Assembly (NCBI GenBank): GCA_934695325.1
Contig: CAKUVD010000003.1
Coordinates: 1-64,000 of the forward strand
From: an uncultured Bacteroidales bacterium
GTDB lineage: Bacteria > Bacteroidota > Bacteroidia > Bacteroidales > UBA932
DNA: 64,000 nucleotides
Reading direction: 5' to 3'
This document shows positions 1 to 64,000 of the stretch, one piece after another. The position numbers and the translations under genes are program-made. How positions within the stretch are numbered: the first letter of the stretch is position 1; every line of letters starts with the position of its first letter. The notes under the pieces are model-generated. The model was given only the letters and a program-made list of their open reading frames with translations, did no database searches and was not told the DNA's origin.

Positions 1-1
1 G

Positions 2-400
2 CAGATAATCAGCGAAGGTGCGGTAGCCGTGTGCGTGTTCGATGCAGACACAGCCGAGTTCAGTGAAACGGAGGCAAAAAAGGTCGAAGCGCTGAAGAAA
101 AAGTATGCGAACAAGAAGAATGTAGTACTATGCGACAGTCTTCCGTCAATAGAGTATTGGTTCCTCATACATTATGAGGATACCAACAGACACTTTGTCA
201 ATTCTCACGCTGCTGAGGTAGCACTTCGTTCGTACATTAACAACTATGAAAAGAAAGAGGTTTTCCTGAAGAGCCCCAAATGGGTAGCCGATATGATTTC
301 AGAGGGCAAGATGGACAATGCCATAGCAAGAGCGAAGGCATACGAGGAATCCGGAAGTTCTCATTCTCGTGTTTACAAGGCGATTGAGCGAAGTAAATAA
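2..400 (+). CDS. RloB-like protein, C-terminal part (gene begins before the window)
   Basis: The frame is open from base 2, so the gene starts upstream; 133 codons are visible. The fragment begins inside a Toprim-like strand (VCVFDAD, two acidic residues) and contains the segment PSIEYWFLIHYED, which matches the conserved RloB pattern of a small residue, then F/Y-x-W and L-x-H. It ends GSSHSRVYKAIERSK. RloB proteins usually accompany a RloA-type ABC/AAA ATPase and are counted as possible anti-phage nucleases; the partner, if present, lies outside the window. Downstream is a dinD remnant on the other strand, so this is the last gene of its unit. Family call from motif and fold memory, not from a search. 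Confidence 0.7.
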   Translation, partial: QIISEGAVAVCVFDADTAEFSETEAKKVEALKKKYANKKNVVLCDSLPSIEYWFLIHYEDTNRHFVNSHAAEVALRSYINNYEKKEVFLKSPKWVADMISEGKMDNAIARAKAYEESGSSHSRVYKAIERSK

Positions 401-402
401 AA

Positions 403-643
403 ATGTTCTGCGACAGCTGCTTTTCTGAAGCACGAAGCCTTTCTCTTGTCTCTAGCCTTGAAATATGATTCAAGCGTTCTTCTATCAGTTCGGCTTTTCG
501 TGTCTGCACGGCGAAGTAGCTCTGAGCGAAGGCAATCTGCTCCTTGCGTGGATCTCCATTTTGTCTTTACCGCTATTGCCTTCAATATAAGAAGTAGTTG
601 CATCAAATGAGGTTTTGTATTGGATAATACTTTGTTTGTCCAT
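403..643 (-). pseudogene. dinD: dinD (DNA-damage-inducible protein D) remnant, internally deleted
   Basis: Two pieces of a DinD/BRO-family protein lie on the minus strand in different frames. The N-terminal piece starts at 643 (MDKQSIIQYKTSFDA...) and runs about 30 residues. The C-terminal piece (about 545-403) contains QSYFAVQTRKAELIEERL, closely matching the E. coli DinD segment with YFAIQTRRQEL, and then the ERLRASEKQLSQNI region. The roughly 100 residues that should lie between are missing and the frame changes at the junction near 550. The C-terminal end also runs into the RloB stop and is lost. No function is expected. DinD relatives are common beside defense genes and phage islands in Bacteroidota. 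Confidence 0.7.
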
Positions 644-737
644 ACACTCACAACGTTTCAAGTTAAATCTATTTAATTGCCATACACCACACACCACCAA
701 GGGAAAGTCGGCGTGAATTTGAAGTAATTTCGGCTTT

Positions 738-764
738 TATTGTCGAGAAAAGCACTATCTTTGC
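738..764 (+). promoter_or_regulatory. Bacteroidota-type promoter for the R-M operon
   Basis: The box TATCTTTGC at 756-764 fits the -7 consensus TAnnTTTG, and a TTATTG-like -33 element lies about 14-18 bases upstream near 737-742. The HTH gene starts 25 bases downstream, giving a short leader. The promoter would drive the regulator, methyltransferase and nuclease genes together. Confidence 0.6.
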
Positions 765-788
765 GTCTATAGCAAATTCAAAACAGAA

Positions 789-1007
789 ATGAGTGAAGAT
801 TTGAACAGAATCAAGGTTGTCTTGGTGGAGAAGAAACGGACAAGCAAGTGGCTGGCCGAAAAGATGGGAAAAGATCCTGCTACCGTGTCAAAATGGTGCA
901 CGAACAAGGCACAGCCGAACGTGGCCACACTCGTAGAAATCGCAAGATGCCTCGAAGTGGATACAAGGGATTTACTGAGACCTATAAACGAGATAGACGA
1001 GATTTGA
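789..1007 (+). CDS. Xre-family HTH regulator (C-protein-like)
   Basis: A 72-residue protein made almost entirely of a lambda-repressor/Cro type helix-turn-helix: SKWLAEKMGKDPATVSKW and then VATLVEIARCLEV, the usual five-helix layout. Its size and position as first gene of an R-M operon suggest a controller protein that times methyltransferase and nuclease expression by binding near 738-790; that role is inferred. The start at 789 has a promoter immediately upstream. The next gene is 85 bases away, leaving room for a second promoter. It is a close match to small HTH proteins that precede Dcm-like methyltransferases in Bacteroidota. Confidence 0.75.
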   Translation: MSEDLNRIKVVLVEKKRTSKWLAEKMGKDPATVSKWCTNKAQPNVATLVEIARCLEVDTRDLLRPINEIDEI

Positions 1008-1092
1008 GGGGTAGTACTATTTTTTATGGCATCTCCATCAACTTCTATCCTCTTCAAAATATATAAAAGAATCAGTATGAGTAAAAATAATT

Positions 1093-2148
1093 ATGGTTTT
1101 TAGATTAGGCGAATTATTTTGTGGCCCTGGAGGGCTTGCATTTGGGGCAATGAACTCAAATATTGATCAAGGAGATTTTCGCATTGTTCACCAATGGGCA
1201 ACCGATTATGATATAAACACCTGCAAAACATATATCAGAAATATTTGTCCAGAGGATCCAACCTCTGTAATATGTCATGACATCAGAACTTTGGATTATA
1301 AAGAGCTTCATAGTAAAGGGGCTATCGATGGTTTAGCATTCGGTTTTCCATGTAATGATTTTAGTGTCGTAGGTGAGCAAAAGGGAGTAAATGGAAAATT
1401 TGGCCCATTATACACCTATGGAATACGTGCGCTAAAAGAGTTCAAACCATTGTGGTTTCTTGCAGAAAATGTTGGAGGATTAAAAAGTGCCAACGGAGGA
1501 AACGCAATCGAGACTATCTTCACTGCAATGAGAAGTGCTGGATATAAAATTTATCCACATCTTTATAAATTTGAAGACTATGGTATTCCTCAAGCACGAC
1601 ATAGAATAATCATTGTTGGCATTAGAGCTGATTTACCATACGAATTCAAGATACCAAGTCCGTATAACTATAGTCACACATCTTGTAAAGAGGCTATTGA
1701 AAACCCGCCCATCCCAATTGATGCTGCTAATAATGAACAAACCAGACAGACAGCCATTGTCATAGAGCGACTAAAGCATATAAAACCTGGTGAGAATGCA
1801 TTTACCGCCAATCTTCCAGAAAGTTTACAACTAAAAATTAAAGGCGCAAAAATCAGTCAAATCTACAAAAGATTAAATCCGAATAAGCCAGCTTATACTG
1901 TTACTGGCTCTGGAGGTGGCGGAACTCATATTTACCATTGGGATGAGCCTAGAGCTCTAACCAATAGAGAACGCGCAAGACTACAAACATTCCCTGACAA
2001 TTTCATATTTGAAGGGACAAAAGAATCAGTTAGAAAGCAAATTGGTATGGCTGTCCCTTGTAAAGGAGCGCAAATAATTTTCGAAGCAATATTAAAAACT
2101 TTTGCAAGAATAAAATATAATAGTATTATCCCAAATCTTGATGAATAA
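1093..2148 (+). CDS. DNA (cytosine-5) methyltransferase of a LlaJI-like R-M system
   Basis: At 351 residues this is the usual size for an m5C methyltransferase, and the motifs are in order. Motif I LFCGPGGLAFGA lies at about residue 8 and binds AdoMet. The catalytic motif IV FPCNDFSVVGEQ follows near residue 85, then ENVGG (motif VI) near 126 and QARHRIIIVGIR (motif VIII) near 170. The C-terminal QIGMAVP-like motif X completes the fold. It would protect host DNA from the nuclease encoded by the next two genes. The stop is 2 bases before the McrB-like start, so they are translated as a unit. LlaJI itself carries two methyltransferases for an asymmetric site; only one is present here, so a symmetric target is more likely (inference). 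Confidence 0.92.
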   Translation: MVFRLGELFCGPGGLAFGAMNSNIDQGDFRIVHQWATDYDINTCKTYIRNICPEDPTSVICHDIRTLDYKELHSKGAIDGLAFGFPCNDFSVVGEQKGVNGKFGPLYTYGIRALKEFKPLWFLAENVGGLKSANGGNAIETIFTAMRSAGYKIYPHLYKFEDYGIPQARHRIIIVGIRADLPYEFKIPSPYNYSHTSCKEAIENPPIPIDAANNEQTRQTAIVIERLKHIKPGENAFTANLPESLQLKIKGAKISQIYKRLNPNKPAYTVTGSGGGGTHIYHWDEPRALTNRERARLQTFPDNFIFEGTKESVRKQIGMAVPCKGAQIIFEAILKTFARIKYNSIIPNLDE

Positions 2149-2150
2149 CA

Positions 2151-3797
2151 ATGAAAAGTATTAATATACATTTACTTGATAAAACAGGAGATGTCCAATA
2201 TGGTCTAAATTGGGGACATAGAGACAATCGAGATAAAAACCAATCTTACCTCCAACTGCCTTCAGATGTTTACAAAAGCGACTTTTTCCCAAAAAAGGGT
2301 ACTTATTTTCTCGTGTATACTGACGATGGAAATTCATTCGCAATGAATAGAGCCCAGAAAACAGATGAGGGAACTGCAATTCAAACACCTGAAGACAATT
2401 CTATACTTGGTAAATATTTAAGAAAGCGCCTGGGCTTAACTGACGGAAAAGAAATTACAGTAAATGACATTCTTTCTTATGGAAGGACTGATATTTCTAT
2501 GACAAAATTTGACAATAGACATTATTATCTAGACTTTAAAAAAAATTGGGTATCTGATAATATTCCCTATATCTATGACACTTTCTTATATCTTGAATAC
2601 TATAACAATGGCGAAAAATTGCCAGTAGATAAAATTAAAGAAGATCTCTCATACTATTCTCTGAAGAATGCAGTAACCTATAAAAAAGGTATTTTTACTC
2701 TGAACAATTCAAATAATTCAATGCCACAATCGCTTGTGGACTTTGCTAAATCCGACTTTCTAAGGAGGCATTATATGAATGACATAATACTTCAGAAAAT
2801 CTTCTATGGTGCTCCGGGAACGGGAAAGTCGCACACAGTTGACAAGGACTATGTGAAAGGCAACAAGTGCTTCAGAATAACTTTCCATCCGGATACGGAC
2901 TATGCAAGTTTCGTAGGTTGTTACAAGCCGAATATGGGTGGCCCTACAGGTGAGGACATCACATATTCTTTTGTTCCTCAAGTATTCTTGAATGCATACA
3001 TATATGCGTGGAATCATCCAGATGAGCCCACCTATCTCGTCATAGAGGAGCTTAACCGTGGCAATTGTGCACAGATATTCGGGGACATATTCCAGTTGCT
3101 TGACAGGCAAAAGGAAGGGCATCCGGGATATTCGAAATATACCATTAATGCTGATTCTGATATTGCGACATATCTCGAAGGCAAATTGAAGGACAAAGAA
3201 CGCTACGCAACTGTCATTCGTGAGATTTACGACCCAAAAGAGTTTGATTTCAGCATATTGGCATTGCCGGATAACTTGAACATTTTGGCCACGATGAACA
3301 CATCTGACCAAAGCCTCTTCCCTATCGACAGTGCGTTCAAGAGAAGATGGGAAATGGAGTACGTGGGTGTGAATTATACCGATGCCGGGCAGTTTACCGT
3401 GGTTATTGACGAGACGCATAAGTATTCTTGGGCTGCGATATTAAAAGGGCTGAACGTATATATCAAGCAGGAGAAGCATTCCACTAACAAGATTCTTGGC
3501 AACAGGTTCGTTCAAGCTGACGAGAATAATGTGATTACTGCGGTAGCATTTAGAGACAAGGTTCTGTTCTTCCTTTTCAATGATGTGTTCAAGGATGAGG
3601 ATGATTTCAGAACCAGTTTCTTCGGCGGAAACACAGATTTTTACTTTGAGGACTTGTGTGAAGGCGAAGAATTGACGACATATGTCATCAACTTCATTGA
3701 GAAGACTTGTGGGGCTTCAAATAAGGAGAACAATCCTCAGTCAAATGGGGTTACACCCCAACAAGCAGAAAACGAATCTACGACTGAGACCGAGTAA
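2151..3797 (+). CDS. McrB-like NTPase subunit with N-terminal B3-like DNA-recognition domain
   Basis: A protein of 548 residues in two parts. Residues 1 to about 130 (LNWGHR, then LRKRLGL and YGRTDISM) resemble the C-terminal DNA-binding domain of NgoFVII/BfiI-type restriction enzymes, a B3-like fold; I recognise this by pattern only. The remainder is an McrB-type AAA+ domain with Walker A GAPGTGKS near 220, Walker B YLVIEELNRG near 296, and the signature MNTSDQS near 382. McrB-type motors use GTP or ATP to translocate DNA and trigger the partner nuclease. The gene overlaps the downstream LlaJI/McrC-like gene by one base (stop TAA and start ATG share an A), so co-translation and complex formation are likely. 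Confidence 0.88.
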   Translation: MKSINIHLLDKTGDVQYGLNWGHRDNRDKNQSYLQLPSDVYKSDFFPKKGTYFLVYTDDGNSFAMNRAQKTDEGTAIQTPEDNSILGKYLRKRLGLTDGKEITVNDILSYGRTDISMTKFDNRHYYLDFKKNWVSDNIPYIYDTFLYLEYYNNGEKLPVDKIKEDLSYYSLKNAVTYKKGIFTLNNSNNSMPQSLVDFAKSDFLRRHYMNDIILQKIFYGAPGTGKSHTVDKDYVKGNKCFRITFHPDTDYASFVGCYKPNMGGPTGEDITYSFVPQVFLNAYIYAWNHPDEPTYLVIEELNRGNCAQIFGDIFQLLDRQKEGHPGYSKYTINADSDIATYLEGKLKDKERYATVIREIYDPKEFDFSILALPDNLNILATMNTSDQSLFPIDSAFKRRWEMEYVGVNYTDAGQFTVVIDETHKYSWAAILKGLNVYIKQEKHSTNKILGNRFVQADENNVITAVAFRDKVLFFLFNDVFKDEDDFRTSFFGGNTDFYFEDLCEGEELTTYVINFIEKTCGASNKENNPQSNGVTPQQAENESTTETE

Positions 3798-6013
3798 TGA
3801 TACTGTTTTTTGAAGGAAAGGGCTATAAGCGTTCACTGCTTGATTCTGTCTTTGGGAATGAGCACGCAAGAGTAATTTCGCGCGGAAATCTCAAAGATGA
3901 CAAGGCGGTGCTTGATTGTGTCGGATATTATTACGATCCGAAGCATTCACACGTGTTTATCCTTCCGAAAGTATTCAATATCGGCGGCAAGGGGTTCGGC
4001 TGCATTGACCTAACTGCTGATGCTCCAATCAGGGTTTCGGATTCTGATGTGAAAGCATTGAAAGATAATGGGTGGAGGCCGGAACTGCTGACGGAACTTC
4101 CTATTTATCTTTATCAAGCAATTGAGAAGTACCGGAGGCGTGAAATTGACAACATCTCAACCGAAAAGGACTCTGTGCTAAGTGTAATGAGTTCTAAGAA
4201 AGGCAAGAATGAGAGCTCTCTTATGGATGTGATCTTGTCTCTGCGTGATTTCTACAATGAGAATCAAAGTCTGTTCGTCCTGATTTACAAGCAGGCTCAT
4301 TCCGGATATAACAGGGTGAGCTGGAACAAGACTATCCGGACACAGCAGCCGGTTATAAAGGACAGGAAAGTCATCTATCCGTTTATCGTGAACCGGAGAA
4401 AGGAAATCAACTACGATGAGGAGCTGCTCATTCTGTTTTTTAATACGTTGAGGTACATCAATAACGAATACCATTTCAATTTCAGCATTGACCAACCATA
4501 TAATGTTCTTTCTGACAGCGAGTTCAAGAGAAAACTTGAGAGAGGGGCTGTCAGCAGGAATCTTAAGAGCATTAGAAACAATTATTTCAATGAGAAGTTG
4601 GTGCTCTTGTGGGAGCTTTTGTTCGCTTTTGCATCGAAGGTTGAAAATGCAAGGGATGCGAAAGAGAAGGAAGAGTATCTTCTTATCCGGGACTTCAATA
4701 ATGTGTTTGAGGATATGATAGATGTTATCCTCGGAGATTCGGATGCTCCACGTAGTCTTGTCAAGCAGCAGGATGGAAAGATTGTAGATCATCTGTTCAA
4801 GGGGGTGTCTTTGACGACGACAACTCGACAGGTGTATTATGTGGGTGACAGCAAGTATTATAAGGAGAATGCTGCGCCGAAGGGTGATTCGCTGTTTAAG
4901 CAATATACATACGCAAAGAATATAATACAGACACAGCTTGACTGGTATCACAAGGAAAAACCTCATCTGAAATATCGTGATGAACTGACTGAGGGATACA
5001 ATATTACTCCGAACTTTTTTATTAGCGGAAGTGTTGAAAAGAGCTACGGGTTCACTTCTGCCGAGTTACATCTGCAAGACATCGAGTTTGATAAGAATTA
5101 TCAGTTCAAGAATAGAGTTTTCGATAGGGACACTCTGTTTCTAAGGATGTATGATGTCAATTTCTTGTTTGCTTTGTATGCTTATGTGAGCCGGTCTCAG
5201 AGTATTCGGAATAAATTCAAGACCGAGGCGAAGGAGGTATTTAGGAAAGATTTTATCAAGTATATTGATACTGAATATGATTTCTATTTGTTGCAGCAGC
5301 GTGCTGATGGAGATATTCGGGACTTGGTGAACAAGCATTTCAGGGAACTGAATGGTAAGGTATTCTGTCCTTATGACAAAGGTGAGGTACATTATGGGCT
5401 TCTTATGTTGGGATTGGAGAGAGGTGATTATTTAGAGAATGCGAAGTTGCTTTCTGGATTAAGTGATGACTTTATAATCAAGGAGTATCATCTCGGGACT
5501 GAGCCTTATGTATATTTTAATGGGCTACTTTTCGGTGAAGAGGTCTCCAGGACGATGGTGCTTAGGGATGCTCTGACAGATGGTTATGGGAACTATCGGA
5601 GGGAAACGGTGCTTGTGGGGTGCTATCGTTCACAGGAACAACGTGATTGGATTCTGAAGAATAAGTTCTATAATGTCAGGTTCAATGAGGGACGCGCAGG
5701 AGCTGTGTATAAGAATACTCAGCAGGTGTTCACGGCGAGTTTCCTAATGTTGTATGATTATAAGAATCCTCTTGGTGGGGTGGAATGCTATTCTTTGAGT
5801 GGGGAGACTTTTCTCGCTGATTCAGAGATGATGAAAGGACTAGCCTACCCTAAGCAGGATTGGAGGGATGATGAGGTTTATCTTGTGTATAAGGTTGGAG
5901 AGAGGATTGATGGTGATATTGATCTGAATGGTATTCTCGAAAGGCATCCGGAGGCTCGGGGCGGGAGGCCGGTGTTTGTGTATTTTGAGGAGGTGGATTC
6001 TATCCATAATTAA
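3797..6013 (+). CDS. LlaJI-family restriction endonuclease (McrC-like subunit)
   Basis: A 738-residue protein that fits the R.LlaJI family, whose members pair with an McrB-like NTPase. A PD-(D/E)XK site is visible: an acidic residue in DHLFKG near 332, then YVGDSKYYK near 350 with the D-x-K pair, followed by a helix (LFKQYTYAKNII). The C-terminal third (FYNVRFNEGRAG, then LMLYDYKNP) is typical of the longer family members. It should cut DNA when the McrB-like partner collides or loops after recognising the unmethylated site. It is cytoplasmic and is the last gene of the R-M operon unless the next gene, 38 bases on, is read through. Confidence 0.85.
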   Translation: MILFFEGKGYKRSLLDSVFGNEHARVISRGNLKDDKAVLDCVGYYYDPKHSHVFILPKVFNIGGKGFGCIDLTADAPIRVSDSDVKALKDNGWRPELLTELPIYLYQAIEKYRRREIDNISTEKDSVLSVMSSKKGKNESSLMDVILSLRDFYNENQSLFVLIYKQAHSGYNRVSWNKTIRTQQPVIKDRKVIYPFIVNRRKEINYDEELLILFFNTLRYINNEYHFNFSIDQPYNVLSDSEFKRKLERGAVSRNLKSIRNNYFNEKLVLLWELLFAFASKVENARDAKEKEEYLLIRDFNNVFEDMIDVILGDSDAPRSLVKQQDGKIVDHLFKGVSLTTTTRQVYYVGDSKYYKENAAPKGDSLFKQYTYAKNIIQTQLDWYHKEKPHLKYRDELTEGYNITPNFFISGSVEKSYGFTSAELHLQDIEFDKNYQFKNRVFDRDTLFLRMYDVNFLFALYAYVSRSQSIRNKFKTEAKEVFRKDFIKYIDTEYDFYLLQQRADGDIRDLVNKHFRELNGKVFCPYDKGEVHYGLLMLGLERGDYLENAKLLSGLSDDFIIKEYHLGTEPYVYFNGLLFGEEVSRTMVLRDALTDGYGNYRRETVLVGCYRSQEQRDWILKNKFYNVRFNEGRAGAVYKNTQQVFTASFLMLYDYKNPLGGVECYSLSGETFLADSEMMKGLAYPKQDWRDDEVYLVYKVGERIDGDIDLNGILERHPEARGGRPVFVYFEEVDSIHN

Positions 6014-6051
6014 TTCAAAGAATTAATCTATCTTTATTTACATGCGTAATA

Positions 6052-9000
6052 ATGAGTGAAATATTGCCACATAAGACAATTTATCCATCAAATATCTTGG
6101 ATAAGGAAACCGTTTCTTTGGTAAGAAACATCTTTCCCAAGAATATAGTTGACGCGTCCTCTTTACAAGAAGGAGGAAGTCAGACAGATATTGATGGGTA
6201 TATTCGAATATGCGATGAAAAAGGATACGAGAGGGCGACAATCACGGTTCAAATAAAGCACTTAACAAATGCTTCATCTGAAGACATTGCGTTTTACGAT
6301 ATTCCGTCTACATTATATGGATATGCGGGGATACATAAAGGAGAAGTCGTAATATTTATTGCAGGCGAACCAGAAAAGGAACGTTTCTTTTGGAAATATA
6401 TTAGTCTTAATGATGTTAAAGACATTGAGTTATCAGAGAATAACACTCAAAAATCTTTCAGACACCATTTTTATCCTGCGGAGATTTGTTCAAAAGCAAA
6501 TGTGACTGATACAGTCAAATGTTGGAAAGAATTATATGCACAACGAATGAATGCGATTCAGGATGATGAACAGCAGGCAGAGCGATTTGTTAAACTTCAA
6601 AGAGCATCATTTAGTTCAATATCGACCGGACTTCATGGCGTTACAAATTCTCATATATGCAGGTCTCAGTTAGATGAATTAAAGCAATGGATGTTTCAAG
6701 TTCCAAACAACAATGAGAAACGAGTATGTCTTCTCGTAGGAAATGCCGGTGTTGGAAAGTCTGCGCTACTGAAAGAATTCATAGATGCTTTTGATGGTAA
6801 GAGTGCAAAATTTGTGTGCATAAAAGCAGATTCCATTGAAGCTTCGAGCAATCCTATCACACTGGAAAGATTGCGAAACGCAATAACGTATTATAGTTCC
6901 CAATCTGATAAAGTCATTTTGATCGTAGATCAGATTGATGCTCTATCCCAATGCCTGTCAAATGACAGAAACCATTTGAATGCAATACTATCTATACTCT
7001 CATCCCTTAAAGAGTGGCCCAATGTCAGAGCTGTGGTTTCATGCAGAAAGTATGACCTGGAATATGATGCCTCGCTTAATAATATAAAAGACTTATCCGA
7101 AACAATTGAACTTGGAGAATTAACAGACGAAGAAGTAGTTTTTGCATTGAACAAACTTGAGGGCAGTCTTGAAAAAAAGTTGAGCAAAGCTACACTTCAA
7201 ATACTCAAAACAGTACAGACTCTTAATACATTCTGTATTTTATATCGAAGGAATCCGTCTAAACTTGATTTCAGTAATTCAATTGAGCTATACGATGCAT
7301 TATGGAATGAGTATGTGTGCAAAGTTAAAGCACCATTTAATGCCATTGAAATTGAGAAGTCATTGTTTTTTATAGCCACAACAATTCAAAAATCAGAGAC
7401 GTTAAAACCGAGACTTTGTCCAACAACGGAACAACAACGAACATTTGATTATTTAGCAAGTTGTGGAATAATTTCCATAGATGGATGTACTGTTTCATTT
7501 TTTCATCAGACATTCTATGACTACACTCTCGCTCGACAATATGTAGCATCGGGAAAATCATTTGTAGAGGATATTGAAAACGACTTTCAGGGACTTGAGT
7601 TAAGGACAATAGTTAAAGCTATTTTAGAGTATGAATATGGTCATAATGAGACCATGTTCATAAACGATGCACGGCACATCCTTACTTCCCCAAGAACACG
7701 TCTCCATATTAAGTTGTTGACAATATCAATTTTAGCATTTTCAAATGCGCCTCACCATGAAGATAAGAAACTAATTAATGACGTTTGTGGAAAGGATGAG
7801 AAACTTATGGTTTATTTTCTCCGTGGCGTACATGACAATGGATGGTTTGCTACCATTAAGAAGTTGGTTAAGGGAATTCTGCCTAACGTAGAAAAGGAGA
7901 ATCAGACGTTCTTTCCAATCGTGGATTGCCTTTCAAGGTATGCATTCAATAATCCAGATGATGTTTTTAAATTGGTCAAAACAATCAATGATGAAAGAAC
8001 TAGACTCTTTACCATTGCATATATACTCAGAAGTCCTAATGATTATAGAAATGACCGTGTATTGGAGGCATATAATGAGACAAAGCCTCAGAATGTCCAT
8101 TTCGTTGTAGATTTAATTAAGGATGCCTTCAAAACAAATGAAAAATTTGCCTTTACTGAGGCTGAAAGAATATTATCAGAGTATCTTCTATCCGACAAAA
8201 AGGAAAATCGGCATAACGGCTATGAACTCGTAGAAGTACTATTTCCCAGTCTGCTAAGTCACAGGCCAAAAGAATTATTAATGACATTGCACAATAGCAT
8301 CGTGGGAGTAATCGAAAAAACGTCCCATAGTGTCCACCACGGATTTTCCGTATCAGGGGTATTCAGTGACTTATATACGGAGGATTATGTCAGTAAAATA
8401 CTCAATATGTATGAAAATCTGCTTACACAATTTTCTTCCGATGTCCTTCTCATGAGACCCATAGTTAAGAAATTGATGTCTCTGAATAACGAGACATCCG
8501 TTTCTATGGCGTTTGCTTCAATGACGGCGAATCCGTGCCTCTACGATGACATAATCAGACAATTGCAATTAAATACCATAACCATTGAACATCATTTACA
8601 CAGCGATATAGAGTATTTCTACTTAAATATGCTCAAGGCTTGGTATTTAACCTTAGATAAGAAAGATGCAGTTGAATACCAAAATAAGGTCCTGTCATAC
8701 ACATCAACATGCGACTTTATACCCAACAAAGATAGAAGATTTAGTCCATATCTTTATCCAAATCTTTGGCGAGACAAATGGGTCTTAATCTGCAACACTT
8801 TACCCGTAAACGGTGTTACACTGAATGTTAGAAGGTGCTCACAAGCGTTAAAGAGACGATTTGGCGAGCCATATATAGTAGAAAGGCCTGACCACACAAT
8901 TCATGCAGCTGTATGTTGTGGAGGTGTTGTGTCTGATGAAGTTTATCCAAGGTGGCCGATTTCCAATTGGTTAAGTTCATTCCTGAAACTGAATGAGAAG

Positions 9001-10326
9001 GGATGGTGTCGTAAAGGTAGGTATCCGATTAGTCTGAATGCCCATGCTGATGCTTTCAAGAAGTGTGTTGCCAATAATCCCGCCAAGTTTAGAGACTTTG
9101 TGTTCAAACTTACAGCGAGGAATGATATAAAAGACATTTATAAGGAGGCCGGAGTAGTTGGATTGCTTATTGGAGGTAATGAGCCTAATTCATTATGGGA
9201 AATCACAAAACCTTATATCACCATAAATTATGCTACTGAAAATAGTTATTCATTCTGTCAGATTGCGGAATATTATATACAAAATGGGAATGAGCACTTG
9301 GATGATATTTTGAGACTGGCAGAAGCAATCACAAAAATATCATTCGACAAGAAGAGTTCTCTTATAGATTCTTCCCAGAATGATTCAAGCAATTTAGAAA
9401 GAAGAGCTACACATCTTTTAGAGAGCGCTATTAACTCGCCACAAGGACATGCCATGAAGCTGCTGATACGCGCCTGTGCTATCCCAGAAAGAAGAGTACA
9501 GATTTACAATTTTATCAGTAGCACTCTTCCGTATCTGTCAGATTGCTTAAGAACTCTCCCTTTGCATTATCTATATGTAACAGAATATTTTGACGAGACT
9601 TTGTATTTCCCATTGATGAAAGAGATCTTGAAAGAACTAGGCCCTGAGGCTTTAGCAATCAGAGGGGATGCGATACAATGGTGCTATTACCACAAAAATG
9701 ATATTGTGAAAGAATATATTGATAAAGTTGAGTCCAATCCTTTAAGTCAATTAATTCTATCGCAAATATATTTCTATGGTCTTAGTAGTGAAAAGAATCT
9801 CAAAGATTGCAAAGATCGTTTGGAAAGAATACTATCCTTGGGAGACGAGTGTATCATCTCTAAGATCGTTGAGATTTCTATGAAATCATATCGTTTACCT
9901 GAGCTATATGAGTATTCCAAAATCTTTCTTGAGCGTTATGCAACTGATGATAGGGAAAAGGTAGCTGATGCTTATTGTTGGTATTGTAGCGAGTTACCAA
10001 CTGACGCATTTGATTTTTATTGTAGCATAGCAAAAACATGGGCGGGGAAAAGGCACCGCGAAATTCATGAGCAACTTGATTATATAATGAAGTGCGTCTC
10101 GGAATTCCCTAAGAAATGTTATGAATTCATTAAAAGTCAAAATTATTCGGTGATTGATAGCCAATGGTCTGTAGATAACGATGTAGTTAAGGTACTCCTT
10201 GAGATATATAAAAAGTTAAAAGAAGATGATGCTAGAGAATCAATGAATGAGATTATGGACTTATTTGATGAGTATATCTACAAAGGTAACAGAATGGTGT
10301 TGGATGCAGTAGAGAAGATGAATTGA
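6052..10326 (+). CDS. STAND-like NTPase with N-terminal PD-(D/E)XK-type domain (Avs-like architecture)
   Basis: A large single-gene candidate of 1424 residues. Residues about 30-75 read EGGSQTDIDGYI, then TVQIKH, the E...D...QxK spacing of DUF4365/Mrr-like nucleases. A P-loop NTPase follows: LLVGNAGVGKSAL near 230, Walker B VILIVDQIDAL near 290, and an SCRKYD segment near 340 as in NACHT/STAND proteins. From about 450 on the protein is alpha-helical with no motif I can name, and is probably a helical-repeat sensor. This order (effector, STAND motor, helical sensor) is that of Avs anti-phage proteins, which detect phage proteins and then trigger the effector. The gene follows the LlaJI unit by 38 bases with no obvious promoter. 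Identity as an Avs relative is inference. Confidence 0.7.
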   Translation: MSEILPHKTIYPSNILDKETVSLVRNIFPKNIVDASSLQEGGSQTDIDGYIRICDEKGYERATITVQIKHLTNASSEDIAFYDIPSTLYGYAGIHKGEVVIFIAGEPEKERFFWKYISLNDVKDIELSENNTQKSFRHHFYPAEICSKANVTDTVKCWKELYAQRMNAIQDDEQQAERFVKLQRASFSSISTGLHGVTNSHICRSQLDELKQWMFQVPNNNEKRVCLLVGNAGVGKSALLKEFIDAFDGKSAKFVCIKADSIEASSNPITLERLRNAITYYSSQSDKVILIVDQIDALSQCLSNDRNHLNAILSILSSLKEWPNVRAVVSCRKYDLEYDASLNNIKDLSETIELGELTDEEVVFALNKLEGSLEKKLSKATLQILKTVQTLNTFCILYRRNPSKLDFSNSIELYDALWNEYVCKVKAPFNAIEIEKSLFFIATTIQKSETLKPRLCPTTEQQRTFDYLASCGIISIDGCTVSFFHQTFYDYTLARQYVASGKSFVEDIENDFQGLELRTIVKAILEYEYGHNETMFINDARHILTSPRTRLHIKLLTISILAFSNAPHHEDKKLINDVCGKDEKLMVYFLRGVHDNGWFATIKKLVKGILPNVEKENQTFFPIVDCLSRYAFNNPDDVFKLVKTINDERTRLFTIAYILRSPNDYRNDRVLEAYNETKPQNVHFVVDLIKDAFKTNEKFAFTEAERILSEYLLSDKKENRHNGYELVEVLFPSLLSHRPKELLMTLHNSIVGVIEKTSHSVHHGFSVSGVFSDLYTEDYVSKILNMYENLLTQFSSDVLLMRPIVKKLMSLNNETSVSMAFASMTANPCLYDDIIRQLQLNTITIEHHLHSDIEYFYLNMLKAWYLTLDKKDAVEYQNKVLSYTSTCDFIPNKDRRFSPYLYPNLWRDKWVLICNTLPVNGVTLNVRRCSQALKRRFGEPYIVERPDHTIHAAVCCGGVVSDEVYPRWPISNWLSSFLKLNEKGWCRKGRYPISLNAHADAFKKCVANNPAKFRDFVFKLTARNDIKDIYKEAGVVGLLIGGNEPNSLWEITKPYITINYATENSYSFCQIAEYYIQNGNEHLDDILRLAEAITKISFDKKSSLIDSSQNDSSNLERRATHLLESAINSPQGHAMKLLIRACAIPERRVQIYNFISSTLPYLSDCLRTLPLHYLYVTEYFDETLYFPLMKEILKELGPEALAIRGDAIQWCYYHKNDIVKEYIDKVESNPLSQLILSQIYFYGLSSEKNLKDCKDRLERILSLGDECIISKIVEISMKSYRLPELYEYSKIFLERYATDDREKVADAYCWYCSELPTDAFDFYCSIAKTWAGKRHREIHEQLDYIMKCVSEFPKKCYEFIKSQNYSVIDSQWSVDNDVVKVLLEIYKKLKEDDARESMNEIMDLFDEYIYKGNRMVLDAVEKMN

Positions 10327-10327
10327 G

Positions 10328-10348
10328 TAGAGTATATTACATACTCTA
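10328..10348. terminator. Short hairpin after the STAND gene
   Basis: Perfect 8-bp arms TAGAGTAT and ATACTCTA with a 5-base loop begin two bases after the stop codon. There is no T-run, so it may be a weak terminator or only a processing hairpin. Confidence 0.35.
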
Positions 10349-10390
10349 AGACATGATTGTTTTTGACAAAAAGAGATTAATAGAATATAT

Positions 10391-11263
10391 ATGAGCAAAA
10401 TATCAATCCGTTTCTTCGATGACCGTGAGGTCAGGGCTATTTGGGATGAGGAGAATTCCAAATGGTGGTATAGTGTGCTTGATATTGTAGGTGTTCTTAA
10501 TGCGCAGGATGACTATACGAAGAACAGGAACTACTGGAAGTATCTGAAGGGGAAGTTGAAGAAAGATGGCGTCGAACTGGTTAGTGACACTAACCAGTTG
10601 AAAATGCGAGCACCTGATGGAAAGATGAGATTGACTGATGTCCTTGATGCTTCCGGTGTTATAGAATTGGCGAAGAATATGCCTAATAACAAGGCTTCGC
10701 GGTTCATCGAGTGGTTTACTTATGGTGAAGATACTATTGACGGGAAGAGCAAGGCAAAAGCATACACTTTATTCGAGACTTCTCTGCTTGACAGCATTGA
10801 GGTCGGAACTGTAAAAGGACTTCAGCAGATTCACGCTTATCTGTTCGGTGGATTGTATGACTTTGCCGGGCAGATTCGTTCGGTGAATATTTCCAAAGGC
10901 GGATTTACTTTCGCTCCAGTGACGTTTCTTTCGCAGACATTGCATAATATTGAGCAGATGCCTGAATGGTCATTCGATGAGATTGCTGACAAATATGTGG
11001 AGATGAATGTTGCGCATCCGTTCCGCGAAGGCAACGGGCGAACTATGAGAATTTGGTTGGATCTGATTCTGAAGAAGAGGCTTGGGATGTGCGTGGATTG
11101 GAGTCGTATTGATAAATATGCCTATCTTGCAGCAATGGAAAGGAGTGTTGCGGATAGTACAGAAATCAAACGACTTCTGAAAAATGCGCTGACAGATAAG
11201 GTAGATGACAGGGAGATGTTTATGAAAGGGATTGATTATTCGTATTATTACGAGGAACAGTAG
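10391..11263 (+). CDS. BRO-N / Fic domain protein
   Basis: Of its 290 residues, about 1-105 form a BRO-N domain ([13 protein letters not shown], then [13 protein letters not shown]), a DNA-binding module of phage antirepressors. Residues 120-270 are a Fic domain with an intact active site, [12 protein letters not shown] near 210, where the His deprotonates the target hydroxyl and the GNGR loop holds the nucleotide. Fic enzymes usually AMPylate proteins. No inhibitory (S/T)xxxE(G/N) helix is obvious beside the motif, and no separate antitoxin is seen. The gene stands between a STAND gene and a helicase operon and has its own ribosome-site region, so it is probably independent. Confidence 0.85.
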
Positions 11264-11269
11264 AGAAAA

Positions 11270-11286
11270 GGTACGCATTGCGTACC
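11270..11286. promoter_or_regulatory. Palindrome between fic and the helicase operon
   Basis: GGTACGCA-T-TGCGTACC is a perfect 17-bp inverted repeat lying 6 bases after the fic stop and 78 bases before the helicase start. It could be an operator for the helicase/DarT operon or a small terminator hairpin; no T-run follows. Confidence 0.4.
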
Positions 11287-11364
11287 CAATTTGAGTTTTA
11301 ACACAACAGTATATGAGCAAAGGAATTAGCATAATATGCCATATCTACAGAATACAATTCGGAG

Positions 11365-14300
11365 ATGATAAAAGATATTGAAAACAACATACAAAAACTT
11401 TGGGAGATGCACACTGAGGCACAGGAACAAATTCTGCGTTCTCACGCAATCCCTATTTCCATCATTCCGGATTCCGCCAATATATCCGGTGGAGGAAAAG
11501 TAACGGTTAAAGCCGATGAAACGAATAAGATTGACTCTTTAATCGAAACCTTCTCTCAATGGTTCGGTGTCAAAACTGATGAATTATCGAACGGATCAGG
11601 ATGTTTTTATGCAGACAAGGACAGCATACCATCATCTGAAATCAGAGACAGGCTGTCGTCTACTGCAGAAGAATGCCATATCAAATTCAGGCCTAACCCA
11701 GTCATTGACGGGACGATTTCATCCAATGACACATCGTTAAAATCGTTTACCTCCATACTTGTAGATTCGTCACTGGATTATTCCTTTGATTCAAAAGGAC
11801 GTCTGCAGATTGCATTGTCTGACCTGGACAAATTAAATGCGAAGTTGGAAGATATTGATAACATAAGTCTCAATATTCCTGAAACGGCGAGTGCAATATT
11901 CCAACTGACCCCCAGCCCGGTATATTTTTTAAAGAAAAAATATCCAAACATTAATTGGTCTCATCAAACAAAAGTCATAGTAAACAAACCTGACGATGAA
12001 TTAAAGTTCTTCAGAACGATAGAAGTAGAAAATGGTTACATTGGGGAAAATCTGCTTACTGAATTATCGGAAATAGTCTCGCTGAGGCTTACCGGATACG
12101 AGTTCGAATTTCATGTTCCAGAAGAGATTCGCAACACGTTCAAGCTAGACCCACAGATTACGTTTCCTCAATTTGACAGCAAGAAAGACGCATACGTAGT
12201 AAAAATAACGGTCAAAGAATCTACCCGCGATGACGAGAATGGCCACGAGGATAACTATTTTGATGATATTAATTACACATATACATTCTATCTACACATG
12301 TTCTCAAGATATTTCGGAAAAGAGAATGTACGGTTGAAATCATCAAGGTTCTATTATAAGTACAGTCTTGATGATTACATGGAGAAGAACATTGACGCCG
12401 CCGATGACTGGAAAGATGATTTTTGGGAAAGTCAGCATGTTATTTTCAACGGCAGTGGAATTTCGGTCAGCAGGAATGCTGAATCCATAGGCATTGACTT
12501 TAATTGGAAGCGATGTTCTATTCAAGAGTTGGTGTCTTCCATCCATGAAGTATCTCCAGACGTCATTATTTCATATTATAGCAATCACAAATGTAATATC
12601 GATTTACACGTACAGGACAAATCTCTTGATAAAGCAGAGCAAACACTCAGAGAAAACTTTCCTTCAATACAGGTTATAAGAAACGATTGGAATGGAGACA
12701 TTTATTTCTATCAAGAATATAACAATCTTTATCAACATGACCGTATATATGCAAGCCTTCAACGCCAGATCGATGAACTCGAGCTTGACGAATATACGAT
12801 TGTATTGAACGACATACCCGCAGGAAAAGAGAAATTTATCTTCAGAGCAGACAAAGCTGGTCAAAGAGAATCTCAGATAGAAATTATACAATCCCTGCGT
12901 GGTAAGGATTTTTGCATCGGAAGTGAGGTTAAAATCGGTCGGCTGATCCGAATAGGCTATCCATTGTTGACCTTTGCATTGGATGACAATGACAAAGACA
13001 GAGTTATAGAGGCATTCCGGAGCAATTCCGTACATCAGCTAATCCCCGATATTACTGGCGATCTCGAAAAAATATATCGCTTAAAAAATTCATTCAAAAG
13101 TATTATAACTGGCAAGGGACTCAAAAACAACAATCTTTCGGAATTCATCTTTGATGCCTCTAAGGCAAAGCCAATAAATGAGGTGGACAACTATATCGAT
13201 GAACGCAGCGAGTACTATCGCGAGTTATCGTCACACTTGTTGAATGGCCGCATTAATGATTCACAAAAACAAGCGATAATAAAAACTTTGCTAGCCGAAG
13301 ATTTGGCTTTGATACAAGGCCCTCCCGGCACAGGCAAGTCAACTGCCATTGCAGAGATAATATGGCAACATATAAGGAAAAATCCTAAAGAGAGGATTCT
13401 TCTTACATCAGAGACAAATCTGGCGGTTGACAATGCGATTGACAGGGTTGTCAACACGACTCACAACTTGGTCAAACCTATCCGTATCGGCGATGATACG
13501 AAACTTGTTCCTGAGGGTCGGCAATTCTCTTTGGAAGCGCTGAAACTTTGGGTTGAAAATGGCATAGTGAAAGGTGTGCGCAGAGGATTCTCGGATGAAG
13601 GTAAAGATGAAGAGACAAACGAAGATAAGAAGCAGAAAATCATTCTTGAGAATTGGACCGAGAACATACTCCGAAGGGCAAACAAGGATCAGATCGGAGA
13701 TATTGCCTTTGAATCCTGGTGCAGATATTTATCAAAACCCTCAAAGGAGACTCGCAGTCTGATTTTTAATCAGTATATTCACCATTGTAATGTAATAGGT
13801 GCTACTTGTAGCTCAATTGGGGAGAAGAATACGAAGGGGGCACCTACCGGTTTTTTCAGATGCTTTTGCGAACTTTTTGGCAAAGTGACTACTACGACAG
13901 GGCGGGATGGCAAGGAACGCAAGATTTACAATGGCAATATTTCTTTTGATACAGTAATCCAAGATGAGTCAAGCAAGGCAACACCGGCAGAGTTGTCGTT
14001 GCCTCTGATTTACGGAAAGAAAAATATAATCATCGGAGATCACCGACAACTTCCCCCTCTCTTGGCAAAAGATGAGTTCATATCGTCACTGGACTATATG
14101 TTGCGAGAGTTGAATGATGGAAAAGAGAAACATAAAGTTCAACGGCTTAAGGCTTATGTGGAAGAGCATTTTGACGAGATGGAGATTTCACATTTTCAGA
14201 GACTTTTCGAGAATATAAGTCCAACCCTTAAAGGCATCTTCAATCGGCAGTATCGAATGCATTGGGCAATAAACGATGCTATTGCACAATTTTACGAAGA

Positions 14301-14994
14301 AGATGGCGGACTGGAATGCGGATTGGATAAGGAACAGGCCGACAATCCAGACATCAGCAATCCCAATAGCCGTTACCACGGAATTGAGATTGATGGCCTC
14401 ATAAGACCAACGGATCATATTATCTGGCTGGACACCGAGACACCAGAGATTGATGATGGTACATCGAAGGTGAATTTCGGGGAGATAGAAGTAGTTAGAG
14501 CAATATTGAATGAATTCAAAAAGTCCGACTCATTCCAACGTTATCAAAACCTTTGGAAGAATGATGAAGACAAGCAGATTGGCTTGATAAGCTTTTATGG
14601 CAAGCAGATAAAACATTTGTGGGAACTAAGCAAAGAGTTCCCAACTCTCCCGATGGAAGTCAACACCGTTGACAGATTCCAAGGGATGGAAAGAAATATC
14701 ATTATAGTGTCAATGGTTCGCAGTTCATGCAAAGCCGCCGGCAAAGAGCAACTGCCAGATTATGAACTATATGGCGAGAGAGGTTATCCTAAACAAAACA
14801 CCTTGGGTTTTGCTCAATCGCCTAACCGATTGAATGTCGCACTGTCAAGAGCAAAGCGCCTGTTGATTATCATTGGCAACAGCGAGCTTTTTAGGCAGAA
14901 AAGGATTTATGACAATGTGTACAAAACAATCAAAGATAGCAAATGTGGTAATATAATAAAATGTGATTTGGAATGGATTGGCAAAAGATTATAG
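11365..14994 (+). CDS. UPF1-like superfamily 1 helicase (first gene of DarT/macro operon)
   Basis: A helicase of 1209 residues. The first 600 residues show no motif I recognise and contain several acidic beta/alpha segments. The C-terminal half is a full SF1B helicase: Q-region SQKQAII, Walker A QGPPGTGKST near 652, motif Ia TSETNLAVDNA, motif II QDESSKA near 868, motif III GDHRQLPPLL near 891, motif IV RQYRMHW, motif V TVDRFQGMERNII near 1104, and motif VI NVALSRAKR near 1156. It should unwind DNA or RNA 5'-3'. Its last 22 bases overlap the next gene in another frame, so the two are translationally coupled and probably work together. Confidence 0.85.
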   Translation: MIKDIENNIQKLWEMHTEAQEQILRSHAIPISIIPDSANISGGGKVTVKADETNKIDSLIETFSQWFGVKTDELSNGSGCFYADKDSIPSSEIRDRLSSTAEECHIKFRPNPVIDGTISSNDTSLKSFTSILVDSSLDYSFDSKGRLQIALSDLDKLNAKLEDIDNISLNIPETASAIFQLTPSPVYFLKKKYPNINWSHQTKVIVNKPDDELKFFRTIEVENGYIGENLLTELSEIVSLRLTGYEFEFHVPEEIRNTFKLDPQITFPQFDSKKDAYVVKITVKESTRDDENGHEDNYFDDINYTYTFYLHMFSRYFGKENVRLKSSRFYYKYSLDDYMEKNIDAADDWKDDFWESQHVIFNGSGISVSRNAESIGIDFNWKRCSIQELVSSIHEVSPDVIISYYSNHKCNIDLHVQDKSLDKAEQTLRENFPSIQVIRNDWNGDIYFYQEYNNLYQHDRIYASLQRQIDELELDEYTIVLNDIPAGKEKFIFRADKAGQRESQIEIIQSLRGKDFCIGSEVKIGRLIRIGYPLLTFALDDNDKDRVIEAFRSNSVHQLIPDITGDLEKIYRLKNSFKSIITGKGLKNNNLSEFIFDASKAKPINEVDNYIDERSEYYRELSSHLLNGRINDSQKQAIIKTLLAEDLALIQGPPGTGKSTAIAEIIWQHIRKNPKERILLTSETNLAVDNAIDRVVNTTHNLVKPIRIGDDTKLVPEGRQFSLEALKLWVENGIVKGVRRGFSDEGKDEETNEDKKQKIILENWTENILRRANKDQIGDIAFESWCRYLSKPSKETRSLIFNQYIHHCNVIGATCSSIGEKNTKGAPTGFFRCFCELFGKVTTTTGRDGKERKIYNGNISFDTVIQDESSKATPAELSLPLIYGKKNIIIGDHRQLPPLLAKDEFISSLDYMLRELNDGKEKHKVQRLKAYVEEHFDEMEISHFQRLFENISPTLKGIFNRQYRMHWAINDAIAQFYEEDGGLECGLDKEQADNPDISNPNSRYHGIEIDGLIRPTDHIIWLDTETPEIDDGTSKVNFGEIEVVRAILNEFKKSDSFQRYQNLWKNDEDKQIGLISFYGKQIKHLWELSKEFPTLPMEVNTVDRFQGMERNIIIVSMVRSSCKAAGKEQLPDYELYGERGYPKQNTLGFAQSPNRLNVALSRAKRLLIIIGNSELFRQKRIYDNVYKTIKDSKCGNIIKCDLEWIGKRL

Positions 14995-17900
14995 ACAGCT
15001 GTGAGCTTATTTATGCGTCAAAACCGCAAGATGAACAATTGCGTAAATGGAGTCTAAAAACTACCAGATGCGATGTGTCTGGATATGATGCATTCCCTCT
15101 TGATGATATTGACATTGTAATATGCTCCGTGCTGAAAGGGCATGATGGGAGATTGGCAGAATTTGATTTGGCAACTATACTTGGATTTAATGTTGTTGAT
15201 AACTTCGACTCTTGCCCCAAAAGGTATGCAGATAAGGCAGAATTAACTCTATTCCGAAAAATCGCTCAATCGGTCATAGATTGGGGTCTCATACTTCGGG
15301 AGAAAACCGATTGTGCCCCAGCGATTTATTCATTGACCGCAATCGGCCAAATCGCCCTGGATCAAAATCAGAAGTTCAAGTTTTATACAGGGCACATCAA
15401 CCTTTATGAAAACTTCGGAATAAATGCCGACGGAGCCCAAGAGGGTTCCTTCTTCCCTTTTCAGTCGGCGTTGAACATTCAATCGGCCCTGTCCGGAAAA
15501 ACAGATCTGGCATATGAGAATGTCCCGAATAATTTCAATATACTGGATGATTCGGAACTGGCCAAGAGGATATCCTCACAATCAAACGGAGTTTACAATT
15601 TCTTTTCAATCAGACAGACATCATGGTATGATATAACGTCATGTAATGTCGATTATAGAATCTACTGTTATGATAATGAAAGTTATCCGTTGATATTTGT
15701 TGATGGTCGACTAAGCCGGGAAACAACGGAACTGTTAAACCGGCCATATAACGCCGCCCTCAAGTCAAATAAAGTTGAATGGGGAAATTATCTCCACCTT
15801 TTGAACGATGATGACGTCATATTAAGCTACGAATCACTGACACCGTTTCTGGATATACTTTCACCCAAGGACATATTAAACTTCAGTCACCGGGTCAAAT
15901 GGGATGACGCTGATTTATTTGATTATTTTGTCAAAGCAGCAGACGCTTCCGACTGGAGAAACATATCTATGTTATCTCCAGTGCCCATAATAGAGAACAA
16001 CATAGGCAAAACATGTTTTTGGGATTGGATTGTGCTCTCAAAGAGACTGTCTCCAGAATTCGTAATTCAGCATTCATCGGATTACAATTGGGATTTCAAT
16101 CTGATCTCGAATAGAGACGATTTTGAAGTTGACGATTACAAGAAACTTTTAGGCAATGAAAAGCTAAAGGGGACCGATTGGGATTGGGAGATATTGCTGC
16201 CTATACTTGGGCAGCAGTATGTTGTTGACAATATTGATCGTCTTGATTTTGATCTTAATGAATTTACGCGCAATGAGATTGCAACAGCATCATTGCTGAT
16301 ACCTCGATACCCCGAAAAGAATTGGGACTTTAAGTTTATATCTGCCAATTACGATTTACCTTTCATAATAGAACATATCAGCGATTTTGAAACTGAAGAT
16401 GATAACGGGAAGCATCACAACAGCCTCGACCTTCTTGTTGTCCTGAAACGGGCTTGTTCATCTGCGGACTATGTCGCCATGTTCTGCGATTCTGATAAAG
16501 TGCGCCAAGTCTATTTAGACAATCATTACACTTTCCCCGGTTATTCTGCCAACACCGAAAGATTCGTCTGGACTGACAGTCTGATCAAATGGTGCGAATC
16601 ATTGGAAATAATCCAGTGGAACGGTGGACGTTATGTGCCAGGATTCGAGGTCAATCCAGCTCTGATATGGGACAATAGTTTTTTTGCAAATCACAGTGGG
16701 AAAATCACAAATGGTCGAGGTTTTACACATATATCATCAAAGATAACCGATTGCCGAATTGTAGATCAATACAGCGATTTTCAATGGGATTGGGGTGCAA
16801 TCTCTTCCAACATTAATCTTACTTCCAACGAAGATTTCGTAAAGAAGCATATTCAAGACTTTAATTTGAATGTCCTTCTGCCAAATCTGAAAGTTGAATT
16901 TCTGACAGACTTATTTGAAAACAACAATTTGGCGACTCTCTTGGACGAGAATAGCTGGATATTTACGACCAATATTGCGCCGGTTGAATTTGTCAGAAGA
17001 CACCTTGACTATAAATGGGAATGGCACATTTTGACAAAGCGATTCTATGCCACGTTGAATATCAATGCCATCGGCAATCCGAAATGGGTAGGAAAATGGG
17101 ATTGGGTGTTTCTTACAAAAAACCTTGATGTTGACAAGATTCTCGCCAACATAGATGACTACAAGGAGTATTGGGATTGGGCTCAATTGACGGAGAAACT
17201 CGATAAAGAGTTTATTTTAAATAATTTAGGTGATTATTATGAATACTGGGACTGGGAACATTTGCTGGACAAAAGGCTAGATTGTTCGGATCTGTCTTTC
17301 TCAAATTATTTGCCAGCTATTGCCGCCTGTCTTTCAAGGATGGCAGAAGAAGATTGCAGTAATTATTGGGCAATCATCACGCGCAAATTCACATACGATG
17401 AACTTGATGATTTAATCAGGATATCATTCAATATGCATATGACCGATATTTTCAAGTGGGACTATCTAGATTTTTACAATCGGGACGAATTCAACCTCAG
17501 AGAATATCTTGAATCTGATATAGAACTGATTGATTGGCACGCGATTTCTGGGTGCAACAAGATAGAAAAAGAATTCAGTTGGGACGAGAAGCTTTTCAGT
17601 GAGAAAATCTGGTTTGACGATGTTTCTCTTTTCTTGAAAGACGAAGACTTCAAATGGGATTTTAAGAACTTGTCGAAAGTACAGATATTTTATTCCAACA
17701 GCAAGGTTCTTACAATCAAACCTCAACTCTGGGATTGGAGCTATATATGCTCAACTAGCCCGATATTCTTGAAAGGAAAAGACTTTATGAAAACATTTAG
17801 GAGGTTTTCTAGATATCTCGACTATCAAGTGCTGTCTTCAAGGCAGGATACCGGTCTAAATGAATCGCTCATTGAAGAGAGGATATCAATGAATTGGGAT

Positions 17901-20294
17901 TGGGACGCTCTCTCGATGAACCACTCTATAATGTTTTCAATCAAGTTCATCAAAGAACAAAAAGATAAGCCATGGAATTGGCAGGCATTGTCTGCCAGAA
18001 ATGATATTAAATTAGACAATGAGTCTCTATACGAGCTCTCGGATAAAGACTGGTCCTGGGAAGCAATCTCGAATAGGACAGATCTAGTGTACGACGCGGA
18101 TTTTATAAGCCATTTCATTGACAAGCCTTTGAATTGGCTCAAGATGTCCAGTCTTAACTCCTTCATACCTAATTCTTTCACATTGTCGAGACTTAAGGGT
18201 GTACAACTTAATTGGAAGGCAATATCATCTAATCCTCACTTAGACAAAGACGTTCTATGGGATTATAGGGATCTGCTCGATTGGTATGCTGTCACAAGGA
18301 ATATTGTCAACTGTTCAGATTCCGATTTTCTCACGAAATATAAGGACTATCTAGACTGGAATTTTATCTCCAACAACCCCGAATTTAATGTAACGGACAA
18401 TAATTTGCTCCTTTTTAAGGATAAAGTCATTTGGGGTAAGATTAATCAGCGTAATGATTTTAAGATATCTGAAAGAACACTTGAGTTATTCACAGATGAA
18501 CTTGATTGGAGCAAGATATCCGAATCACATGAGATTATATTTACAGAAGCCTTGATAGAAAAATACAGGGGAAACTGGGATTGGACAAAACTTCGCAAGA
18601 ACAGTCAAGTCGTTGATCGTTTGTCGGATACGCTTTCTAAATACAAAGCGGGGTTCAACTGCTCAGAATTTATTGAGCAATTTACAGAAAGAAAGCCATA
18701 TATTTATCACTTTACACACATGTTTCCCAATGCCCTTAACATCATCAAAGGCAGAAAGATACTTAGCAGAAACAAGTCGTTAGGCCACTTTGCAAATGCT
18801 GCTGGCTCAAACGTAAATAGAAGAGGAACTGCTCACGATTATGCGAGATTCTACTATAGACCACAGACCCCAACTCAATTCTATAATGAGTGCCTTGGAA
18901 TGGATAAAGAGTCGGGGGAATGGAGAACATGGTGGTATGACGGAGAATATTACAAGAAATGGAAAACTTATTATCCTCAAGCCTTGAGGTTGGAATTGCC
19001 TAAATGCCCAATGCCCGTTTTCTTCAAATTCTCTCTTGAAGAAGTTATTGCCAAAATGCCAGATATATGCTACTACAGCACTGGTAATATGCAAACAGAT
19101 AGGGCGGAGGTGATCAAGGTGACAGATAATCCCAATAGGCTGAATGCACAAGATCTCTATTCAACAGTTAAAGATGGTGTAGAGGTCTATAAACAATACT
19201 CTCAACAAGAATTCTTAGTGTTGAATGAATTTGATTTTTCAAAGTTAAACGACTTCCAAATAATATGTTATGATTCCGAACAAGCCAACATTCTTAAATC
19301 TCAATTGCATGGGGATCCTATATGCGATAAAATCGAGGCAGGCGGATATGATATCTATCACCGCAACAACCGACCACTAACCATAACGGAAGATGATTTT
19401 TCTATTTCTATCTCATCGGGATATCGTGAAGACAGCGCATGCCTTTCGGTTCGCGGAGATGGCATCAGTTCCGTTGTAGTTCTTAATCCTGATAACATTA
19501 AACGCGAAACCTCCTCCTGCATATCTGCATATCCAAGCATCTCTCTGAAGAAACCACTTTGTAATGTGGAGGTGGTATTCACTGATGAACGAGGCCGAGA
19601 ATGGATCGTGTACAAACAGCCAGATTTAATTGCATCTTCAATAGCTATTGACGAATCGCCTTTAGGCCATTTCTCAAATGAGAAAGGACTCAGAGACCTC
19701 TTCAATTCTCAAGTTCGACACTATACCATTAAGGAACATACAAGAATGGTGTGTGAACAATTTATGAAGTACTTTAGTTCGGCTAATGTGCCTATTAGAC
19801 GTGATCTTCTGCTCGTTTTCTTGACGCTTCATGATATTGGAAAGCCTATTGCAGAGCAAGCGGGAAATAGAGAAGAACAGTATGAGTATACCTCTAACAT
19901 CATTAGGAAAATATCGCTTGATTGCTGTGGAAACCATTATACAGAAAACGATCGCCAAATTCTCTTGTCGTTGCTTCAGGGCGACTATATAGGAGATTAT
20001 TTCAAGGGAATCGTTAATGTCGACAAGACTGTCGATCAATTGTCAAAGCTTGCATTGATGGCAAATATGCGACTTTCCGATTACTTATATCTTTACATGA
20101 TATATTATCAGTGTGATGCAGCCTCTTACACCGCTGATGCCGGAGGTTATAAATATCTTGAACCACTATTCGAGTATGACGATCCTTTAACAAAGACTTT
20201 TGATTCAGATGAAGGACTTATACGGATGTCAGATAATTATTGGAAAAAGTATATAGAATTAAAGAACAACGTCTATGATAGAGAAAATCTGTAA
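14973..20294 (+). CDS. Giant fusion: Trp-rich repeats, DarT-like ADP-ribosyltransferase, HD domain
   Basis: A 1773-residue protein in four parts. Residues 1-340 are unrecognised. Residues about 345-1205 hold roughly twenty degenerate units of the form W-D/E-W-x2-L/I-S/T, for example NWDWDALSMN, KWDWVFLTKN and YWDWAQLTEK. Residues about 1240-1450 resemble DarT: YHFTHMFPN (H-x-T...N NAD pocket), HDYARFYYRPQTP, and TDRAEVIKV carrying the likely catalytic Glu. Residues about 1585-1720 form an HD domain (KEHTRMV, then LHDIGKP). DarT enzymes ADP-ribosylate bases in single-stranded DNA. The repeats could sense or bind a target, and the HD domain may act on nucleotides or nucleic acid; both are inference. 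Overlaps of 22 bases upstream and 20 bases downstream place it in a strict operon. Confidence 0.8.
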   Translation: MDWQKIIDSCELIYASKPQDEQLRKWSLKTTRCDVSGYDAFPLDDIDIVICSVLKGHDGRLAEFDLATILGFNVVDNFDSCPKRYADKAELTLFRKIAQSVIDWGLILREKTDCAPAIYSLTAIGQIALDQNQKFKFYTGHINLYENFGINADGAQEGSFFPFQSALNIQSALSGKTDLAYENVPNNFNILDDSELAKRISSQSNGVYNFFSIRQTSWYDITSCNVDYRIYCYDNESYPLIFVDGRLSRETTELLNRPYNAALKSNKVEWGNYLHLLNDDDVILSYESLTPFLDILSPKDILNFSHRVKWDDADLFDYFVKAADASDWRNISMLSPVPIIENNIGKTCFWDWIVLSKRLSPEFVIQHSSDYNWDFNLISNRDDFEVDDYKKLLGNEKLKGTDWDWEILLPILGQQYVVDNIDRLDFDLNEFTRNEIATASLLIPRYPEKNWDFKFISANYDLPFIIEHISDFETEDDNGKHHNSLDLLVVLKRACSSADYVAMFCDSDKVRQVYLDNHYTFPGYSANTERFVWTDSLIKWCESLEIIQWNGGRYVPGFEVNPALIWDNSFFANHSGKITNGRGFTHISSKITDCRIVDQYSDFQWDWGAISSNINLTSNEDFVKKHIQDFNLNVLLPNLKVEFLTDLFENNNLATLLDENSWIFTTNIAPVEFVRRHLDYKWEWHILTKRFYATLNINAIGNPKWVGKWDWVFLTKNLDVDKILANIDDYKEYWDWAQLTEKLDKEFILNNLGDYYEYWDWEHLLDKRLDCSDLSFSNYLPAIAACLSRMAEEDCSNYWAIITRKFTYDELDDLIRISFNMHMTDIFKWDYLDFYNRDEFNLREYLESDIELIDWHAISGCNKIEKEFSWDEKLFSEKIWFDDVSLFLKDEDFKWDFKNLSKVQIFYSNSKVLTIKPQLWDWSYICSTSPIFLKGKDFMKTFRRFSRYLDYQVLSSRQDTGLNESLIEERISMNWDWDALSMNHSIMFSIKFIKEQKDKPWNWQALSARNDIKLDNESLYELSDKDWSWEAISNRTDLVYDADFISHFIDKPLNWLKMSSLNSFIPNSFTLSRLKGVQLNWKAISSNPHLDKDVLWDYRDLLDWYAVTRNIVNCSDSDFLTKYKDYLDWNFISNNPEFNVTDNNLLLFKDKVIWGKINQRNDFKISERTLELFTDELDWSKISESHEIIFTEALIEKYRGNWDWTKLRKNSQVVDRLSDTLSKYKAGFNCSEFIEQFTERKPYIYHFTHMFPNALNIIKGRKILSRNKSLGHFANAAGSNVNRRGTAHDYARFYYRPQTPTQFYNECLGMDKESGEWRTWWYDGEYYKKWKTYYPQALRLELPKCPMPVFFKFSLEEVIAKMPDICYYSTGNMQTDRAEVIKVTDNPNRLNAQDLYSTVKDGVEVYKQYSQQEFLVLNEFDFSKLNDFQIICYDSEQANILKSQLHGDPICDKIEAGGYDIYHRNNRPLTITEDDFSISISSGYREDSACLSVRGDGISSVVVLNPDNIKRETSSCISAYPSISLKKPLCNVEVVFTDERGREWIVYKQPDLIASSIAIDESPLGHFSNEKGLRDLFNSQVRHYTIKEHTRMVCEQFMKYFSSANVPIRRDLLLVFLTLHDIGKPIAEQAGNREEQYEYTSNIIRKISLDCCGNHYTENDRQILLSLLQGDYIGDYFKGIVNVDKTVDQLSKLALMANMRLSDYLYLYMIYYQCDAASYTADAGGYKYLEPLFEYDDPLTKTFDSDEGLIRMSDNYWKKYIELKNNVYDRENL

Positions 20295-20970
20295 TGACAA
20301 CATTTTCAACTCCAAAGCACAGACCATAGTCAACACTGTTAACTGTGTCGGTGTAATGGGAAAAGGAATTGCTTTGGTTTTCAAATTGAGATACCCCGAC
20401 ATGTTTGCCGAATATGCCGAGTTATGCAAGAAACATCTGATTATCCCTGGCAAGTTATGGCTCTATAAAGGGGAGAAAGACGCCCCTTGGGTGCTTAATT
20501 TCCCAACGAAATTTCATTGGAAATATCCCAGCAAGATAGAGTATATTGAACAGGGATTGCAAAAATTTATAGACACATATAAAGACAAAGGTATCACTTC
20601 CATAGCCTTTCCAATGCTTGGAACCCATAATGGTGGACTGGACAAGACGGAGGTCCTCAAACTGATGGAGGAGTATCTCAACAAATGCGACATTCCTATA
20701 GAAATCTACGACTATGACCCGAATGCCCCTGATGATCTGTTTGAGGAATTTAAGTCTAAATGGAACGGGATACCTAAGGACATGCTCAAGTCTCAGACTG
20801 GCATTAGGACCCAAAAGCAAATCGACACCATCGACCATGCGGTTAATTCTGACAGCATAAGGTCTATGATATCTTTGATAGATTATCCCGGTATAGGAAT
20901 AACTACTATGCTGAAATGCTTCAAGCTTGTCATGAAGGGCTCCACGCCTGAAAGCACCCTGTTTGACTGA
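20275..20970 (+). CDS. DarG-like macrodomain protein
   Basis: A macrodomain of the ALC1/DarG type covers residues 1 to about 155 of 231: IVNTVNCVGVMGKGIAL near 19, then AFPMLGTHNGGL near 112. In DarTG the macrodomain removes ADP-ribose from DNA and the C-terminal part binds DarT. Here the C-terminal 75 residues (DTIDHAVNSD, then IDYPGIGITTM) are short compared with standalone DarG. The start lies 20 bases inside the upstream DarT-containing gene. The natural reading is an antidote that reverses or restrains the fused toxin domain. A stem-loop follows the gene and ends the operon. Confidence 0.85.
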   Translation: MIEKICNDNIFNSKAQTIVNTVNCVGVMGKGIALVFKLRYPDMFAEYAELCKKHLIIPGKLWLYKGEKDAPWVLNFPTKFHWKYPSKIEYIEQGLQKFIDTYKDKGITSIAFPMLGTHNGGLDKTEVLKLMEEYLNKCDIPIEIYDYDPNAPDDLFEEFKSKWNGIPKDMLKSQTGIRTQKQIDTIDHAVNSDSIRSMISLIDYPGIGITTMLKCFKLVMKGSTPESTLFD

Positions 20971-20998
20971 TGCTTACACCTTCCGGATAAGTTGGTAT

Positions 20999-21044
20999 GT
21001 AAACTTTCCCTTCTTAGAAACGGCTACAAAAAGGGGAAGTTTAC
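20999..21044 (+). terminator. Stem-loop after the macrodomain gene
   Basis: Arms GTAAACTTTCCC and GGGGAAGTTTAC pair at 11 of 12 positions across a 22-base loop, 28 bases after the stop. The T-run is poor, so strength is uncertain. The following stretch 21045-21202 holds nothing I recognise. Confidence 0.5.
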
Positions 21045-21202
21045 GCCATCTTCTGCCCGAGTGCAAGGATTTTTACAAATGAAGTTCTAGGAAATATCTT
21101 CAGCATTTCCCATCGCAGAATGAAACAGAAACATCCCGAAGAAAAAGTTATCAACAGCCTTCAGGTTGTGTCAGATGGCGCCAAACAAGTGCATTTTTGT
21201 CT

Positions 21203-21218
21203 GAACCGCATTTGAACC
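21203..21218 (+). repeat. Arm-like motif left of the first direct repeat
   Basis: GAACCGCATTTGAACC differs at two positions from GTACCGCATTTGTACC at 21399-21414 and resembles GTACCATATTTGTACC at 53165-53180. Exactly 38 bases separate it from the direct repeat at 21257, the same spacing as at the right end of the element. It may be an integrase arm site belonging to a neighbouring element on the left. Confidence 0.5.
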
Positions 21219-21256
21219 ACTCCCCTACTATAAGGCTATTAGTCAAGATATTAGTT

Positions 21257-21352
21257 ATTCTGCGTCGGAAAATAGCCGAATATCAAAATCCATCGAAATA
21301 AAGCAGAAAAGTGCTAAATATCAGTTTCTTACCTCCGAGGTAAAAGTTTAAC
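21257..21352 (+). repeat. 96-bp direct repeat, left copy (probable attL)
   Basis: Bases 21257-21352 match 53219-53314 at 90 of 96 positions, in the same orientation and without gaps; the six differences are all transitions, clustered between 21298 and 21326. Both copies contain the 15-bp inverted repeat TTACCTC-C-GAGGTAA (21329-21343). With a tyrosine recombinase gene 1.1 kb inside, the pair most likely marks the ends of an integrated element. Confidence 0.75.
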
Positions 21353-21396
21353 GATTATTGATATTTTAATGCTTTTCTACGCTTTTCTGTCTTGAT

Positions 21397-21427
21397 TTGT
21401 ACCGCATTTGTACCTTATGCGGTACAA
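21397..21427. repeat. Inverted repeat with arm-like motif, left end of element
   Basis: TTGTACCGCA and TGCGGTACAA form a perfect 10-bp inverted repeat around an 11-base centre. The left arm and centre include GTACCGCATTTGTACC (21399-21414), the motif also seen at 53165-53180 and, with two changes, at 21203-21218. It lies 46 bases inside the direct repeat and is a candidate recombinase or excisionase binding site. Confidence 0.55.
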
Positions 21428-21541
21428 TATTTCACGTCTTTTCGACCACACCGCCGAAGAACTCCGCAGGTTGGACAACGTTGAACAACCTTGAACAAAG
21501 ATGGACGCTAAAAATCGTAGACGAAGCCCAAGTAACCCGCT

Positions 21542-22450
21542 ATGGACACACCAAGAAGAACCTACCGCAAAATCTGCCAGCATTGCGGAAAAGAATTCAT
21601 CGCCTACACATCAGCGACAGCCTACTGCTCGCACCGCTGCTCCGGACTTGCCGACAAGCTCCGCAAGCGTAACGACCGGCTCAAATCCACCACACAGGAA
21701 GTCCGGGAACTTCAGCGCCAGGCCCTGCTCGACAAGAACTTCCTGACACTCACAGATGCCGCCAGGCTGATGCAAATCTCACGCACCACCCTCTACCGCA
21801 TCATAGAACTCAACAGCATCCCGCTCAAACGCTTCACCGACCGCACAATCCGCATCTCCAGAGAGGACCTCGACAAGGCGGCGAACCGACAAGTAACACT
21901 CGAAGACACCACCATCACCGAGAAAGAGGCCATCCTCACCAACTGGATGACCAAGGAGCAGATAATAGAGGAATACGGCATCACCTTGAGCTGGCTCTAC
22001 TCCACCACCAAACGCCTCGGCATCCAGCCACGCATCATCGGCTGCAAGAACTTCTACGAAAAGACACAGATGGACAAGATCTTCACCCGTGAAGACTACG
22101 CCGATCCCGAAAAATGGTACACCTTCGACCAGCTCCGCGAGCAAACCGGAATGCTCACCGAATCCATCTGTGACTTCTGCAAGGCGCACAAAATCACCCG
22201 TGAGCGCAAGAACGGCATAACCTACGTCGCCAAACGCCAATGGGACAACGCCAGAGGCACAAACATCGACACCGACAAATTCATCACAATGAAAGAAATC
22301 ACCGCCACCTACGGCCTCTCACGCAACCACCTCTACACAATTTTCAAGGAGAACGGAATCGAAAGAGTAAAATTTGGTAATTTTGTATACTTCAACAGAG
22401 AAGAGGTCCACACCCTTCTCACAAACAGAAAGCAAAATGGGCGCAGTTAA
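21542..22450 (+). CDS. Multi-HTH protein with N-terminal zinc site, beside integrase
   Basis: The N-terminus of this 302-residue protein has a CQHCGKEF...YCSHRC cluster (about 11-34), probably a zinc ribbon. At least three excisionase-type HTH units follow: LTLTDAARLMQISRTTLYR near 68, a segment near 145 (WMTKEQIIEEYGIT), and ITMKEITATYGLSRNHLYT near 250. Such proteins sit directly before tyrosine recombinases in Bacteroidota elements and may act as recombination directionality factors or regulators. It overlaps the integrase start by 14 bases, so the two are coupled. The GC content is clearly above that of the left arm. Confidence 0.75.
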   Translation: MDTPRRTYRKICQHCGKEFIAYTSATAYCSHRCSGLADKLRKRNDRLKSTTQEVRELQRQALLDKNFLTLTDAARLMQISRTTLYRIIELNSIPLKRFTDRTIRISREDLDKAANRQVTLEDTTITEKEAILTNWMTKEQIIEEYGITLSWLYSTTKRLGIQPRIIGCKNFYEKTQMDKIFTREDYADPEKWYTFDQLREQTGMLTESICDFCKAHKITRERKNGITYVAKRQWDNARGTNIDTDKFITMKEITATYGLSRNHLYTIFKENGIERVKFGNFVYFNREEVHTLLTNRKQNGRS

Positions 22451-23540
22451 AGTGACACTCCGAAAACGGGAATACGCCAGCGGCAAAGTCTCCCTCTACC
22501 TCGACTTCTACCCGGCCATCCGCAACCCCAGGACAATGCAGATGACACGCCGCGAATACCTCGGCATCTACATAATGAAAAGTCCGCGCACAGCAGCGGA
22601 CCGCAGAGTCAATGCCGCCAAGCTCAAGCAGGCCGAAGCCATCCGCGCCCAGAGAGAAATATCCCTAATCAACGAACAATACGGATTTCTCGACAAAGGC
22701 AAGGGAATGATGAACGTCCTTGAATATTTCTACTCCATCCTACACGGCCACGACAAGAAATGGCGCATAGTCTATGAACACTTCAACATATTCGTAAAAG
22801 GCCAATGCAGCTTCGACGAACTCACCGTAGATTTCTGCAACAAGTTCCGTGACTACCTCGGCACCACCACACGCATCAAGAGCGACCGTCTCAAACTCTC
22901 CCAGAACTCAGCCGCAGGGTACTGGAGCACATTCCGCGCATTCCTTGCCATCGCCTTCAAGGAAGGCTACCTGAAAGAGAATGTCAATGACTATCTCGAC
23001 AAGATAGAAACCCGGGAGACAAAGCGGGAATACCTCACGCAAGAAGAACTCCAGAAACTTGCGGACACTCCTTGCGACTACCCTGTTCTCAAATCCGCCT
23101 CCCTTTTCTCCTGCCTCACCGGGCTCCGATTGAGCGACATTCTCCAGCTCGAATGGCATCACATCCAGGACTACCCTTCCGGAGGCAAATGCATCCGCAT
23201 CAAGACAGAAAAAACCGACACCGAGGCCACAATCCCCATCAGTGACCAGGCTCTCGAACTCTGCGGCACTCCATCAGAAGGCAAAGTCTTCAAAGGCCTC
23301 ACAAGGCAGCTCGTCAACGGACGGCTGAAACCCTGGATAAGATCAGCAGGAATCGACAAATACATCACCTTCCATTGCTTCCGCCACACTTACGCCACCC
23401 TTCTCATAGCCGGAGGAGCCGACATCTACACCGTCAGCAAGATGCTTACCCACAAGAACGTCAGCACCACCCAGATATACGCCGACCTTGTCAATGAGAA
23501 AAAGAAGCAGGCCTCCGAAATCATAAAAATCAAGGAATAG
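22437..23540 (+). CDS. int: Tyrosine recombinase (element integrase)
   Basis: With the ATG at 22437 the protein has 367 residues, beginning MGAVKVTLRKREYASGK, the normal N-terminus of Bacteroidota integrases with an arm-binding beta domain. A SAM-like core-binding domain occupies about 90-180. The catalytic residues are present: Arg in TGLRLSD near 228, Lys in RIKTEKT near 257, HxxR in HCFRHTYAT near 313, His in THKNVSTTQ near 338, and the nucleophile Tyr in QIYADL near 347. It should catalyse integration and excision at the 96-bp repeats. The start lies inside the preceding HTH gene. Confidence 0.92.
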   Translation: MGAVKVTLRKREYASGKVSLYLDFYPAIRNPRTMQMTRREYLGIYIMKSPRTAADRRVNAAKLKQAEAIRAQREISLINEQYGFLDKGKGMMNVLEYFYSILHGHDKKWRIVYEHFNIFVKGQCSFDELTVDFCNKFRDYLGTTTRIKSDRLKLSQNSAAGYWSTFRAFLAIAFKEGYLKENVNDYLDKIETRETKREYLTQEELQKLADTPCDYPVLKSASLFSCLTGLRLSDILQLEWHHIQDYPSGGKCIRIKTEKTDTEATIPISDQALELCGTPSEGKVFKGLTRQLVNGRLKPWIRSAGIDKYITFHCFRHTYATLLIAGGADIYTVSKMLTHKNVSTTQIYADLVNEKKKQASEIIKIKE

Positions 23541-23566
23541 CACGAAAAATATAGAAAATCATCTTG

Positions 23567-23583
23567 TACTACAACTTGTAGTA
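23567..23583. promoter_or_regulatory. Palindrome after the integrase
   Basis: TACTACAA-C-TTGTAGTA is a perfect 17-bp inverted repeat, 26 bases after the integrase stop and 33 bases before a terminator hairpin. Its form suggests a protein-binding site; the ligand is unknown. Confidence 0.4.
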
Positions 23584-23615
23584 TAGGATTCAGACGCTAA
23601 TATTCAATGATATTT

Positions 23616-23650
23616 GCCCACGAAATAACAGTCGTGGGCTTTCTCTTTTT
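23616..23650 (+). terminator. Rho-independent terminator after integrase
   Basis: Perfect 8-bp arms GCCCACGA and TCGTGGGC with an 8-base loop are followed by TTCTCTTTTT. It separates the integrase unit from the next HTH operon. Confidence 0.85.
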
Positions 23651-23698
23651 ATAAGGCGCCAAAGAAAGGAACGACTCGCGACATAAAAACGAAATTTT

Positions 23699-24049
23699 AT
23701 GTCAGCATACACATTTGAAGAACTGCCGGCAGTCATAGCGACGCTGGTAGAAGAAATCCGAGGCCTCAAATCCACGGTCGAATCCGGCCAGAAGAACGCA
23801 AAGGCCGACAACGCCAGCCCGTGGATGACACTGAAGGAATTCCAGCAGTTCCATCCCGAACATCCCGCAGCACCGACCGTCTACGGCTGGGTAAGAGGCG
23901 GACTTGTCCCCTACTACAAGAAAGGCAAGAAGCTCATATTCAAGCGTCAGGAGATCGAAGACTGGCTCAATGCCGGACGACAGAAGACAGACATCGAAAT
24001 GGAGACCGAAGCCATCAACTACATAAACCACAGGAGGGCTGGAAAATGA
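23699..24049 (+). CDS. Small HTH (excisionase/MerR-like) protein
   Basis: The first 40 of its 116 residues include a short helical, possibly coiled segment (VIATLVEEIRGLKSTVESGQ). Residues about 45-95 form a winged HTH of the excisionase type: MTLKEFQQFHPEHP, then VYGWVRGGLVPYYKKGKKL and KRQEIEDWL. Proteins of this form accompany integrases in Bacteroidota mobilizable elements. The stop overlaps the start of the next HTH gene as ATGA. A role in excision or in replication-module control is likely but not shown. Confidence 0.7.
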   Translation: MSAYTFEELPAVIATLVEEIRGLKSTVESGQKNAKADNASPWMTLKEFQQFHPEHPAAPTVYGWVRGGLVPYYKKGKKLIFKRQEIEDWLNAGRQKTDIEMETEAINYINHRRAGK

Positions 24050-24456
24050 GCGAGCCAAGACAAATCGGAGACATAATGCTCCAGATAGCATCCAACCCGG
24101 AAGACGACTTTGGGAAATTACTCCGCCATTGCCCCTTCATCCAGAAAGAACTGATGGCAAGAGGCCTGATGAGCTTCGACGATCTCACAGACAAGGAATG
24201 TGACCGCCTGATTGAAAGCGACACTCATGAGAATGCACCAGACAACTCATTCTTTGACAATCTCATTGACGGTCAGGACGTGATGATGCGCCTGCACATC
24301 AGTCAGCGCACACTCCAGACACTGCGCTCGAACGGAACCATCCCGTTCATCAAGATAGGTCACAAAATCTGGTATCACCGGGAAGACCTCGAACGCATAC
24401 TCCGTGACAACTACACAATGTTCAAAATCGAAGAACGCTATGGAAAAGACCATTGA
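24046..24456 (+). CDS. HTH_17-type protein, second of the pair
   Basis: A protein of 136 residues; the ATG at 24046 overlaps the previous stop. Residues about 80-125 are an excisionase-type HTH (DVMMRLHISQRTLQTLRSN, then KIGHKIWYHREDLER). The N-terminal 70 residues are acidic and unrecognised. It overlaps the following primase-like gene (start 24440) by 17 bases, so the HTH pair, primase and DUF3987 genes read as one transcription unit. Confidence 0.7.
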   Translation: MSEPRQIGDIMLQIASNPEDDFGKLLRHCPFIQKELMARGLMSFDDLTDKECDRLIESDTHENAPDNSFFDNLIDGQDVMMRLHISQRTLQTLRSNGTIPFIKIGHKIWYHREDLERILRDNYTMFKIEERYGKDH

Positions 24457-25369
24457 CAGAAATACACTTCTCGCGCACACCCTCTGGGGCATTGACATCT
24501 ACGCCCACATACTGAGGAAATACTACCCCGACGAGACAGTCATCAAAGTAACCGGAAGGGACTGCGGAATCTGCCGCAATCCTTTCGCCGGAGGCGGCCG
24601 AACCCTGCACATCTGGTTCGCGAAGAACGACCCCACGGCAAGACTCAGCGCCGAAACCACATTCCACCACGATGACACTGGCACCATCCCCGACGGAGAC
24701 GCGCTTGACTTCGCCGCACTCTTCTACCGCCAGACAGGACAAGAACTTCTGATGACGCTGAACAGGGAAATGCACCTCAATCTTGACGGCAGTCACAACC
24801 AGTATGACAAGCCAACTCAGGAGTCAATATCCAAAGGCCCAAGATTCTCGTTCTTCAAGGCACCGATAACAAACACGAAATCCTACAAGAGCATCACCAT
24901 ATTCGATGCCTACAACTACATCGTCGGGCCGTATGCCAAGACACAGACCGAACACCTGCGAAGCATACAGGACAAGAAAAGGGCGAGAAACTACAAGGCG
25001 GCCAACTTCGCCTACGCCACCTTCTGCGGAGAGTTCGATGTCAGAGCCAATGACAAGATCAAGTCCATATCCGGCCTCCTATGCCTTGACTTCGACCATA
25101 TACCACAACTTGAAGTCAATTTTGAAAAGCTATTGCAGGACAAATACTTTGAAACTGCACTTCTTTTCCGAAGCCCCTCCGGAGACGGACTCAAGTGGAT
25201 AATAGAAATCCACCGCAAGGAACTCTCCCACAGCGACTACTTCCGCGCCGTATCACACTACATCACGAGCGCATACGACATCACACCCGACCAGTCAGGC
25301 AAGGACATATCGCGTCCCTGCTTCCTTCCATACGACCCCGGCGCATACATCGACGAAAATTATCTCTGA
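24440..25369 (+). CDS. VirE_N / BT4734-like primase-type protein
   Basis: Starting at the ATG at 24440 this has 309 residues. The N-terminal part has GRDCGICRNPFAGG near 40 followed by LHIWF, a zinc-ribbon-like region. The BT4734/VirE N-terminal domain follows with GLLCLDFDHIP near 213, where the two Asp residues match the DxD metal site of archaeo-eukaryotic primases, and LFRSPSGDGLKWI near 240. In Bacteroides transposons this family is paired with DUF3987 and is thought to serve element replication. The stop lies 2 bases before the DUF3987 start, and a longer upstream start in the same frame is unlikely because it would enter the HTH gene further. Confidence 0.8.
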   Translation: MEKTIDRNTLLAHTLWGIDIYAHILRKYYPDETVIKVTGRDCGICRNPFAGGGRTLHIWFAKNDPTARLSAETTFHHDDTGTIPDGDALDFAALFYRQTGQELLMTLNREMHLNLDGSHNQYDKPTQESISKGPRFSFFKAPITNTKSYKSITIFDAYNYIVGPYAKTQTEHLRSIQDKKRARNYKAANFAYATFCGEFDVRANDKIKSISGLLCLDFDHIPQLEVNFEKLLQDKYFETALLFRSPSGDGLKWIIEIHRKELSHSDYFRAVSHYITSAYDITPDQSGKDISRPCFLPYDPGAYIDENYL

Positions 25370-25371
25370 AG

Positions 25372-27171
25372 ATGAAAGACACATTCCATCCAGAAGACTG
25401 GCTCCAGCAGCCATCTTCTCAAAATACGACACCGCGAGAATCAGCTTCATCAGACACTCTGGAAGACATTGAAGCCATCACATCACGCATCGAACAGTCC
25501 GGCATTGACATAACCTCCGGCTACGACAACTGGCGCGACCTCGGCTTCGCCCTCTCCGATGGACTCGGAGAATCCGGACGCATCTACTACCACCGCATCA
25601 GCAGCCTTAACAGCGGCTACACACCTGAAGAATGCGACCGCCAATACGACAAATGCCTGAAGTCACACGGCACAGGCATAACCGTCAAGACATTCTTCCA
25701 GAAAGCAAAAGAAGCAGGAATCTCAATCATCACTTCCGGCAAATCCGCAATCTCCGCACATTCCGCAAAATCCGCATCGCACAACACTGCGGAAATTGCA
25801 GAAACAGCGGAATCTGCGGAAATCCTCACAGAACCGCTGCCCACATTCAGCGACAAAGTAATCGGACAACTCCCCGACTTCCTCAGGCAGATTGCCGCAT
25901 CAGGCAATTCCGTCCAGGACGCAGACATCCTCCTGCTGGGCACATTGACGGTGCTCTCCTCCTGTATGCCCCACATCAAAGGCATCTACGACCGCAGGAC
26001 AGTATTCCCGAACATCTTCCTGTTCGTCACCGCCAGAGCCTCGTCAGGAAAAGGCCGGCTCAACCTCTGCCGCCACCTCGTCGAACCCATCCACGAAGAC
26101 CTGCGCAACCTCAATGAAGCCGAAATGATGGACTACAAGCACAGACTCTCAGAATACAACGCCGCAGGAAAGAAGAAAGTCGATATGGAAAAGCCCGAAG
26201 AACCGCCGATGCGTATGCTCTTCATCCCGGCCAACTCCTCAGCCACCGCAGTCTATCAAGTCCTCAATGACAATGGCGGCCAAGGACTTATGTTCGAGAC
26301 GGAAGGCGACACCCTCGCCAACACATTCGGCTCCGACTACGGCAACTACTCCGACGGCTTCCGAAAAGCGTTCCATCACGAAACCATCTCCTACATCCGC
26401 CGCAAAGACCGAGAATATGTGAACATCAAGAACCCGAGACTGTCCACAGTCCTCACCGGCACGCCCAGGCAAGTCCTGAACCTTATAACAGATGCGGAAA
26501 ACGGTCTCTTCAGTCGCTTCCTCTTCTACTACCTCGACACCAAACTCGTCTGGAACAATGTCTTCGCCGAATCCGGCAACGACACCCTTGAAGACCGTTT
26601 CGCAGCCCTCGGCAAGGACTATCACGACTTCCACCGCATTCTGTCCGAATACGGCTCCGACATCATATTCCGCCTTACCTCCGAACAATAGGAAGACTTC
26701 AATGCTCTGTTCGACCGATGGCAGTCCGAATATGCCGCCTCCTGCGGAGACGAGTTCATAGCCACCGTCCGCCGCCTCGGAGTCATAACATTCCGCATAG
26801 CGATGATTCTCTCCACCCTGCGGATAATGGAAGACGGCTGCTTCACTCCCGAACTCATCTGCTCCGACACAGACTACACCACGGCCCGAGCCATAGCCGA
26901 CGTGATCATCCGCCACGATGAACGGGTATTCCGGACGCTCGCAACCCCGGCACCACCGACGGCTGTCTCCACAGCCGCGCAACGTCAGTCCCTACAGCTG
27001 AAATACCTTGAAGCCCTCCCGGATGAGTTCGACCGCAAGACCTACTGCGAACTGGCAACCACGATGGGACTCAACCCAAAATCCATAGAGCGCACCATCA
27101 AGAAATGGTGCGAAGAAGGCCGGCTGGAAAATGTCGCGTATGGGAAATACAGGAAAAGAAAGTCACAATAA
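25372..27171 (+). pseudogene. DUF3987 helicase-like gene interrupted by an in-frame TAG
   Basis: The ATG at 25372 opens 600 codons in one frame, broken only by TAG at 26689-26691 (codon 440). Before it come a PriCT-like segment (residues about 30-110) and the DUF3987 core with PNIFLFVTARASSGKGRL near 215. After it the same frame continues EDFNALFDRWQ and ends with a winged-helix-like tail (TYCELATTMGLNPKSIERT). A CAG to TAG change would explain the stop. The first ORF alone lacks the C-terminal third, so replication function is doubtful. TAG is a normal stop here (the integrase gene ends with it), so recoding is not needed. It is the partner of the upstream VirE_N gene. Confidence 0.8.
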
Positions 27172-27250
27172 ACGGTCGATAAATGTGACTATATTGTTTT
27201 CCATTGGATGCTTGCTTTTGCTTGTTTTGCAAATTTAATAAAAAATGTAA

Positions 27251-27276
27251 TATACGTACGTATAATATTAAATTTG
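27251..27276 (+). promoter_or_regulatory. Promoter with internal palindrome before the methyltransferase operon
   Basis: TAAATTTG at 27269-27276 fits the -7 consensus TAnnTTTG. Just upstream, TATACGTACGTATA (27251-27264) is a perfect 14-bp palindrome in the spacer region, where a repressor would block transcription. The -33 element is poor, which suits a regulated promoter. Confidence 0.45.
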
Positions 27277-27315
27277 AGGCTTCTATTTCGTTGTTATCTA
27301 ACGAGAACCATTGAT

Positions 27316-28670
27316 ATGAAATAGAAGCCCAAATAATCGACCTATTTTCTGGACTAGGAGGAATCCGAATCGGATTTGAACAGGCCCTTGCCAAACGAGG
27401 GCTAAAAGGCAAATGCGTGTTCACCTCTGAAATAAAGCCATCGGCGATAAAAGCCCTGAATGAGAACTTTCCCGGAGAAAATATAAAAGCCACAGACATA
27501 ACAACCATCAAAAAGCAGGATGTACCTGATTTTAAAGTTTTGCTTGGCGGTTTCCCTTGTCAAGCATTCAGCAGTGCCGGCTTACAAAAAGGCTTTGCTG
27601 ACACAAGAGGAACATTGTTTTTCGATGTACAAAGAGTATTATCCGAACATCTGAAAACCGTCGATGGATTCATCCTTGAAAATGTAGAAGGGCTTGTAAC
27701 ACACGACCGAGAAAACAAATCCGATAAAACAGGAAGAACTATAAACACGATTATGCACGTACTCAAAGACGTACTTGGGTTTAATGCGGAATTCATCGTG
27801 CTCAATGCGGCGGATTTTGGCGTACCTCAATACAGAAAACGTGTTTATATCGTAGGCTGCAAAAAGAAATTCGGGAAAGTCAATCTTAAATTTAAGGGTC
27901 AGCAGGAACAACCAGTAGAAAACGTCCTTGAAACAGGTCTTCCTACATTAAAAAGTGACTTCTCAAAGAAAATTCTTAGACATTTCTCCGTAGAGTCACT
28001 TAATGGCAAAGCCCTGAAAGACAAACGTGGAGGAAAATCCAATATACATAGTTGGGAATTCGATTTCAAAGGGAAAATATCCGACGAGGAAAAGGCTCTC
28101 CTTAATGCCCTTCTTCTCGCAAGAAGAAAGCGTAAGTGGGCAGAAGAAATCGGCATCACATGGATGGATGGTATGCCCTTGACAACAGAACAAATCAGGA
28201 CATTCTTTGACAGACCAAATCTCCAGCAGATGCTCGACGACTTGACAGATAAAAAATACCTTGTCTATGAGCATCCCAAAAAGCAACTTGTGCATCAAGA
28301 CTCCAACGGAAACCGCTACACAACAAGAGTTCCGGACAAGACCAAGGCAAAAGGCTATAATATCGTCACAGGAAAGCTTTCATTCGAGATAAGCAGTTTC
28401 TTGGACAAAAGCAAACCGGCAAAAACCATTGTAGCAATGGATATGGGCAATATCGGAGTTCTTGACAATGACGGAATACGCCACCTGACACTCCGAGAAG
28501 GCTTAAGATTGTTTGGATATCCAGATTCGTACAGTTTGAGGCCATTCGAGAACTCACGACGGAACATAAGGCTTGGCTACGACCTTATCGGTAATTCAGT
28601 ATGTGTTCCGGTGATAGAAGCCATCGCTGAACGGCTTTTAGACAGAATCAACCCACAAAAGAAGAAATAA
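27316..28670 (+). pseudogene. m5C DNA methyltransferase with a broken start
   Basis: All m5C motifs are present: LFSGLGGIRIGF just after the start, GGFPCQAFSSAG near residue 77, ENVEGL near 121, FGVPQYRKRVYIVG near 170, and a C-terminal LIGNSVCVPV. But the only ATG at the right place (27316) reads ATG-AAA-TAG. The methyltransferase frame (MTase residues IEAQIIDLFSG) is one base off and has no start codon between its upstream TGA at 27312 and motif I. One extra A would give MKIEAQIID. The next in-frame start, GTG at 27417, would lose the AdoMet motif. Either expression needs a slip or non-standard start, or the gene is dead. It heads a restriction-like operon. Confidence 0.75.
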
Positions 28671-28673
28671 TAT

Positions 28674-29561
28674 ATGCTAAAACTTTCACACGACAATGCT
28701 ATAAAATCCACCCTTATGTTCTGGGTGGACGAGCAGATCGAGTCAAAATATGAAGATCTCTATGAAAAAGAGATGCCTAAATATGACTCTTTGCTATCAA
28801 TACGTACAAAAGAGGAACTTCAATCATTCATCAAGAATGAACGGGAGTCCATCAAATTGCTCACGACAATTTTAGGCATATCAAGTGAAAAATTCAAGCG
28901 CGTCATAACCCTTTTGCGAGTTCGCAAAGGATATACAATCTCGACCGAATGGGCAGACAACAAAGTTCGTACAGAATTATGTGGCAGTCAGAATCTTATG
29001 AATGAATTCTGTGACCTGTTTTTCAACAAAGATGCCTATAAGGATCTTATTCCCAGTTCAATTCTGAATGACTTCCGGCTTGACAGAGAATGGCTTATCC
29101 ATGTCTGTTCAAAAGATATGTTGCTAAAAATGATAAAAACATCATACACAACAGCATACAATGGGGAATGCGCTAATGCATATCAAGAGAAGGTCACTGA
29201 AAGCATCAAGGCCTACACAGATAAATATGGTTTATCTTTCGGCAAAGTAACTCACGATGCAATTCTCAAGTCTGAAAGTCTGCTTACCATCTCAAATGGA
29301 GAGAAATCCATAATTGTGACAATAAACTACACTGTCACAACCAGTAACAACCAAACGAGATATTCTGATAGGATTCAGAAAATAAGATCAGCCATAGCCG
29401 GGAATAGGAATTATATGTTAATCAACATACTTGACGGCGCAGGCTGGGTTGCAAGAGGTTCCGATTATCAGAAAATCCATACAGATTGCAGCCATTTCTT
29501 GAATCTTGCGAACATTGACAGAATCGAAACAATCATAACAGAATACTTTAACATCCAATAA
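28674..29561 (+). CDS. Putative type II restriction endonuclease partner
   Basis: The gene starts 3 bases after the methyltransferase stop and encodes 295 residues. I do not recognise the family firmly. The C-terminal third has the look of a nuclease core: SIIVTINYTVTTSN near 203, ILDGAGWVARGSDY near 247, and then helix HFLNLANIDRIETI. That GW-x2-R-x-D pattern occurs near the end of several type II enzymes. Position right after an m5C methyltransferase supports a restriction role. If the methyltransferase is really off, an active nuclease would be toxic, so one of the two calls may be wrong. Confidence 0.55.
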   Translation: MLKLSHDNAIKSTLMFWVDEQIESKYEDLYEKEMPKYDSLLSIRTKEELQSFIKNERESIKLLTTILGISSEKFKRVITLLRVRKGYTISTEWADNKVRTELCGSQNLMNEFCDLFFNKDAYKDLIPSSILNDFRLDREWLIHVCSKDMLLKMIKTSYTTAYNGECANAYQEKVTESIKAYTDKYGLSFGKVTHDAILKSESLLTISNGEKSIIVTINYTVTTSNNQTRYSDRIQKIRSAIAGNRNYMLINILDGAGWVARGSDYQKIHTDCSHFLNLANIDRIETIITEYFNIQ

Positions 29562-29563
29562 TT

Positions 29564-30862
29564 ATGACAGCTGCGGAACGAAAAGCCAAGATTGCAGAAA
29601 TAACGGGAGGCAACTATTTCAGCACAGACGGAAAAGGCAAACGAATAAGATATTGTGGAGATGTAAAAACCTTCATCGAATATGAGATTCCAATGGATCT
29701 CATCATTTACAATGTTGAGAACGGACGTATTGCTAGCCTCGTTAAATCTTATGAACGAGAACACAGCAGTCTTAATCCGGAAAAAGAAGAAGACGCGAAA
29801 CAGATTGCGCAATTTCTGTATGATTCAAATGACATTGCCAACAAAAAGACAAAACGCAACATAGTTGTCAACGGACAGCTTGAAACAGGTATCATCACTT
29901 GTGACGGCGTTCTTGTTGATGGTAACAGACGAGTATCACTGATGCGGCAGATTCTCTCCGACTCATCTTTTACTACGTCTGAAAGAGCCCGTTGTGAAAA
30001 GTTCCGTGCGATAGTTCTTCCCGAAGATGCTGACAAAAAAGAAATTCTTCGTCTTGAAACGACATTTCAGATGGGAGCCGATGAAAAAGTCGGATATAAT
30101 GCCATCGAAAAATACCTTCACGCCCAAGATTTAGCCGACCAAGGTTTCTCCACCGCAGACATATCAGAATTTATGAACCTAGATGGAGCCAACGAGGTCA
30201 CAAAACTCTTGGAAATAAAACAACTTATTGACGAGTACCTTGAATACTTCGGCTTGGATGGGCTATATACCAGACTGCCTAAAGGGTTCGAAGACGACTT
30301 GCAAAAACTCAATACGGCTATCCGCAAGATTAAGAACGGCAGCATAAGTTGGATTCCGACAACAAGACTGACTGAAGTGGAGAATGACCTTAAATGCATA
30401 TCATTCGACTATATCAGACTGAATGCTAAAAGCCCGGATGGATTTGAATTCCGTTCCATAGCATCAACCTCTAATGCGAACTTTCTTGTAAATGAAGACA
30501 TCTGGAATCAGTTCGTCCAGTCCTGGCAAGACGCAACCAATGATATTACAGAAACACCGATTGAAGTTGTCTTGAGTGAAGCAACAACTACAAACGAATC
30601 TTCCAGACTACTTGAGGCGCGTGACAATGAATGGAGAACAAATGTAAAGGATAATCTTATGGAAGCATTCAATGATGCTCAGACGACACTCAATAATAAA
30701 AAGGAAAAAGAGAAGCCTGGAGTATTATTCAAACGTGCCTTGAATGCACTGCAACAGATCGACCTCGATAGTTTGGGAGCTGCTGTCGACAAATCCGATA
30801 TTCTTAAATACGTAGAGCAAGTAAAAATAATCTGCGATAACGTTTCAAATAAAGTTCAGTAA
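29564..30862 (+). CDS. ParB/Srx-like domain protein in restriction operon
   Basis: A ParB-like fold is visible in residues about 35-150 of 432: IPMDLIIYNVENGRI (substrate-loop region), then GIITCDGVLVDGNRRVSLM near 108. The DGNRR motif is the conserved nucleotide-binding signature of this superfamily, which includes CTPases, nucleases and phosphorothioation regulators. Residues about 180-290 are helical; the C-terminus is acidic and coiled. Spacing to both neighbours is 2-4 bases, so it is part of a single operon with the methyltransferase, SNF2 helicase and DUF3883 genes. Its exact role in the system is unknown; target-site recognition or licensing of cleavage are options. Confidence 0.65.
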   Translation: MTAAERKAKIAEITGGNYFSTDGKGKRIRYCGDVKTFIEYEIPMDLIIYNVENGRIASLVKSYEREHSSLNPEKEEDAKQIAQFLYDSNDIANKKTKRNIVVNGQLETGIITCDGVLVDGNRRVSLMRQILSDSSFTTSERARCEKFRAIVLPEDADKKEILRLETTFQMGADEKVGYNAIEKYLHAQDLADQGFSTADISEFMNLDGANEVTKLLEIKQLIDEYLEYFGLDGLYTRLPKGFEDDLQKLNTAIRKIKNGSISWIPTTRLTEVENDLKCISFDYIRLNAKSPDGFEFRSIASTSNANFLVNEDIWNQFVQSWQDATNDITETPIEVVLSEATTTNESSRLLEARDNEWRTNVKDNLMEAFNDAQTTLNNKKEKEKPGVLFKRALNALQQIDLDSLGAAVDKSDILKYVEQVKIICDNVSNKVQ

Positions 30863-30866
30863 AAAG

Positions 30867-32828
30867 ATGTCAAAACTCATTTTGTCAGCCATAGACAGCA
30901 ATCATTACCGCATCACCGGTGCGGTTGACGAATTGCGTGCCAACAAAAGAGCAAAACTACTGCTAAAATCGAAGCTCACACTCTCTCCAAAAGAAAATCG
31001 GCTCGAACTTGAATGTGAGCAGGGAATAGACTATGTTGCTGACATCTTGAAACTGGCAGCCGGTTATATCAATGCGGAACTAGAATACGATTCCGAAGCA
31101 TCACAGGAACTTGCAGAATTCACCGAACGAGAAGAAAACTTCAAAAAGTTCTCCGAAGCGGCAGCAAGCATTAAAGAAAACAACTGCGACGCTTCTGATT
31201 TCAGATACTTTACCGCCCTCCTCGACAAAACAATGCCGGCCAGACATCTCTATCCCCTCCAGTTGTTGTCTGCCTACCATTTAGCCTTTTCTCAGAACGG
31301 ATGCAATTTCTCAGTGCCTGGTGCAGGGAAGACAAGCATAGTATATGGAGCCTACACATACCTCAAAAATCAGGATAAAGACCAATTTAAGCATGTTGAT
31401 CACATTGTTATTATAGGCCCGTTAAGTTCATTCGGACCATGGGAAAATGAATATGAAGAATGTTTTGGCCGCAAAGCGGAAAGCCAGAGGCTGACATCAA
31501 ATTTAAGCAAAGAGCAGAAGAAACAGTACTTCTTCGAGTCTCCCAAAGAACTGACTTTGATTTCCTATGCATCAGTTGTCAGTGTCAAGGAAGAGCTTAT
31601 TCATTTTCTGCGCCATCATAAGACTATGGTAGTACTTGATGAAGCCCATAAAATAAAGAACACTTCCGGAGGAATTACGGCTTCATCTATTATGGAATTG
31701 GCTAAGAATTGTACTTCGCGTGTTGTATTGACAGGAACACCAGCTCCTAATGGATATGAGGATTTATATAACCTTTTCCATTTTATCTGGCCACAAAACG
31801 ATGTCATAAAATACACTGTCGGGCAATTACGCGAAATGTCAAAATCATCGTCAGGACAAGATAACAGGATCATAAAGATGATGGAAAATGTCAATCCATA
31901 CTTTATCAGAATAAGGAAAAGTGATCTCGGTTTACCTCCAGTGATAGAGCATCCCCCAATTAGAGTACCAATGGAGGACTCACAACGCCGCATATATGAT
32001 TTCATTGAACAAAACTTCGTTGAAGAGGTTAATCATTCCTCGAACTCTGGAATACACAGTCTTCTGGTAAAAGCGAAAATGATTCGGCTACAGCAAGCTG
32101 CGACGAATCCGGCACTTTTGTATATACCTCTCTCATCATTTTCAGAAGAGACATCAGAAGACTTGTCCATAATTGATGACAATTCCATCATGAGAGAGAT
32201 AATGACATTTTACGATGGCATTGTCCCGGTAAAATTCGAAGAATGTCTAAAACTTGTTCGCGAGATTATTGATTCCGGAGAAAAAGTTGTCATCTGGACT
32301 ATCTTCATAAAGAATATAGAAGCATTGTCCCAATACTTGGATGCAAACGGAATACAATGCAGGACTCTGTATGGAGCGACGCCTGTAGCTGATGTCACAA
32401 TGGAAGATGAAGCCTACAGCCAGACACGAGAAGGAATTGTCAAGGAATTTCACAATCCTGAAAGCGCATTTAAAGTAATAATTGCGAACCCTTTTGCTGT
32501 AGCCGAGTCAATATCCTTGCACAAAGCCTGTCATAACGCCATCTACCTTGAACGCTCTTTTAACTGTGCACACTATCTACAGTCAAAAGACAGAATCCAC
32601 AGATACGGCCTGCCAGCCGGAACAACAACAAATTACTATTATATCCTGTCCGCTGATTCAATTGACGAGACTATCCATACCAGATTGGCGTTAAAAGAGC
32701 AAAGGATGCTGGAAATCATTGAGCAGATGCCTATCCCTCTCTTTGCCAATGTTACAGACGAGGGCGACGATGACATTAAAGCTATAATGAATGATTATGT
32801 TAAGCGAGCAGCTAGAAAAGAAATCTAA
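30867..32828 (+). CDS. SNF2/DEAH-type helicase of the restriction operon
   Basis: A 653-residue SF2 motor. Motif I is slightly unusual, FSVPGAGKTSIV near 152; then come motif II VVLDEAHKIKN near 254, motif III LTGTPAPNGYED near 290, motif IV-V KVVIWTIFIKNIEALS near 472, and motif VI HYLQSKDRIHRYG near 570, all typical of SNF2 translocases. It would move along double-stranded DNA using ATP. The last 38 bases overlap the following DUF3883 gene. A helicase plus nuclease plus methyltransferase set parallels DISARM and type I/III restriction, but the companions differ from either. Confidence 0.85.
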   Translation: MSKLILSAIDSNHYRITGAVDELRANKRAKLLLKSKLTLSPKENRLELECEQGIDYVADILKLAAGYINAELEYDSEASQELAEFTEREENFKKFSEAAASIKENNCDASDFRYFTALLDKTMPARHLYPLQLLSAYHLAFSQNGCNFSVPGAGKTSIVYGAYTYLKNQDKDQFKHVDHIVIIGPLSSFGPWENEYEECFGRKAESQRLTSNLSKEQKKQYFFESPKELTLISYASVVSVKEELIHFLRHHKTMVVLDEAHKIKNTSGGITASSIMELAKNCTSRVVLTGTPAPNGYEDLYNLFHFIWPQNDVIKYTVGQLREMSKSSSGQDNRIIKMMENVNPYFIRIRKSDLGLPPVIEHPPIRVPMEDSQRRIYDFIEQNFVEEVNHSSNSGIHSLLVKAKMIRLQQAATNPALLYIPLSSFSEETSEDLSIIDDNSIMREIMTFYDGIVPVKFEECLKLVREIIDSGEKVVIWTIFIKNIEALSQYLDANGIQCRTLYGATPVADVTMEDEAYSQTREGIVKEFHNPESAFKVIIANPFAVAESISLHKACHNAIYLERSFNCAHYLQSKDRIHRYGLPAGTTTNYYYILSADSIDETIHTRLALKEQRMLEIIEQMPIPLFANVTDEGDDDIKAIMNDYVKRAARKEI

Positions 32829-34071
32829 AATTGGGACGATAGAGAGCATTGCTTATATCGCCCACTGGTTATCTACAGGCACAGACACCATAGATGACAT
32901 GGTCAAATGCGTCCAAGGACAACCAAACATAAAGATTTCAGAAGTTAAGCCAATTCTAGGGCTGTTCGAAATAATGTCATTGATAAAATTCAATGACACG
33001 ACAATTATAAGCAGCGATACTCTCACCTCCAATGCCTTGAGTTCCGAGAAGTTTTTGGAATGGTTCACACCGGAATATGTTGATTTTGTAGTAAGGCATA
33101 ATTTTATAAGCCTTGACGGAATATCCTACAGCATTGCGAAGAACAAATATATCCTCTCCCCTACCGCAATCAACCCGAGAAAACACGCCTGTTATAGAAA
33201 TCTGCTAATCGATCTCGGACTCATTGAGTATTGTCCGGATGGCGGTTATCTTATAAACCGGCTTCTTGACCAGGCTATTCTGAAAATAAAGGATAAAAAA
33301 ATATCTGAAGAAGAACTTCTTGACAATCTTGAACGACAGAAAGAACAAGGAAAGGAAGGCGAGGAGTTCGCACTCGCATATGAAAGAAGCAGAATTACAA
33401 ATACGGCCTTGCAATGCAAAATTGAGCGGATTTCCATCCTTGATGTCTCCGCAGGCTTTGATATAGTCTCTTTTAACGACAATGATTCCAAAACTTTCGA
33501 CAGATTCATTGAAGTAAAGACATACGTCGGCAAGCCTCATTTTTATTGGTCAAAGAACGAAATAGAAAAGGCTCGTCTAATGGGCGATGCATATTTCATA
33601 TATCTCATTGACTTTCAGAAAATAGACCATAAAGGATATGCACCTCAATGCATATCAAATCCGATAAAGAACATTATTCAAACAACAGAATGGATGAAGA
33701 CATCTCAAGCATTTCTTGTTGAGCTTCTTGCCGTTGATGGATATTCAAATCAAACGCGTCTGTCAATGCACCTCCAAGACGGAGATAGCTCCCAAGATGA
33801 ACTGGATACATATTTAAGCAGCGTATCCGTAGTTCAATCTTTTGTTGACACGGCCATCCGTCTTGGAATTGATTCAATGCACGCATTAGAAACAATACTC
33901 AGTCGCGTCAATGACGAGAACAACGGAATATACAGAGGATGTCTTGCAAAACTTAGAGACGCTGCTGACAATTCTAAAACAAACGCAGGTACAACTATCG
34001 GACGACTCGAAAACTACGGAACTGTAAACAACATAAGCGGGAAATCTCTCCCGATACCGACAACCGATTAA
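32791..34071 (+). CDS. DUF3883 (PD-(D/E)XK) nuclease-like protein
   Basis: The central domain of this 426-residue protein (about 185-275) matches DUF3883: GEEFALAYE, then ILDVSAGFDIVSFN, FDRFIEVKTY and YWSKNEIEKA. The D...E-x-K spacing is that of a restriction-like nuclease and the KNE helix is typical of the family. The N-terminal 180 residues look like winged-helix segments. The start at 32791 lies inside the helicase gene (an alternative ATG is at 32797), so it is co-translated and probably the cutting or DNA-binding subunit of this system. The C-terminus is low-complexity. Confidence 0.7.
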   Translation: MIMLSEQLEKKSKIGTIESIAYIAHWLSTGTDTIDDMVKCVQGQPNIKISEVKPILGLFEIMSLIKFNDTTIISSDTLTSNALSSEKFLEWFTPEYVDFVVRHNFISLDGISYSIAKNKYILSPTAINPRKHACYRNLLIDLGLIEYCPDGGYLINRLLDQAILKIKDKKISEEELLDNLERQKEQGKEGEEFALAYERSRITNTALQCKIERISILDVSAGFDIVSFNDNDSKTFDRFIEVKTYVGKPHFYWSKNEIEKARLMGDAYFIYLIDFQKIDHKGYAPQCISNPIKNIIQTTEWMKTSQAFLVELLAVDGYSNQTRLSMHLQDGDSSQDELDTYLSSVSVVQSFVDTAIRLGIDSMHALETILSRVNDENNGIYRGCLAKLRDAADNSKTNAGTTIGRLENYGTVNNISGKSLPIPTTD

Positions 34072-34079
34072 CGCATAAC

Positions 34080-34493
34080 ATGACACATATCAATCAATTC
34101 ATTGCACATCCCGGAAGCACATTCAATGATGCTACCAATGCTACCGTAATTATCGGCAATGATGTTACGGTCAGCCCTTCTTCCACATCGAATGATAAGT
34201 CGGATACAGGAATTTGTGATCCTGCATACTTGGCTCCTGGAAGAGACAAAATAGATCTTATCAGAATCATCAATGCCATTGCGGAGATGAATCCACCATT
34301 CTTCATAAATAGCAAAGGAGACAGAATTACAAAGAAAACCCTCTTTGAAGCATTCGGCAGTGCGCTTGGCATTGAATTGAACGACTTTGCGAACCACCTT
34401 TCAGCAGCAAAGCGACTGAACAATGATTCAGATAAAAACACCAAGATTTTTGATGAACTGAAAAAAGTCTCAGAAGATTACTTCAATAAATAA
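34080..34493 (+). CDS. Small protein with Bacteroidota C-terminal helical domain
   Basis: A 137-residue protein starting 8 bases after the DUF3883 gene. The N-terminal half is low-complexity and polar (PGSTFNDATNATVIIGN). The C-terminal half (FFINSKGDRITKKTLFEAFG, then LGIELNDFANHLSAAK) resembles a short domain seen at the end of many Bacteroidota proteins that I cannot name with certainty. As last gene of the operon it may be an accessory or regulator. Confidence 0.55.
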   Translation: MTHINQFIAHPGSTFNDATNATVIIGNDVTVSPSSTSNDKSDTGICDPAYLAPGRDKIDLIRIINAIAEMNPPFFINSKGDRITKKTLFEAFGSALGIELNDFANHLSAAKRLNNDSDKNTKIFDELKKVSEDYFNK

Positions 34494-34520
34494 AAACAAA
34501 CCTCATAACACCACAAAACT

Positions 34521-34976
34521 ATGGTAACATTCAAAAGACTATTGAGAAGTGCCGTGGCGATAGCCGTAGGCTCTCTAACTCTTTTATCCTGTTCAAAAGA
34601 CGAAAATGGCTCAACAGGAAGCGATGCCGACAGGTTCGTCGGCACATACTCAATCAGTGTCACGGAACAGGTTGTCTGGGGCGGCGATTCAGGGACACTC
34701 ACAGATACGGGAGTCCTGACCATAACCAAAATATCAGACACCCAGGTCCGTGCCACTGGCTTCTTTAATGACATAGGAGAAGTTGCGAACTCTGCCATCT
34801 ATTTTGAATCTATCAAAGGATCGGATTCAGCAGGATATATGACCACGACATTCGGCCCGGCCACACTATCCGGCAATGTACTGACATTGACTGCAACATC
34901 AAATGGAAAACTGGCAAGCAACGGCGTTCTTTATCCGTTCCGCAGTACTCAACAGATAACAGGAATCAAGCATTAA
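34521..34976 (+). CDS. Lipoprotein of unknown function
   Basis: The N-terminus of this 151-residue protein is a lipoprotein signal: basic start (MVTFKRLLRSA), hydrophobic stretch, then lipobox LTLLSC with Cys near residue 25 followed by S-K-D-E, which in Bacteroidota favours surface export. The mature part is Thr/Ser/Gly-rich and beta-like (YSISVTEQVVWGGDSG), resembling small lipocalin-like domains. No family assigned. It pairs with the next exported protein, 20 bases downstream. Confidence 0.7.
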   Translation: MVTFKRLLRSAVAIAVGSLTLLSCSKDENGSTGSDADRFVGTYSISVTEQVVWGGDSGTLTDTGVLTITKISDTQVRATGFFNDIGEVANSAIYFESIKGSDSAGYMTTTFGPATLSGNVLTLTATSNGKLASNGVLYPFRSTQQITGIKH

Positions 34977-34996
34977 AACAACTAAATACCAACAAT

Positions 34997-35599
34997 ATGA
35001 AAAGAGCAATTATCATCATCGCCAGTCTTTTCATCGCACTGGCAGCCTATGCACAAACACAGACTCCAACAAAGCCTGAATCTCCGCATCTTTCATTTAA
35101 AGGAGTCCCGATTGACGGAACTCTCAGAGCATATACAGACGCTATGAAATCAGCCGGTTTCACATATATGACGACCCAAGACGGCACCGCACTCTTGAAA
35201 GGAGACTTCGCCGCCTATAAGGGCTGTATCATAGGCGTCTCAACACTCAAGAAGATGGATCTTGTCAGTACTATCGGTGTAATATTCCCAGAGCAAGACA
35301 CTTGGTCAGGATTGTATAGCAACTATACATTCTTGAAGGATATGCTTACCAAGAAATATGGCAAGCCTTCCGATGAAGTCGAACGGTTCGATTCATATTC
35401 AGAGCCTCGTGATGATGGCTCAAGAATGACTCAAGTGCAGCTTGACAAGTGTAAGTACTACACTATATTCTCAACACCCAAAGGAGATATAGAATTATCA
35501 ATACAACATAACGGAGTTACAAGTTGCTTCGTCCTCCTCAAATACTACGATAAAATCAACACAAATGCAGTTCAAGAGGATGCAATGAATGACCTTTAA
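34997..35599 (+). CDS. Exported protein of unknown function
   Basis: Residues 1-20 of 200 form a signal peptide ending AYAQ, the usual Bacteroidota cleavage context. The mature protein begins with a conserved-looking FKGVPIDGTLRAYTDAMKSA segment and alternates strands and helices; I do not recognise the family, though similar small periplasmic proteins are common in Bacteroidales. It is followed within 2 bases by the 3' end of a convergent invertase gene and a shared hairpin. Confidence 0.7.
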   Translation: MKRAIIIIASLFIALAAYAQTQTPTKPESPHLSFKGVPIDGTLRAYTDAMKSAGFTYMTTQDGTALLKGDFAAYKGCIIGVSTLKKMDLVSTIGVIFPEQDTWSGLYSNYTFLKDMLTKKYGKPSDEVERFDSYSEPRDDGSRMTQVQLDKCKYYTIFSTPKGDIELSIQHNGVTSCFVLLKYYDKINTNAVQEDAMNDL

Positions 35600-35601
35600 A
35601 C

Positions 35602-36249
35602 TCATTCAAAATAATGCCCCGATGTGATTTGACCATCGGGGCATTTCATATACCTATCAATAAAGCGTACCAATGTATTCTTGCTAACACCACAAACTCT
35701 TGCCACTTGAATTTGTGAAATACCCTTCCTCCTCAATTCCCGAATCAATTCCATCTTGCTAAACAACTTATGTTTTTCCAAAGCAGTGCGGCTGCCCATA
35801 GGTCTTCCAAGCCGCACCCCATCCGCTCTCCTTTTCGCCAAAGCCTCCTTCGTCCTTAGGCTTATCAGATTTCTCTCAATCTCAGCTGACAACCCAAAAG
35901 CAAATGCCAGAACCTTGCTCTGAATATCCTCTCCTAGTCGATAGTTATCTTTAATAGTCCAGACACGGCACTCCTTTGTCATACACAGATTCAGAATATC
36001 CATAATCATAAACAAACTCCGTCCAAGTCGTGACAGCTCCGCACAGATAATCAGATCATCTTTCTTCACTCTCCTAAGAAGCACACCTAACTGTCTCTTG
36101 TTGTAGGCCTTCGTTCCACTGATTGTCTCCTCAATCCAGCCGTCAATGGAAATATCATTCTTCTTACAGAAATTATTAATTTCGAACCGCTGGTTCTCAA
36201 CAGTCTGCTTGTCGCTGCTGACCCTAATGTAACCGTAATTCATAATCAA
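35602..36249 (-). CDS. Serine recombinase (Mpi/resolvase-invertase family)
   Basis: The N-terminal catalytic domain of this 215-residue enzyme has GYIRVSSDKQ with the nucleophile Ser near 11, CAELSRLGRS near 69, and LSAEIERNLISLRTKEAL near 125, all standard. A C-terminal HTH_Hin-like region (GISQIQVARVCGVSKNTL near 180) contacts the site. The full length and intact active site suggest activity. In Bacteroides, Mpi-like enzymes invert promoters bordered by inverted repeats elsewhere in the genome. I did not see a clear target pair in the window. It is convergent with the exported-protein gene, and a bidirectional hairpin sits in its last codons. Confidence 0.85.
   Translation of the reverse strand: MIMNYGYIRVSSDKQTVENQRFEINNFCKKNDISIDGWIEETISGTKAYNKRQLGVLLRRVKKDDLIICAELSRLGRSLFMIMDILNLCMTKECRVWTIKDNYRLGEDIQSKVLAFAFGLSAEIERNLISLRTKEALAKRRADGVRLGRPMGSRTALEKHKLFSKMELIRELRRKGISQIQVARVCGVSKNTLVRFIDRYMKCPDGQITSGHYFE
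35615..35643. terminator. Bidirectional terminator hairpin
   Basis: Perfect 10-bp arms TGCCCCGATG and CATCGGGGCA around a 9-base loop, flanked by TTTCAT on one side and AAAATAAT on the other, so it can end transcription from both directions. It lies inside the 3' coding end of the invertase. Confidence 0.8.
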
Positions 36250-36284
36250 AAAGTTAAATCGTCAATAATCCCCAAAAAGTTTCG

Positions 36285-36292
36285 TACTTTTG
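36285..36292 (+). promoter_or_regulatory. Promoter box for the NERD gene
   Basis: TACTTTTG fits TAnnTTTG, 39 bases before the NERD-gene ATG. The -33 element is not clear. Confidence 0.4.
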
Positions 36293-36330
36293 TCAAAATC
36301 ACACAATTGCGGTGACAAAGTCCGAATACT

Positions 36331-37065
36331 ATGGGAATAATAGCGATAATAATCTGCCTCTTGGCAATTATACTTCTCCGCCTCCTGCCCCGAAAAGGCA
36401 AAGTCGGGGAAAAGCGAGTGGCCTCCATCCTGAAAAAATTGCCAGGCGACAGTTACAAAGTCATAAATGACCTTTTGCTCACAAACAACGGCTACAGCAC
36501 ACAGATAGACCACATCGTAATATCCATCTATGGCATCTTCGTCATCGAGACCAAATTCTATCAAGGATGGATATACGGAGGCGAGAACAGCGAATACTGG
36601 ACGCAGAACATCTACGGCAACAAATACCAGTTCCGCAACCCCATCCACCAGAATCAGGGACACATCCGAGCATTAAGATTCCTCCTGAAAGACTACGGGA
36701 ATATCTCCTACATCTCAATCGTCGCATTTTCAAGACAGGCAAGCCTCGGCATAGATGCTCACACTCCAGTAATATACTGGGACCAGATTCCCCGAATAAT
36801 CAATCAGTTCGAGACCAGAATCCTCTCCGAAAGCCAGATACAGAGCATCTATAACATCCTGCTCGCAAACAACAACGGAGACAAAGCCGCCAAGAAACAG
36901 CATATCTCCAACGTCCGCCACAACGAAATCAAACGTGACATTGCCGTCGCCAACGGCTATTGCCCACAATGCGGAGGAACACTGACACTACGTCAAGGAA
37001 AATACGGCAAATTCTTCGGTTGCTCAAACTATCCACGTTGCAAATACACTACGCCATACCGATAA
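36331..37065 (+). CDS. NERD-domain protein with C-terminal zinc finger
   Basis: One N-terminal membrane segment (IIAIIICLLAIILLRLL, residues 3-19) anchors this 244-residue protein. A NERD nuclease-related domain spans about 22-150: KVGEKRVASIL, then IDHIVISIYGIFVIETKFYQG with the D...E-x-K triad. The C-terminus is a topoisomerase-type C4 zinc finger, CPQCGG...CSNYPRCK (about 213-240). NERD proteins are predicted membrane-bound nucleases of uncertain target. The gene has its own promoter and is followed by a repeat-rich spacer. Confidence 0.85.
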   Translation: MGIIAIIICLLAIILLRLLPRKGKVGEKRVASILKKLPGDSYKVINDLLLTNNGYSTQIDHIVISIYGIFVIETKFYQGWIYGGENSEYWTQNIYGNKYQFRNPIHQNQGHIRALRFLLKDYGNISYISIVAFSRQASLGIDAHTPVIYWDQIPRIINQFETRILSESQIQSIYNILLANNNGDKAAKKQHISNVRHNEIKRDIAVANGYCPQCGGTLTLRQGKYGKFFGCSNYPRCKYTTPYR

Positions 37066-37070
37066 AACGC

Positions 37071-37364
37071 CCGAAAGCCATCTGGCATTTCCGCTACCGC
37101 TCCAATGCCAGAAGACTTTCCCGACGGGCAGAAAGGTATCAGCCGACCTCCTACCGTCAGTCCGCTGATATATTCAATGACGGAAGCCAAGCTTCCGAAT
37201 CAAACGCCCGGCAAGACATTCGTCATCTCCGCATCCGCTGCGATGCCGAAAGACTTGCCTCAATGGGCAGAGCGGAACCCGAAGATTGACGCTCTCCGAT
37301 ACGCTCCGACCGTCAACCCTCCGGACTTTTCAAACTTGCTCCGCTCGATAATACAGTAGAGGTG
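37071..37364 (+). repeat. Dispersed intergenic repeat, copy A
   Basis: The segment 37071-37129 matches copy B (38371-38429) with 3 differences in 59 bases. After an insertion of about 137 bases, 37267-37364 again follows copy B (38430-38527), ending in GCTCCGCTCGATAATACA. No plausible gene is read through it. Copy C at 40190 shares the second half. It fills the whole spacer between the NERD gene and the next promoter. Confidence 0.65.
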
Positions 37365-37419
37365 TCGCCTACATTATGTTCAGATAGACAATCCTGTCAT
37401 CAAATTCTTGGAAATATCA

Positions 37420-37448
37420 TTGTTTTTTTTAGCGATAAACTAACTTTG
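37420..37448 (+). promoter_or_regulatory. Bacteroidota promoter for the transglutaminase-like gene
   Basis: TTG at 37420-37422 and TAACTTTG at 37441-37448 are separated by 18 bases, a near-ideal -33/-7 pair. The ATG follows 17 bases later. Confidence 0.75.
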
Positions 37449-37465
37449 TCCAAAAATTCAAGAAT

Positions 37466-38359
37466 ATGAAACGGATGCTGAAAATTATCGGCAAAGTGCT
37501 GCTGTACACGATTGCGGCATTGGTTATAATTCTACTTCTTTGCCGTTTTGTCTTCCGGAAACAACTGATTTCCGGAATATACCGACTTCAGAACAAGGAG
37601 CATCTCGAACTTCTAAGAAAAGACTCTGGCTACCAGAAGGACACAATCAGTTATCACTTTCAGACTACCGTCCAGCCCGACACGAGACAGGCCATCATTG
37701 AATATTTCCAACTGGACACCATCCACGCCACCAACACTTGGGACAAGACCGTTGCAATCGCAGGTATCGTCTCAAGAATAAGCCACAGCAACCCCGACCC
37801 GTGGCCGGAGAAAAAGAACGCCATCGACCTCTGGGAATGAAGTAAGAGTAATCCCGGCGGCTTCAACTGCCGGATGCATTCCATACTTCTGAACGAACTT
37901 CTCATATCCGTAGGTATAAACAGTCGTGTCCTCTGTTGCCTTCCAGCTGACAGGAACGACAACGACTCACACGTGGTAAACAGCGTATGGCTTCCTGAGG
38001 AACAACGCTGGGTTATGATAGACACTGATCAGAAGGAATATGCCACCGATGAACACGGTACCGTCCTTTCACTCCAGCAGATGAGAGAGCGCATCATCAA
38101 CGGAAAGCCTGTAATATTCAACCCTCTTCCCGGATACTCCGTCAATGAGAATGAACTGACAAACTATTGGACCAAGAACCTCTACTGGTTTATGAGCATC
38201 GAGAACTACCGTTATGATGTCGAGACCAATGACAATCCCGGCACATTTGTCTGTCTGGTTCCAGCCAACAATCCAGTCATAGCCCCATCAGAGGACCGTA
38301 TCCTGACTACAGACGAAGATCGTTTCTGGGCTGAACCATCGTCAATAATTGTTGAATGA
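37466..38359 (+). pseudogene. Membrane-anchored transglutaminase-like protein, split by TGA
   Basis: One frame of about 297 codons carries a single TGA at 37838-37840 (codon 125). The first part has a membrane helix (LLYTIAALVIILLLCRFVF, residues 12-30). After the stop the frame continues SKSNPGGFNCRMH, DSHVVNSVW and RWVMIDTD, the Cys, His and Asp of a transglutaminase/protease-like fold. Relatives usually have Trp or Tyr at the stop position, and TGG to TGA is one transition. The second part lacks its own ribosome site and anchor, so the gene is probably inactive. A good promoter is retained. Confidence 0.75.
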
Positions 38360-38370
38360 ATATACACACC

Positions 38371-38700
38371 CGGAAAGTCATCTGTCATTTCCGCTACCGC
38401 TCCAATGCCAGAAGACTTTCCCGACGGGCCGAGCGGAACCGGAAGATTGACGCTCTCCGCTTACGCTACGACCGCCAAACCTCCGGTCATTCCAAACTCG
38501 CTTCGCTCGATAATACAATGGCGGTGAGACTTCAGTCTTTCTCCGTTTCACTCTGAAAGCCAGAAGACTCGTCCCTATCATCCCCCACAGCCCCGGAGGG
38601 GCCATAACCGACTCCGCTAGCGTCAATGCTGTGCAAGACGTGCACCTCTATCTAACGGCATAACATCTGCCTATATTGCGTGACTAGCTTCAGCGTTTGT
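38371..38700 (+). repeat. Dispersed intergenic repeat, copy B
   Basis: It begins 11 bases after the transglutaminase stop. It matches copy A at its start and copy C (40190-40400) over the GAGACTTCAGTCTTTCTCCG and GCCCC-GGA-GGGGC hairpin region. It ends with a degraded form of the sequence that opens the long hairpin at 40388 (CATAACAT, then ATTGCGTGA). The rest of the spacer to 38778 holds nothing recognisable. Confidence 0.65.
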
Positions 38701-38778
38701 CCTACACATTAACTAAAGACGACAGGCTGAGGATGATATGCAGTCTGCCGTATTCAGCAACATCTATTCAATTCAATG

Positions 38779-40047
38779 TCACTTTATAAAAATCAGTTTC
38801 TTGTTCCGGTAGGAAAGAATCGTCTTTTGCCTTGACAGGACTTCATACCCGATGAGGCCGTCGATTCTCTCGTCCTTGCTCATATTAAGGTGACTGATGT
38901 TATTGAACACGGTCCGAGTGTTTCTGAAGGTTTTCCCACCAATCTTGAGCCCCTTCAATTTTCCCTCGTGGACTTTCATACCCTCCTCATTGCTGACACC
39001 TTTCAAGGTGGTCGTCTTCACTCTTCTCAGATTGTTCTTGAATTCATCCCATAGTCCGGAGTCAAGAAGGTTGCTTGACGCTCCGCAATCGATGCCGAAT
39101 GTAAGGCTGGCCGTATCTATCTGGCCATTGATGATGGGAATATGACGCATCGCCTTGCTCATCTCGAAAGGCACTTCTTCATATTCATACTTGTGCTCTT
39201 TCAGGAAGGTCTCCGTGTAATCCGGATCAATCAGAGTGAGAGTCTTGCCCTTGTAGTCGAACAGCAGGTCATAGTCCCTGTACACATCATAGCCTATAAG
39301 GCCGTAGACATCTGTGCCGTTCTCCAGATGAGAGATGTCTGACATCATAACCTTTATGCTGTCGGCTCGTATTCCGTTGAAATCAAAGGAGTCAACGTAA
39401 ATGATATCCTGCCCGCCACTGATTTTTCCGTTGACATCCTCCGATGTGCTCACTCGTGTCCCATTGTCCTCACTTTCCCTGAAATATTTGCTGTTCAGAT
39501 AAAGTATAGGGCAGCCGCTGTCGATGATGAAGTTATGCTTCTCCCCATTGATTACGGCCTGGGTGACAATCAGATTGTCTTTTGACAATGTTATCGGGAC
39601 AGTGAGCACCTTGGCCTGAGGTTTTTCAAACTTGAAACCTTTGTCTGCCTGCCTGACCGTCGCCTTCAGCAGCTCAAGACTTTCGATCTTGTTCTCGTCA
39701 TTGAACACAAAAGTCGTGGTCCTTTCCCCAAGTTTTGAATATGTGAACGAATATACCAGCGTCAGCGTATTGCCATCCTGACGCTCAGAGATCTTTTTAT
39801 ATTCCGTGATGCTGTCATTTAACTGTTCCAACTTCCCGATGATGGCGTTCAGCACAAGTTTGGCGACATCGCCTTTTTGACCGGAGCATTCGAAGTCCGA
39901 AGACAAATACGGCTGAATAGCCTCCGAAGAATAACTGTTTATGGCGTTCACCGTCTCTTTGACAACATTCTCGCAATCAGTCAATGACTGCGCTTTTAAG
40001 TAAGTGGTACTAATCAAAAGAAGCACCGCTAAATAAATCCTTTTCAT
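38779..40047 (-). CDS. Exported retropepsin-like aspartic protease, two domains
   Basis: A signal peptide (residues 1-19, ending LKAQ) leads this 422-residue protein. Residues 20-150 are an N-terminal helical/NTF2-like region. Two retropepsin-like halves follow, each with the catalytic D-S/C-G motif: NFIIDSGCPILYL near 172 and FGIDCGASSNLLD near 318, each paired with a hydrophobic-Gly segment (GLIGYDVYRDYDLL and GLIGYEVLSRQ). This is the layout of clan AA aspartic proteases found in Bacteroidota. It would be periplasmic. The gene is monocistronic and opposed to its neighbours. Confidence 0.85.
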   Translation of the reverse strand: MKRIYLAVLLLISTTYLKAQSLTDCENVVKETVNAINSYSSEAIQPYLSSDFECSGQKGDVAKLVLNAIIGKLEQLNDSITEYKKISERQDGNTLTLVYSFTYSKLGERTTTFVFNDENKIESLELLKATVRQADKGFKFEKPQAKVLTVPITLSKDNLIVTQAVINGEKHNFIIDSGCPILYLNSKYFRESEDNGTRVSTSEDVNGKISGGQDIIYVDSFDFNGIRADSIKVMMSDISHLENGTDVYGLIGYDVYRDYDLLFDYKGKTLTLIDPDYTETFLKEHKYEYEEVPFEMSKAMRHIPIINGQIDTASLTFGIDCGASSNLLDSGLWDEFKNNLRRVKTTTLKGVSNEEGMKVHEGKLKGLKIGGKTFRNTRTVFNNISHLNMSKDERIDGLIGYEVLSRQKTILSYRNKKLIFIK

Positions 40048-40189
40048 TTCTTTTACATCCTTTACGACCTAAAGACAGCCAACATATTTTGGTCAATCAA
40101 CTCTGAAGATCATTCTTAATAATGAATACACTGCAAAAAATATGCATTATAGATTGTTGTCAGAATAAGTGGACAAAATGGCAATTGGC

Positions 40190-40380
40190 AACCGCCCGGC
40201 AAGACATCCGGCATTTCCAAACTCGCTCCGCTCGATAATTCAATAGCGGTGTCGAGACTTCAGCCTTTCTCCGTTTCTCTCCGAAAGCCGGAAGATTCGA
40301 CCCTATCATCCCTACAGCCCCGAAGGGGCCATAATCGACTCCGCTCCCAAAGTGCGGTACGAGCGTTATCCCTCGAATCC
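40190..40380 (+). repeat. Dispersed intergenic repeat, copy C
   Basis: It contains TTTCCAAACTCGCTCCGCTC, the GAGACTTCAGCCTTTCTCCG block and the GCCCC-GAA-GGGGC hairpin shared with copy B. It directly abuts the highly base-paired region starting at 40388 and may be its leader. Confidence 0.6.
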
Positions 40381-40387
40381 CGCAACA

Positions 40388-41316
40388 TAACATAATCCTA
40401 TCGAGATTGCGTAACAGATCGGCGGGTCCCTTCCCACCGTCCGTTTCCGCTCCGCACGCAATCTAGATTATGTTAAGTTGCTCCGTCAGTGTGAGTTTGA
40501 CCGTCCTAGTTCCGAATCCGCTCCGTCGGGGCGGCTGGCGACATTGAACTCCCTTCAAGGGCCAACGCGTTCCAGACCCGTCAGGGAGTTCAGGACTTCC
40601 GGCGTGATATGCGTGAGAGGTCTCTTCAATCTCAGTTTTGTATGAACTCTACCCTTATCTCATGAAAGACGGCCGGAAGTTCGAGAAAGTCGCCAGCCTT
40701 AGCAGCGCAGCTGCGGGCCTTCTCCGTGATTTCTTCAAGTCTTCGAGCGGAGCTCTCAACTTCAAGAAACCACTCCGCCGGCAAGGTATCGGCTTTCGCC
40801 GATGAGTTGATTGACCGTTCGCATCCGCTCACTGTAGGTCAGCGGTATTGCGGAAGGCGACGGCTCCTTCGTAACCGTCCACTTCCTCAATGTCTGTTTG
40901 GGAGAGGCTCGTTCATCCACGCTTCACAGGCCTTGCGACCAGAGAAGCGCGGCTCGCCACTCCCTATGGGCAGGACAGGCACGGACTCCATTACACTGAC
41001 GCTCCATTGCGCCCGCACCAGACCTGCCGGAAAAGAGGTAAGGCTTCGCCTTGATTTCTTTGACGCTCGCTTCATCCTCTCCGGAAGTGTCGTCCAATTC
41101 GCTCCCGACACATCCTCCGAGGGCGAGCGGAAACGCGAGACTGGGAGAGACGGTGTTCCGCTTCACTGCACACCGTCTCTCCCAGACTCGCTGAGCGGAA
41201 TCGCTACGTTGTCACTCCGCTCTCTGTTGTGCCGGGCCTATACGCTCCAGGGGCTCCAATCCCTCCGCCGTCACTCAAGCCCCTTTCGCCGGCCCGGCCC
41301 ACACGTCCGAAGTGTG
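40388..41316. ncRNA. Candidate large structured RNA (strand unknown)
   Basis: No convincing gene covers this GC-rich stretch, but long complementary segments nest in order. TAACATAATC (40388-40397) pairs with 40466-40475 and encloses AGATTGCGT (40404-40412) pairing with 40456-40464. GGCTGGCGAC (40533-40542) pairs with 40689-40698 and encloses two stems that abut each other: TGAACTCCCT (40545-40554) with 40583-40592, and an 11-bp stem 40593-40603 with 40672-40682, a compact three-way junction. A 21-bp stem with one mismatch joins 41135-41155 to 41171-41191. An 8-bp stem (41231-41238 with 41291-41298) encloses a 7-bp stem. Many smaller hairpins lie between. Nothing is recognised in 41317-41708. 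Strand, ends and expression are unknown; a decayed repeat is the alternative. Confidence 0.55.
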
Positions 41317-41708
41317 TTGCCGTTCCACCCTGATTCGACCATCCGTGCCTGAGCCTGAAAGACCGCCATCTCTCGCCTCGACCGTCATACCGTCTGGCTC
41401 CTGCCGCGCCTGTCGGCTTGCCTGCTCACTCTCCGGAAGACAGAAAGAACGATGCTGACGCATCGCACTTTCCGACTTCCTACGATTCGAGCGGTGGGAT
41501 ATCCGCACGCTCCTAATTCAGTGCATAATGGAACCACATCACACGCAAGGAGTGAGGACAAAGAGTATATTCATAAGCAACAGAAAGCACTCCCGTGCTT
41601 CTGCAACTCGCTTTGTCCGTATTGTATTCAGATTCGATATATTGGTGATTGTCATCAATCTGCCATATGCCACCTGTGTGGTTAAGACTTGTAACGCGCT
41701 TTCGCCCT

Positions 41709-42413
41709 ATGCCGAGATTTCTTCCTAACACTCTTCTTTCAAACTGCTGGTCATCAGTCGGCAATGTTACGTTCTATCATCGGAATGGTATCTGCTATTT
41801 CCGTAGTAAGGCTTATTCGGAATTTGCCGGGACTTATGAACAACTTGAATAAAAAGAACTTCATCACCGCGCCATACTTGCGTGGCAAATGCTATCTGGC
41901 AAACAGCAATTGAAATGGAGAAAACTTGCCTTTGGGGTGGCCGCGCACCGTCCTCCGTTCGGAGATGGCAACCATATCAGCGGTTACAATCTGTTTGTGT
42001 CGGCCTATCACGGATTCGCGAAGCTGGGGAATGAGCACGTGCCCATCCCGAGACCATTCGAGCCTTTCCCGATATTCAGTCTTGATTTCGCGGAATGCTC
42101 GATGGCTTCGCTCTTTGATATGGAACTACGGTTCAGATTGACAATGTGCGGAACGGATGAGCCGGCAAGATACCGAGTCTTGGAGAAGATCCAGATTGAG
42201 GCTCCTGGTGTCGGACGCAATCCAGGTATGATGAGAAACTATCTGTCGGAGTCAATTCCAACTGGAGTTGTGTCTGAAATCGTGTTCAACGTTCCACGCA
42301 AAAGGTTCGACATTGATATGTTCCAGTTACACGTCAGATATCTACTGTTGGACACTAAAACAGGGTATCGGTCGCAGTATCATACAATATCAACAATATT
42401 GGATATCAAATGA
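41709..42413 (+). pseudogene. DUF6266-like phage-associated protein, interrupted by TAA
   Basis: A single frame from ATG 41709 (MPRFLPNTLLSNCWSSVGN) runs through GNVTFYHRNGICYFRSK, hits TAA at 41850-41852, and resumes with KELHHRAILAWQ and HISGYNLFVSAYHGF to 42413. This is the usual layout of a Bacteroidota family I know as DUF6266, found near phage-like genes. The N-terminal strand region and the AW-Q-L helix lie on either side of the stop. It is related in layout to the intact genes at 44225 and 46132. A CAA to TAA change is the simplest cause. Confidence 0.65.
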
Positions 42414-42453
42414 TAGGGCATTGCAGCAACAACTCGCAAACAAGCAGGTCCTT

Positions 42454-43456
42454 TTATTTGGCGTTACGAAATCTACTCTGTAATACTGAAATCCGTTCAA
42501 GCAGCCTTTCGAATGGAATTTTTTCTCCATAGACGAAGTGTTCAAGCATTTCGGAATAATCCGCTTTCCAGGCAGACAGGCAACGCTCTGGAGGAAAAAA
42601 GTCTATCTTGTCGGGATAGTCCTTGTCATAATCGGCATATCCGACATGATAAAACTTACGGCGATGTTCAACTATCTTGGAATACAGTTCCATGTCTGAA
42701 AGAGCCGTAATTCCAAACTCCGTATCCATCAAATGCTCCAAGTCATATAAATGCCTTGTCATGCGGAGGCTTCTCGGTTCTTCTTTTTGAAATTCCTCAT
42801 TCAAAAGAAAGGCCTTTTCAAGGAATGTCCTTGATGGCAGGACAACAGGAATTACGCTCTCCGTATCTTCATCCTCATCCGGAAACGATGCGCTTATCAA
42901 AGAAGTGATGCTCTTCATTTCGAACGGCTCATCCATTGAAAGGCAGCTCAACTCAACCTTGACTCTAGACAGGACATAGGGCGATGCAAAATCGGAAATC
43001 GTCTTGTAATCAACCAGCAAAACCGTCGGATCCGCATCTGTTGAGATTGCCTTGCCGTCTTCATCATTGACAACCGGCGTTATCTTAAACCCAGTAAGAC
43101 CGAGAGTTTGCATACATACATCAAGTTCTCCCGCCAATTCATCGATTATAAACTTGCGGCTCTTCTTACGAAGGTTCTTTAACTGGGTATTGTTGTCCAA
43201 CTTTTCCACAAAGAACCTATAATTCAAAGCCATATCGATATCCTCGGACATTCTCTCGATGAGCCTCCATCCTTTACTGAGTTGTACCGCCTTTGAATTC
43301 CAGATATCTACCGCATCGAGTATTGAAAAGAGCCTTTAGCGTCATCGTCACCCACCAATCCTTTTCTACCGCATACTCCGGCAAGTTTTCTTTTGCGGCC
43401 GTTTGTTGGAGCATAAACTTGCGTTCAAGCAATGTCGCATCAATCCATCTTTTCAT
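42454..43456 (-). pseudogene. AbiEii-type nucleotidyltransferase toxin, frameshifted (locus 1)
   Basis: The N-terminal piece (start 43456, MKRWIDATLLERKF) has the AbiEii opening and reaches YLEFKGGT, then stops at 43274-43276. The rest of the protein resumes two bases out of phase: the other frame reads SKGWRLIERMSEDIDMAL and runs to 42454, including the acidic nucleotidyltransferase motif SEDIDMA and the conserved RHLYDLEHLMD helix. Two bases appear lost between ACA and CAG AGT codons of the expected T-S-L-S-K. Since the break lies between the two halves of the active site (KGGTS...ED-D), the toxin should be dead. The antitoxin gene upstream is intact. Confidence 0.8.
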
Positions 43457-44057
43457 TTTCAATCTCCTTTGCTATGTTTGCAATTATTCTTCTTGCCCAG
43501 ACAGGTGCTGTCTTTAAGTCTTCTTCAAGGGACACAATCGGCAAATTATTCTTAAGAAGTCCTTTAATGATAATCCTATGCTCATCTGTTACCCTATCTT
43601 GGCCAATCGATTTTAACGCCTGAATCAATATGGCAAGGAATTCATTTTTACAGGCAAAATTCTTCGGGACGCAACGCTTGAACGTAATTGTCTTTGGCCC
43701 GATTGTTAATTTTCTGGCGGAACCGGATGTAAGATAAATATAGTTCATTGGCATCTGAGTGGACAATCCGAGCATATTCTGAGCTGTCTCGCCAGTCGGA
43801 AGAACCTGAGCATTATCCCGTCTGGCAATCGCTTTCACAATTTCCGGCACCTCTGGATACAAAACACCAAGCCGGGTCTTCACCGGCTTATAATAGACCC
43901 CTTTGGCCAACCTATATAGAAGCTCTGCATCAACGAATTCAGACAGCACTCGGCTAATGAACACGTCATTGCCGGATGTCGCAAAATCCGAGACAAAGAA
44001 AAGACTTCCTGCTTCACTTTGTCGAATCTGTTGCTCTATGTTATCAATTATCCTCAT
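43440..44057 (-). CDS. AbiEi-type antitoxin/regulator, DUF6088 (locus 1)
   Basis: The N-terminal winged HTH of this 205-residue protein (IEQQIRQSEAGSLFFVSDF, then VFISRVLSEFVDAELLYRLAKGVYYKP) is typical of AbiEi/DUF6088 antitoxins. The C-terminal part (LPTGETAQNMLGLSTQMPMNYIYLTSGSARKL) is the conserved domain. It should repress its own promoter and neutralise the nucleotidyltransferase toxin. Its 3' end overlaps the toxin start by 17 bases. Upstream is a clear promoter with a palindromic operator candidate (44070-44087). Confidence 0.85.
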   Translation of the reverse strand: MRIIDNIEQQIRQSEAGSLFFVSDFATSGNDVFISRVLSEFVDAELLYRLAKGVYYKPVKTRLGVLYPEVPEIVKAIARRDNAQVLPTGETAQNMLGLSTQMPMNYIYLTSGSARKLTIGPKTITFKRCVPKNFACKNEFLAILIQALKSIGQDRVTDEHRIIIKGLLKNNLPIVSLEEDLKTAPVWARRIIANIAKEIENEKMD

Positions 44058-44069
44058 TTGTCAGATAGA

Positions 44070-44124
44070 AAATTTTTGCAAAAATTTCTACCTGCAAATA
44101 TATGCTTTTTTGTTGAATTTACAA
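44070..44124 (-). promoter_or_regulatory. Promoter and palindromic operator of AbiE locus 1
   Basis: On the minus strand, TTG (44122-44124), 19 bases, then TATATTTG (44095-44102) form a near-ideal promoter. Just downstream of the expected start, AAATTTTTGCAAAAATTT (44070-44087) is a perfect 18-bp palindrome, well placed for autorepression by the AbiEi protein. Confidence 0.75.
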
Positions 44125-44224
44125 TCAATCAGCAGTATAAAGCATATAGACGATACAAACACCATTTATGAGCCACGCCTTTATCTATTCAATATCTTTG
44201 CTTCGGATAATTCATCAAAGGTAT

Positions 44225-45316
44225 ATGAAAGCACTGCCGTCAATAGCGTTCAACGAGTTCAAGGGTTCCGCAAGGGACGTGACAGCAAGGGTATCGAAAG
44301 GCCGTCAGATCCTTTCGTCACGCTGTCAGCATTCGCGCGTCAAGACGGAATCCCAGGCGGTCGGCAGGAACAGGCTTTCCTCCATATCGAGGTCGTTCCG
44401 CAAGTTGAGCGACGGCCAGATGAAGGAATGGGCAGTTCTCGCCGAGAGGATGAAAGGCATCTCGACGTTCGGCAAGGCGGCGGAGCTGACGGCACACAAT
44501 GCGTTCGTGCGCATCAATACCAATAGGGCGCTTGCCGGGATGCCGGCACTGGAGTCGGCACCAGTCTATACATCGGATGTCCCGGAGGTGGACTATGATG
44601 ACTTCTGGGTGACTCCAGACAGGATCATATTCGTTGGACTGAACCAGCCGTCGGAGCATCACAGGCTTGTGGTGAAGATGTCGCAGACCACGAGCACAGG
44701 TGTGTCTTCCGGATGGAACGGCATCGTCATCATCACTCCTGCGTTCTCTCCCGACTGGGGTGACGCCGACATCACCGAGGCATACATTGACAGGATAGGG
44801 TTCGCACCGGTTGTAGGGCAGAAGTATTTTCTGTCGTTCTGGTGGATGGACACGGAGACGGGGTTCACAGGCGAGTCGATGGCCGTTTCCACGATTTGCG
44901 GAGAGTTGTCCAATGTAAACAAGGAACCATACAAGGTTCGTCCACGGATGGACTTCTCCGATGCGGTATCGGACGCGAACTCTCCGTTCAAGGATATGAA
45001 GCTTGAACTCTCCGGGAGTCCGGTTATGGTGACGGCTTCTGGAGAATACGGATTTCTCGACAACGGGTCGTATATGTACATTGATTTCAACGACGATGAC
45101 TTTCCCCGCGAGGATGTGGACTGCTTCCTGATGGGGAGAGGTCTCGGCAAATGCAAGTACGAGATCGCATGTGTCGAGCATTCCGTCAAGCCTCTTGTCG
45201 GCGTGGACGGATACGGGAGACGCATCGCAATATCGAGGCGGGGCGGTCAGTGTCTGAAGGAGTTCGAGGTGTTCGGGACGGCAGCGGAAGTGGCGGTAAA
45301 CGTAATCAGGGGATGA
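44225..45316 (+). CDS. DUF6266-like phage-associated protein 1
   Basis: Starting at ATG 44225, the protein has 363 residues. Its N-terminus MKALPSIAFNEFKGSARDV parallels MKYIPSIAFEEMSGSAKGV of the gene at 46132, and both continue with a helical KLSDGQMKEWAVLAERMKG or GLTNAQILAWNALANTQKG segment. The C-terminal 200 residues are beta-rich and more divergent. I associate this family with phage-like structural loci in Bacteroidota, but the function is not known to me. GC content and codon use are higher in GC than the flanking AbiE genes. It is followed 4 bases later by the next gene of the unit. Confidence 0.65.
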   Translation: MKALPSIAFNEFKGSARDVTARVSKGRQILSSRCQHSRVKTESQAVGRNRLSSISRSFRKLSDGQMKEWAVLAERMKGISTFGKAAELTAHNAFVRINTNRALAGMPALESAPVYTSDVPEVDYDDFWVTPDRIIFVGLNQPSEHHRLVVKMSQTTSTGVSSGWNGIVIITPAFSPDWGDADITEAYIDRIGFAPVVGQKYFLSFWWMDTETGFTGESMAVSTICGELSNVNKEPYKVRPRMDFSDAVSDANSPFKDMKLELSGSPVMVTASGEYGFLDNGSYMYIDFNDDDFPREDVDCFLMGRGLGKCKYEIACVEHSVKPLVGVDGYGRRIAISRRGGQCLKEFEVFGTAAEVAVNVIRG

Positions 45317-45320
45317 CGAT

Positions 45321-46088
45321 ATGAAGGCATTGGCGAATAATTTCGGAGTTGCGGAGATTGAGTTCCGTGAATGGCAGGAGAAAGGGCTTGTCATTCTCAA
45401 TGGCGTGGTCGGTATTGACACGGACAATGAGAAATACAAGGCCGCTGAGGTTCTGGAGATCACGGTTCCTGATTTGAGCATCAACAGAAGTGCTGTGACG
45501 GCGGTGTTCCTGCGGTCATCAAAGGCTGACGGTGCGAGCACGATCGTGAAGTCCTGGATTCGGGATTCGCATACGATATGCGTAGAAAAGTTGTCGGAGT
45601 TTGACGAGTTCGGGCCACTGACGCTGTATTTCGCTTCGGCCTATGTCACTCTCGGCCAGATGATGGACTGCCCTCTGAACACAGTCCTGAGGCCGTCAAT
45701 CGTTAATGGAGAGAGCGGCAGCCAGTCGGCTTCCGATACGAAGGCCGTAGTCACCGACAACTGGTGCTACCTGTACATCTGCTTCAGCAAGTTCGCGGGG
45801 GATGACTACAAGGACGCTTTCGAGTGCTCGATGGAGGGACTGCCGGAGGACATTGACATCACATTCCCCGTTGTGACTGCAAGCGCATATTCTTATACAT
45901 TCGGCACTCCGACTTCTGTCTGCAGGCTCAAGGGAAAGACGCTTTCCTGCGAGGGCCGGCTTGCATTCGGAGAGGGTTCCAACCAAGGGGACTTCATCAA
46001 TATATTCATAGTCCGCAATGGAGGCGGTAAAATTTCCACTGAGGGAAACGCTGCTGATACCGACTCCGGCTCTAATGATATCAACTAA
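45321..46088 (+). CDS. Beta-rich protein of phage-like unit, unknown function
   Basis: A 255-residue protein; I recognise no family. It has no signal or membrane segment, is rich in beta-strand patterns (VLEITVPDLSINRSAVTAVF), and ends in a low-complexity Gly/Ser/Asp tail (GNAADTDSGSNDIN). Its place between two DUF6266-like genes, with spacings of 4 and 43 bases, makes a virion- or particle-type structural role plausible, by context only. Confidence 0.5.
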   Translation: MKALANNFGVAEIEFREWQEKGLVILNGVVGIDTDNEKYKAAEVLEITVPDLSINRSAVTAVFLRSSKADGASTIVKSWIRDSHTICVEKLSEFDEFGPLTLYFASAYVTLGQMMDCPLNTVLRPSIVNGESGSQSASDTKAVVTDNWCYLYICFSKFAGDDYKDAFECSMEGLPEDIDITFPVVTASAYSYTFGTPTSVCRLKGKTLSCEGRLAFGEGSNQGDFINIFIVRNGGGKISTEGNAADTDSGSNDIN

Positions 46089-46131
46089 TAATATCAATAC
46101 TATTGTTCAACCATTTTAATATCATTTCATT

Positions 46132-46812
46132 ATGAAGTACATTCCATCAATCGCCTTCGAGGAGATGTCAGGCTCAGCGAAGGGCGTGACCGCGGCGAAG
46201 GTCCGTGGACGCAAGTACATCCGCAACCGTGGCTACGGCGGCGGTTTCAAGACGGCTGCCCAGTCTTCCGTCAAGGCAATCTTCAAGCAGCTATCGCAGG
46301 GCTGGAAAGGTCTCACCAATGCCCAAATCCTTGCGTGGAACGCATTGGCGAACACGCAGAAGGGCAAGTCCGTTCTCGGCACGTCGAGCAAGATCTCCGG
46401 AGCGAACCTCTATTCGAGGCTGAACTTCTGGATTGTCAAGGCAGGAGGTGCCGCGCTCACGACTCCGCCTGTGCTTACGGGCGTCGATGCACCTTGCGAG
46501 GCAGACCTTTCGCTCACGGCTGCGAACTTCCATTTCCAGCTGCCTGACCCGCCGGCTGAGAGGGATGACCTCAGGCTGGTCATAATGGCCTCGGCTCCGC
46601 AGAGCAAGGGCGTCACCAGGGCTTACAGCAAGGCCGTGAGCATCGGTGCTCCAAGGACCATCGTTGATGAGCAGATCGACATTCTTGCCGACTACAAGGC
46701 TGTGCACGGAGAGATCACTGCTGCCGCACCGAAAGTGTTCCTGAAGTATTTCTTCATCAACGTCAAGACGGGCGAGAAGTCCGGCGAGATGCTCGGGGAG
46801 ATTTCGCTGTAG
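46132..46812 (+). CDS. DUF6266-like phage-associated protein 2
   Basis: A 226-residue paralogue of the protein encoded at 44225: shared N-terminal PSIAFEEMSGSAKGVTA, a basic loop (KVRGRKYIRNRGYGGGFK), the LAWNALANT helix, ISGANLYSRLNFW near 88, then a beta-rich C-terminus ending FFINVKTGEKSGEML. The basic N-terminal region and conserved ISG-x-NL motif are typical of the family. It is followed by a strong terminator, closing the structural unit before the lysis genes. Confidence 0.7.
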   Translation: MKYIPSIAFEEMSGSAKGVTAAKVRGRKYIRNRGYGGGFKTAAQSSVKAIFKQLSQGWKGLTNAQILAWNALANTQKGKSVLGTSSKISGANLYSRLNFWIVKAGGAALTTPPVLTGVDAPCEADLSLTAANFHFQLPDPPAERDDLRLVIMASAPQSKGVTRAYSKAVSIGAPRTIVDEQIDILADYKAVHGEITAAAPKVFLKYFFINVKTGEKSGEMLGEISL

Positions 46813-46834
46813 CCGTCGTTTAGAATTTATCATC

Positions 46835-46891
46835 GCCCCGTCACTTGGAATCGTCGTCAGGAATGGCGGACTCCAGTGGCGGGGCTTTGTT
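46835..46891 (+). terminator. Terminator after the DUF6266-like unit
   Basis: Arms GCCCCGTCACTTGG (46835-46848) and CCAGTGGCGGGGC (46873-46885) pair with one mismatch and one bulge, followed by TTTGTTT. Confidence 0.7.
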
Positions 46892-46937
46892 TAACTCCTA
46901 TGACTAAAAATCAAGATAACATAAAGCACTCAATATT

Positions 46938-47369
46938 ATGAAAGCAAGCGAGAAAGCATATTCATTGATACGGCAGTTCGAAGGGCTGAGACTGACGGCC
47001 TACAGGTGTCCTGCCGGAATATGTACTGTCGGATATGGGCATACTTCCGGAGTAGTGTCAGGAATGACCATTACGAAAGAACAAGCGGAAGAGTTCTTGC
47101 GGCAAGACATTGTTGCGGTCGAGAATGTCGTTAATGCGGAGTGCCTGAATCTGCATCAATGCCAGTTCGACGCCCTCGTGTCCTTCGTGTTCAATGTCGG
47201 AGGCGGTAATTTTCGTAAATCTACTCTCTTGAAGAAAGTCAAGGTGAATCCTGATGACAATTCGATTTTGGACGAATTCCTGCGGTGGGTATATGCGAAA
47301 GGAGTTGTCTTACCTGGACTACATAAACGCCGACTTGCGGAGATGAGACTTTATTTTTCGGAGGGCTAA
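46938..47369 (+). CDS. Phage-type lysozyme (GH24 endolysin)
   Basis: A 143-residue GH24 muramidase. The catalytic Glu15 in IRQFEGLRLTAY is followed at the standard spacing by Cys24 and Thr30 (E-x8-C-x5-T), the variant triad of some phage endolysins where Asp is replaced by Cys. VGYGHTSGV and the C-terminal FNVGGGNFRKSTLL complete the fold. There is no signal peptide, so release needs a holin. The next gene starts 3 bases later and encodes a small membrane protein. It would degrade peptidoglycan during lysis. Confidence 0.9.
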   Translation: MKASEKAYSLIRQFEGLRLTAYRCPAGICTVGYGHTSGVVSGMTITKEQAEEFLRQDIVAVENVVNAECLNLHQCQFDALVSFVFNVGGGNFRKSTLLKKVKVNPDDNSILDEFLRWVYAKGVVLPGLHKRRLAEMRLYFSEG

Positions 47370-47372
47370 GGT

Positions 47373-47666
47373 ATGGAGACATTGACATTCATCGGGACAT
47401 ATATCATTCCTTTGTTTACAGCTGCCGTCGGCTGGATTGCCGGTTCACGCAAGCGGAAGAACGACTTTCTGAAAGACCTTCAGGCATCCTTATCATCGGA
47501 GAACAGAAAACTGCTTGCGGACATCACAGCGGTAAACTCGGAGATTGTGGCGGTCAGAAAGGAGAACGAGGAACTGAAGGCTTCCGTTGATAGGCTCTGC
47601 ACAGAGAACTCTCAACTGAAGGACGAGGTAAGGCAACTGAGGGAACAGATTAAGCGGCAGAAATGA
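47373..47666 (+). CDS. Small membrane protein with coiled coil (holin or lysis accessory)
   Basis: One hydrophobic segment lies at residues 5-24 (FIGTYIIPLFTAAVGWIAGS) of 97, followed by RKRK and a long coiled coil (residues 30-95, with repeated Leu/Val and charged heptads). The positive cluster after the helix favours a cytoplasmic C-terminus. Position directly after the endolysin suggests a holin or a regulator of it, but a single helix with a long coil is also seen in other phage membrane proteins. Its 3' end overlaps a convergent small gene by 17 bases. Confidence 0.6.
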   Translation: METLTFIGTYIIPLFTAAVGWIAGSRKRKNDFLKDLQASLSSENRKLLADITAVNSEIVAVRKENEELKASVDRLCTENSQLKDEVRQLREQIKRQK

Positions 47667-47859
47667 ATAAAGGCAGGTCATCGTTGTAGCTGATGCCTGC
47701 CTTTTTCAGACGCTTGCGGTCATAGACCTTTTTCGACTTGTGGGTGATTGACCTCATCAGGATCTGCTTCCCGTACCTCTCGATTTCCTCGGCTCTCGAA
47801 GCCCTGCGATTGGCCAGTAGAAAGTCCTTTTCTGTGATACGCAGTTTCTTGTTCCTCAT
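47650..47859 (-). CDS. Small basic conserved protein
   Basis: A basic and helical protein of 69 residues (MRNKKLRITEKDFLLANRR, then KSKKVYDRKRLKK). Similar short proteins recur beside mobile genes in Bacteroidales, but I know no function. A TAACTTTG box on the minus strand (47882-47889) lies 23 bases before the ATG and supports it as a real gene opposed to the lysis cassette. Confidence 0.6.
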   Translation of the reverse strand: MRNKKLRITEKDFLLANRRASRAEEIERYGKQILMRSITHKSKKVYDRKRLKKAGISYNDDLPLFISAA

Positions 47860-47881
47860 ATGTTGAATATATTTCCGCCCA

Positions 47882-47889
47882 CAAAGTTA
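47882..47889 (-). promoter_or_regulatory. -7 box for the small basic protein
   Basis: TAACTTTG read on the minus strand fits TAnnTTTG. The -33 element is not clear. Confidence 0.45.
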
Positions 47890-47914
47890 ATACAAATCAT
47901 TAAACATCAGCATA

Positions 47915-48397
47915 ATGAAATTCCAAATCATATTCTTATCAGCATTGGCCGTGGCTTCTTGCTGCCCGAAACTCTATCCTCACAAGACTAAAAGCACCGA
48001 GAATACGGTCACCGTTACCGAAACCATCAGAGACACCGTCATTCAAGTTCGTCCGGACTCTTCCATCATTCAGGCTCTGATCAATTGTGATTCAACTGGT
48101 CGTGCGAGGCTGGAGGAAATTCGCACACTCAAAGAATCTGCAAGAGTGCAGCAGACATTGGTACTGAAAGACAACAGACTCACAACTAAGGCAGTCGTGG
48201 ATTCTATGGGAATCTATCTGGCCTATAAGGAACGGCACAAAGAGGATCAGAAAGTCCACACCATTGAAACCGTCATCGAGAAAGAAGTTAATATCCTCAA
48301 ATGGTGGCAGAAGGCGTTACTATGGATAGGAATTGTGGCACTTGTCTTTGTATTCGGAATAGTTATTACCATTCTTATTCGTAGAAAATTAATATAG
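47915..48397 (+). CDS. u-spanin-like lipoprotein with C-terminal membrane segment
   Basis: The N-terminus of this 160-residue protein is a lipoprotein signal with lipobox VASC (Cys16). The middle (20-125) is a polar, partly coiled linker. The C-terminus is one membrane helix (ALLWIGIVALVFVFGIVITI, about 134-155) followed by RRK. A protein anchored by lipid in the outer membrane and by a helix in the inner membrane is the definition of a unimolecular spanin, which fuses the two membranes at the end of lysis. It follows lysozyme and a small membrane protein, so context agrees. A strong terminator follows. Confidence 0.75.
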   Translation: MKFQIIFLSALAVASCCPKLYPHKTKSTENTVTVTETIRDTVIQVRPDSSIIQALINCDSTGRARLEEIRTLKESARVQQTLVLKDNRLTTKAVVDSMGIYLAYKERHKEDQKVHTIETVIEKEVNILKWWQKALLWIGIVALVFVFGIVITILIRRKLI

Positions 48398-48440
48398 TCT
48401 CCGTACTTGACATGTTATTGAACACAAGCATAACCAATCT

Positions 48441-48496
48441 TTCTGTACAAGAGTACTACAATATCAATAAGTATAGTGCTCTTGTACAGAATTTTA
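48441..48496 (+). terminator. Strong hairpin terminator after the lysis cassette
   Basis: Arms of 17 bases, TTCTGTACAAGAGTACT and AGTGCTCTTGTACAGAA, pair throughout with one G-U, around a 17-base loop, followed by TTTTAT. It is unusually long for a terminator and also faces the end of the TOTE gene. Confidence 0.7.
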
Positions 48497-48516
48497 TGTA
48501 TCAATCGAATGCTGAT

Positions 48517-51429
48517 CTAGGAACCGCATTGAGAATCGTCCCCAGAGAACAACTCTCGGACAAGGTCGTTGGCAAGACTGCTGTCCTCAACTCTTATCAT
48601 ATTGTCATCCTTGGAGATATAGCCTAAAATATTTATGCTGCCATACCACACGATAGACTTATCAACGATTGAAGCGCATAAGGACACTGTCGGTACGATT
48701 TTAATCACCAAGCCTCTTGTCCTTATATATTCAGTAGCCTCAGATTCCGATGCAGTAATAATAACAATGTCAATTCCATTATGGGCATAGTCACAAAGTT
48801 TATTGAACAAAGCATTCCGCTCGACTTTATATAATCTTGGAGAAGCTATTATTATTGAGCTCCTTGCTCTTTTCAAATCAGACAAGAATGGTTGTCGGAA
48901 TGTAAGACCATTGAATATATATTCGTCCACCACAACAGCATCTGCATCTATGCTTTCAGCGAACAGACTCGTCTGATCTTTTGCTAATATTTTATAACCT
49001 ATGCCCGCATATCCCTTCAGGCGTTTCCGATACATGCTGTCGCAAACAGGCTCATGAATATCAATGTAATCATAGATGCGCACATCCTTCTTGCCGACAT
49101 ATTCACGATGCAGACGGCCTGCATATTGCGCGACAAGTCCCTTCCACGAAATCGGCAATGCAAGGTATAGCGTGTCAAGTCTCGGATAGTCAAATCCTTC
49201 TCCTACATATTTACCAGTCGCAATAATCACCAATGGCTCTTCAGGTGGAATATTCTGGAGCCGTTGCAACGATTCTTTCTTCTCTTTGTCCGACCCCGAG
49301 CCGGTCAGAATTATCGTATGTCTGACTTTTGAAGACAGTTTTTCCGCCAATATAACCACATGCGACTTTCTATTTGTCAATACAATAGGAGTCCGGCCAT
49401 CACCAACTGCCCTTAGAACATCCTCAATAATAAGATTGTTGCGAATTTCGTCATCGGCAAGACTCTCATACACGGATAATATGTTCCGTTTCTCGCCAGT
49501 AAGCGAGCGGTATGATGTAAACCTCGGAATCATATAGCGCTCAAAAGATTGTGCTGACATCTGGCTTTTGGCATCGGCCGAATAACGGATTGGACCGCAC
49601 TGCATGAATATGATTGGTTGATGACCATCTTTGCGAATGGGTGTGGCTGTAAGGCCATATACGCATTGAGCGTTCACACTCTTAAGCACATTTTCAAATG
49701 TGACAGACGAAACGTGATGACATTCATCAACTATCACCATTCCATAATCTTGCACGAATTGTTTGACATTTCCTTCGTCAAGGCAGGATTGAATAAGGGC
49801 TATGTCAATAATGCCATGCAATGTGTTACCTGTAGAATCCAAACAACCTATAGGTGAAAACGCTCTTTTTCGTCCGCGCCTTTTCGGTTGTTCAGGTGCT
49901 TTGCAGTCAATAGCAAGAAATTCACTCAACCGTTGATGCCACTGGACGAGCAGAGCTCTTGAGTGGACAAGGATTAGTGTGTTCACTTGCTTCCGTGCAA
50001 TCATTGCAGCTGCCGTGACCGTCTTTCCGAAAGCAGTTGTAGCGTGAAGCACGCCATTGTTGTGAGTAAGCATCGCCTCAATAGCTTCCAACTGTTCTTT
50101 ACGCTCTTCGCCTCTAAATGAAACGGATATATGATTTCCGTGGTTTGTCTCATCGGTGACATCAAACATCACCTTATTCTCTGTAAGAAAATCTTCAATG
50201 GCATCCCAACAGCCGCGGGGCATCGCCAAATAATCATCTGTAATGTCAAAGCATGAAATAATGCGAGGAACGGAATATGTGGAAAGACGCATGGACTGCC
50301 TGCTGTAGAACTCCGGATTTCTGAATGACGCAATTCGTTTCAAGTGGTTCAGAGCCTTTGCCGAAATATCCTTCAACGGAATATAAACCTTGTCGGCCTT
50401 TGTGATTGTCACTTTCCCGTAAAAATCATCTTTGCCGATATTCTGCGGAGCTGGAGTCACCCAAGGTTTTCTTTCGCTTGATGTAGTCAGCGCACCAAGT
50501 TCTTCTTGAACATGCCGCTCCAGCAACCTGTCCACCTCCCCCTCTTGTACTTTCCTCACGCCATGCAAGAATGACCATTGTTCCTTATACGCAAGAAAGT
50601 TCTCATCCACAAATACACTGTTCAAGTTGCGCCTGGCTTTTCCTTGTAAAGGCAATGCGACAAGGTTTCCCAAACCTCCGTTCGGCAATCGATCTTGATT
50701 CGGGAAGAAACGGTCGTAAGATTTGAACGACATACGGCCGTCTCTGTTCATAGCCTCAGTCAATATTGCATTGCCCAATCTCCTTGCCTTGTAAGCCGGG
50801 ATGGGTGAATCAAAGAATATCCACACGTGAGCGCCATTTCCGGAACGGGAGCGTTCTATGACATACGGGACATTCCATTCCTTGCACACGCCTACAAATG
50901 CAAGCACATCGTCTTTATATCCATATGTGCAACTCTTATCATCAAAATCAGTGCAGAGGAACACGCATTTATTGTCTGTCATAATGGGATAGAGTCCTAT
51001 CACATCACAGCAACTCTCATCTTTACCTTCCAAATGACGATAAACATCATTATAAGTGAGTGGAGCAAAACATCTATTGGGACAATCCGCGCACTTATAT
51101 TTCTTCTTGTCACATATATTCTGCCGCCAATCATTTTTACAAACTGGTTGGTAGCCGCTCTTTCCCGTTGCCTTGCTGAACCATCTGCGGGCGAATACAT
51201 CTTCCCGTCCCTTGAAATAGGATTGGAAGAGTTTCACCTTATCATCAAGTGATAAGTTTATTTCAGGAATAGACAAACGGGAATATCGGTTGTCTATTCC
51301 TTGATCAACTATATTCCTCTCATAAGAAATACCGTGAGAGCGGAGCAATGTTTTTAATGACTCATTCTCTTTTTGGAGTTCTTTATACCGAATAAACAGC
51401 TGATTATAATCTTTGGGGATCTCATTCAT
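48517..51429 (-). CDS. TOTE-type primase / SF2 helicase / PLD-like protein
   Basis: Starting at ATG 51429 (MNEIPKDYNQLF) the protein has 970 residues. A coiled start leads to a zinc-like CADCPNRC near 110 and a TOTE archaeo-eukaryotic primase: FLCTDFDD near 155 and RSGNGAHVWIFF near 195. A DEAD-like helicase follows: TTAFGKTVTA near 460, VDECHH near 560, TATPIRKDG, and YAGRLHREYVG near 770. The C-terminus is PLD-like (DKSIVWYGSIN near 925), but the expected H-x-K before it reads C-A-S, so this domain is probably inactive. TOTE systems are predicted conflict or retro/transposon-linked modules. It starts 16 bases after the AbiEii locus 2 stop. Confidence 0.8.
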   Translation of the reverse strand: MNEIPKDYNQLFIRYKELQKENESLKTLLRSHGISYERNIVDQGIDNRYSRLSIPEINLSLDDKVKLFQSYFKGREDVFARRWFSKATGKSGYQPVCKNDWRQNICDKKKYKCADCPNRCFAPLTYNDVYRHLEGKDESCCDVIGLYPIMTDNKCVFLCTDFDDKSCTYGYKDDVLAFVGVCKEWNVPYVIERSRSGNGAHVWIFFDSPIPAYKARRLGNAILTEAMNRDGRMSFKSYDRFFPNQDRLPNGGLGNLVALPLQGKARRNLNSVFVDENFLAYKEQWSFLHGVRKVQEGEVDRLLERHVQEELGALTTSSERKPWVTPAPQNIGKDDFYGKVTITKADKVYIPLKDISAKALNHLKRIASFRNPEFYSRQSMRLSTYSVPRIISCFDITDDYLAMPRGCWDAIEDFLTENKVMFDVTDETNHGNHISVSFRGEERKEQLEAIEAMLTHNNGVLHATTAFGKTVTAAAMIARKQVNTLILVHSRALLVQWHQRLSEFLAIDCKAPEQPKRRGRKRAFSPIGCLDSTGNTLHGIIDIALIQSCLDEGNVKQFVQDYGMVIVDECHHVSSVTFENVLKSVNAQCVYGLTATPIRKDGHQPIIFMQCGPIRYSADAKSQMSAQSFERYMIPRFTSYRSLTGEKRNILSVYESLADDEIRNNLIIEDVLRAVGDGRTPIVLTNRKSHVVILAEKLSSKVRHTIILTGSGSDKEKKESLQRLQNIPPEEPLVIIATGKYVGEGFDYPRLDTLYLALPISWKGLVAQYAGRLHREYVGKKDVRIYDYIDIHEPVCDSMYRKRLKGYAGIGYKILAKDQTSLFAESIDADAVVVDEYIFNGLTFRQPFLSDLKRARSSIIIASPRLYKVERNALFNKLCDYAHNGIDIVIITASESEATEYIRTRGLVIKIVPTVSLCASIVDKSIVWYGSINILGYISKDDNMIRVEDSSLANDLVRELFSGDDSQCGS

Positions 51430-51445
51430 TTGAACATTCACACCA

Positions 51446-52446
51446 TTATCTGTTTCTGAACCTTGCCTGAAGTTCCTCCATTCTTGACAACAGATCATCA
51501 AATGGAACCGAGTCTCCATAAATCATTGTCCCGCGCATTGCCTCATAGTCTGCTTTCCATGCATTACGGATGTTTTTCGGAGGAAGAAGGATTATGCGGT
51601 CTCTGATGTCTGGAGTGTAATCAACACCCTTCATATGCGTAAACACCTCTCTGTGATGATGGATTGTATTCCATAGCTCGTCATTTGTAATTGCAGCTTT
51701 TGCAAAGTCGCAATCCATCATTCTTTCCAGATCATACAGGTGACGAGACTTTCTGTCAGCCCTTGCACCGGCATCGGTAGAGAATAATTCGTGTATCAAA
51801 TATGCCTTCTCCAGAAATGTTTTCTCTGGGACCGCTGTCGGAATATCCACGTCACAAACTGATGTGTCTATTGTTGTTGCCGAACTTACAAGGCTGCTTA
51901 CTTTTCGGCATTCAAACGGCTCGAACAGCGAGCGTGAGCCTATTTCAAGCATCACGACCGGTTTCACATACCCTGCAGCAATCGGCATCATAGGCGTGTA
52001 TTTCACAAAGATTCTCTTGGCTCAGGATATGTTCTATCCCCTTCTCCGTCTTCTTCCGGCTCCACCTCGCACCATTGGAGCATCCCCGAGGATTCAAGTA
52101 CTTTTGTTAGGTCTGCTGCAACCTGTTCCTTTACGAACAATGAAGATTTCTTACGGAGAGTCTTTATCTGCCTGACCGTCAAATCTCCTTCAAGTCCGAA
52201 CAGGCTGCGGTCTATGGCCAAGTCTATGTCTTCAGAAAAGCGTTCTATCCTGTTCCATACTTTGCTCAGCGAAGTGCCTCCTTTAAAGACAAACTTATTT
52301 GCATAAGGCAGAGAGAATACACTTTGAAGAATAGCTGTCACCCACAAATTCTTTTCTACGGATTCCACCGGCAGACATATTTTTATCGATGCCTGCTGCA
52401 ACACGATGCGTTTCTGGTCATCGTTCAGCTGCCAAAAGCTATTCAT
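51446..52446 (-). pseudogene. AbiEii-type toxin split by a frameshift (locus 2)
   Basis: The first part (52446-52003) carries KNLWVTAILQSVF, FVFKGGTSLSKVWNRIERF and SEDIDLAIDRS, the full KGGTS and DxD nucleotidyltransferase motifs. It ends in YPEPRESL-stop. The second part (52006-51446) begins at GTG overlapping that stop and continues YVKPVVMLEIGSRSLFEPF and RHLYDLERMM to the normal end. The other frame at the join would give RIFVKYTP, so one or two bases differ from a whole gene. The overlap (stop TGA inside GTGA) could let ribosomes re-initiate, so two-chain function is possible. The antitoxin overlaps the start by 8 bases. Confidence 0.75.
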
Positions 52447-53047
52447 ACGCTTCCCTGATTATTGATGCAATCCAGTCCGGCATCAGTTTAACATCTTGCA
52501 TCACACTGTCTTTGGACTCATTGGACAGTAATGACTTTATTCGAGTCTTGTCTTTTCCGGTAATGTTGTCCTGTCCGATTTCCTTTAATGCAGAATTTAT
52601 CAGCAATGCCAGTTGGTTTTGGAAGGCGAGGTTTTTTGGTGCCACGTGTTTGAACTGTATTCCCCTATTGCCGTTTATGACCACTTTTCTGGAAGATCCG
52701 TCGGTCAGGTACACGACATTCATCGGAACCTGCGTGGACAGACCGAGGCGATTCATCGCATAGATGCCAGCAGGGACGATCCGAGCCTTGTCTCTTTTTG
52801 CTATCGCCTGAGCAATCTCCTCGTAAGTTGGATATAGTGTTCCAAGCCCCAGTTCCTTGTCAATCTTGGGATAGCAATAGATGCCTCTTGCAACCCGGAT
52901 GATAGTCCTGCTAGCCGTCATTCTTTCCAACGCCTTGAGGACTGCAGATTTCTCTCCAATCTTTGAAAAATCGGACGAGAAAAATATCGTACCTCTTCCG
53001 CGCTTTCTTATGGAGTTAAGAATTATATTTTCAATGCATTGGGTCAT
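52439..53047 (-). CDS. AbiEi-type antitoxin/regulator, DUF6088 (locus 2)
   Basis: From ATG 53047 (MTQCIENIILNSIRKRG) the protein has 202 residues. It is a clear paralogue of locus 1: TIFFSSDFSKIGEKSAVLKAL winged HTH, IRVARGIYCYPK, and GLSTQVPMNVVYLTDGSSRK in the C-terminal domain. The start is chosen after the promoter and operator at 53063-53093; the longer reading would begin upstream of the -7 box. It should bind the 12-bp inverted repeat and control a unit with the split toxin and the TOTE gene. Confidence 0.85.
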   Translation of the reverse strand: MTQCIENIILNSIRKRGRGTIFFSSDFSKIGEKSAVLKALERMTASRTIIRVARGIYCYPKIDKELGLGTLYPTYEEIAQAIAKRDKARIVPAGIYAMNRLGLSTQVPMNVVYLTDGSSRKVVINGNRGIQFKHVAPKNLAFQNQLALLINSALKEIGQDNITGKDKTRIKSLLSNESKDSVMQDVKLMPDWIASIIREAYE

Positions 53048-53062
53048 TATTGCCGTAATATT

Positions 53063-53093
53063 TTGTCGCAAAAATACAACTTTTTTACGACAA
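53063..53093 (-). promoter_or_regulatory. Promoter and operator of AbiE locus 2
   Basis: TTGTCGCAAAAA (53063-53074) and TTTTTACGACAA (53082-53093) form inverted arms matching at 11 of 12 positions with a 7-base centre. They overlap a minus-strand -7 box TATTTTTG (53069-53076) with TTG 19 bases upstream. This is a standard layout for an autorepressed toxin-antitoxin promoter. Confidence 0.75.
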
Positions 53094-53164
53094 GGCAAGG
53101 AATTCTGGAATTGTTTTATTTTGCTGGTGACTTATGAGTGGTTATGGGCATTTTGTGGTATTCA

Positions 53165-53180
53165 GTACCATATTTGTACC
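53165..53180 (+). repeat. Arm-like motif at the right end of the element
   Basis: GTACCATATTTGTACC matches the left-end motif GTACCGCATTTGTACC at 14 of 16 positions and lies 38 bases before the right direct repeat. Confidence 0.55.
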
Positions 53181-53218
53181 AGAAAATAGTGATATGACTG
53201 TAAGTTAGGCGGATGCAA

Positions 53219-53314
53219 ATTCTGCGTCGGAAAATAGCCGAATATCAAAATCCATCGAAACAAAGCAGAAAAACACTAAATATCAGCCTCTTACCTCCGA
53301 GGTAAAAGTTTAAC
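53219..53314 (+). repeat. 96-bp direct repeat, right copy (probable attR)
   Basis: It matches 21257-21352 at 90 of 96 positions and keeps the TTACCTC-C-GAGGTAA inverted repeat (53291-53305). The two copies bracket 32 kb that begins with an integrase module. The flanking spacer 53099-53406 holds no gene. Confidence 0.75.
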
Positions 53315-53406
53315 AATTTTTCTTTTCAATATATATTACGACAAGACTTGTTGTCTGTGACAAAAAAACACAATGTACTTTCTCGAAAAATTTCCCGACA
53401 CTGTAA

Positions 53407-54048
53407 TTATCGCCTATCGTAATGGAGCGCCAGTAAGCCAATCATAAAACAGAACAGGAATGTTATGCCATAGAGTATGTTCTCCCAGAGCGAGTCTCCT
53501 AAGGCGGCCACGGCTGCCCAGACATTGTAGGCAACACCGCATAATGAAAGAATTGTAATGATCAGCAGGGCTCCATATTCAATTCTTCTCCCGCGTTTCT
53601 CCTTTCCTGCCTTCTCTGCCAGCATCCGCTTTTCCTCTTCCGTACACCCTCCGGAGCGATATTCCTGTTCTTCATACTCGCCTATTACTTCCCCGTCACA
53701 GCAAACACATTCCTCATTTTCATCATAGACGAAGAAACTACCGTCGTCGAATATGGAGAATGTCATGTACAGGCCGCAAGCCTCCATACGCACAATTGCG
53801 CTGCCGTCGTACATCTCCAAATCTGCGATGAGCATCTCCACTTCAAGGCACCCGCTATCCTCCTCTTCCTCTTCAAAGCCAATGCAGACCTGTCCTTCCC
53901 CATCCTGATCAATGCTGACGGCATAGCATATCGTTCCATCAGGAATACAGCATGTAACATTCACGTCCGGGTAATCTTTCTCGAATCTCTTCAGCTCCTC
54001 AATGAGCTGTGCAACAGACACTTGTCCAGTTCTTTTCATATCAGCCAT
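53407..54048 (-). CDS. Membrane-tethered protein of unknown function
   Basis: From ATG 54048 the protein has 213 residues. The N-terminal segment TGQVSVAQLIEELKRFEKDYPDVNV resembles short domains used for setting or target binding in Bacteroidota proteins. An acidic beta-rich domain with several Cys follows (ECVCCDGEVIGEY). Two membrane helices lie at the C-terminus (ALLIITILSLCGVAYNVWAA, then ILYGITFLFCFMIGLLAL). No family assigned. It is the first gene inside the right arm, opposite to the element, and spaced from the next gene by 54 bases. Confidence 0.6.
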   Translation of the reverse strand: MADMKRTGQVSVAQLIEELKRFEKDYPDVNVTCCIPDGTICYAVSIDQDGEGQVCIGFEEEEEDSGCLEVEMLIADLEMYDGSAIVRMEACGLYMTFSIFDDGSFFVYDENEECVCCDGEVIGEYEEQEYRSGGCTEEEKRMLAEKAGKEKRGRRIEYGALLIITILSLCGVAYNVWAAVAALGDSLWENILYGITFLFCFMIGLLALHYDRR

Positions 54049-54102
54049 TTCACATAAAGTCACTTTTTCCCATATTGGAAGCTAATATTTCAAGGGCTTC
54101 AT

Positions 54103-54330
54103 TTAAGCTTCTTTCACGAAAACCACAATAGTTCCGACCATATCGAGACCTTCTCCGAACTTATTTTCATCCTTTACTTTCCAGCCATCTGCCTCCATTT
54201 TCCTTATAACCGGATCATTTTCAAGATTCGCGTTCCCTTCAAAAGCAATGGCCTTCACTTTAGAATAGCCCTTTTGCATCATTCCCTGCTCATTCATCTT
54301 AATGAGAAAGTCTATAAAATTCTTATCCAT
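54103..54330 (-). CDS. Small protein of unknown function
   Basis: A soluble protein of 75 residues with a helix-rich first half (FIDFLIKMNEQGMMQKGYSK) and a short beta end (GTIVVFVKEA). Its start at 54330 follows the putative end of the next gene by 9 bases, so it looks co-transcribed. Function unknown. Confidence 0.5.
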   Translation of the reverse strand: MDKNFIDFLIKMNEQGMMQKGYSKVKAIAFEGNANLENDPVIRKMEADGWKVKDENKFGEGLDMVGTIVVFVKEA

Positions 54331-54339
54331 AGAGTATTA

Positions 54340-55149
54340 TTATTCCTCGAAATCATCATACCATTTTTCGTAGACTTCATATCGCAAACGACTAACCTTC
54401 TCCGCCTCTTCTACCAATAAGAAGCGGTCCTTAGGCAAATCCGTATATAGACATCATACACATTCATCAAATCCCCCTTATCTGCATACTTACTGTATCC
54501 GATAATACTATAAGTTTCCGAAGCACTTGAGGTTTGCCTGAAGAAGCGTCTCCAAAACGTAATTTGAATCCCTTCTCGCTGTCGAAAAAGCCATAAGCCC
54601 ATCACCATATTCAAAAAATCTTAATGGAAGTCGGGAAATATCCGTAGGAAAGATCATGAAAGAACAATGGTGTAATGGAGCGTCAATCTCAACCGGTCTA
54701 AAAATCCGGAACTCATATCCATCGGAACCCTCAAAACGACTGACAGTATTCTCAAAATGCTCAATCAAAAGATTATGATTCACGAGATATCCTTCACCAA
54801 TGTAATTGCATTTCTCTTTTACATCAAGGTCGGTAAAATAATCTTGGTCCCAGACAGCGCCATCCTTGAGAGTGAAATAGGAGTTCCTATCATTGATAAA
54901 CTGCTCCACTACCCAGCTTGAATATTCAAATCCATCGAGATTATCAACAAGTCTTTCATACACACTCAACCTATCAAAAGTATCATGGCTTTGATATCCC
55001 TTCAAACTTGCAGAAAAAGTTTCCCAGTCACGGGAAACCTTCCATAAGTCATCAATGACTCCGTTTTCTTCCTCGGTTACCTCAATTTCGACTTCCTTGG
55101 AGTATCTGGCTTCACACCAAATTATAGTAGCTTCAAATTTTCGTTTCAT
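54340..55149 (-). pseudogene. Unknown protein with two compensating frameshifts near its end
   Basis: From ATG 55149 (MKRKFEATIIWCEARY) the frame is open to a TAG at 54508-54510. Coding-like sequence then continues in the next frame (ETYSIIGYSKYADKGD, then MNVYDVYIR) until about 54430. The first frame then resumes with DLPKDRFLLVEEAEKVSRLRYE to a stop at 54340. The three pieces join to about 270 residues. Two opposite indels are the simplest reading; a sequencing error or shadow reading frame is the alternative. The function is unknown. The start overlaps the end of the upstream gene. Confidence 0.5.
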
Positions 55150-56155
55150 TAGCGGACATCTTTTCATCTATTTCCTCCTTTGTCTCATACACTCTGATCC
55201 ACGTTCCGGTTTCCCCACGCCTATCAACCATCCCGACAAGCACTTCTGATCCCGTAACATAACTTGTTGTATAAAACCCGAAATCGTCTACACCGCAGCA
55301 CTTATAAGTGCAGGGCCGGATGACAGCAATATATCTTGCGTTTACAAATATGGACTCTCCATCAGTTTCGCTGGTAAGTACGATGAAACCGGGGGTCTTT
55401 GATTTTTCAAATACAGGAAAGACCGGATGACTGTACAGAATGTTTACCTTATAACTATCCTCTGACGAAGAGATGCACCTGGACAGATTGTCCATCCGGA
55501 CCGCTCTGTTTTCCTTCTTTGTCGACTTGACGAACACTGTATTCACGTGAACCCCACAAAGAGATTCCGGCATAAGTTCAGGAATGACACCATCGAAAAC
55601 CAGAGATTTTGAATATATTCTTAGTTTGACAATCTTCTCTACTGATTTGGGGAGAACAAGTTCCCGAAGATCACTACTGATTCGCAAGCAATGAATAGTT
55701 TTAACCTTTTGGAGCAGTTCTCTTAATAAATCTTCGGATGTAACTCTTGCCCAAATCAGGTCTTCGCCATCACTAGAAATGACATAACTATCCTTATAGG
55801 TATTCATACTATTAAAGTGCGTATTCTCGGCAACAATAATTTTGGAGTATTCTTTACTTATATTCTCAGTACCGAGAATACACTCGACAGTACCAGGAAC
55901 GAGTATAGAGTCAAACTCAGCATCTTGCCCAAAATAGATGCCGACAACGGACTTTCCATTAACCTCTTCGGGGATAACTATATTACAATCACGGCATTCA
56001 CCCCTCATAACAAAGGCTACCACTTTGTCGGATGATATTTCGCTAAAGAATATCCGTTTACCCGTTTCTGTTACCTTCACTTTAAAGAACCTGGAGTCTA
56101 TGTTTGTATTAACCACATAGTCAATCAGTTTGTCGAACTCTTCGAAATGTTTCAT
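55133..56155 (-). CDS. Leucine-rich-like protein with shared C-terminal domain, paralogue 1
   Basis: From ATG 56155 (MKHFEEFDKLIDYVV) it has 340 residues. The central part has surface-LRR-like segments (GVIPELMPESLC, LRELVLPKSVEKIV), as in LRR_5/BspA-type proteins but short. The C-terminal 110 residues (TPGFIVLTSETDGESIFVNA, then RYIAVIRPC) match the C-terminus of the protein at 57855-59000 in order of motifs. No signal peptide, so cytoplasmic. Function unknown; one of a set of minus-strand genes with unusual, Bacteroidota-limited domains. It overlaps the upstream-ending gene by 17 bases. Confidence 0.6.
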   Translation of the reverse strand: MKHFEEFDKLIDYVVNTNIDSRFFKVKVTETGKRIFFSEISSDKVVAFVMRGECRDCNIVIPEEVNGKSVVGIYFGQDAEFDSILVPGTVECILGTENISKEYSKIIVAENTHFNSMNTYKDSYVISSDGEDLIWARVTSEDLLRELLQKVKTIHCLRISSDLRELVLPKSVEKIVKLRIYSKSLVFDGVIPELMPESLCGVHVNTVFVKSTKKENRAVRMDNLSRCISSSEDSYKVNILYSHPVFPVFEKSKTPGFIVLTSETDGESIFVNARYIAVIRPCTYKCCGVDDFGFYTTSYVTGSEVLVGMVDRRGETGTWIRVYETKEEIDEKMSANETKI

Positions 56156-56200
56156 AAAAAATATTTTTATCAAATTTATCTTCCGTCACAAATCACATTT

Positions 56201-57481
56201 TTAACATGGAGAAATCTGGAAATCGCTCTCCGTTTCGTTGACATGTCGCATAAACACACTGAAATTCTCATTTGGCCTGCTGTTCTTCAGTTGAGTTGTT
56301 ATATAATACTTTGTTCCTTTATACTCTACAAAATGTGGCTTTTCGTGCCGCGAGTTGTTTACCGAAACGCCATATGGATTATCTGAGACAAACTTGGCTT
56401 TCTTACTTATCTCATCATGAATCTCCAGAAATGATTTTCCTCCTTTAAGTTTAAAAATTATATATTCACCTATTACCTGATGCATTTTATACATTCCTGC
56501 ACCATTTATCGTGTAAGAACGACTTGCTCTTGCCGCAGACAAACCAACTGACGGCGTCTTGACGCCAGTAGTATGGCTGCTTATCTTAAATGTACTTGGC
56601 ACAGCTTTTAGAATACCAAGATTATACTTTATCCTGTCTTCCAGATATTGCCTATCGCTATTGCTCATAGACATTAGTTCTTTTTTCAATGAACTGATAT
56701 AAAGACGGCTCGACCTAATTGTTTTCGATGCTCCAAAGTGAATCGCATCAAGAATAGACTGCAAAGCATCAACGAGTGAACTTTTCCTACCATTTAGCCA
56801 ATTGATATCATGCTCAAAATAATTCAGTTTACCAAGGTCAATTTCACTTATCGGTTTAATACTTGGCACGTTAAGTTCTTTCCAGATAGAGGCCAACACC
56901 GGATCAGATGAAGTTTTCGGTTTATAGAGCATTCCTGAAATGTATTTAAGGAACTGCTGAGCATAACTACCGTCAATGTCTGTTAGTTTCGACAACTGTT
57001 TTGGAAGCCACACCAAATTGGGAATGAACGAGTTGGCGCATTCCCATTCACACGCATGTCCAGATCGGGTTCGCATACTCATCCATATATGAGAAGCGAC
57101 AAAACCATTCCCCATAGTGCGGCCATTCATTTCAGAAAAGGCACTTTGAATTTTCAATGAGCGGGGTATTGACTTGATCAAGGAATTATCATCGCGCAAG
57201 AACCCCCTAGCATTTGACGTCCCCCAAGAGTCCTTCCCTGTAGATGGGTTCTTTCTTCTACAAGAAGAATCCCTAACTACATAGGGAAGCAATATCGGAA
57301 TTTGAGCACACGTCTCTGGTCTAAACCAAACACCTCCCCAGAGCATCAACTGCTCAATCATATATTTTACGTGATCTGGCGGATTGACAGCATCGAATGC
57401 TTGAATAATCTGCTTCTGGAGAATATGGTATAAGATATTCTCGCCATCTACAGTTTTTGACATAGCTTTTTTAGTTTTCAT
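56201..57481 (-). CDS. Predicted HNH-like or zinc-loop nuclease
   Basis: A 426-residue protein; no firm family. A segment at about 130-165 reads ASHIWMSMR, then HACEWECANSFIPNLVWLP and KQLSKLTD. The His, the N-x3-PNLV-x-LP and the helix after it resemble the core of HNH-type nucleases in restriction and colicin proteins. The flanks are helical. It lies among genes of unknown function, and may be a restriction or DNA-processing enzyme. Confidence is low because the classical H-N-H order is only partly visible. Confidence 0.45.
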   Translation of the reverse strand: MKTKKAMSKTVDGENILYHILQKQIIQAFDAVNPPDHVKYMIEQLMLWGGVWFRPETCAQIPILLPYVVRDSSCRRKNPSTGKDSWGTSNARGFLRDDNSLIKSIPRSLKIQSAFSEMNGRTMGNGFVASHIWMSMRTRSGHACEWECANSFIPNLVWLPKQLSKLTDIDGSYAQQFLKYISGMLYKPKTSSDPVLASIWKELNVPSIKPISEIDLGKLNYFEHDINWLNGRKSSLVDALQSILDAIHFGASKTIRSSRLYISSLKKELMSMSNSDRQYLEDRIKYNLGILKAVPSTFKISSHTTGVKTPSVGLSAARASRSYTINGAGMYKMHQVIGEYIIFKLKGGKSFLEIHDEISKKAKFVSDNPYGVSVNNSRHEKPHFVEYKGTKYYITTQLKNSRPNENFSVFMRHVNETESDFQISPC

Positions 57482-57582
57482 TGTATATTAACACATTTTA
57501 ATTCGATAAATTCACGGATTTGCCCGCATATTTGTCCGGACCAGTTAAACTATCCGACACAATCTCTTGATGTTGCTCTGCC

Positions 57583-57858
57583 TTATTTGCCAAAATGCTG
57601 AGTAATATCAAAATATATCGTCCGCTGGCAATCGTTCTCATAAAATGTTATTGCATCAAAACATTTACCCTTCTCCATAAGAAATTCCTGTTTCACAAAA
57701 TCGCTTCTCGCGTAGCCATACAGTTCAGACAATGCCTCATATTCCAAAGCGACTGCCTCATCTTCAGTATAATCCGAATCAAACAAATACGCTGTTACAA
57801 CAGACTCACCATCTCCGGACGCGATATGGCATCTGATCAAATCCTCTTTTCCAATCAT
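57583..57858 (-). CDS. Small protein coupled to paralogue 2
   Basis: A small protein of 91 residues, mixed alpha/beta (MIGKEDLIRCHIASGDGESV, then KCFDAITFYENDCQRTIYFD). Its start overlaps the stop of the upstream 381-residue gene by 4 bases (ATGA type), so the two are co-translated. I do not recognise a family. Confidence 0.55.
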   Translation of the reverse strand: MIGKEDLIRCHIASGDGESVVTAYLFDSDYTEDEAVALEYEALSELYGYARSDFVKQEFLMEKGKCFDAITFYENDCQRTIYFDITQHFGK

Positions 57859-59000
57859 AGTATAATATCCTTTTGACTTGTTTCGTACATATCCTTGACC
57901 ACATCAAGCAGTCCAGCAAGGCCACCGATGCTTTTGGCAAGAGCCTCCTGGGCGTCCTTGATTTTATTATCGACATCAATGAGCTTTTCATAATAATCGA
58001 CGGAAATTGCCTGCTGAGTACTATGAGCAGCATAAAGAACTCGCGTGCCTGTTTCAATTCCATCATATTTTTCAAACGACACAGGTTCCATTTTTACTAT
58101 ATAGCGTGGATTGATGTATTCATATTCGTCATTATCCACCCTGGTAAGACCGATAAACCCAGGAGCTGCTGGCGCTTTTGTTGATAATTTCGGTTTCTTG
58201 GTAATCAGCCTTGCATTAAAACTGAACTCGCCACGATATTTTACATCAGTCAACACATTGGATAACTTATCATACACATCTTCTGGAATATCCTTTAATG
58301 GACAGTTGACATATATCTTCTTCGCATATACATCCGAGATATCTCCAAGTTCAGGCAAGTCGCCTTCAAATCTAATGGAATTGCATTCAAGATGTGCAGA
58401 ATTGATAGATTTTATAGATGACGGGATATTAAATTCGTCACACTTCCCTGTAATCGAGATATCCCCGATTTTATTTACACCCCTAAGATATCCATAATCA
58501 GGGGTTTTCGATTCACAGCACAGCAGTTCAGTACCATCCTCTGAAAAAACCGCTCCGCAAGCAGGGTAAGACGAATATATGTCACTCTTATAGTGTGAAT
58601 TATCTTTATCTACATCAAATAAGAAATTGTAACAACCATACTTGCCTTCCATAGCAATGTACTCAACCGTAGACGGTAACCGGACGACCGTTTTCTCTCT
58701 ATGTTCCCCTCGCGTAGGTGCTTTCACATTACTGCATACTCCCACAACCGTCCACTCTATATCATTGAAAGCGTTATCATAGAAAGCGTCATCCGCTTTA
58801 AACACAGAATGTATATCCTTGCAGCAGCATTTACTTGTAATAAGAGCGAACGCCTCGCCTTTCCCGGTCCGCAGCTGTTCCTCTGAAGCACTAAAAAATC
58901 CCTCGCCACTCGTATAATATTCGACACCTCCATCTTCACAAATAAACGTCCACTTTTCTTTGGCTGATTCACATAAAATCCTTTTTATTCTTGCATCCAT
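57855..59000 (-). CDS. Leucine-rich-like protein with shared C-terminal domain, paralogue 2
   Basis: A 381-residue relative of the protein at 55133-56155: LRR-like middle (ISITGKCDEFNIPSSIKSIN, then GDLPELGDISDVY) and the same C-terminal sequence order (APGFIGLTRVDNDEYEYINP, then RYIVKMEPV and GTRVLYAAHS). The last 45 residues form a helix (YYEKLIDVDNKIKDAQEALA) absent from paralogue 1. No signal peptide. The gene is preceded by a spacer without a clear promoter box and coupled to a small downstream gene. Confidence 0.6.
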   Translation of the reverse strand: MDARIKRILCESAKEKWTFICEDGGVEYYTSGEGFFSASEEQLRTGKGEAFALITSKCCCKDIHSVFKADDAFYDNAFNDIEWTVVGVCSNVKAPTRGEHREKTVVRLPSTVEYIAMEGKYGCYNFLFDVDKDNSHYKSDIYSSYPACGAVFSEDGTELLCCESKTPDYGYLRGVNKIGDISITGKCDEFNIPSSIKSINSAHLECNSIRFEGDLPELGDISDVYAKKIYVNCPLKDIPEDVYDKLSNVLTDVKYRGEFSFNARLITKKPKLSTKAPAAPGFIGLTRVDNDEYEYINPRYIVKMEPVSFEKYDGIETGTRVLYAAHSTQQAISVDYYEKLIDVDNKIKDAQEALAKSIGGLAGLLDVVKDMYETSQKDIIL

Positions 59001-59075
59001 AATTTAGTTATTTTTAATCTTTCAACCTTTATTACGGGAAATATCCTGTATTGTGACATCAATTCTTGACTTTTT

Positions 59076-59873
59076 TTATTCATCCGAAATTATTCCATCT
59101 TCCAGCGACTTCTCATAAAGATACATACGCAATTTCAATCGCTGAACGTCGGAAAGCGAATTCCAGTCCAGGACAGAAAAGTCCACCTTGTCTTCCGTAG
59201 GCGTGGTTGTAAGAAATCCGACATACTCACGATATGCGCCATAATCAAGTCCGCTTTGCCCGGCAGAGGCTATCGCTCTTTTCTTCAGCCTCTCAGCAGT
59301 CTTTCTTACCGCTGCGGCAGTACGGCCGGTCCGCGCGGCAATCAGATCAGCGTAATTCTTGTCCGGAGTATTATCTCCCACCGCAAGTCTACCAAATTCA
59401 GATTCGCAAAACATCATTTGCTCCCCAGGAGACAGGGCATCAATGAATTTTTTGAATTCTATAATCATTTTGTCGGTAAATTCCTTGTTTTTGCGAGCCC
59501 TGTCTCTTTCCTCATACAATAACGATCCGCCACATCCCTCCAAATCATCACGAAGAGTTTTGTTCAATCCAAAAACTTTATCGGAATTTGATGATCTGAT
59601 CTGTTCACGAATCTTGTTCCCGACACAAACATTGAAAAACGAACTGAATTCTGCCTTAGACGCATCGTACTTGTCAAGATTTCTCCATAGATGTGCGATA
59701 GCCTCAAGGGCAAAATCCTCTTTCTCATCATCATATCTGATTCCGATATTGGCAGCAATACCGCACGCCTTATCCAAGAAGAACTTAAAATACTGAGGTC
59801 TTGTTGTCAATGAATCGACAAAGTCCTTGTAAGTAACAGAAGGGGTGTGTTTGATGGTTGATATAGATGTCAT
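59076..59873 (-). CDS. Sigma-70-like factor of an unusual type
   Basis: From ATG 59873 (MTSISTIKHTPSVTY) it has 265 residues. Region 2 is visible at about 45-95: DFALEAIAHLWRNLDKYDAS, then FSSFFNVCVGNKIREQIRSS, the promoter-melting helix pattern. A region 4-like HTH lies at about 175-205 (YADLIAARTGRTAAAVRKTA). The spacing and the extra C-terminal 60 residues differ from common ECF factors. It could direct transcription of the MoxR/VWA cluster or a phage-like set. The promoter at 59895-59902 and a palindrome at 59940-59964 lie upstream. Confidence 0.65.
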   Translation of the reverse strand: MTSISTIKHTPSVTYKDFVDSLTTRPQYFKFFLDKACGIAANIGIRYDDEKEDFALEAIAHLWRNLDKYDASKAEFSSFFNVCVGNKIREQIRSSNSDKVFGLNKTLRDDLEGCGGSLLYEERDRARKNKEFTDKMIIEFKKFIDALSPGEQMMFCESEFGRLAVGDNTPDKNYADLIAARTGRTAAAVRKTAERLKKRAIASAGQSGLDYGAYREYVGFLTTTPTEDKVDFSVLDWNSLSDVQRLKLRMYLYEKSLEDGIISDE

Positions 59874-59894
59874 AATTAACGTGTTATAGGTCAG

Positions 59895-59902
59895 CAAATA
59901 TA
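59895..59902 (-). promoter_or_regulatory. -7 box of the sigma-like gene
   Basis: TATATTTG read on the minus strand; it rules out the longer TTG start, which lies inside the box. The -33 element is weak, which fits an activator-dependent promoter. Confidence 0.55.
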
Positions 59903-59939
59903 ATAAAACATCATGAGTACACCATTACCTTTATCTTAC

Positions 59940-59964
59940 AACTGGTCACAAATTGTGACAAGTT
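59940..59964. promoter_or_regulatory. Palindromic regulator site upstream of the sigma-like gene
   Basis: AACTGGTCACAA-A-TTGTGACAAGTT is a 25-bp inverted repeat with 11 of 12 arm positions matching. Its centre is about 50 bases upstream of the -7 box of the sigma-like gene, a typical activator position. Confidence 0.55.
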
Positions 59965-60034
59965 CGCGCTTATCTTGATATTCTGTCTTATTTGCCATTG
60001 CTACGTTCTTTATCTGCACCATGAATATAATGTC

Positions 60035-60676
60035 TTATTCTGAAGAATCATTCGGGACCTCTTCACGGAATCTTTTCACGAACAAGGACCGGCCTTCGAG
60101 TTCTATGCCCGGTTCTCTGTGCATCCGGAAGCCCTTCGGCGCGAGGATGCTGCATTTCAATCCCGCATCCTGTGCCGCCTGAATTCCCGCTTCATCGACG
60201 CCTGTCTGGCCGCCCGAACGAATCATGGAGAACTTGACACCCGAGTCCGCCAGGTCGAGCAATACAAGTTTCAGAAGTTCCCTGATTTCGGAGGTCCGGA
60301 TGCAGTACTTGTCAAGGGTGATCTGACTGTTTCCGGCAATGTTGAGTTTCAGCTCGTCCGTCTTGAACTTCGGATGCTTTCTTATCCGCTTCGCTATCGC
60401 TTCTGCAAGGCTGGACAGACACCTTTCCGACAGGTCCGTCGGAATCGTAAAACCGACATATCTGTCTCCCGCAGCCTTCCTGGTGGTAATCTCACCAGGA
60501 GAGTCCATGTCCACGGCCAATGCCAAAGTAATGTCAGACCATTCCGCATTGGCCCAGGTACGGTGGCCATAATTGCGCTTGGAGTCTTCCATGAAGACAG
60601 GCTCAATGTCATTGATCCAACGATACTGTTTCTTCACACCGGTATTGTTAACCGCGTTTTTGTTGTTCCTATTCAT
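60035..60676 (-). CDS. SLOG-superfamily (YpsA-like) protein
   Basis: From ATG 60676 (MNRNNKNAVNNTG) it has 213 residues. Residues 30-170 are unrecognised, alpha/beta, with a well-packed WANAEWSDITLALAVDMD stretch. The C-terminal part has SMIRSGGQTGVDEAGIQAAQ near 160, the nucleotide-binding loop of SLOG/YpsA-like proteins (GGQTGVD). In conflict systems SLOG domains sense or process nucleotides. The start was moved inside a longer reading because the upstream part looks non-coding. It is followed by the sigma-like gene after 160 bases. Confidence 0.7.
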   Translation of the reverse strand: MNRNNKNAVNNTGVKKQYRWINDIEPVFMEDSKRNYGHRTWANAEWSDITLALAVDMDSPGEITTRKAAGDRYVGFTIPTDLSERCLSSLAEAIAKRIRKHPKFKTDELKLNIAGNSQITLDKYCIRTSEIRELLKLVLLDLADSGVKFSMIRSGGQTGVDEAGIQAAQDAGLKCSILAPKGFRMHREPGIELEGRSLFVKRFREEVPNDSSE

Positions 60677-60747
60677 ATTCAGTTTAATTTCGATTATTCT
60701 TTTTGCCTGGCGGAAAAGGTATTTACCCGTTCCGCCAAAAAGTGGCA

Positions 60748-61296
60748 TCAGTACAAGGACGGCCTGTCAGTGAAACCTATGTAGTACAGCAGTTCCTCAT
60801 CACCATAGCACTCCCAGGTGAAGATGCCATACTTATCCGGTTCAGCAGTTACCTTATGATACCCGAGTTTTCCTCCTTTTATGACAACGTTATCTCGAGA
60901 AGAGACAGATTCCTTACTGATGTCACATTTGAATTCCTTCTCAATGAAACTTTTCCAGGTACTGTCATCATTGCCGTCATCTCTCCTTTGACCTATCCAT
61001 TGTTCAATCGGCATTGACTCCGGCTTATTCTCGACAATGAACTTTTCTACATCCTCAAAGCGGCCTTCGTCCAGATCATTGAAGCGCAGCAGTCGCAACT
61101 TGAGTTTCGACAGAGGCACGTTGAACAGATTCGGATCCGGAATCCGCCCTGTGATGTTGCATTCTTCAATAAGGGATTTCAAGATGTCAATGGTCGAAAT
61201 CTCCAGGCTGTTTACCAGCTTTATCAGCCCGTCGGCCAATGACTTGTCCTCCAAGGTATCCGCAATCACCATCCTGTCTGTAACTAACTCAACCAT
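60748..61296 (-). CDS. Unknown protein between SLOG and VWA genes
   Basis: A 182-residue protein; no family recognised. The N-terminal half is helical (LEISTIDILKSLIEECNITG) and the C-terminal quarter beta-rich with Trp and Tyr (IFTWECYGDEELLYYIGFTD). It lies 76 bases after the VWA gene's stop and 71 bases before the SLOG start. In vWA-MoxR associated ternary systems a third, variable protein is common, so it may be that partner (inference). Confidence 0.5.
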   Translation of the reverse strand: MVELVTDRMVIADTLEDKSLADGLIKLVNSLEISTIDILKSLIEECNITGRIPDPNLFNVPLSKLKLRLLRFNDLDEGRFEDVEKFIVENKPESMPIEQWIGQRRDDGNDDSTWKSFIEKEFKCDISKESVSSRDNVVIKGGKLGYHKVTAEPDKYGIFTWECYGDEELLYYIGFTDRPSLY

Positions 61297-61372
61297 ATTC
61301 TCTGTTTCACTTTATCTTGTTGCAACCCCAAATTGCCTATTACATTGTTTTCGTACTTATCATACCGGGAAC

Positions 61373-62758
61373 TTAGCAGTTTCTTTCATCGGGAGATTGG
61401 ATTTTTACTTCCCGACACTCACCGTCACTGTATTCCCAGAGACTGTCGCAGACATCATTCGCACTTAACAAGCCGAAGTCATCCAAATCACTCCACCCTC
61501 CGAAAACTCCGCCGATGCTCAACCCGTAGAATTTCATCCCGGAAGCCTTCTGTCCATCTATCAATCTCTTTACGGAATCATCAATCGCGACCCATCCGAA
61601 ATCCGAGACACAGAGGATATCCGCCGTGTCAAACTTCTTCTCCCCAGGCAATATGTCTTGGAAAAGCCACTCGAACATGGCATTTTCATTATTTCCTCCC
61701 ATAGAGACATCGGAAAGAAACTCGAGAAGTTTGCTCCGGTCCTTTCCCAGCGAATCCACACGCATCATCTTGTGGGAGTCCGAGTAGGCGACGATCAGAA
61801 CCTCCCTGTGGCGTCGTTTCGCTATAATGGTCACGGCATAGGCCAACTGGATGGCAACCTGCAACGGTTCGCCACTCATGGAAGAGCTCTCATCCACACA
61901 GATGATGACAGGCCCGTCCTTATGGTCGTCAGGACGCGAGGCCTGGGACGCAGAAGCAAAAACCTGGAGACGCTTCTCGGCAAAATTCATGAAGAAGACG
62001 TCCTGAGTGGCCTTCTCCGACAAGAGGACCAATTCAGAAGGGAGCAGCGCGGAAAGATTATTGCCGACGGTTATCCCTTCAATGTCACTCTTTGACGCCA
62101 CTGAAAATCTTCCCTTGGTTTCCGTCACGTCCTCTCCTGCCCTGCCGATAAGCAAGGCAAGCTTCTTCAGGGATTCAGGGATGCTGCGAAGGTAAATGTT
62201 CTCCCTTCTCTGCTGCTCCAGTTTCGGATCACTGGCGCCGATGCCGGTAAAATCGTCATCTTCATCATCATTGACTTCCAAGAAGTCCTGAAGCCCGGAC
62301 ATATTTGGACCCTTGCGCCCTTCATCATTGCCTCCATCGCACTCCGGGATATTGACTTTTGTCGACAGATTTCCATCCAGATCCATTCTGGCCTTCTTGC
62401 GAGCCTTCCTCGACGACTCGTATATCCGTTTCCTTCTTCCCATAAGTGCCAACCATAGAGAGAAGAATTCCTCTATCAGTTTATTCATCCTTCCTTCCGT
62501 CAGACACCCGGCTGCACGTTCACTTTCAAGCCTGTCCGCAAACGCTTCCAGTTCGTTGGACGCATCCTCCTGCCACATCATGACAGGCTTTGCAGTATCC
62601 AGAAAGCGATTGTCGGCCATCACCTTCAGGACACCTCTGCGGACAGGGTTGTCTTCCACCTCAGCCCGATCCAGCAGGAACTGCGAGATATCACTGCCTG
62701 AGGATTTGGCGACAGCCACTGCCAATGTCATTGACCGTATCAGCTTACCTTCCGCCAT
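61373..62758 (-). CDS. VWA domain protein (ViaA-like partner of MoxR)
   Basis: The N-terminal 270 residues of 461 are helical, as in ViaA-like proteins. The VWA domain starts near 280 with VIICVDESSSMSGEPL, an intact MIDAS (D-x-S-x-S), with further metal ligands expected in SMGGNNENAMF (Thr replaced by Asn region) and LCVSDFGW. Such proteins work with MoxR AAA+ chaperones in assembly or stress functions. The start overlaps the upstream MoxR gene by 14 bases, so they are coupled. The following small gene lies 76 bases away. Confidence 0.8.
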   Translation of the reverse strand: MAEGKLIRSMTLAVAVAKSSGSDISQFLLDRAEVEDNPVRRGVLKVMADNRFLDTAKPVMMWQEDASNELEAFADRLESERAAGCLTEGRMNKLIEEFFSLWLALMGRRKRIYESSRKARKKARMDLDGNLSTKVNIPECDGGNDEGRKGPNMSGLQDFLEVNDDEDDDFTGIGASDPKLEQQRRENIYLRSIPESLKKLALLIGRAGEDVTETKGRFSVASKSDIEGITVGNNLSALLPSELVLLSEKATQDVFFMNFAEKRLQVFASASQASRPDDHKDGPVIICVDESSSMSGEPLQVAIQLAYAVTIIAKRRHREVLIVAYSDSHKMMRVDSLGKDRSKLLEFLSDVSMGGNNENAMFEWLFQDILPGEKKFDTADILCVSDFGWVAIDDSVKRLIDGQKASGMKFYGLSIGGVFGGWSDLDDFGLLSANDVCDSLWEYSDGECREVKIQSPDERNC

Positions 62759-64000
62759 TATACTTCTGCAAAGTCTTTATCATCAATGAATAGTGTTGGA
62801 TGTCCGCCAGAAACACATTGTCTTCGACCTGCCGCCGGAACTCCGCGAGAATAAGACCGGCGCCACCAATGGCCGAACTTGGCATGGAGGCATCAGCGCA
62901 TGAAACTGCCACGGCGTTCTTCTTCCGTAGCCGATAGACATAATTATTGATGGCCACAGCCCCGCTTCTCGGGGACCTTATAAGAAACGATCCCCCCGAA
63001 GCACCTGCAAGGTCCACCAGATCGTTCCCTACAAAGCGACCCGGGACGGCTTCCGGCGTAAGCTTCTTGTAGTCTGAAATTCTGATCCTGATGGACTCCC
63101 CTCCCGCCTCAATGATATAATGGACACCATCCGGAGAGAAGAATTCTTCCTGACCGCGGCGACTTGACGGACTTGTCTGACGTCTCGGGTCCGAACAGGT
63201 CATAGAATCCTTGACAATGGTCTTGGTAAGTTCCTCACATATGTCCTTCCCGACTTTGGAAATCTGGCTGTCGTGGTCCCATATCATGTGCTCCATCAGC
63301 AGACAATCGGAGTAATCCACCTGATTCCGCCCGTTCAAGAGAGCGGACATCCGCATGATTCCCAATATCTTCTTCCACCGGCGGTCTGACACATACGGCA
63401 CCTCGTGCTCATCCGAGTCGTTTTCCTGCGCCTGTCTTACAATCAGAGTCCTCAGGTTATAGATAAAATCCATTATGCTCTCCGGGACATCTATGTCCCT
63501 TGAACTGGAAATCAGCGACCGGTATTCTTCATCACTGAATGCCAGCTCCCTATCCACACTCGGTTCCGCACTTCTTCCGGACAGCAGAGCCTTGAAATTC
63601 AGCCGGTCACCTATGGGACGCACAATATAGCGGATAAGGAAACGGTCCCATAGTGCTTCAAGTCCTTCCCCTTCAGCCGGAAGTTCATTCGATGCCGAGA
63701 TGATGCCTTTCAGGGGCAGTTCCAAATCCTTGTCACCGTTGCGGTATATCTTCTCATTGATGGCAGTCAGCAGCGAATTCTGTATTGACGGGCCGGCCTT
63801 CCAGATTTCATCCAGGAATACGATATCCGCTGTCGGCAAATAGCCGTCAGTCACTCTCTCATACGTGTCACCGTCCTTCAGTTTGCTGATGGAAACAGGA
63901 CCGAATATCTCATCCGGTGTGCTGAAACGGCTCATCAGGTACTCAAAGCTGCGGGCATCGCGGAATGCCATTTTCAGTCTCCGCGCCACCATGCTTTTCC
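62745..64000 (-). CDS. MoxR/RavA-family AAA+ ATPase (start beyond the window)
   Basis: The frame is open to the window edge, which cuts through the Walker A (the visible start reads GKSMVARRLKMAF). Walker B is IVFLDEIWKAGPS near visible residue 60, sensor 1 is ISASNELPAEGEG near 105, and the arginine finger region ALWDRFLIRYIVRP follows. The C-terminal 250 residues include a lid and a RavA-like extension. MoxR ATPases remodel proteins together with a VWA partner, encoded next with a 14-base overlap. About 420 residues are visible; the N-terminal part is missing. Confidence 0.85.
   Translation of the reverse strand, partial: KSMVARRLKMAFRDARSFEYLMSRFSTPDEIFGPVSISKLKDGDTYERVTDGYLPTADIVFLDEIWKAGPSIQNSLLTAINEKIYRNGDKDLELPLKGIISASNELPAEGEGLEALWDRFLIRYIVRPIGDRLNFKALLSGRSAEPSVDRELAFSDEEYRSLISSSRDIDVPESIMDFIYNLRTLIVRQAQENDSDEHEVPYVSDRRWKKILGIMRMSALLNGRNQVDYSDCLLMEHMIWDHDSQISKVGKDICEELTKTIVKDSMTCSDPRRQTSPSSRRGQEEFFSPDGVHYIIEAGGESIRIRISDYKKLTPEAVPGRFVGNDLVDLAGASGGSFLIRSPRSGAVAINNYVYRLRKKNAVAVSCADASMPSSAIGGAGLILAEFRRQVEDNVFLADIQHYSLMIKTLQKYNGGR

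Follow-up and report, generated by a model that had tools for sequence, protein, structure and literature searches.

What kind of system is formed by a helicase, a giant multidomain protein and a macrodomain protein encoded one after another? Among the ORFs of the 64-kb window (the whole stretch of 64,000 nucleotides analysed here) we find a conserved three-gene operon in this order on the forward strand, in which the helicase and giant ORFs overlap by 22 nt and the giant and macrodomain ORFs by 20 nt, exactly as a first-pass annotation had read them (Table 1). The operon has the appearance of a modular phage-defence system that has yet to be described: among the papers listed by literature searches (titles and the starts of abstracts, including few subscription papers), none described the helicase/W-repeat-DarT/macrodomain set.

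Table 1. Coordinates of the operon and its features within the window
Feature	Position	Strand	Basis or remark
SF1 helicase, UPF1/SMUBP2/DNA2/SEN1 group, 1209 aa	11365..14994	+	Core ~residues 630-1173; ORF, Pfam, PDB, PADLOC
Walker A GPPGTGKS of helicase	13318..13341	+	Same pattern in 38/39 helicases, remaining one GPPGSGKS
1773-aa multidomain protein (winged helix, W-repeat array, DarT, beta-sandwich, HD)	14973..20294	+	ORF, homologues, models
MarR-type winged-helix fold, residues 40-133	15090..15371	+	
W-repeat array, residues 310-1235	15900..18677	+	Two short helices per ~25 residues; model and repeat statistics
DarT ADP-ribosyltransferase domain, residues 1236-1463	18678..19361	+	Pfam PF14487, fold
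Codon of Glu1413 in SQQEFLV	19209..19211	+	Aligned opposite Thermus DarT catalytic-Glu segment
Beta-sandwich domain, residues 1466-1554	19368..19634	+	Ig/FN3-like arrangement, weak matches only
HD domain (type 1), residues 1556-1773	19638..20291	+	H1589, H1620-D1621, D1715; predicted HD fold
DarG-type macrodomain protein, 231 aa	20275..20970	+	Pfam, PADLOC, PDB
Codon of Lys79 in PTKFHW, presumed catalytic lysine	20509..20511	+	Alignment

The giant protein has 264 homologues, with named loci mainly in Bacteroidota; a single-protein scan of genome contigs yielded no relatives, whereas an alignment-based scan did. Phylum-wide the operon is rare, occurring in 4 of 395 genomes including the present one. 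Where it occurs, the three genes keep together as the first-pass annotation required, all of them being present in 36 of 37 fully covered genome loci. The helicase gene precedes the giant gene in every genome locus where it was detectable (39/39), and a DarG-type macrodomain gene adjoins in 40 of the 41 where one could be seen. Before these counts we removed a viral-collection copy of L008 (L047), an ordinary DarTG pair (L048) and two loci with DarT on other scaffolds (L038 and L058); loci cut by contig ends (L007, L015, L017, L027, L029, L035 and L036) were excluded from the co-occurrence counts. Spacing is at most 100 nt between helicase and giant genes in 32 of 37 complete loci, and between giant and macrodomain genes in 36 (the 37 including the viral copy of L008). 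The genes also diverge in a correlated manner. Distances taken across 36 sequences (34 genome loci, L057 and the window, also used for the tree) correlated at r 0.93 between W-repeats and helicase, 0.81 between DarT and helicase, and 0.48-0.56 between the macrodomain and each other part, values which include the shared ancestry of the loci; for each pair, 0 of 999 permutations was as high. Mean pairwise identity was highest in the macrodomain (0.65), followed by the helicase core (0.53), DarT (0.42) and the W-repeats (0.29).

The helicase matched Pfam AAA_11 (1.2e-36) and AAA_12 (2.3e-36) and, in the PDB, SMUBP-2 (1.2e-23) as well as NAM7/UPF1, DNA2 and SEN1, and its previously noted UPF1-like motifs are all in place: GPPGTGKS (652), QDESSKA (866), GDHRQLPP (891), QYRMHW (962) and NVALSRA (1157). 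In many relatives, S1 domains are located on the helicase or beside it. The protein also matched the MkoA model of PADLOC (5.6e-97, in a library without curated cut-off), and in this respect resembles the Mokosh system (MkoA/MkoB, MkoC), where MkoB is the kinase partner. The effector here is instead a predicted ADP-ribosyltransferase, and no MkoB match is listed by PADLOC for eight window proteins (for the methyltransferase, among 25 of 62 matches).

For the giant protein, folds alone revealed relatives in the PDB: its sequence found no match there, nor did Foldseek return a significant match with the whole segment of residues 1-1199 as query (predicted structure, mean pLDDT 87). The W-x-W repeats described at first reading are well beyond chance, with 12 in the array, whereas 2000 shuffles averaged 2.4 and never exceeded 9; W-W distances of 2 and 25 are commonest, followed by 26, 50 and 52. 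In a search limited to proteins of ~975-3100 aa, a DarT domain accompanied 86 of 90 W-repeat matches. That the repeats are exclusive to the helicase/giant/macrodomain system was nevertheless rejected, as tblastn finds them elsewhere: Bacillus phage G and plasmid-borne proteins contain them, with the repeat part alone matched. Judged from these sequence matches, the W-repeats are a broader repeat type, extending beyond this operon. The W-repeat part may act as a sensor, as the first-pass annotation suggested.

The DarT assignment is upheld by a PF14487 score of 37.3 bits against a curated cut-off of 22.5, together with a predicted DarT fold. The Glu1413 position is occupied by Glu in 51/51 alignment rows and is placed on Glu160 of Thermus DarT in a segment that by itself is not significant in that alignment; we take Glu160 to be the catalytic glutamate and the counterpart of Glu1413 in a QxEFLV-like motif. 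An attempt to assign a counterpart to Arg51 of Thermus DarT was abandoned, since Arg occupies position 1284 in just 27/51 rows. Helicase and giant genes are also present in L039 and L068, where tblastn detected no macrodomain in the locus DNA; a toxin-antitoxin relationship predicted a dead DarT in such loci, which was rejected given that both retain the Glu. In the loci on other scaffolds, DarT is found with Sel1 repeats (L038) or a sacsin-type ATPase (L058), and the helicase is therefore not its sole possible controller.

The macrodomain protein matched PF01661 (64.1 bits, 1.4e-17), PDB 5m3i (2e-33) and, over model positions 4-145 of 329 only, the PADLOC DarG model (E 5.5e-56). At the Lys79 position, presumably that of the catalytic lysine of DarG/TARG1-type macrodomains, every row listed has Lys, including the HD-type-2 group (IKDDW/IKEDW). 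Its earlier description as DarG-like applies to the macrodomain, while the C-terminal DarG region is absent: the DarG equivalog scored 185.2 bits against a cut-off of 250, over model positions 5-151 of 338. Compared with DarTG, the operon shares the DarT fold with its glutamate motif and an adjacent DarG-type macrodomain gene. Unlike the compact two-gene pair, of which L048 is an ordinary example, DarT here is embedded in a multidomain protein, ~1470-2010 aa long when encoded by an intact gene (1773 aa in the window), the DarG C-terminus is missing from the macrodomain protein, a helicase gene lies upstream, and HD, PIN, S1 and Ppx/GppA modules are optional additions.

In the HD region of the giant protein, the H...HD...D residues H1589, H1620, D1621 and D1715 are invariant in 13 alignment rows, and the predicted fold matches HD proteins, the nearest being a tRNA processing enzyme; on the other hand, Pfam HD scores of 13.4 and 16.1 bits both fall under the gathering score of 22, and an HD profile found no match among PDB sequences. 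The first-pass view of HD as a fixed second catalytic domain did not survive comparison. HD, in two sequence types, turned up in 21 of 45 loci and was not seen in the other 24; where present, it is part of the toxin, part of the macrodomain protein or encoded by a gene of its own. In the tree drawn from 36 helicases, some forks of which are weakly supported, its state changes 12 times. Of 160 proteins found with HD type 1, the 120 listed were read by hand; all but one (119) link it to a macrodomain or PIN domain, which argues that HD belongs to the pathway; PIN and Ppx/GppA modules are partners in some relatives. The enlarged DarTG-type system first envisaged is thus borne out in its DarT and HD folds and co-occurring genes, but has to be amended for a variable HD, a DarG macrodomain alone, and loci (L039 and L068) where even this was undetected.

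Neighbouring genes favour a defence role. The window holds a restriction-like cluster, a STAND/NACHT protein and a Fic protein of the candidate-defence family PDC-S04, and neighbours of the relatives include type I restriction, BREX, pAgo and reverse-transcriptase defence proteins (a raw count, without background rate, of 90 of 170 neighbours picked from 30 loci). Gene order, folds, co-divergence, defence neighbours and the retention of presumed catalytic residues are computed here; the defence role is inferred, and so are what triggers it, the complex and its gating, the target, and the molecule on which HD acts. On this reading the operon is probably an ADP-ribosylation immune system of several genes, related to DarTG and gated by the helicase, as follows. 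Prior to infection, helicase and W-repeat part would form a complex keeping the DarT domain inactive or off its substrate. Phage infection would yield abnormal nucleic acid, onto which the helicase would load and along which it would move, releasing DarT. Released DarT would use NAD+ to place ADP-ribose on single-stranded nucleic acid, on DNA thymines or, quite possibly, on RNA bases, and so halt phage replication or expression, while the macrodomain would strip ADP-ribose and limit host damage. HD may provide a second processing activity, as a phosphohydrolase or nuclease on marked nucleic acid or nucleotides. In favour of this reading, P0170 joins a UvrD-type helicase to W-repeats; against it weigh the two loci with no macrodomain by tblastn, the 24 loci in which HD was not seen, the W-repeats of phage and plasmid proteins, and the other partners of DarT. 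By analogy, Hachiman (HamAB) is described as having a helicase that restrains and releases an effector; that effector is the nuclease HamA rather than DarT, and the likeness meant here is one of helicase gating. CmdTAC is described as an mRNA ADP-ribosyltransferase restrained by partner proteins, which blocks phage by marking RNA (PMC11618068). The analogy lies in a transferase checked by partners, whereas here a DarT-type domain is found with a macrodomain and helicase instead; no chaperone was recognised among the window proteins scanned by profiles.

The S1 and PIN partners are as indicative of an RNA target as of a DNA one. It is conceivable, and we propose it tentatively, that the operon represents a prokaryotic RNA-surveillance immunity, in which the UPF1-like helicase would sense aberrant phage transcripts and license reversible DarT ADP-ribosylation of RNA bases (e.g. 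uracil), the macrodomain would reverse it, and HD, PIN or Ppx/GppA would process RNA or nucleotides. Such a system would functionally parallel nonsense-mediated decay, which combines UPF1 with a PIN nuclease. We know of no DarT-type enzyme demonstrated to act on RNA.

A DNA-only version of the helicase-gated system, with the helicase tracking phage DNA, DarT marking exposed ssDNA thymidines and an HD remotely like Cas3'' cutting the DNA, is a possible but less likely alternative. It agrees with the MarR-like winged helix, with type I restriction neighbours, with Cas3-type HD matches that are weak and below cut-off (PADLOC 0.0068; NCBIfam 8.3e-4 for L001), and with reports that characterised DarT proteins modify DNA (PMC11833690, PMC11618068), but the S1 and PIN modules of relatives are RNA-type. 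Further, DarG of T. aquaticus is reported to reverse uracil-ADP-ribose too (PMC13036486), so that a DarG-type macrodomain does not settle the matter for DNA. Considerably less probable is an addiction toxin-antitoxin module of mobile elements, with DarT killing upon loss of the element, the macrodomain as antitoxin, and helicase, repeats and HD as accessories. While the DarT-macrodomain core resembles DarTG, a tyrosine integrase lies just downstream of the operon (22410-23540), and a plasmid copy is found near an integrase and transposases, a helicase in 39/39 loci and a co-diverging array of ~900 residues (r 0.93) are much for such a module, and the macrodomain was undetected in L039 and L068. 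Similarly improbable is a host pathway for repair or quality control of RNA (or DNA), which would use helicase, S1, PIN, HD and macrodomain on damaged or ADP-ribosylated ends, DarT serving not as a toxin but as a marker under regulation: S1 on or beside the helicase, the PIN and Ppx/GppA partners, the HD fold closest to a tRNA processing enzyme, and a PARG operon of Deinococcus that encodes an HD-phosphatase/kinase protein and is discussed as RNA/DNA repair (PMC11833690) would suit it, but the operon is rare (4/395 genomes), its neighbours are defence genes, and 12 HD-state changes on the helicase tree fit an immune system better.

If the helicase-gated immune system related to DarTG is the correct reading, DarT would have a role beyond that of a small toxin, as the effector of a large modular immune machine whose accessory parts move between proteins. 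The operon would then offer a tractable system in which to study infection-triggered ADP-ribosylation of nucleic acids, the question of DarT on RNA, and the role of HD in an ADP-ribose pathway.

The three ORFs of the operon, encoding an SF1 UPF1-like helicase, a giant protein (winged helix, W-repeats, DarT, beta-sandwich and HD domain) and a DarG-type macrodomain protein, overlap by 22 nt (helicase/giant) and 20 nt (giant/macrodomain), and every motif that the first-pass annotation had named for them was present on checking the sequence. Residues 310-1235 of the giant protein contain 12 W-x-W motifs (mean 2.4, maximum 9 in 2000 shuffles), with prominent W-W distances of 2, 25 and 26. A database search identified 264 homologues of the giant protein among 5.8 billion proteins (details refer to the best 120 of 264), and a genome scan yielded 45 loci with relatives. 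Where visible, the helicase was present in 39/39 and the macrodomain in 40/41 of these loci, and all three genes occurred together in 36 of the 37 with both flanks covered (exception L039), bearing out the earlier expectation that they would be found together in other genomes. At a plasmid relative (L068), helicase and giant genes were present and no macrodomain was found.

Among 37 complete loci (these 36 plus a viral-collection copy, L047), gaps of at most 100 nt separated helicase and giant genes in 32, and giant and macrodomain genes in 36; outliers reflected interrupted ORFs (L018, L031, L040, L044) or a 104-nt overlap if the first start codon is taken (L026). Divergence of the helicase tracked that of the W-repeats (r 0.93) and that of DarT (0.81); DarT correlated with the W-repeats at 0.82, and the macrodomain with the other parts at 0.48-0.56; with kinship still included in the correlations, 0 of 999 permutations were as high for each pair. 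Matches were found in 4/395 genomes sampled from the phylum of Bacteroides gallinarum (L004), counting that genome itself and G377, whose DarT lies on another scaffold, and in 4/395 from the class to which the L014 genome belongs, counting that genome and one already seen. The loci placed in Bacillota or Saccharibacteria (L001, L021, L025, L045) all lie on metagenome-assembled contigs, and may be misbinned.

Features of the operon, its surroundings and related loci
Locus	Position	Strand	Feature
Window	1093-6013		Adjacent genes upstream of operon: C5 cytosine methyltransferase, McrB-like AAA protein with NgoFVII-type B3 domain, 738-aa protein
Window	6052-10326		NACHT/STAND-type NTPase, 1424 aa, upstream of operon
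Window	10391-11263		Bro-N + Fic (NmFic-type) protein; PADLOC candidate family PDC-S04, 8.1e-161
Window	11365-14994	+	Helicase, 1209 aa
Window	14973-20294	+	Giant protein, 1773 aa
Window	20275-20970	+	Macrodomain protein, 231 aa
Window	27417-29561		Second C5 methyltransferase, then protein with weak, below-cut-off DpnII/BanI-like matches
L002	4224-6320		699-aa protein directly upstream of helicase; Piwi domain 4.5e-15
L020	4339-6435		699-aa protein directly upstream of helicase; BLAST relative of L002 Piwi protein
L004	4754-5491		A1S_2505 N-terminal domain protein abutting operon
L005	4722-5453		As L004
L042	4396-5832		As L004
L033	15101-16036		As L004, with PIN domain
L024	315-9998		Type I methylase (821 aa) and HsdR genes immediately before helicase
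L033	1-9992		As L024 (methylase 881 aa)
L038	8396-11607		DarT fused to Sel1/TPR-type repeats; macrodomain gene adjoins
L058	8695-15851	-	DarT + type 1 HD on sacsin/HSP90-ATPase-like protein
L071	1561-6118		Bacillus phage G cluster gp556-gp563, whose small products show W-repeat-like matches

The surroundings of the operon include defence-type genes. The first three-gene cluster looks like a restriction system, its 738-aa member having a weak restriction-endonuclease match only, and the NACHT/STAND NTPase is probably a separate defence protein. The Bro-N/Fic gene ends about 100 nt before the helicase, and a tyrosine integrase gene lies downstream, as does a possible second restriction-modification pair. 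Scanning 90 neighbour proteins of operon relatives with PADLOC models (E 1e-10) gave, as raw counts without background control and among the 25 of 226 families listed, type I restriction enzymes (3), pAgo (3), BrxL (2), PglZ (2), type I methyltransferases (2), defence reverse transcriptases (2) and others. In L024 and L033, gaps of about 3-19 nt suggest that the restriction genes may belong to the same operon as DarT.

The HD domain was seen in 21/45 genome loci, as type 1 joined to the giant protein (L004, L005, L009, L011, L012, L017, L020, L021, L035), type 2 fused to it (L006, L007, L008, L010, L023, L025, L028; Pfam HD 2.6e-7 for L010), type 1 fused to the macrodomain (L001, L003), or type 1 as its own gene (L002, L016, L029), with a PIN domain in L002 (PIN_4 3.2e-22) and L016. 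Among the best 120 of 160 matches to type 1 HD, in proteins of about 250-790 aa, hand counting gave 74 with a macrodomain, 45 with PIN and 1 with neither. On a 36-row helicase tree with ten weak inner branches, the five HD states required 12 changes against a shuffled mean of 17.0 (as low in 0/200), indicating that HD is mobile yet non-randomly distributed. HD type and macrodomain are also linked, since in the 6 genome loci where type 2 HD occurs and the macrodomain could be seen, the macrodomains form a subfamily of their own (42-48% identical to that of the window, versus at least 52% in other W-repeat loci). One relative, P0013 (1946 aa), carries an extra insert of about 170 residues between beta-sandwich and HD, which by eye reads like leucine-rich repeats.

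By BLAST, the helicases of 13 genome loci carry fused S1 RNA-binding domains; Pfam confirmed these in L004, L010, L013 and L024, and gave no S1 match in L032 and L042. In L007 and L008 an upstream gene of its own encodes S1, as do two such ORFs in L006, whereas the helicase of the window showed none. The helicases of 9 loci bear a fused Ppx/GppA phosphatase, which was also seen in L027, at the contig start.

Parts of the giant protein also occur on other scaffolds. L058, where the DarT-HD protein is followed by a fusion of macrodomain and HsdM N-terminal domain, is a predicted DarT-HD effector on another controller. DarT of L038 lacks W-repeats, and tblastn found no helicase there. The clustered W-repeat-like proteins of the jumbo phage G resemble the giant protein's repeat array, and P0170 (1140 aa), a UvrD-type helicase whose C-terminus is a W-repeat array, joins helicase and W-repeats directly in a protein that is not part of this system.

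PADLOC-DB and NCBIfam gave partial matches only (DarT, weak Cas3-type HD, DarG macrodomain, related helicases), and no description of the gene set appeared among the open-licence papers listed. The operon is classed as a DarTG-like kind of system in altered form: its predicted mode of working resembles DarTG, but it has no full DarG and is not a compact pair. Folds, conserved residues, gene order, co-divergence and defence neighbours were computed here; we infer an anti-phage role, a complex, its gating and trigger, a nucleic-acid target and an HD substrate. DarT enzymes are known to act on DNA (PMC11833690). The S1 and PIN partners in relatives, UPF1-like helicase and tRNA-processing-enzyme-like HD fold suggest RNA. 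Thermus aquaticus DarG is described as removing uracil-ADP-ribose, less efficiently than human TARG1 (PMC13036486), so a DarG-type eraser would be compatible with RNA, yet is no argument for it; CmdTAC offers a precedent for an ADP-ribosyltransferase in RNA-directed phage defence (PMC11618068). Most likely, the operon acts in defence via ADP-ribosylation by DarT, which helicase and W-repeats would gate and whose mark the macrodomain would erase.
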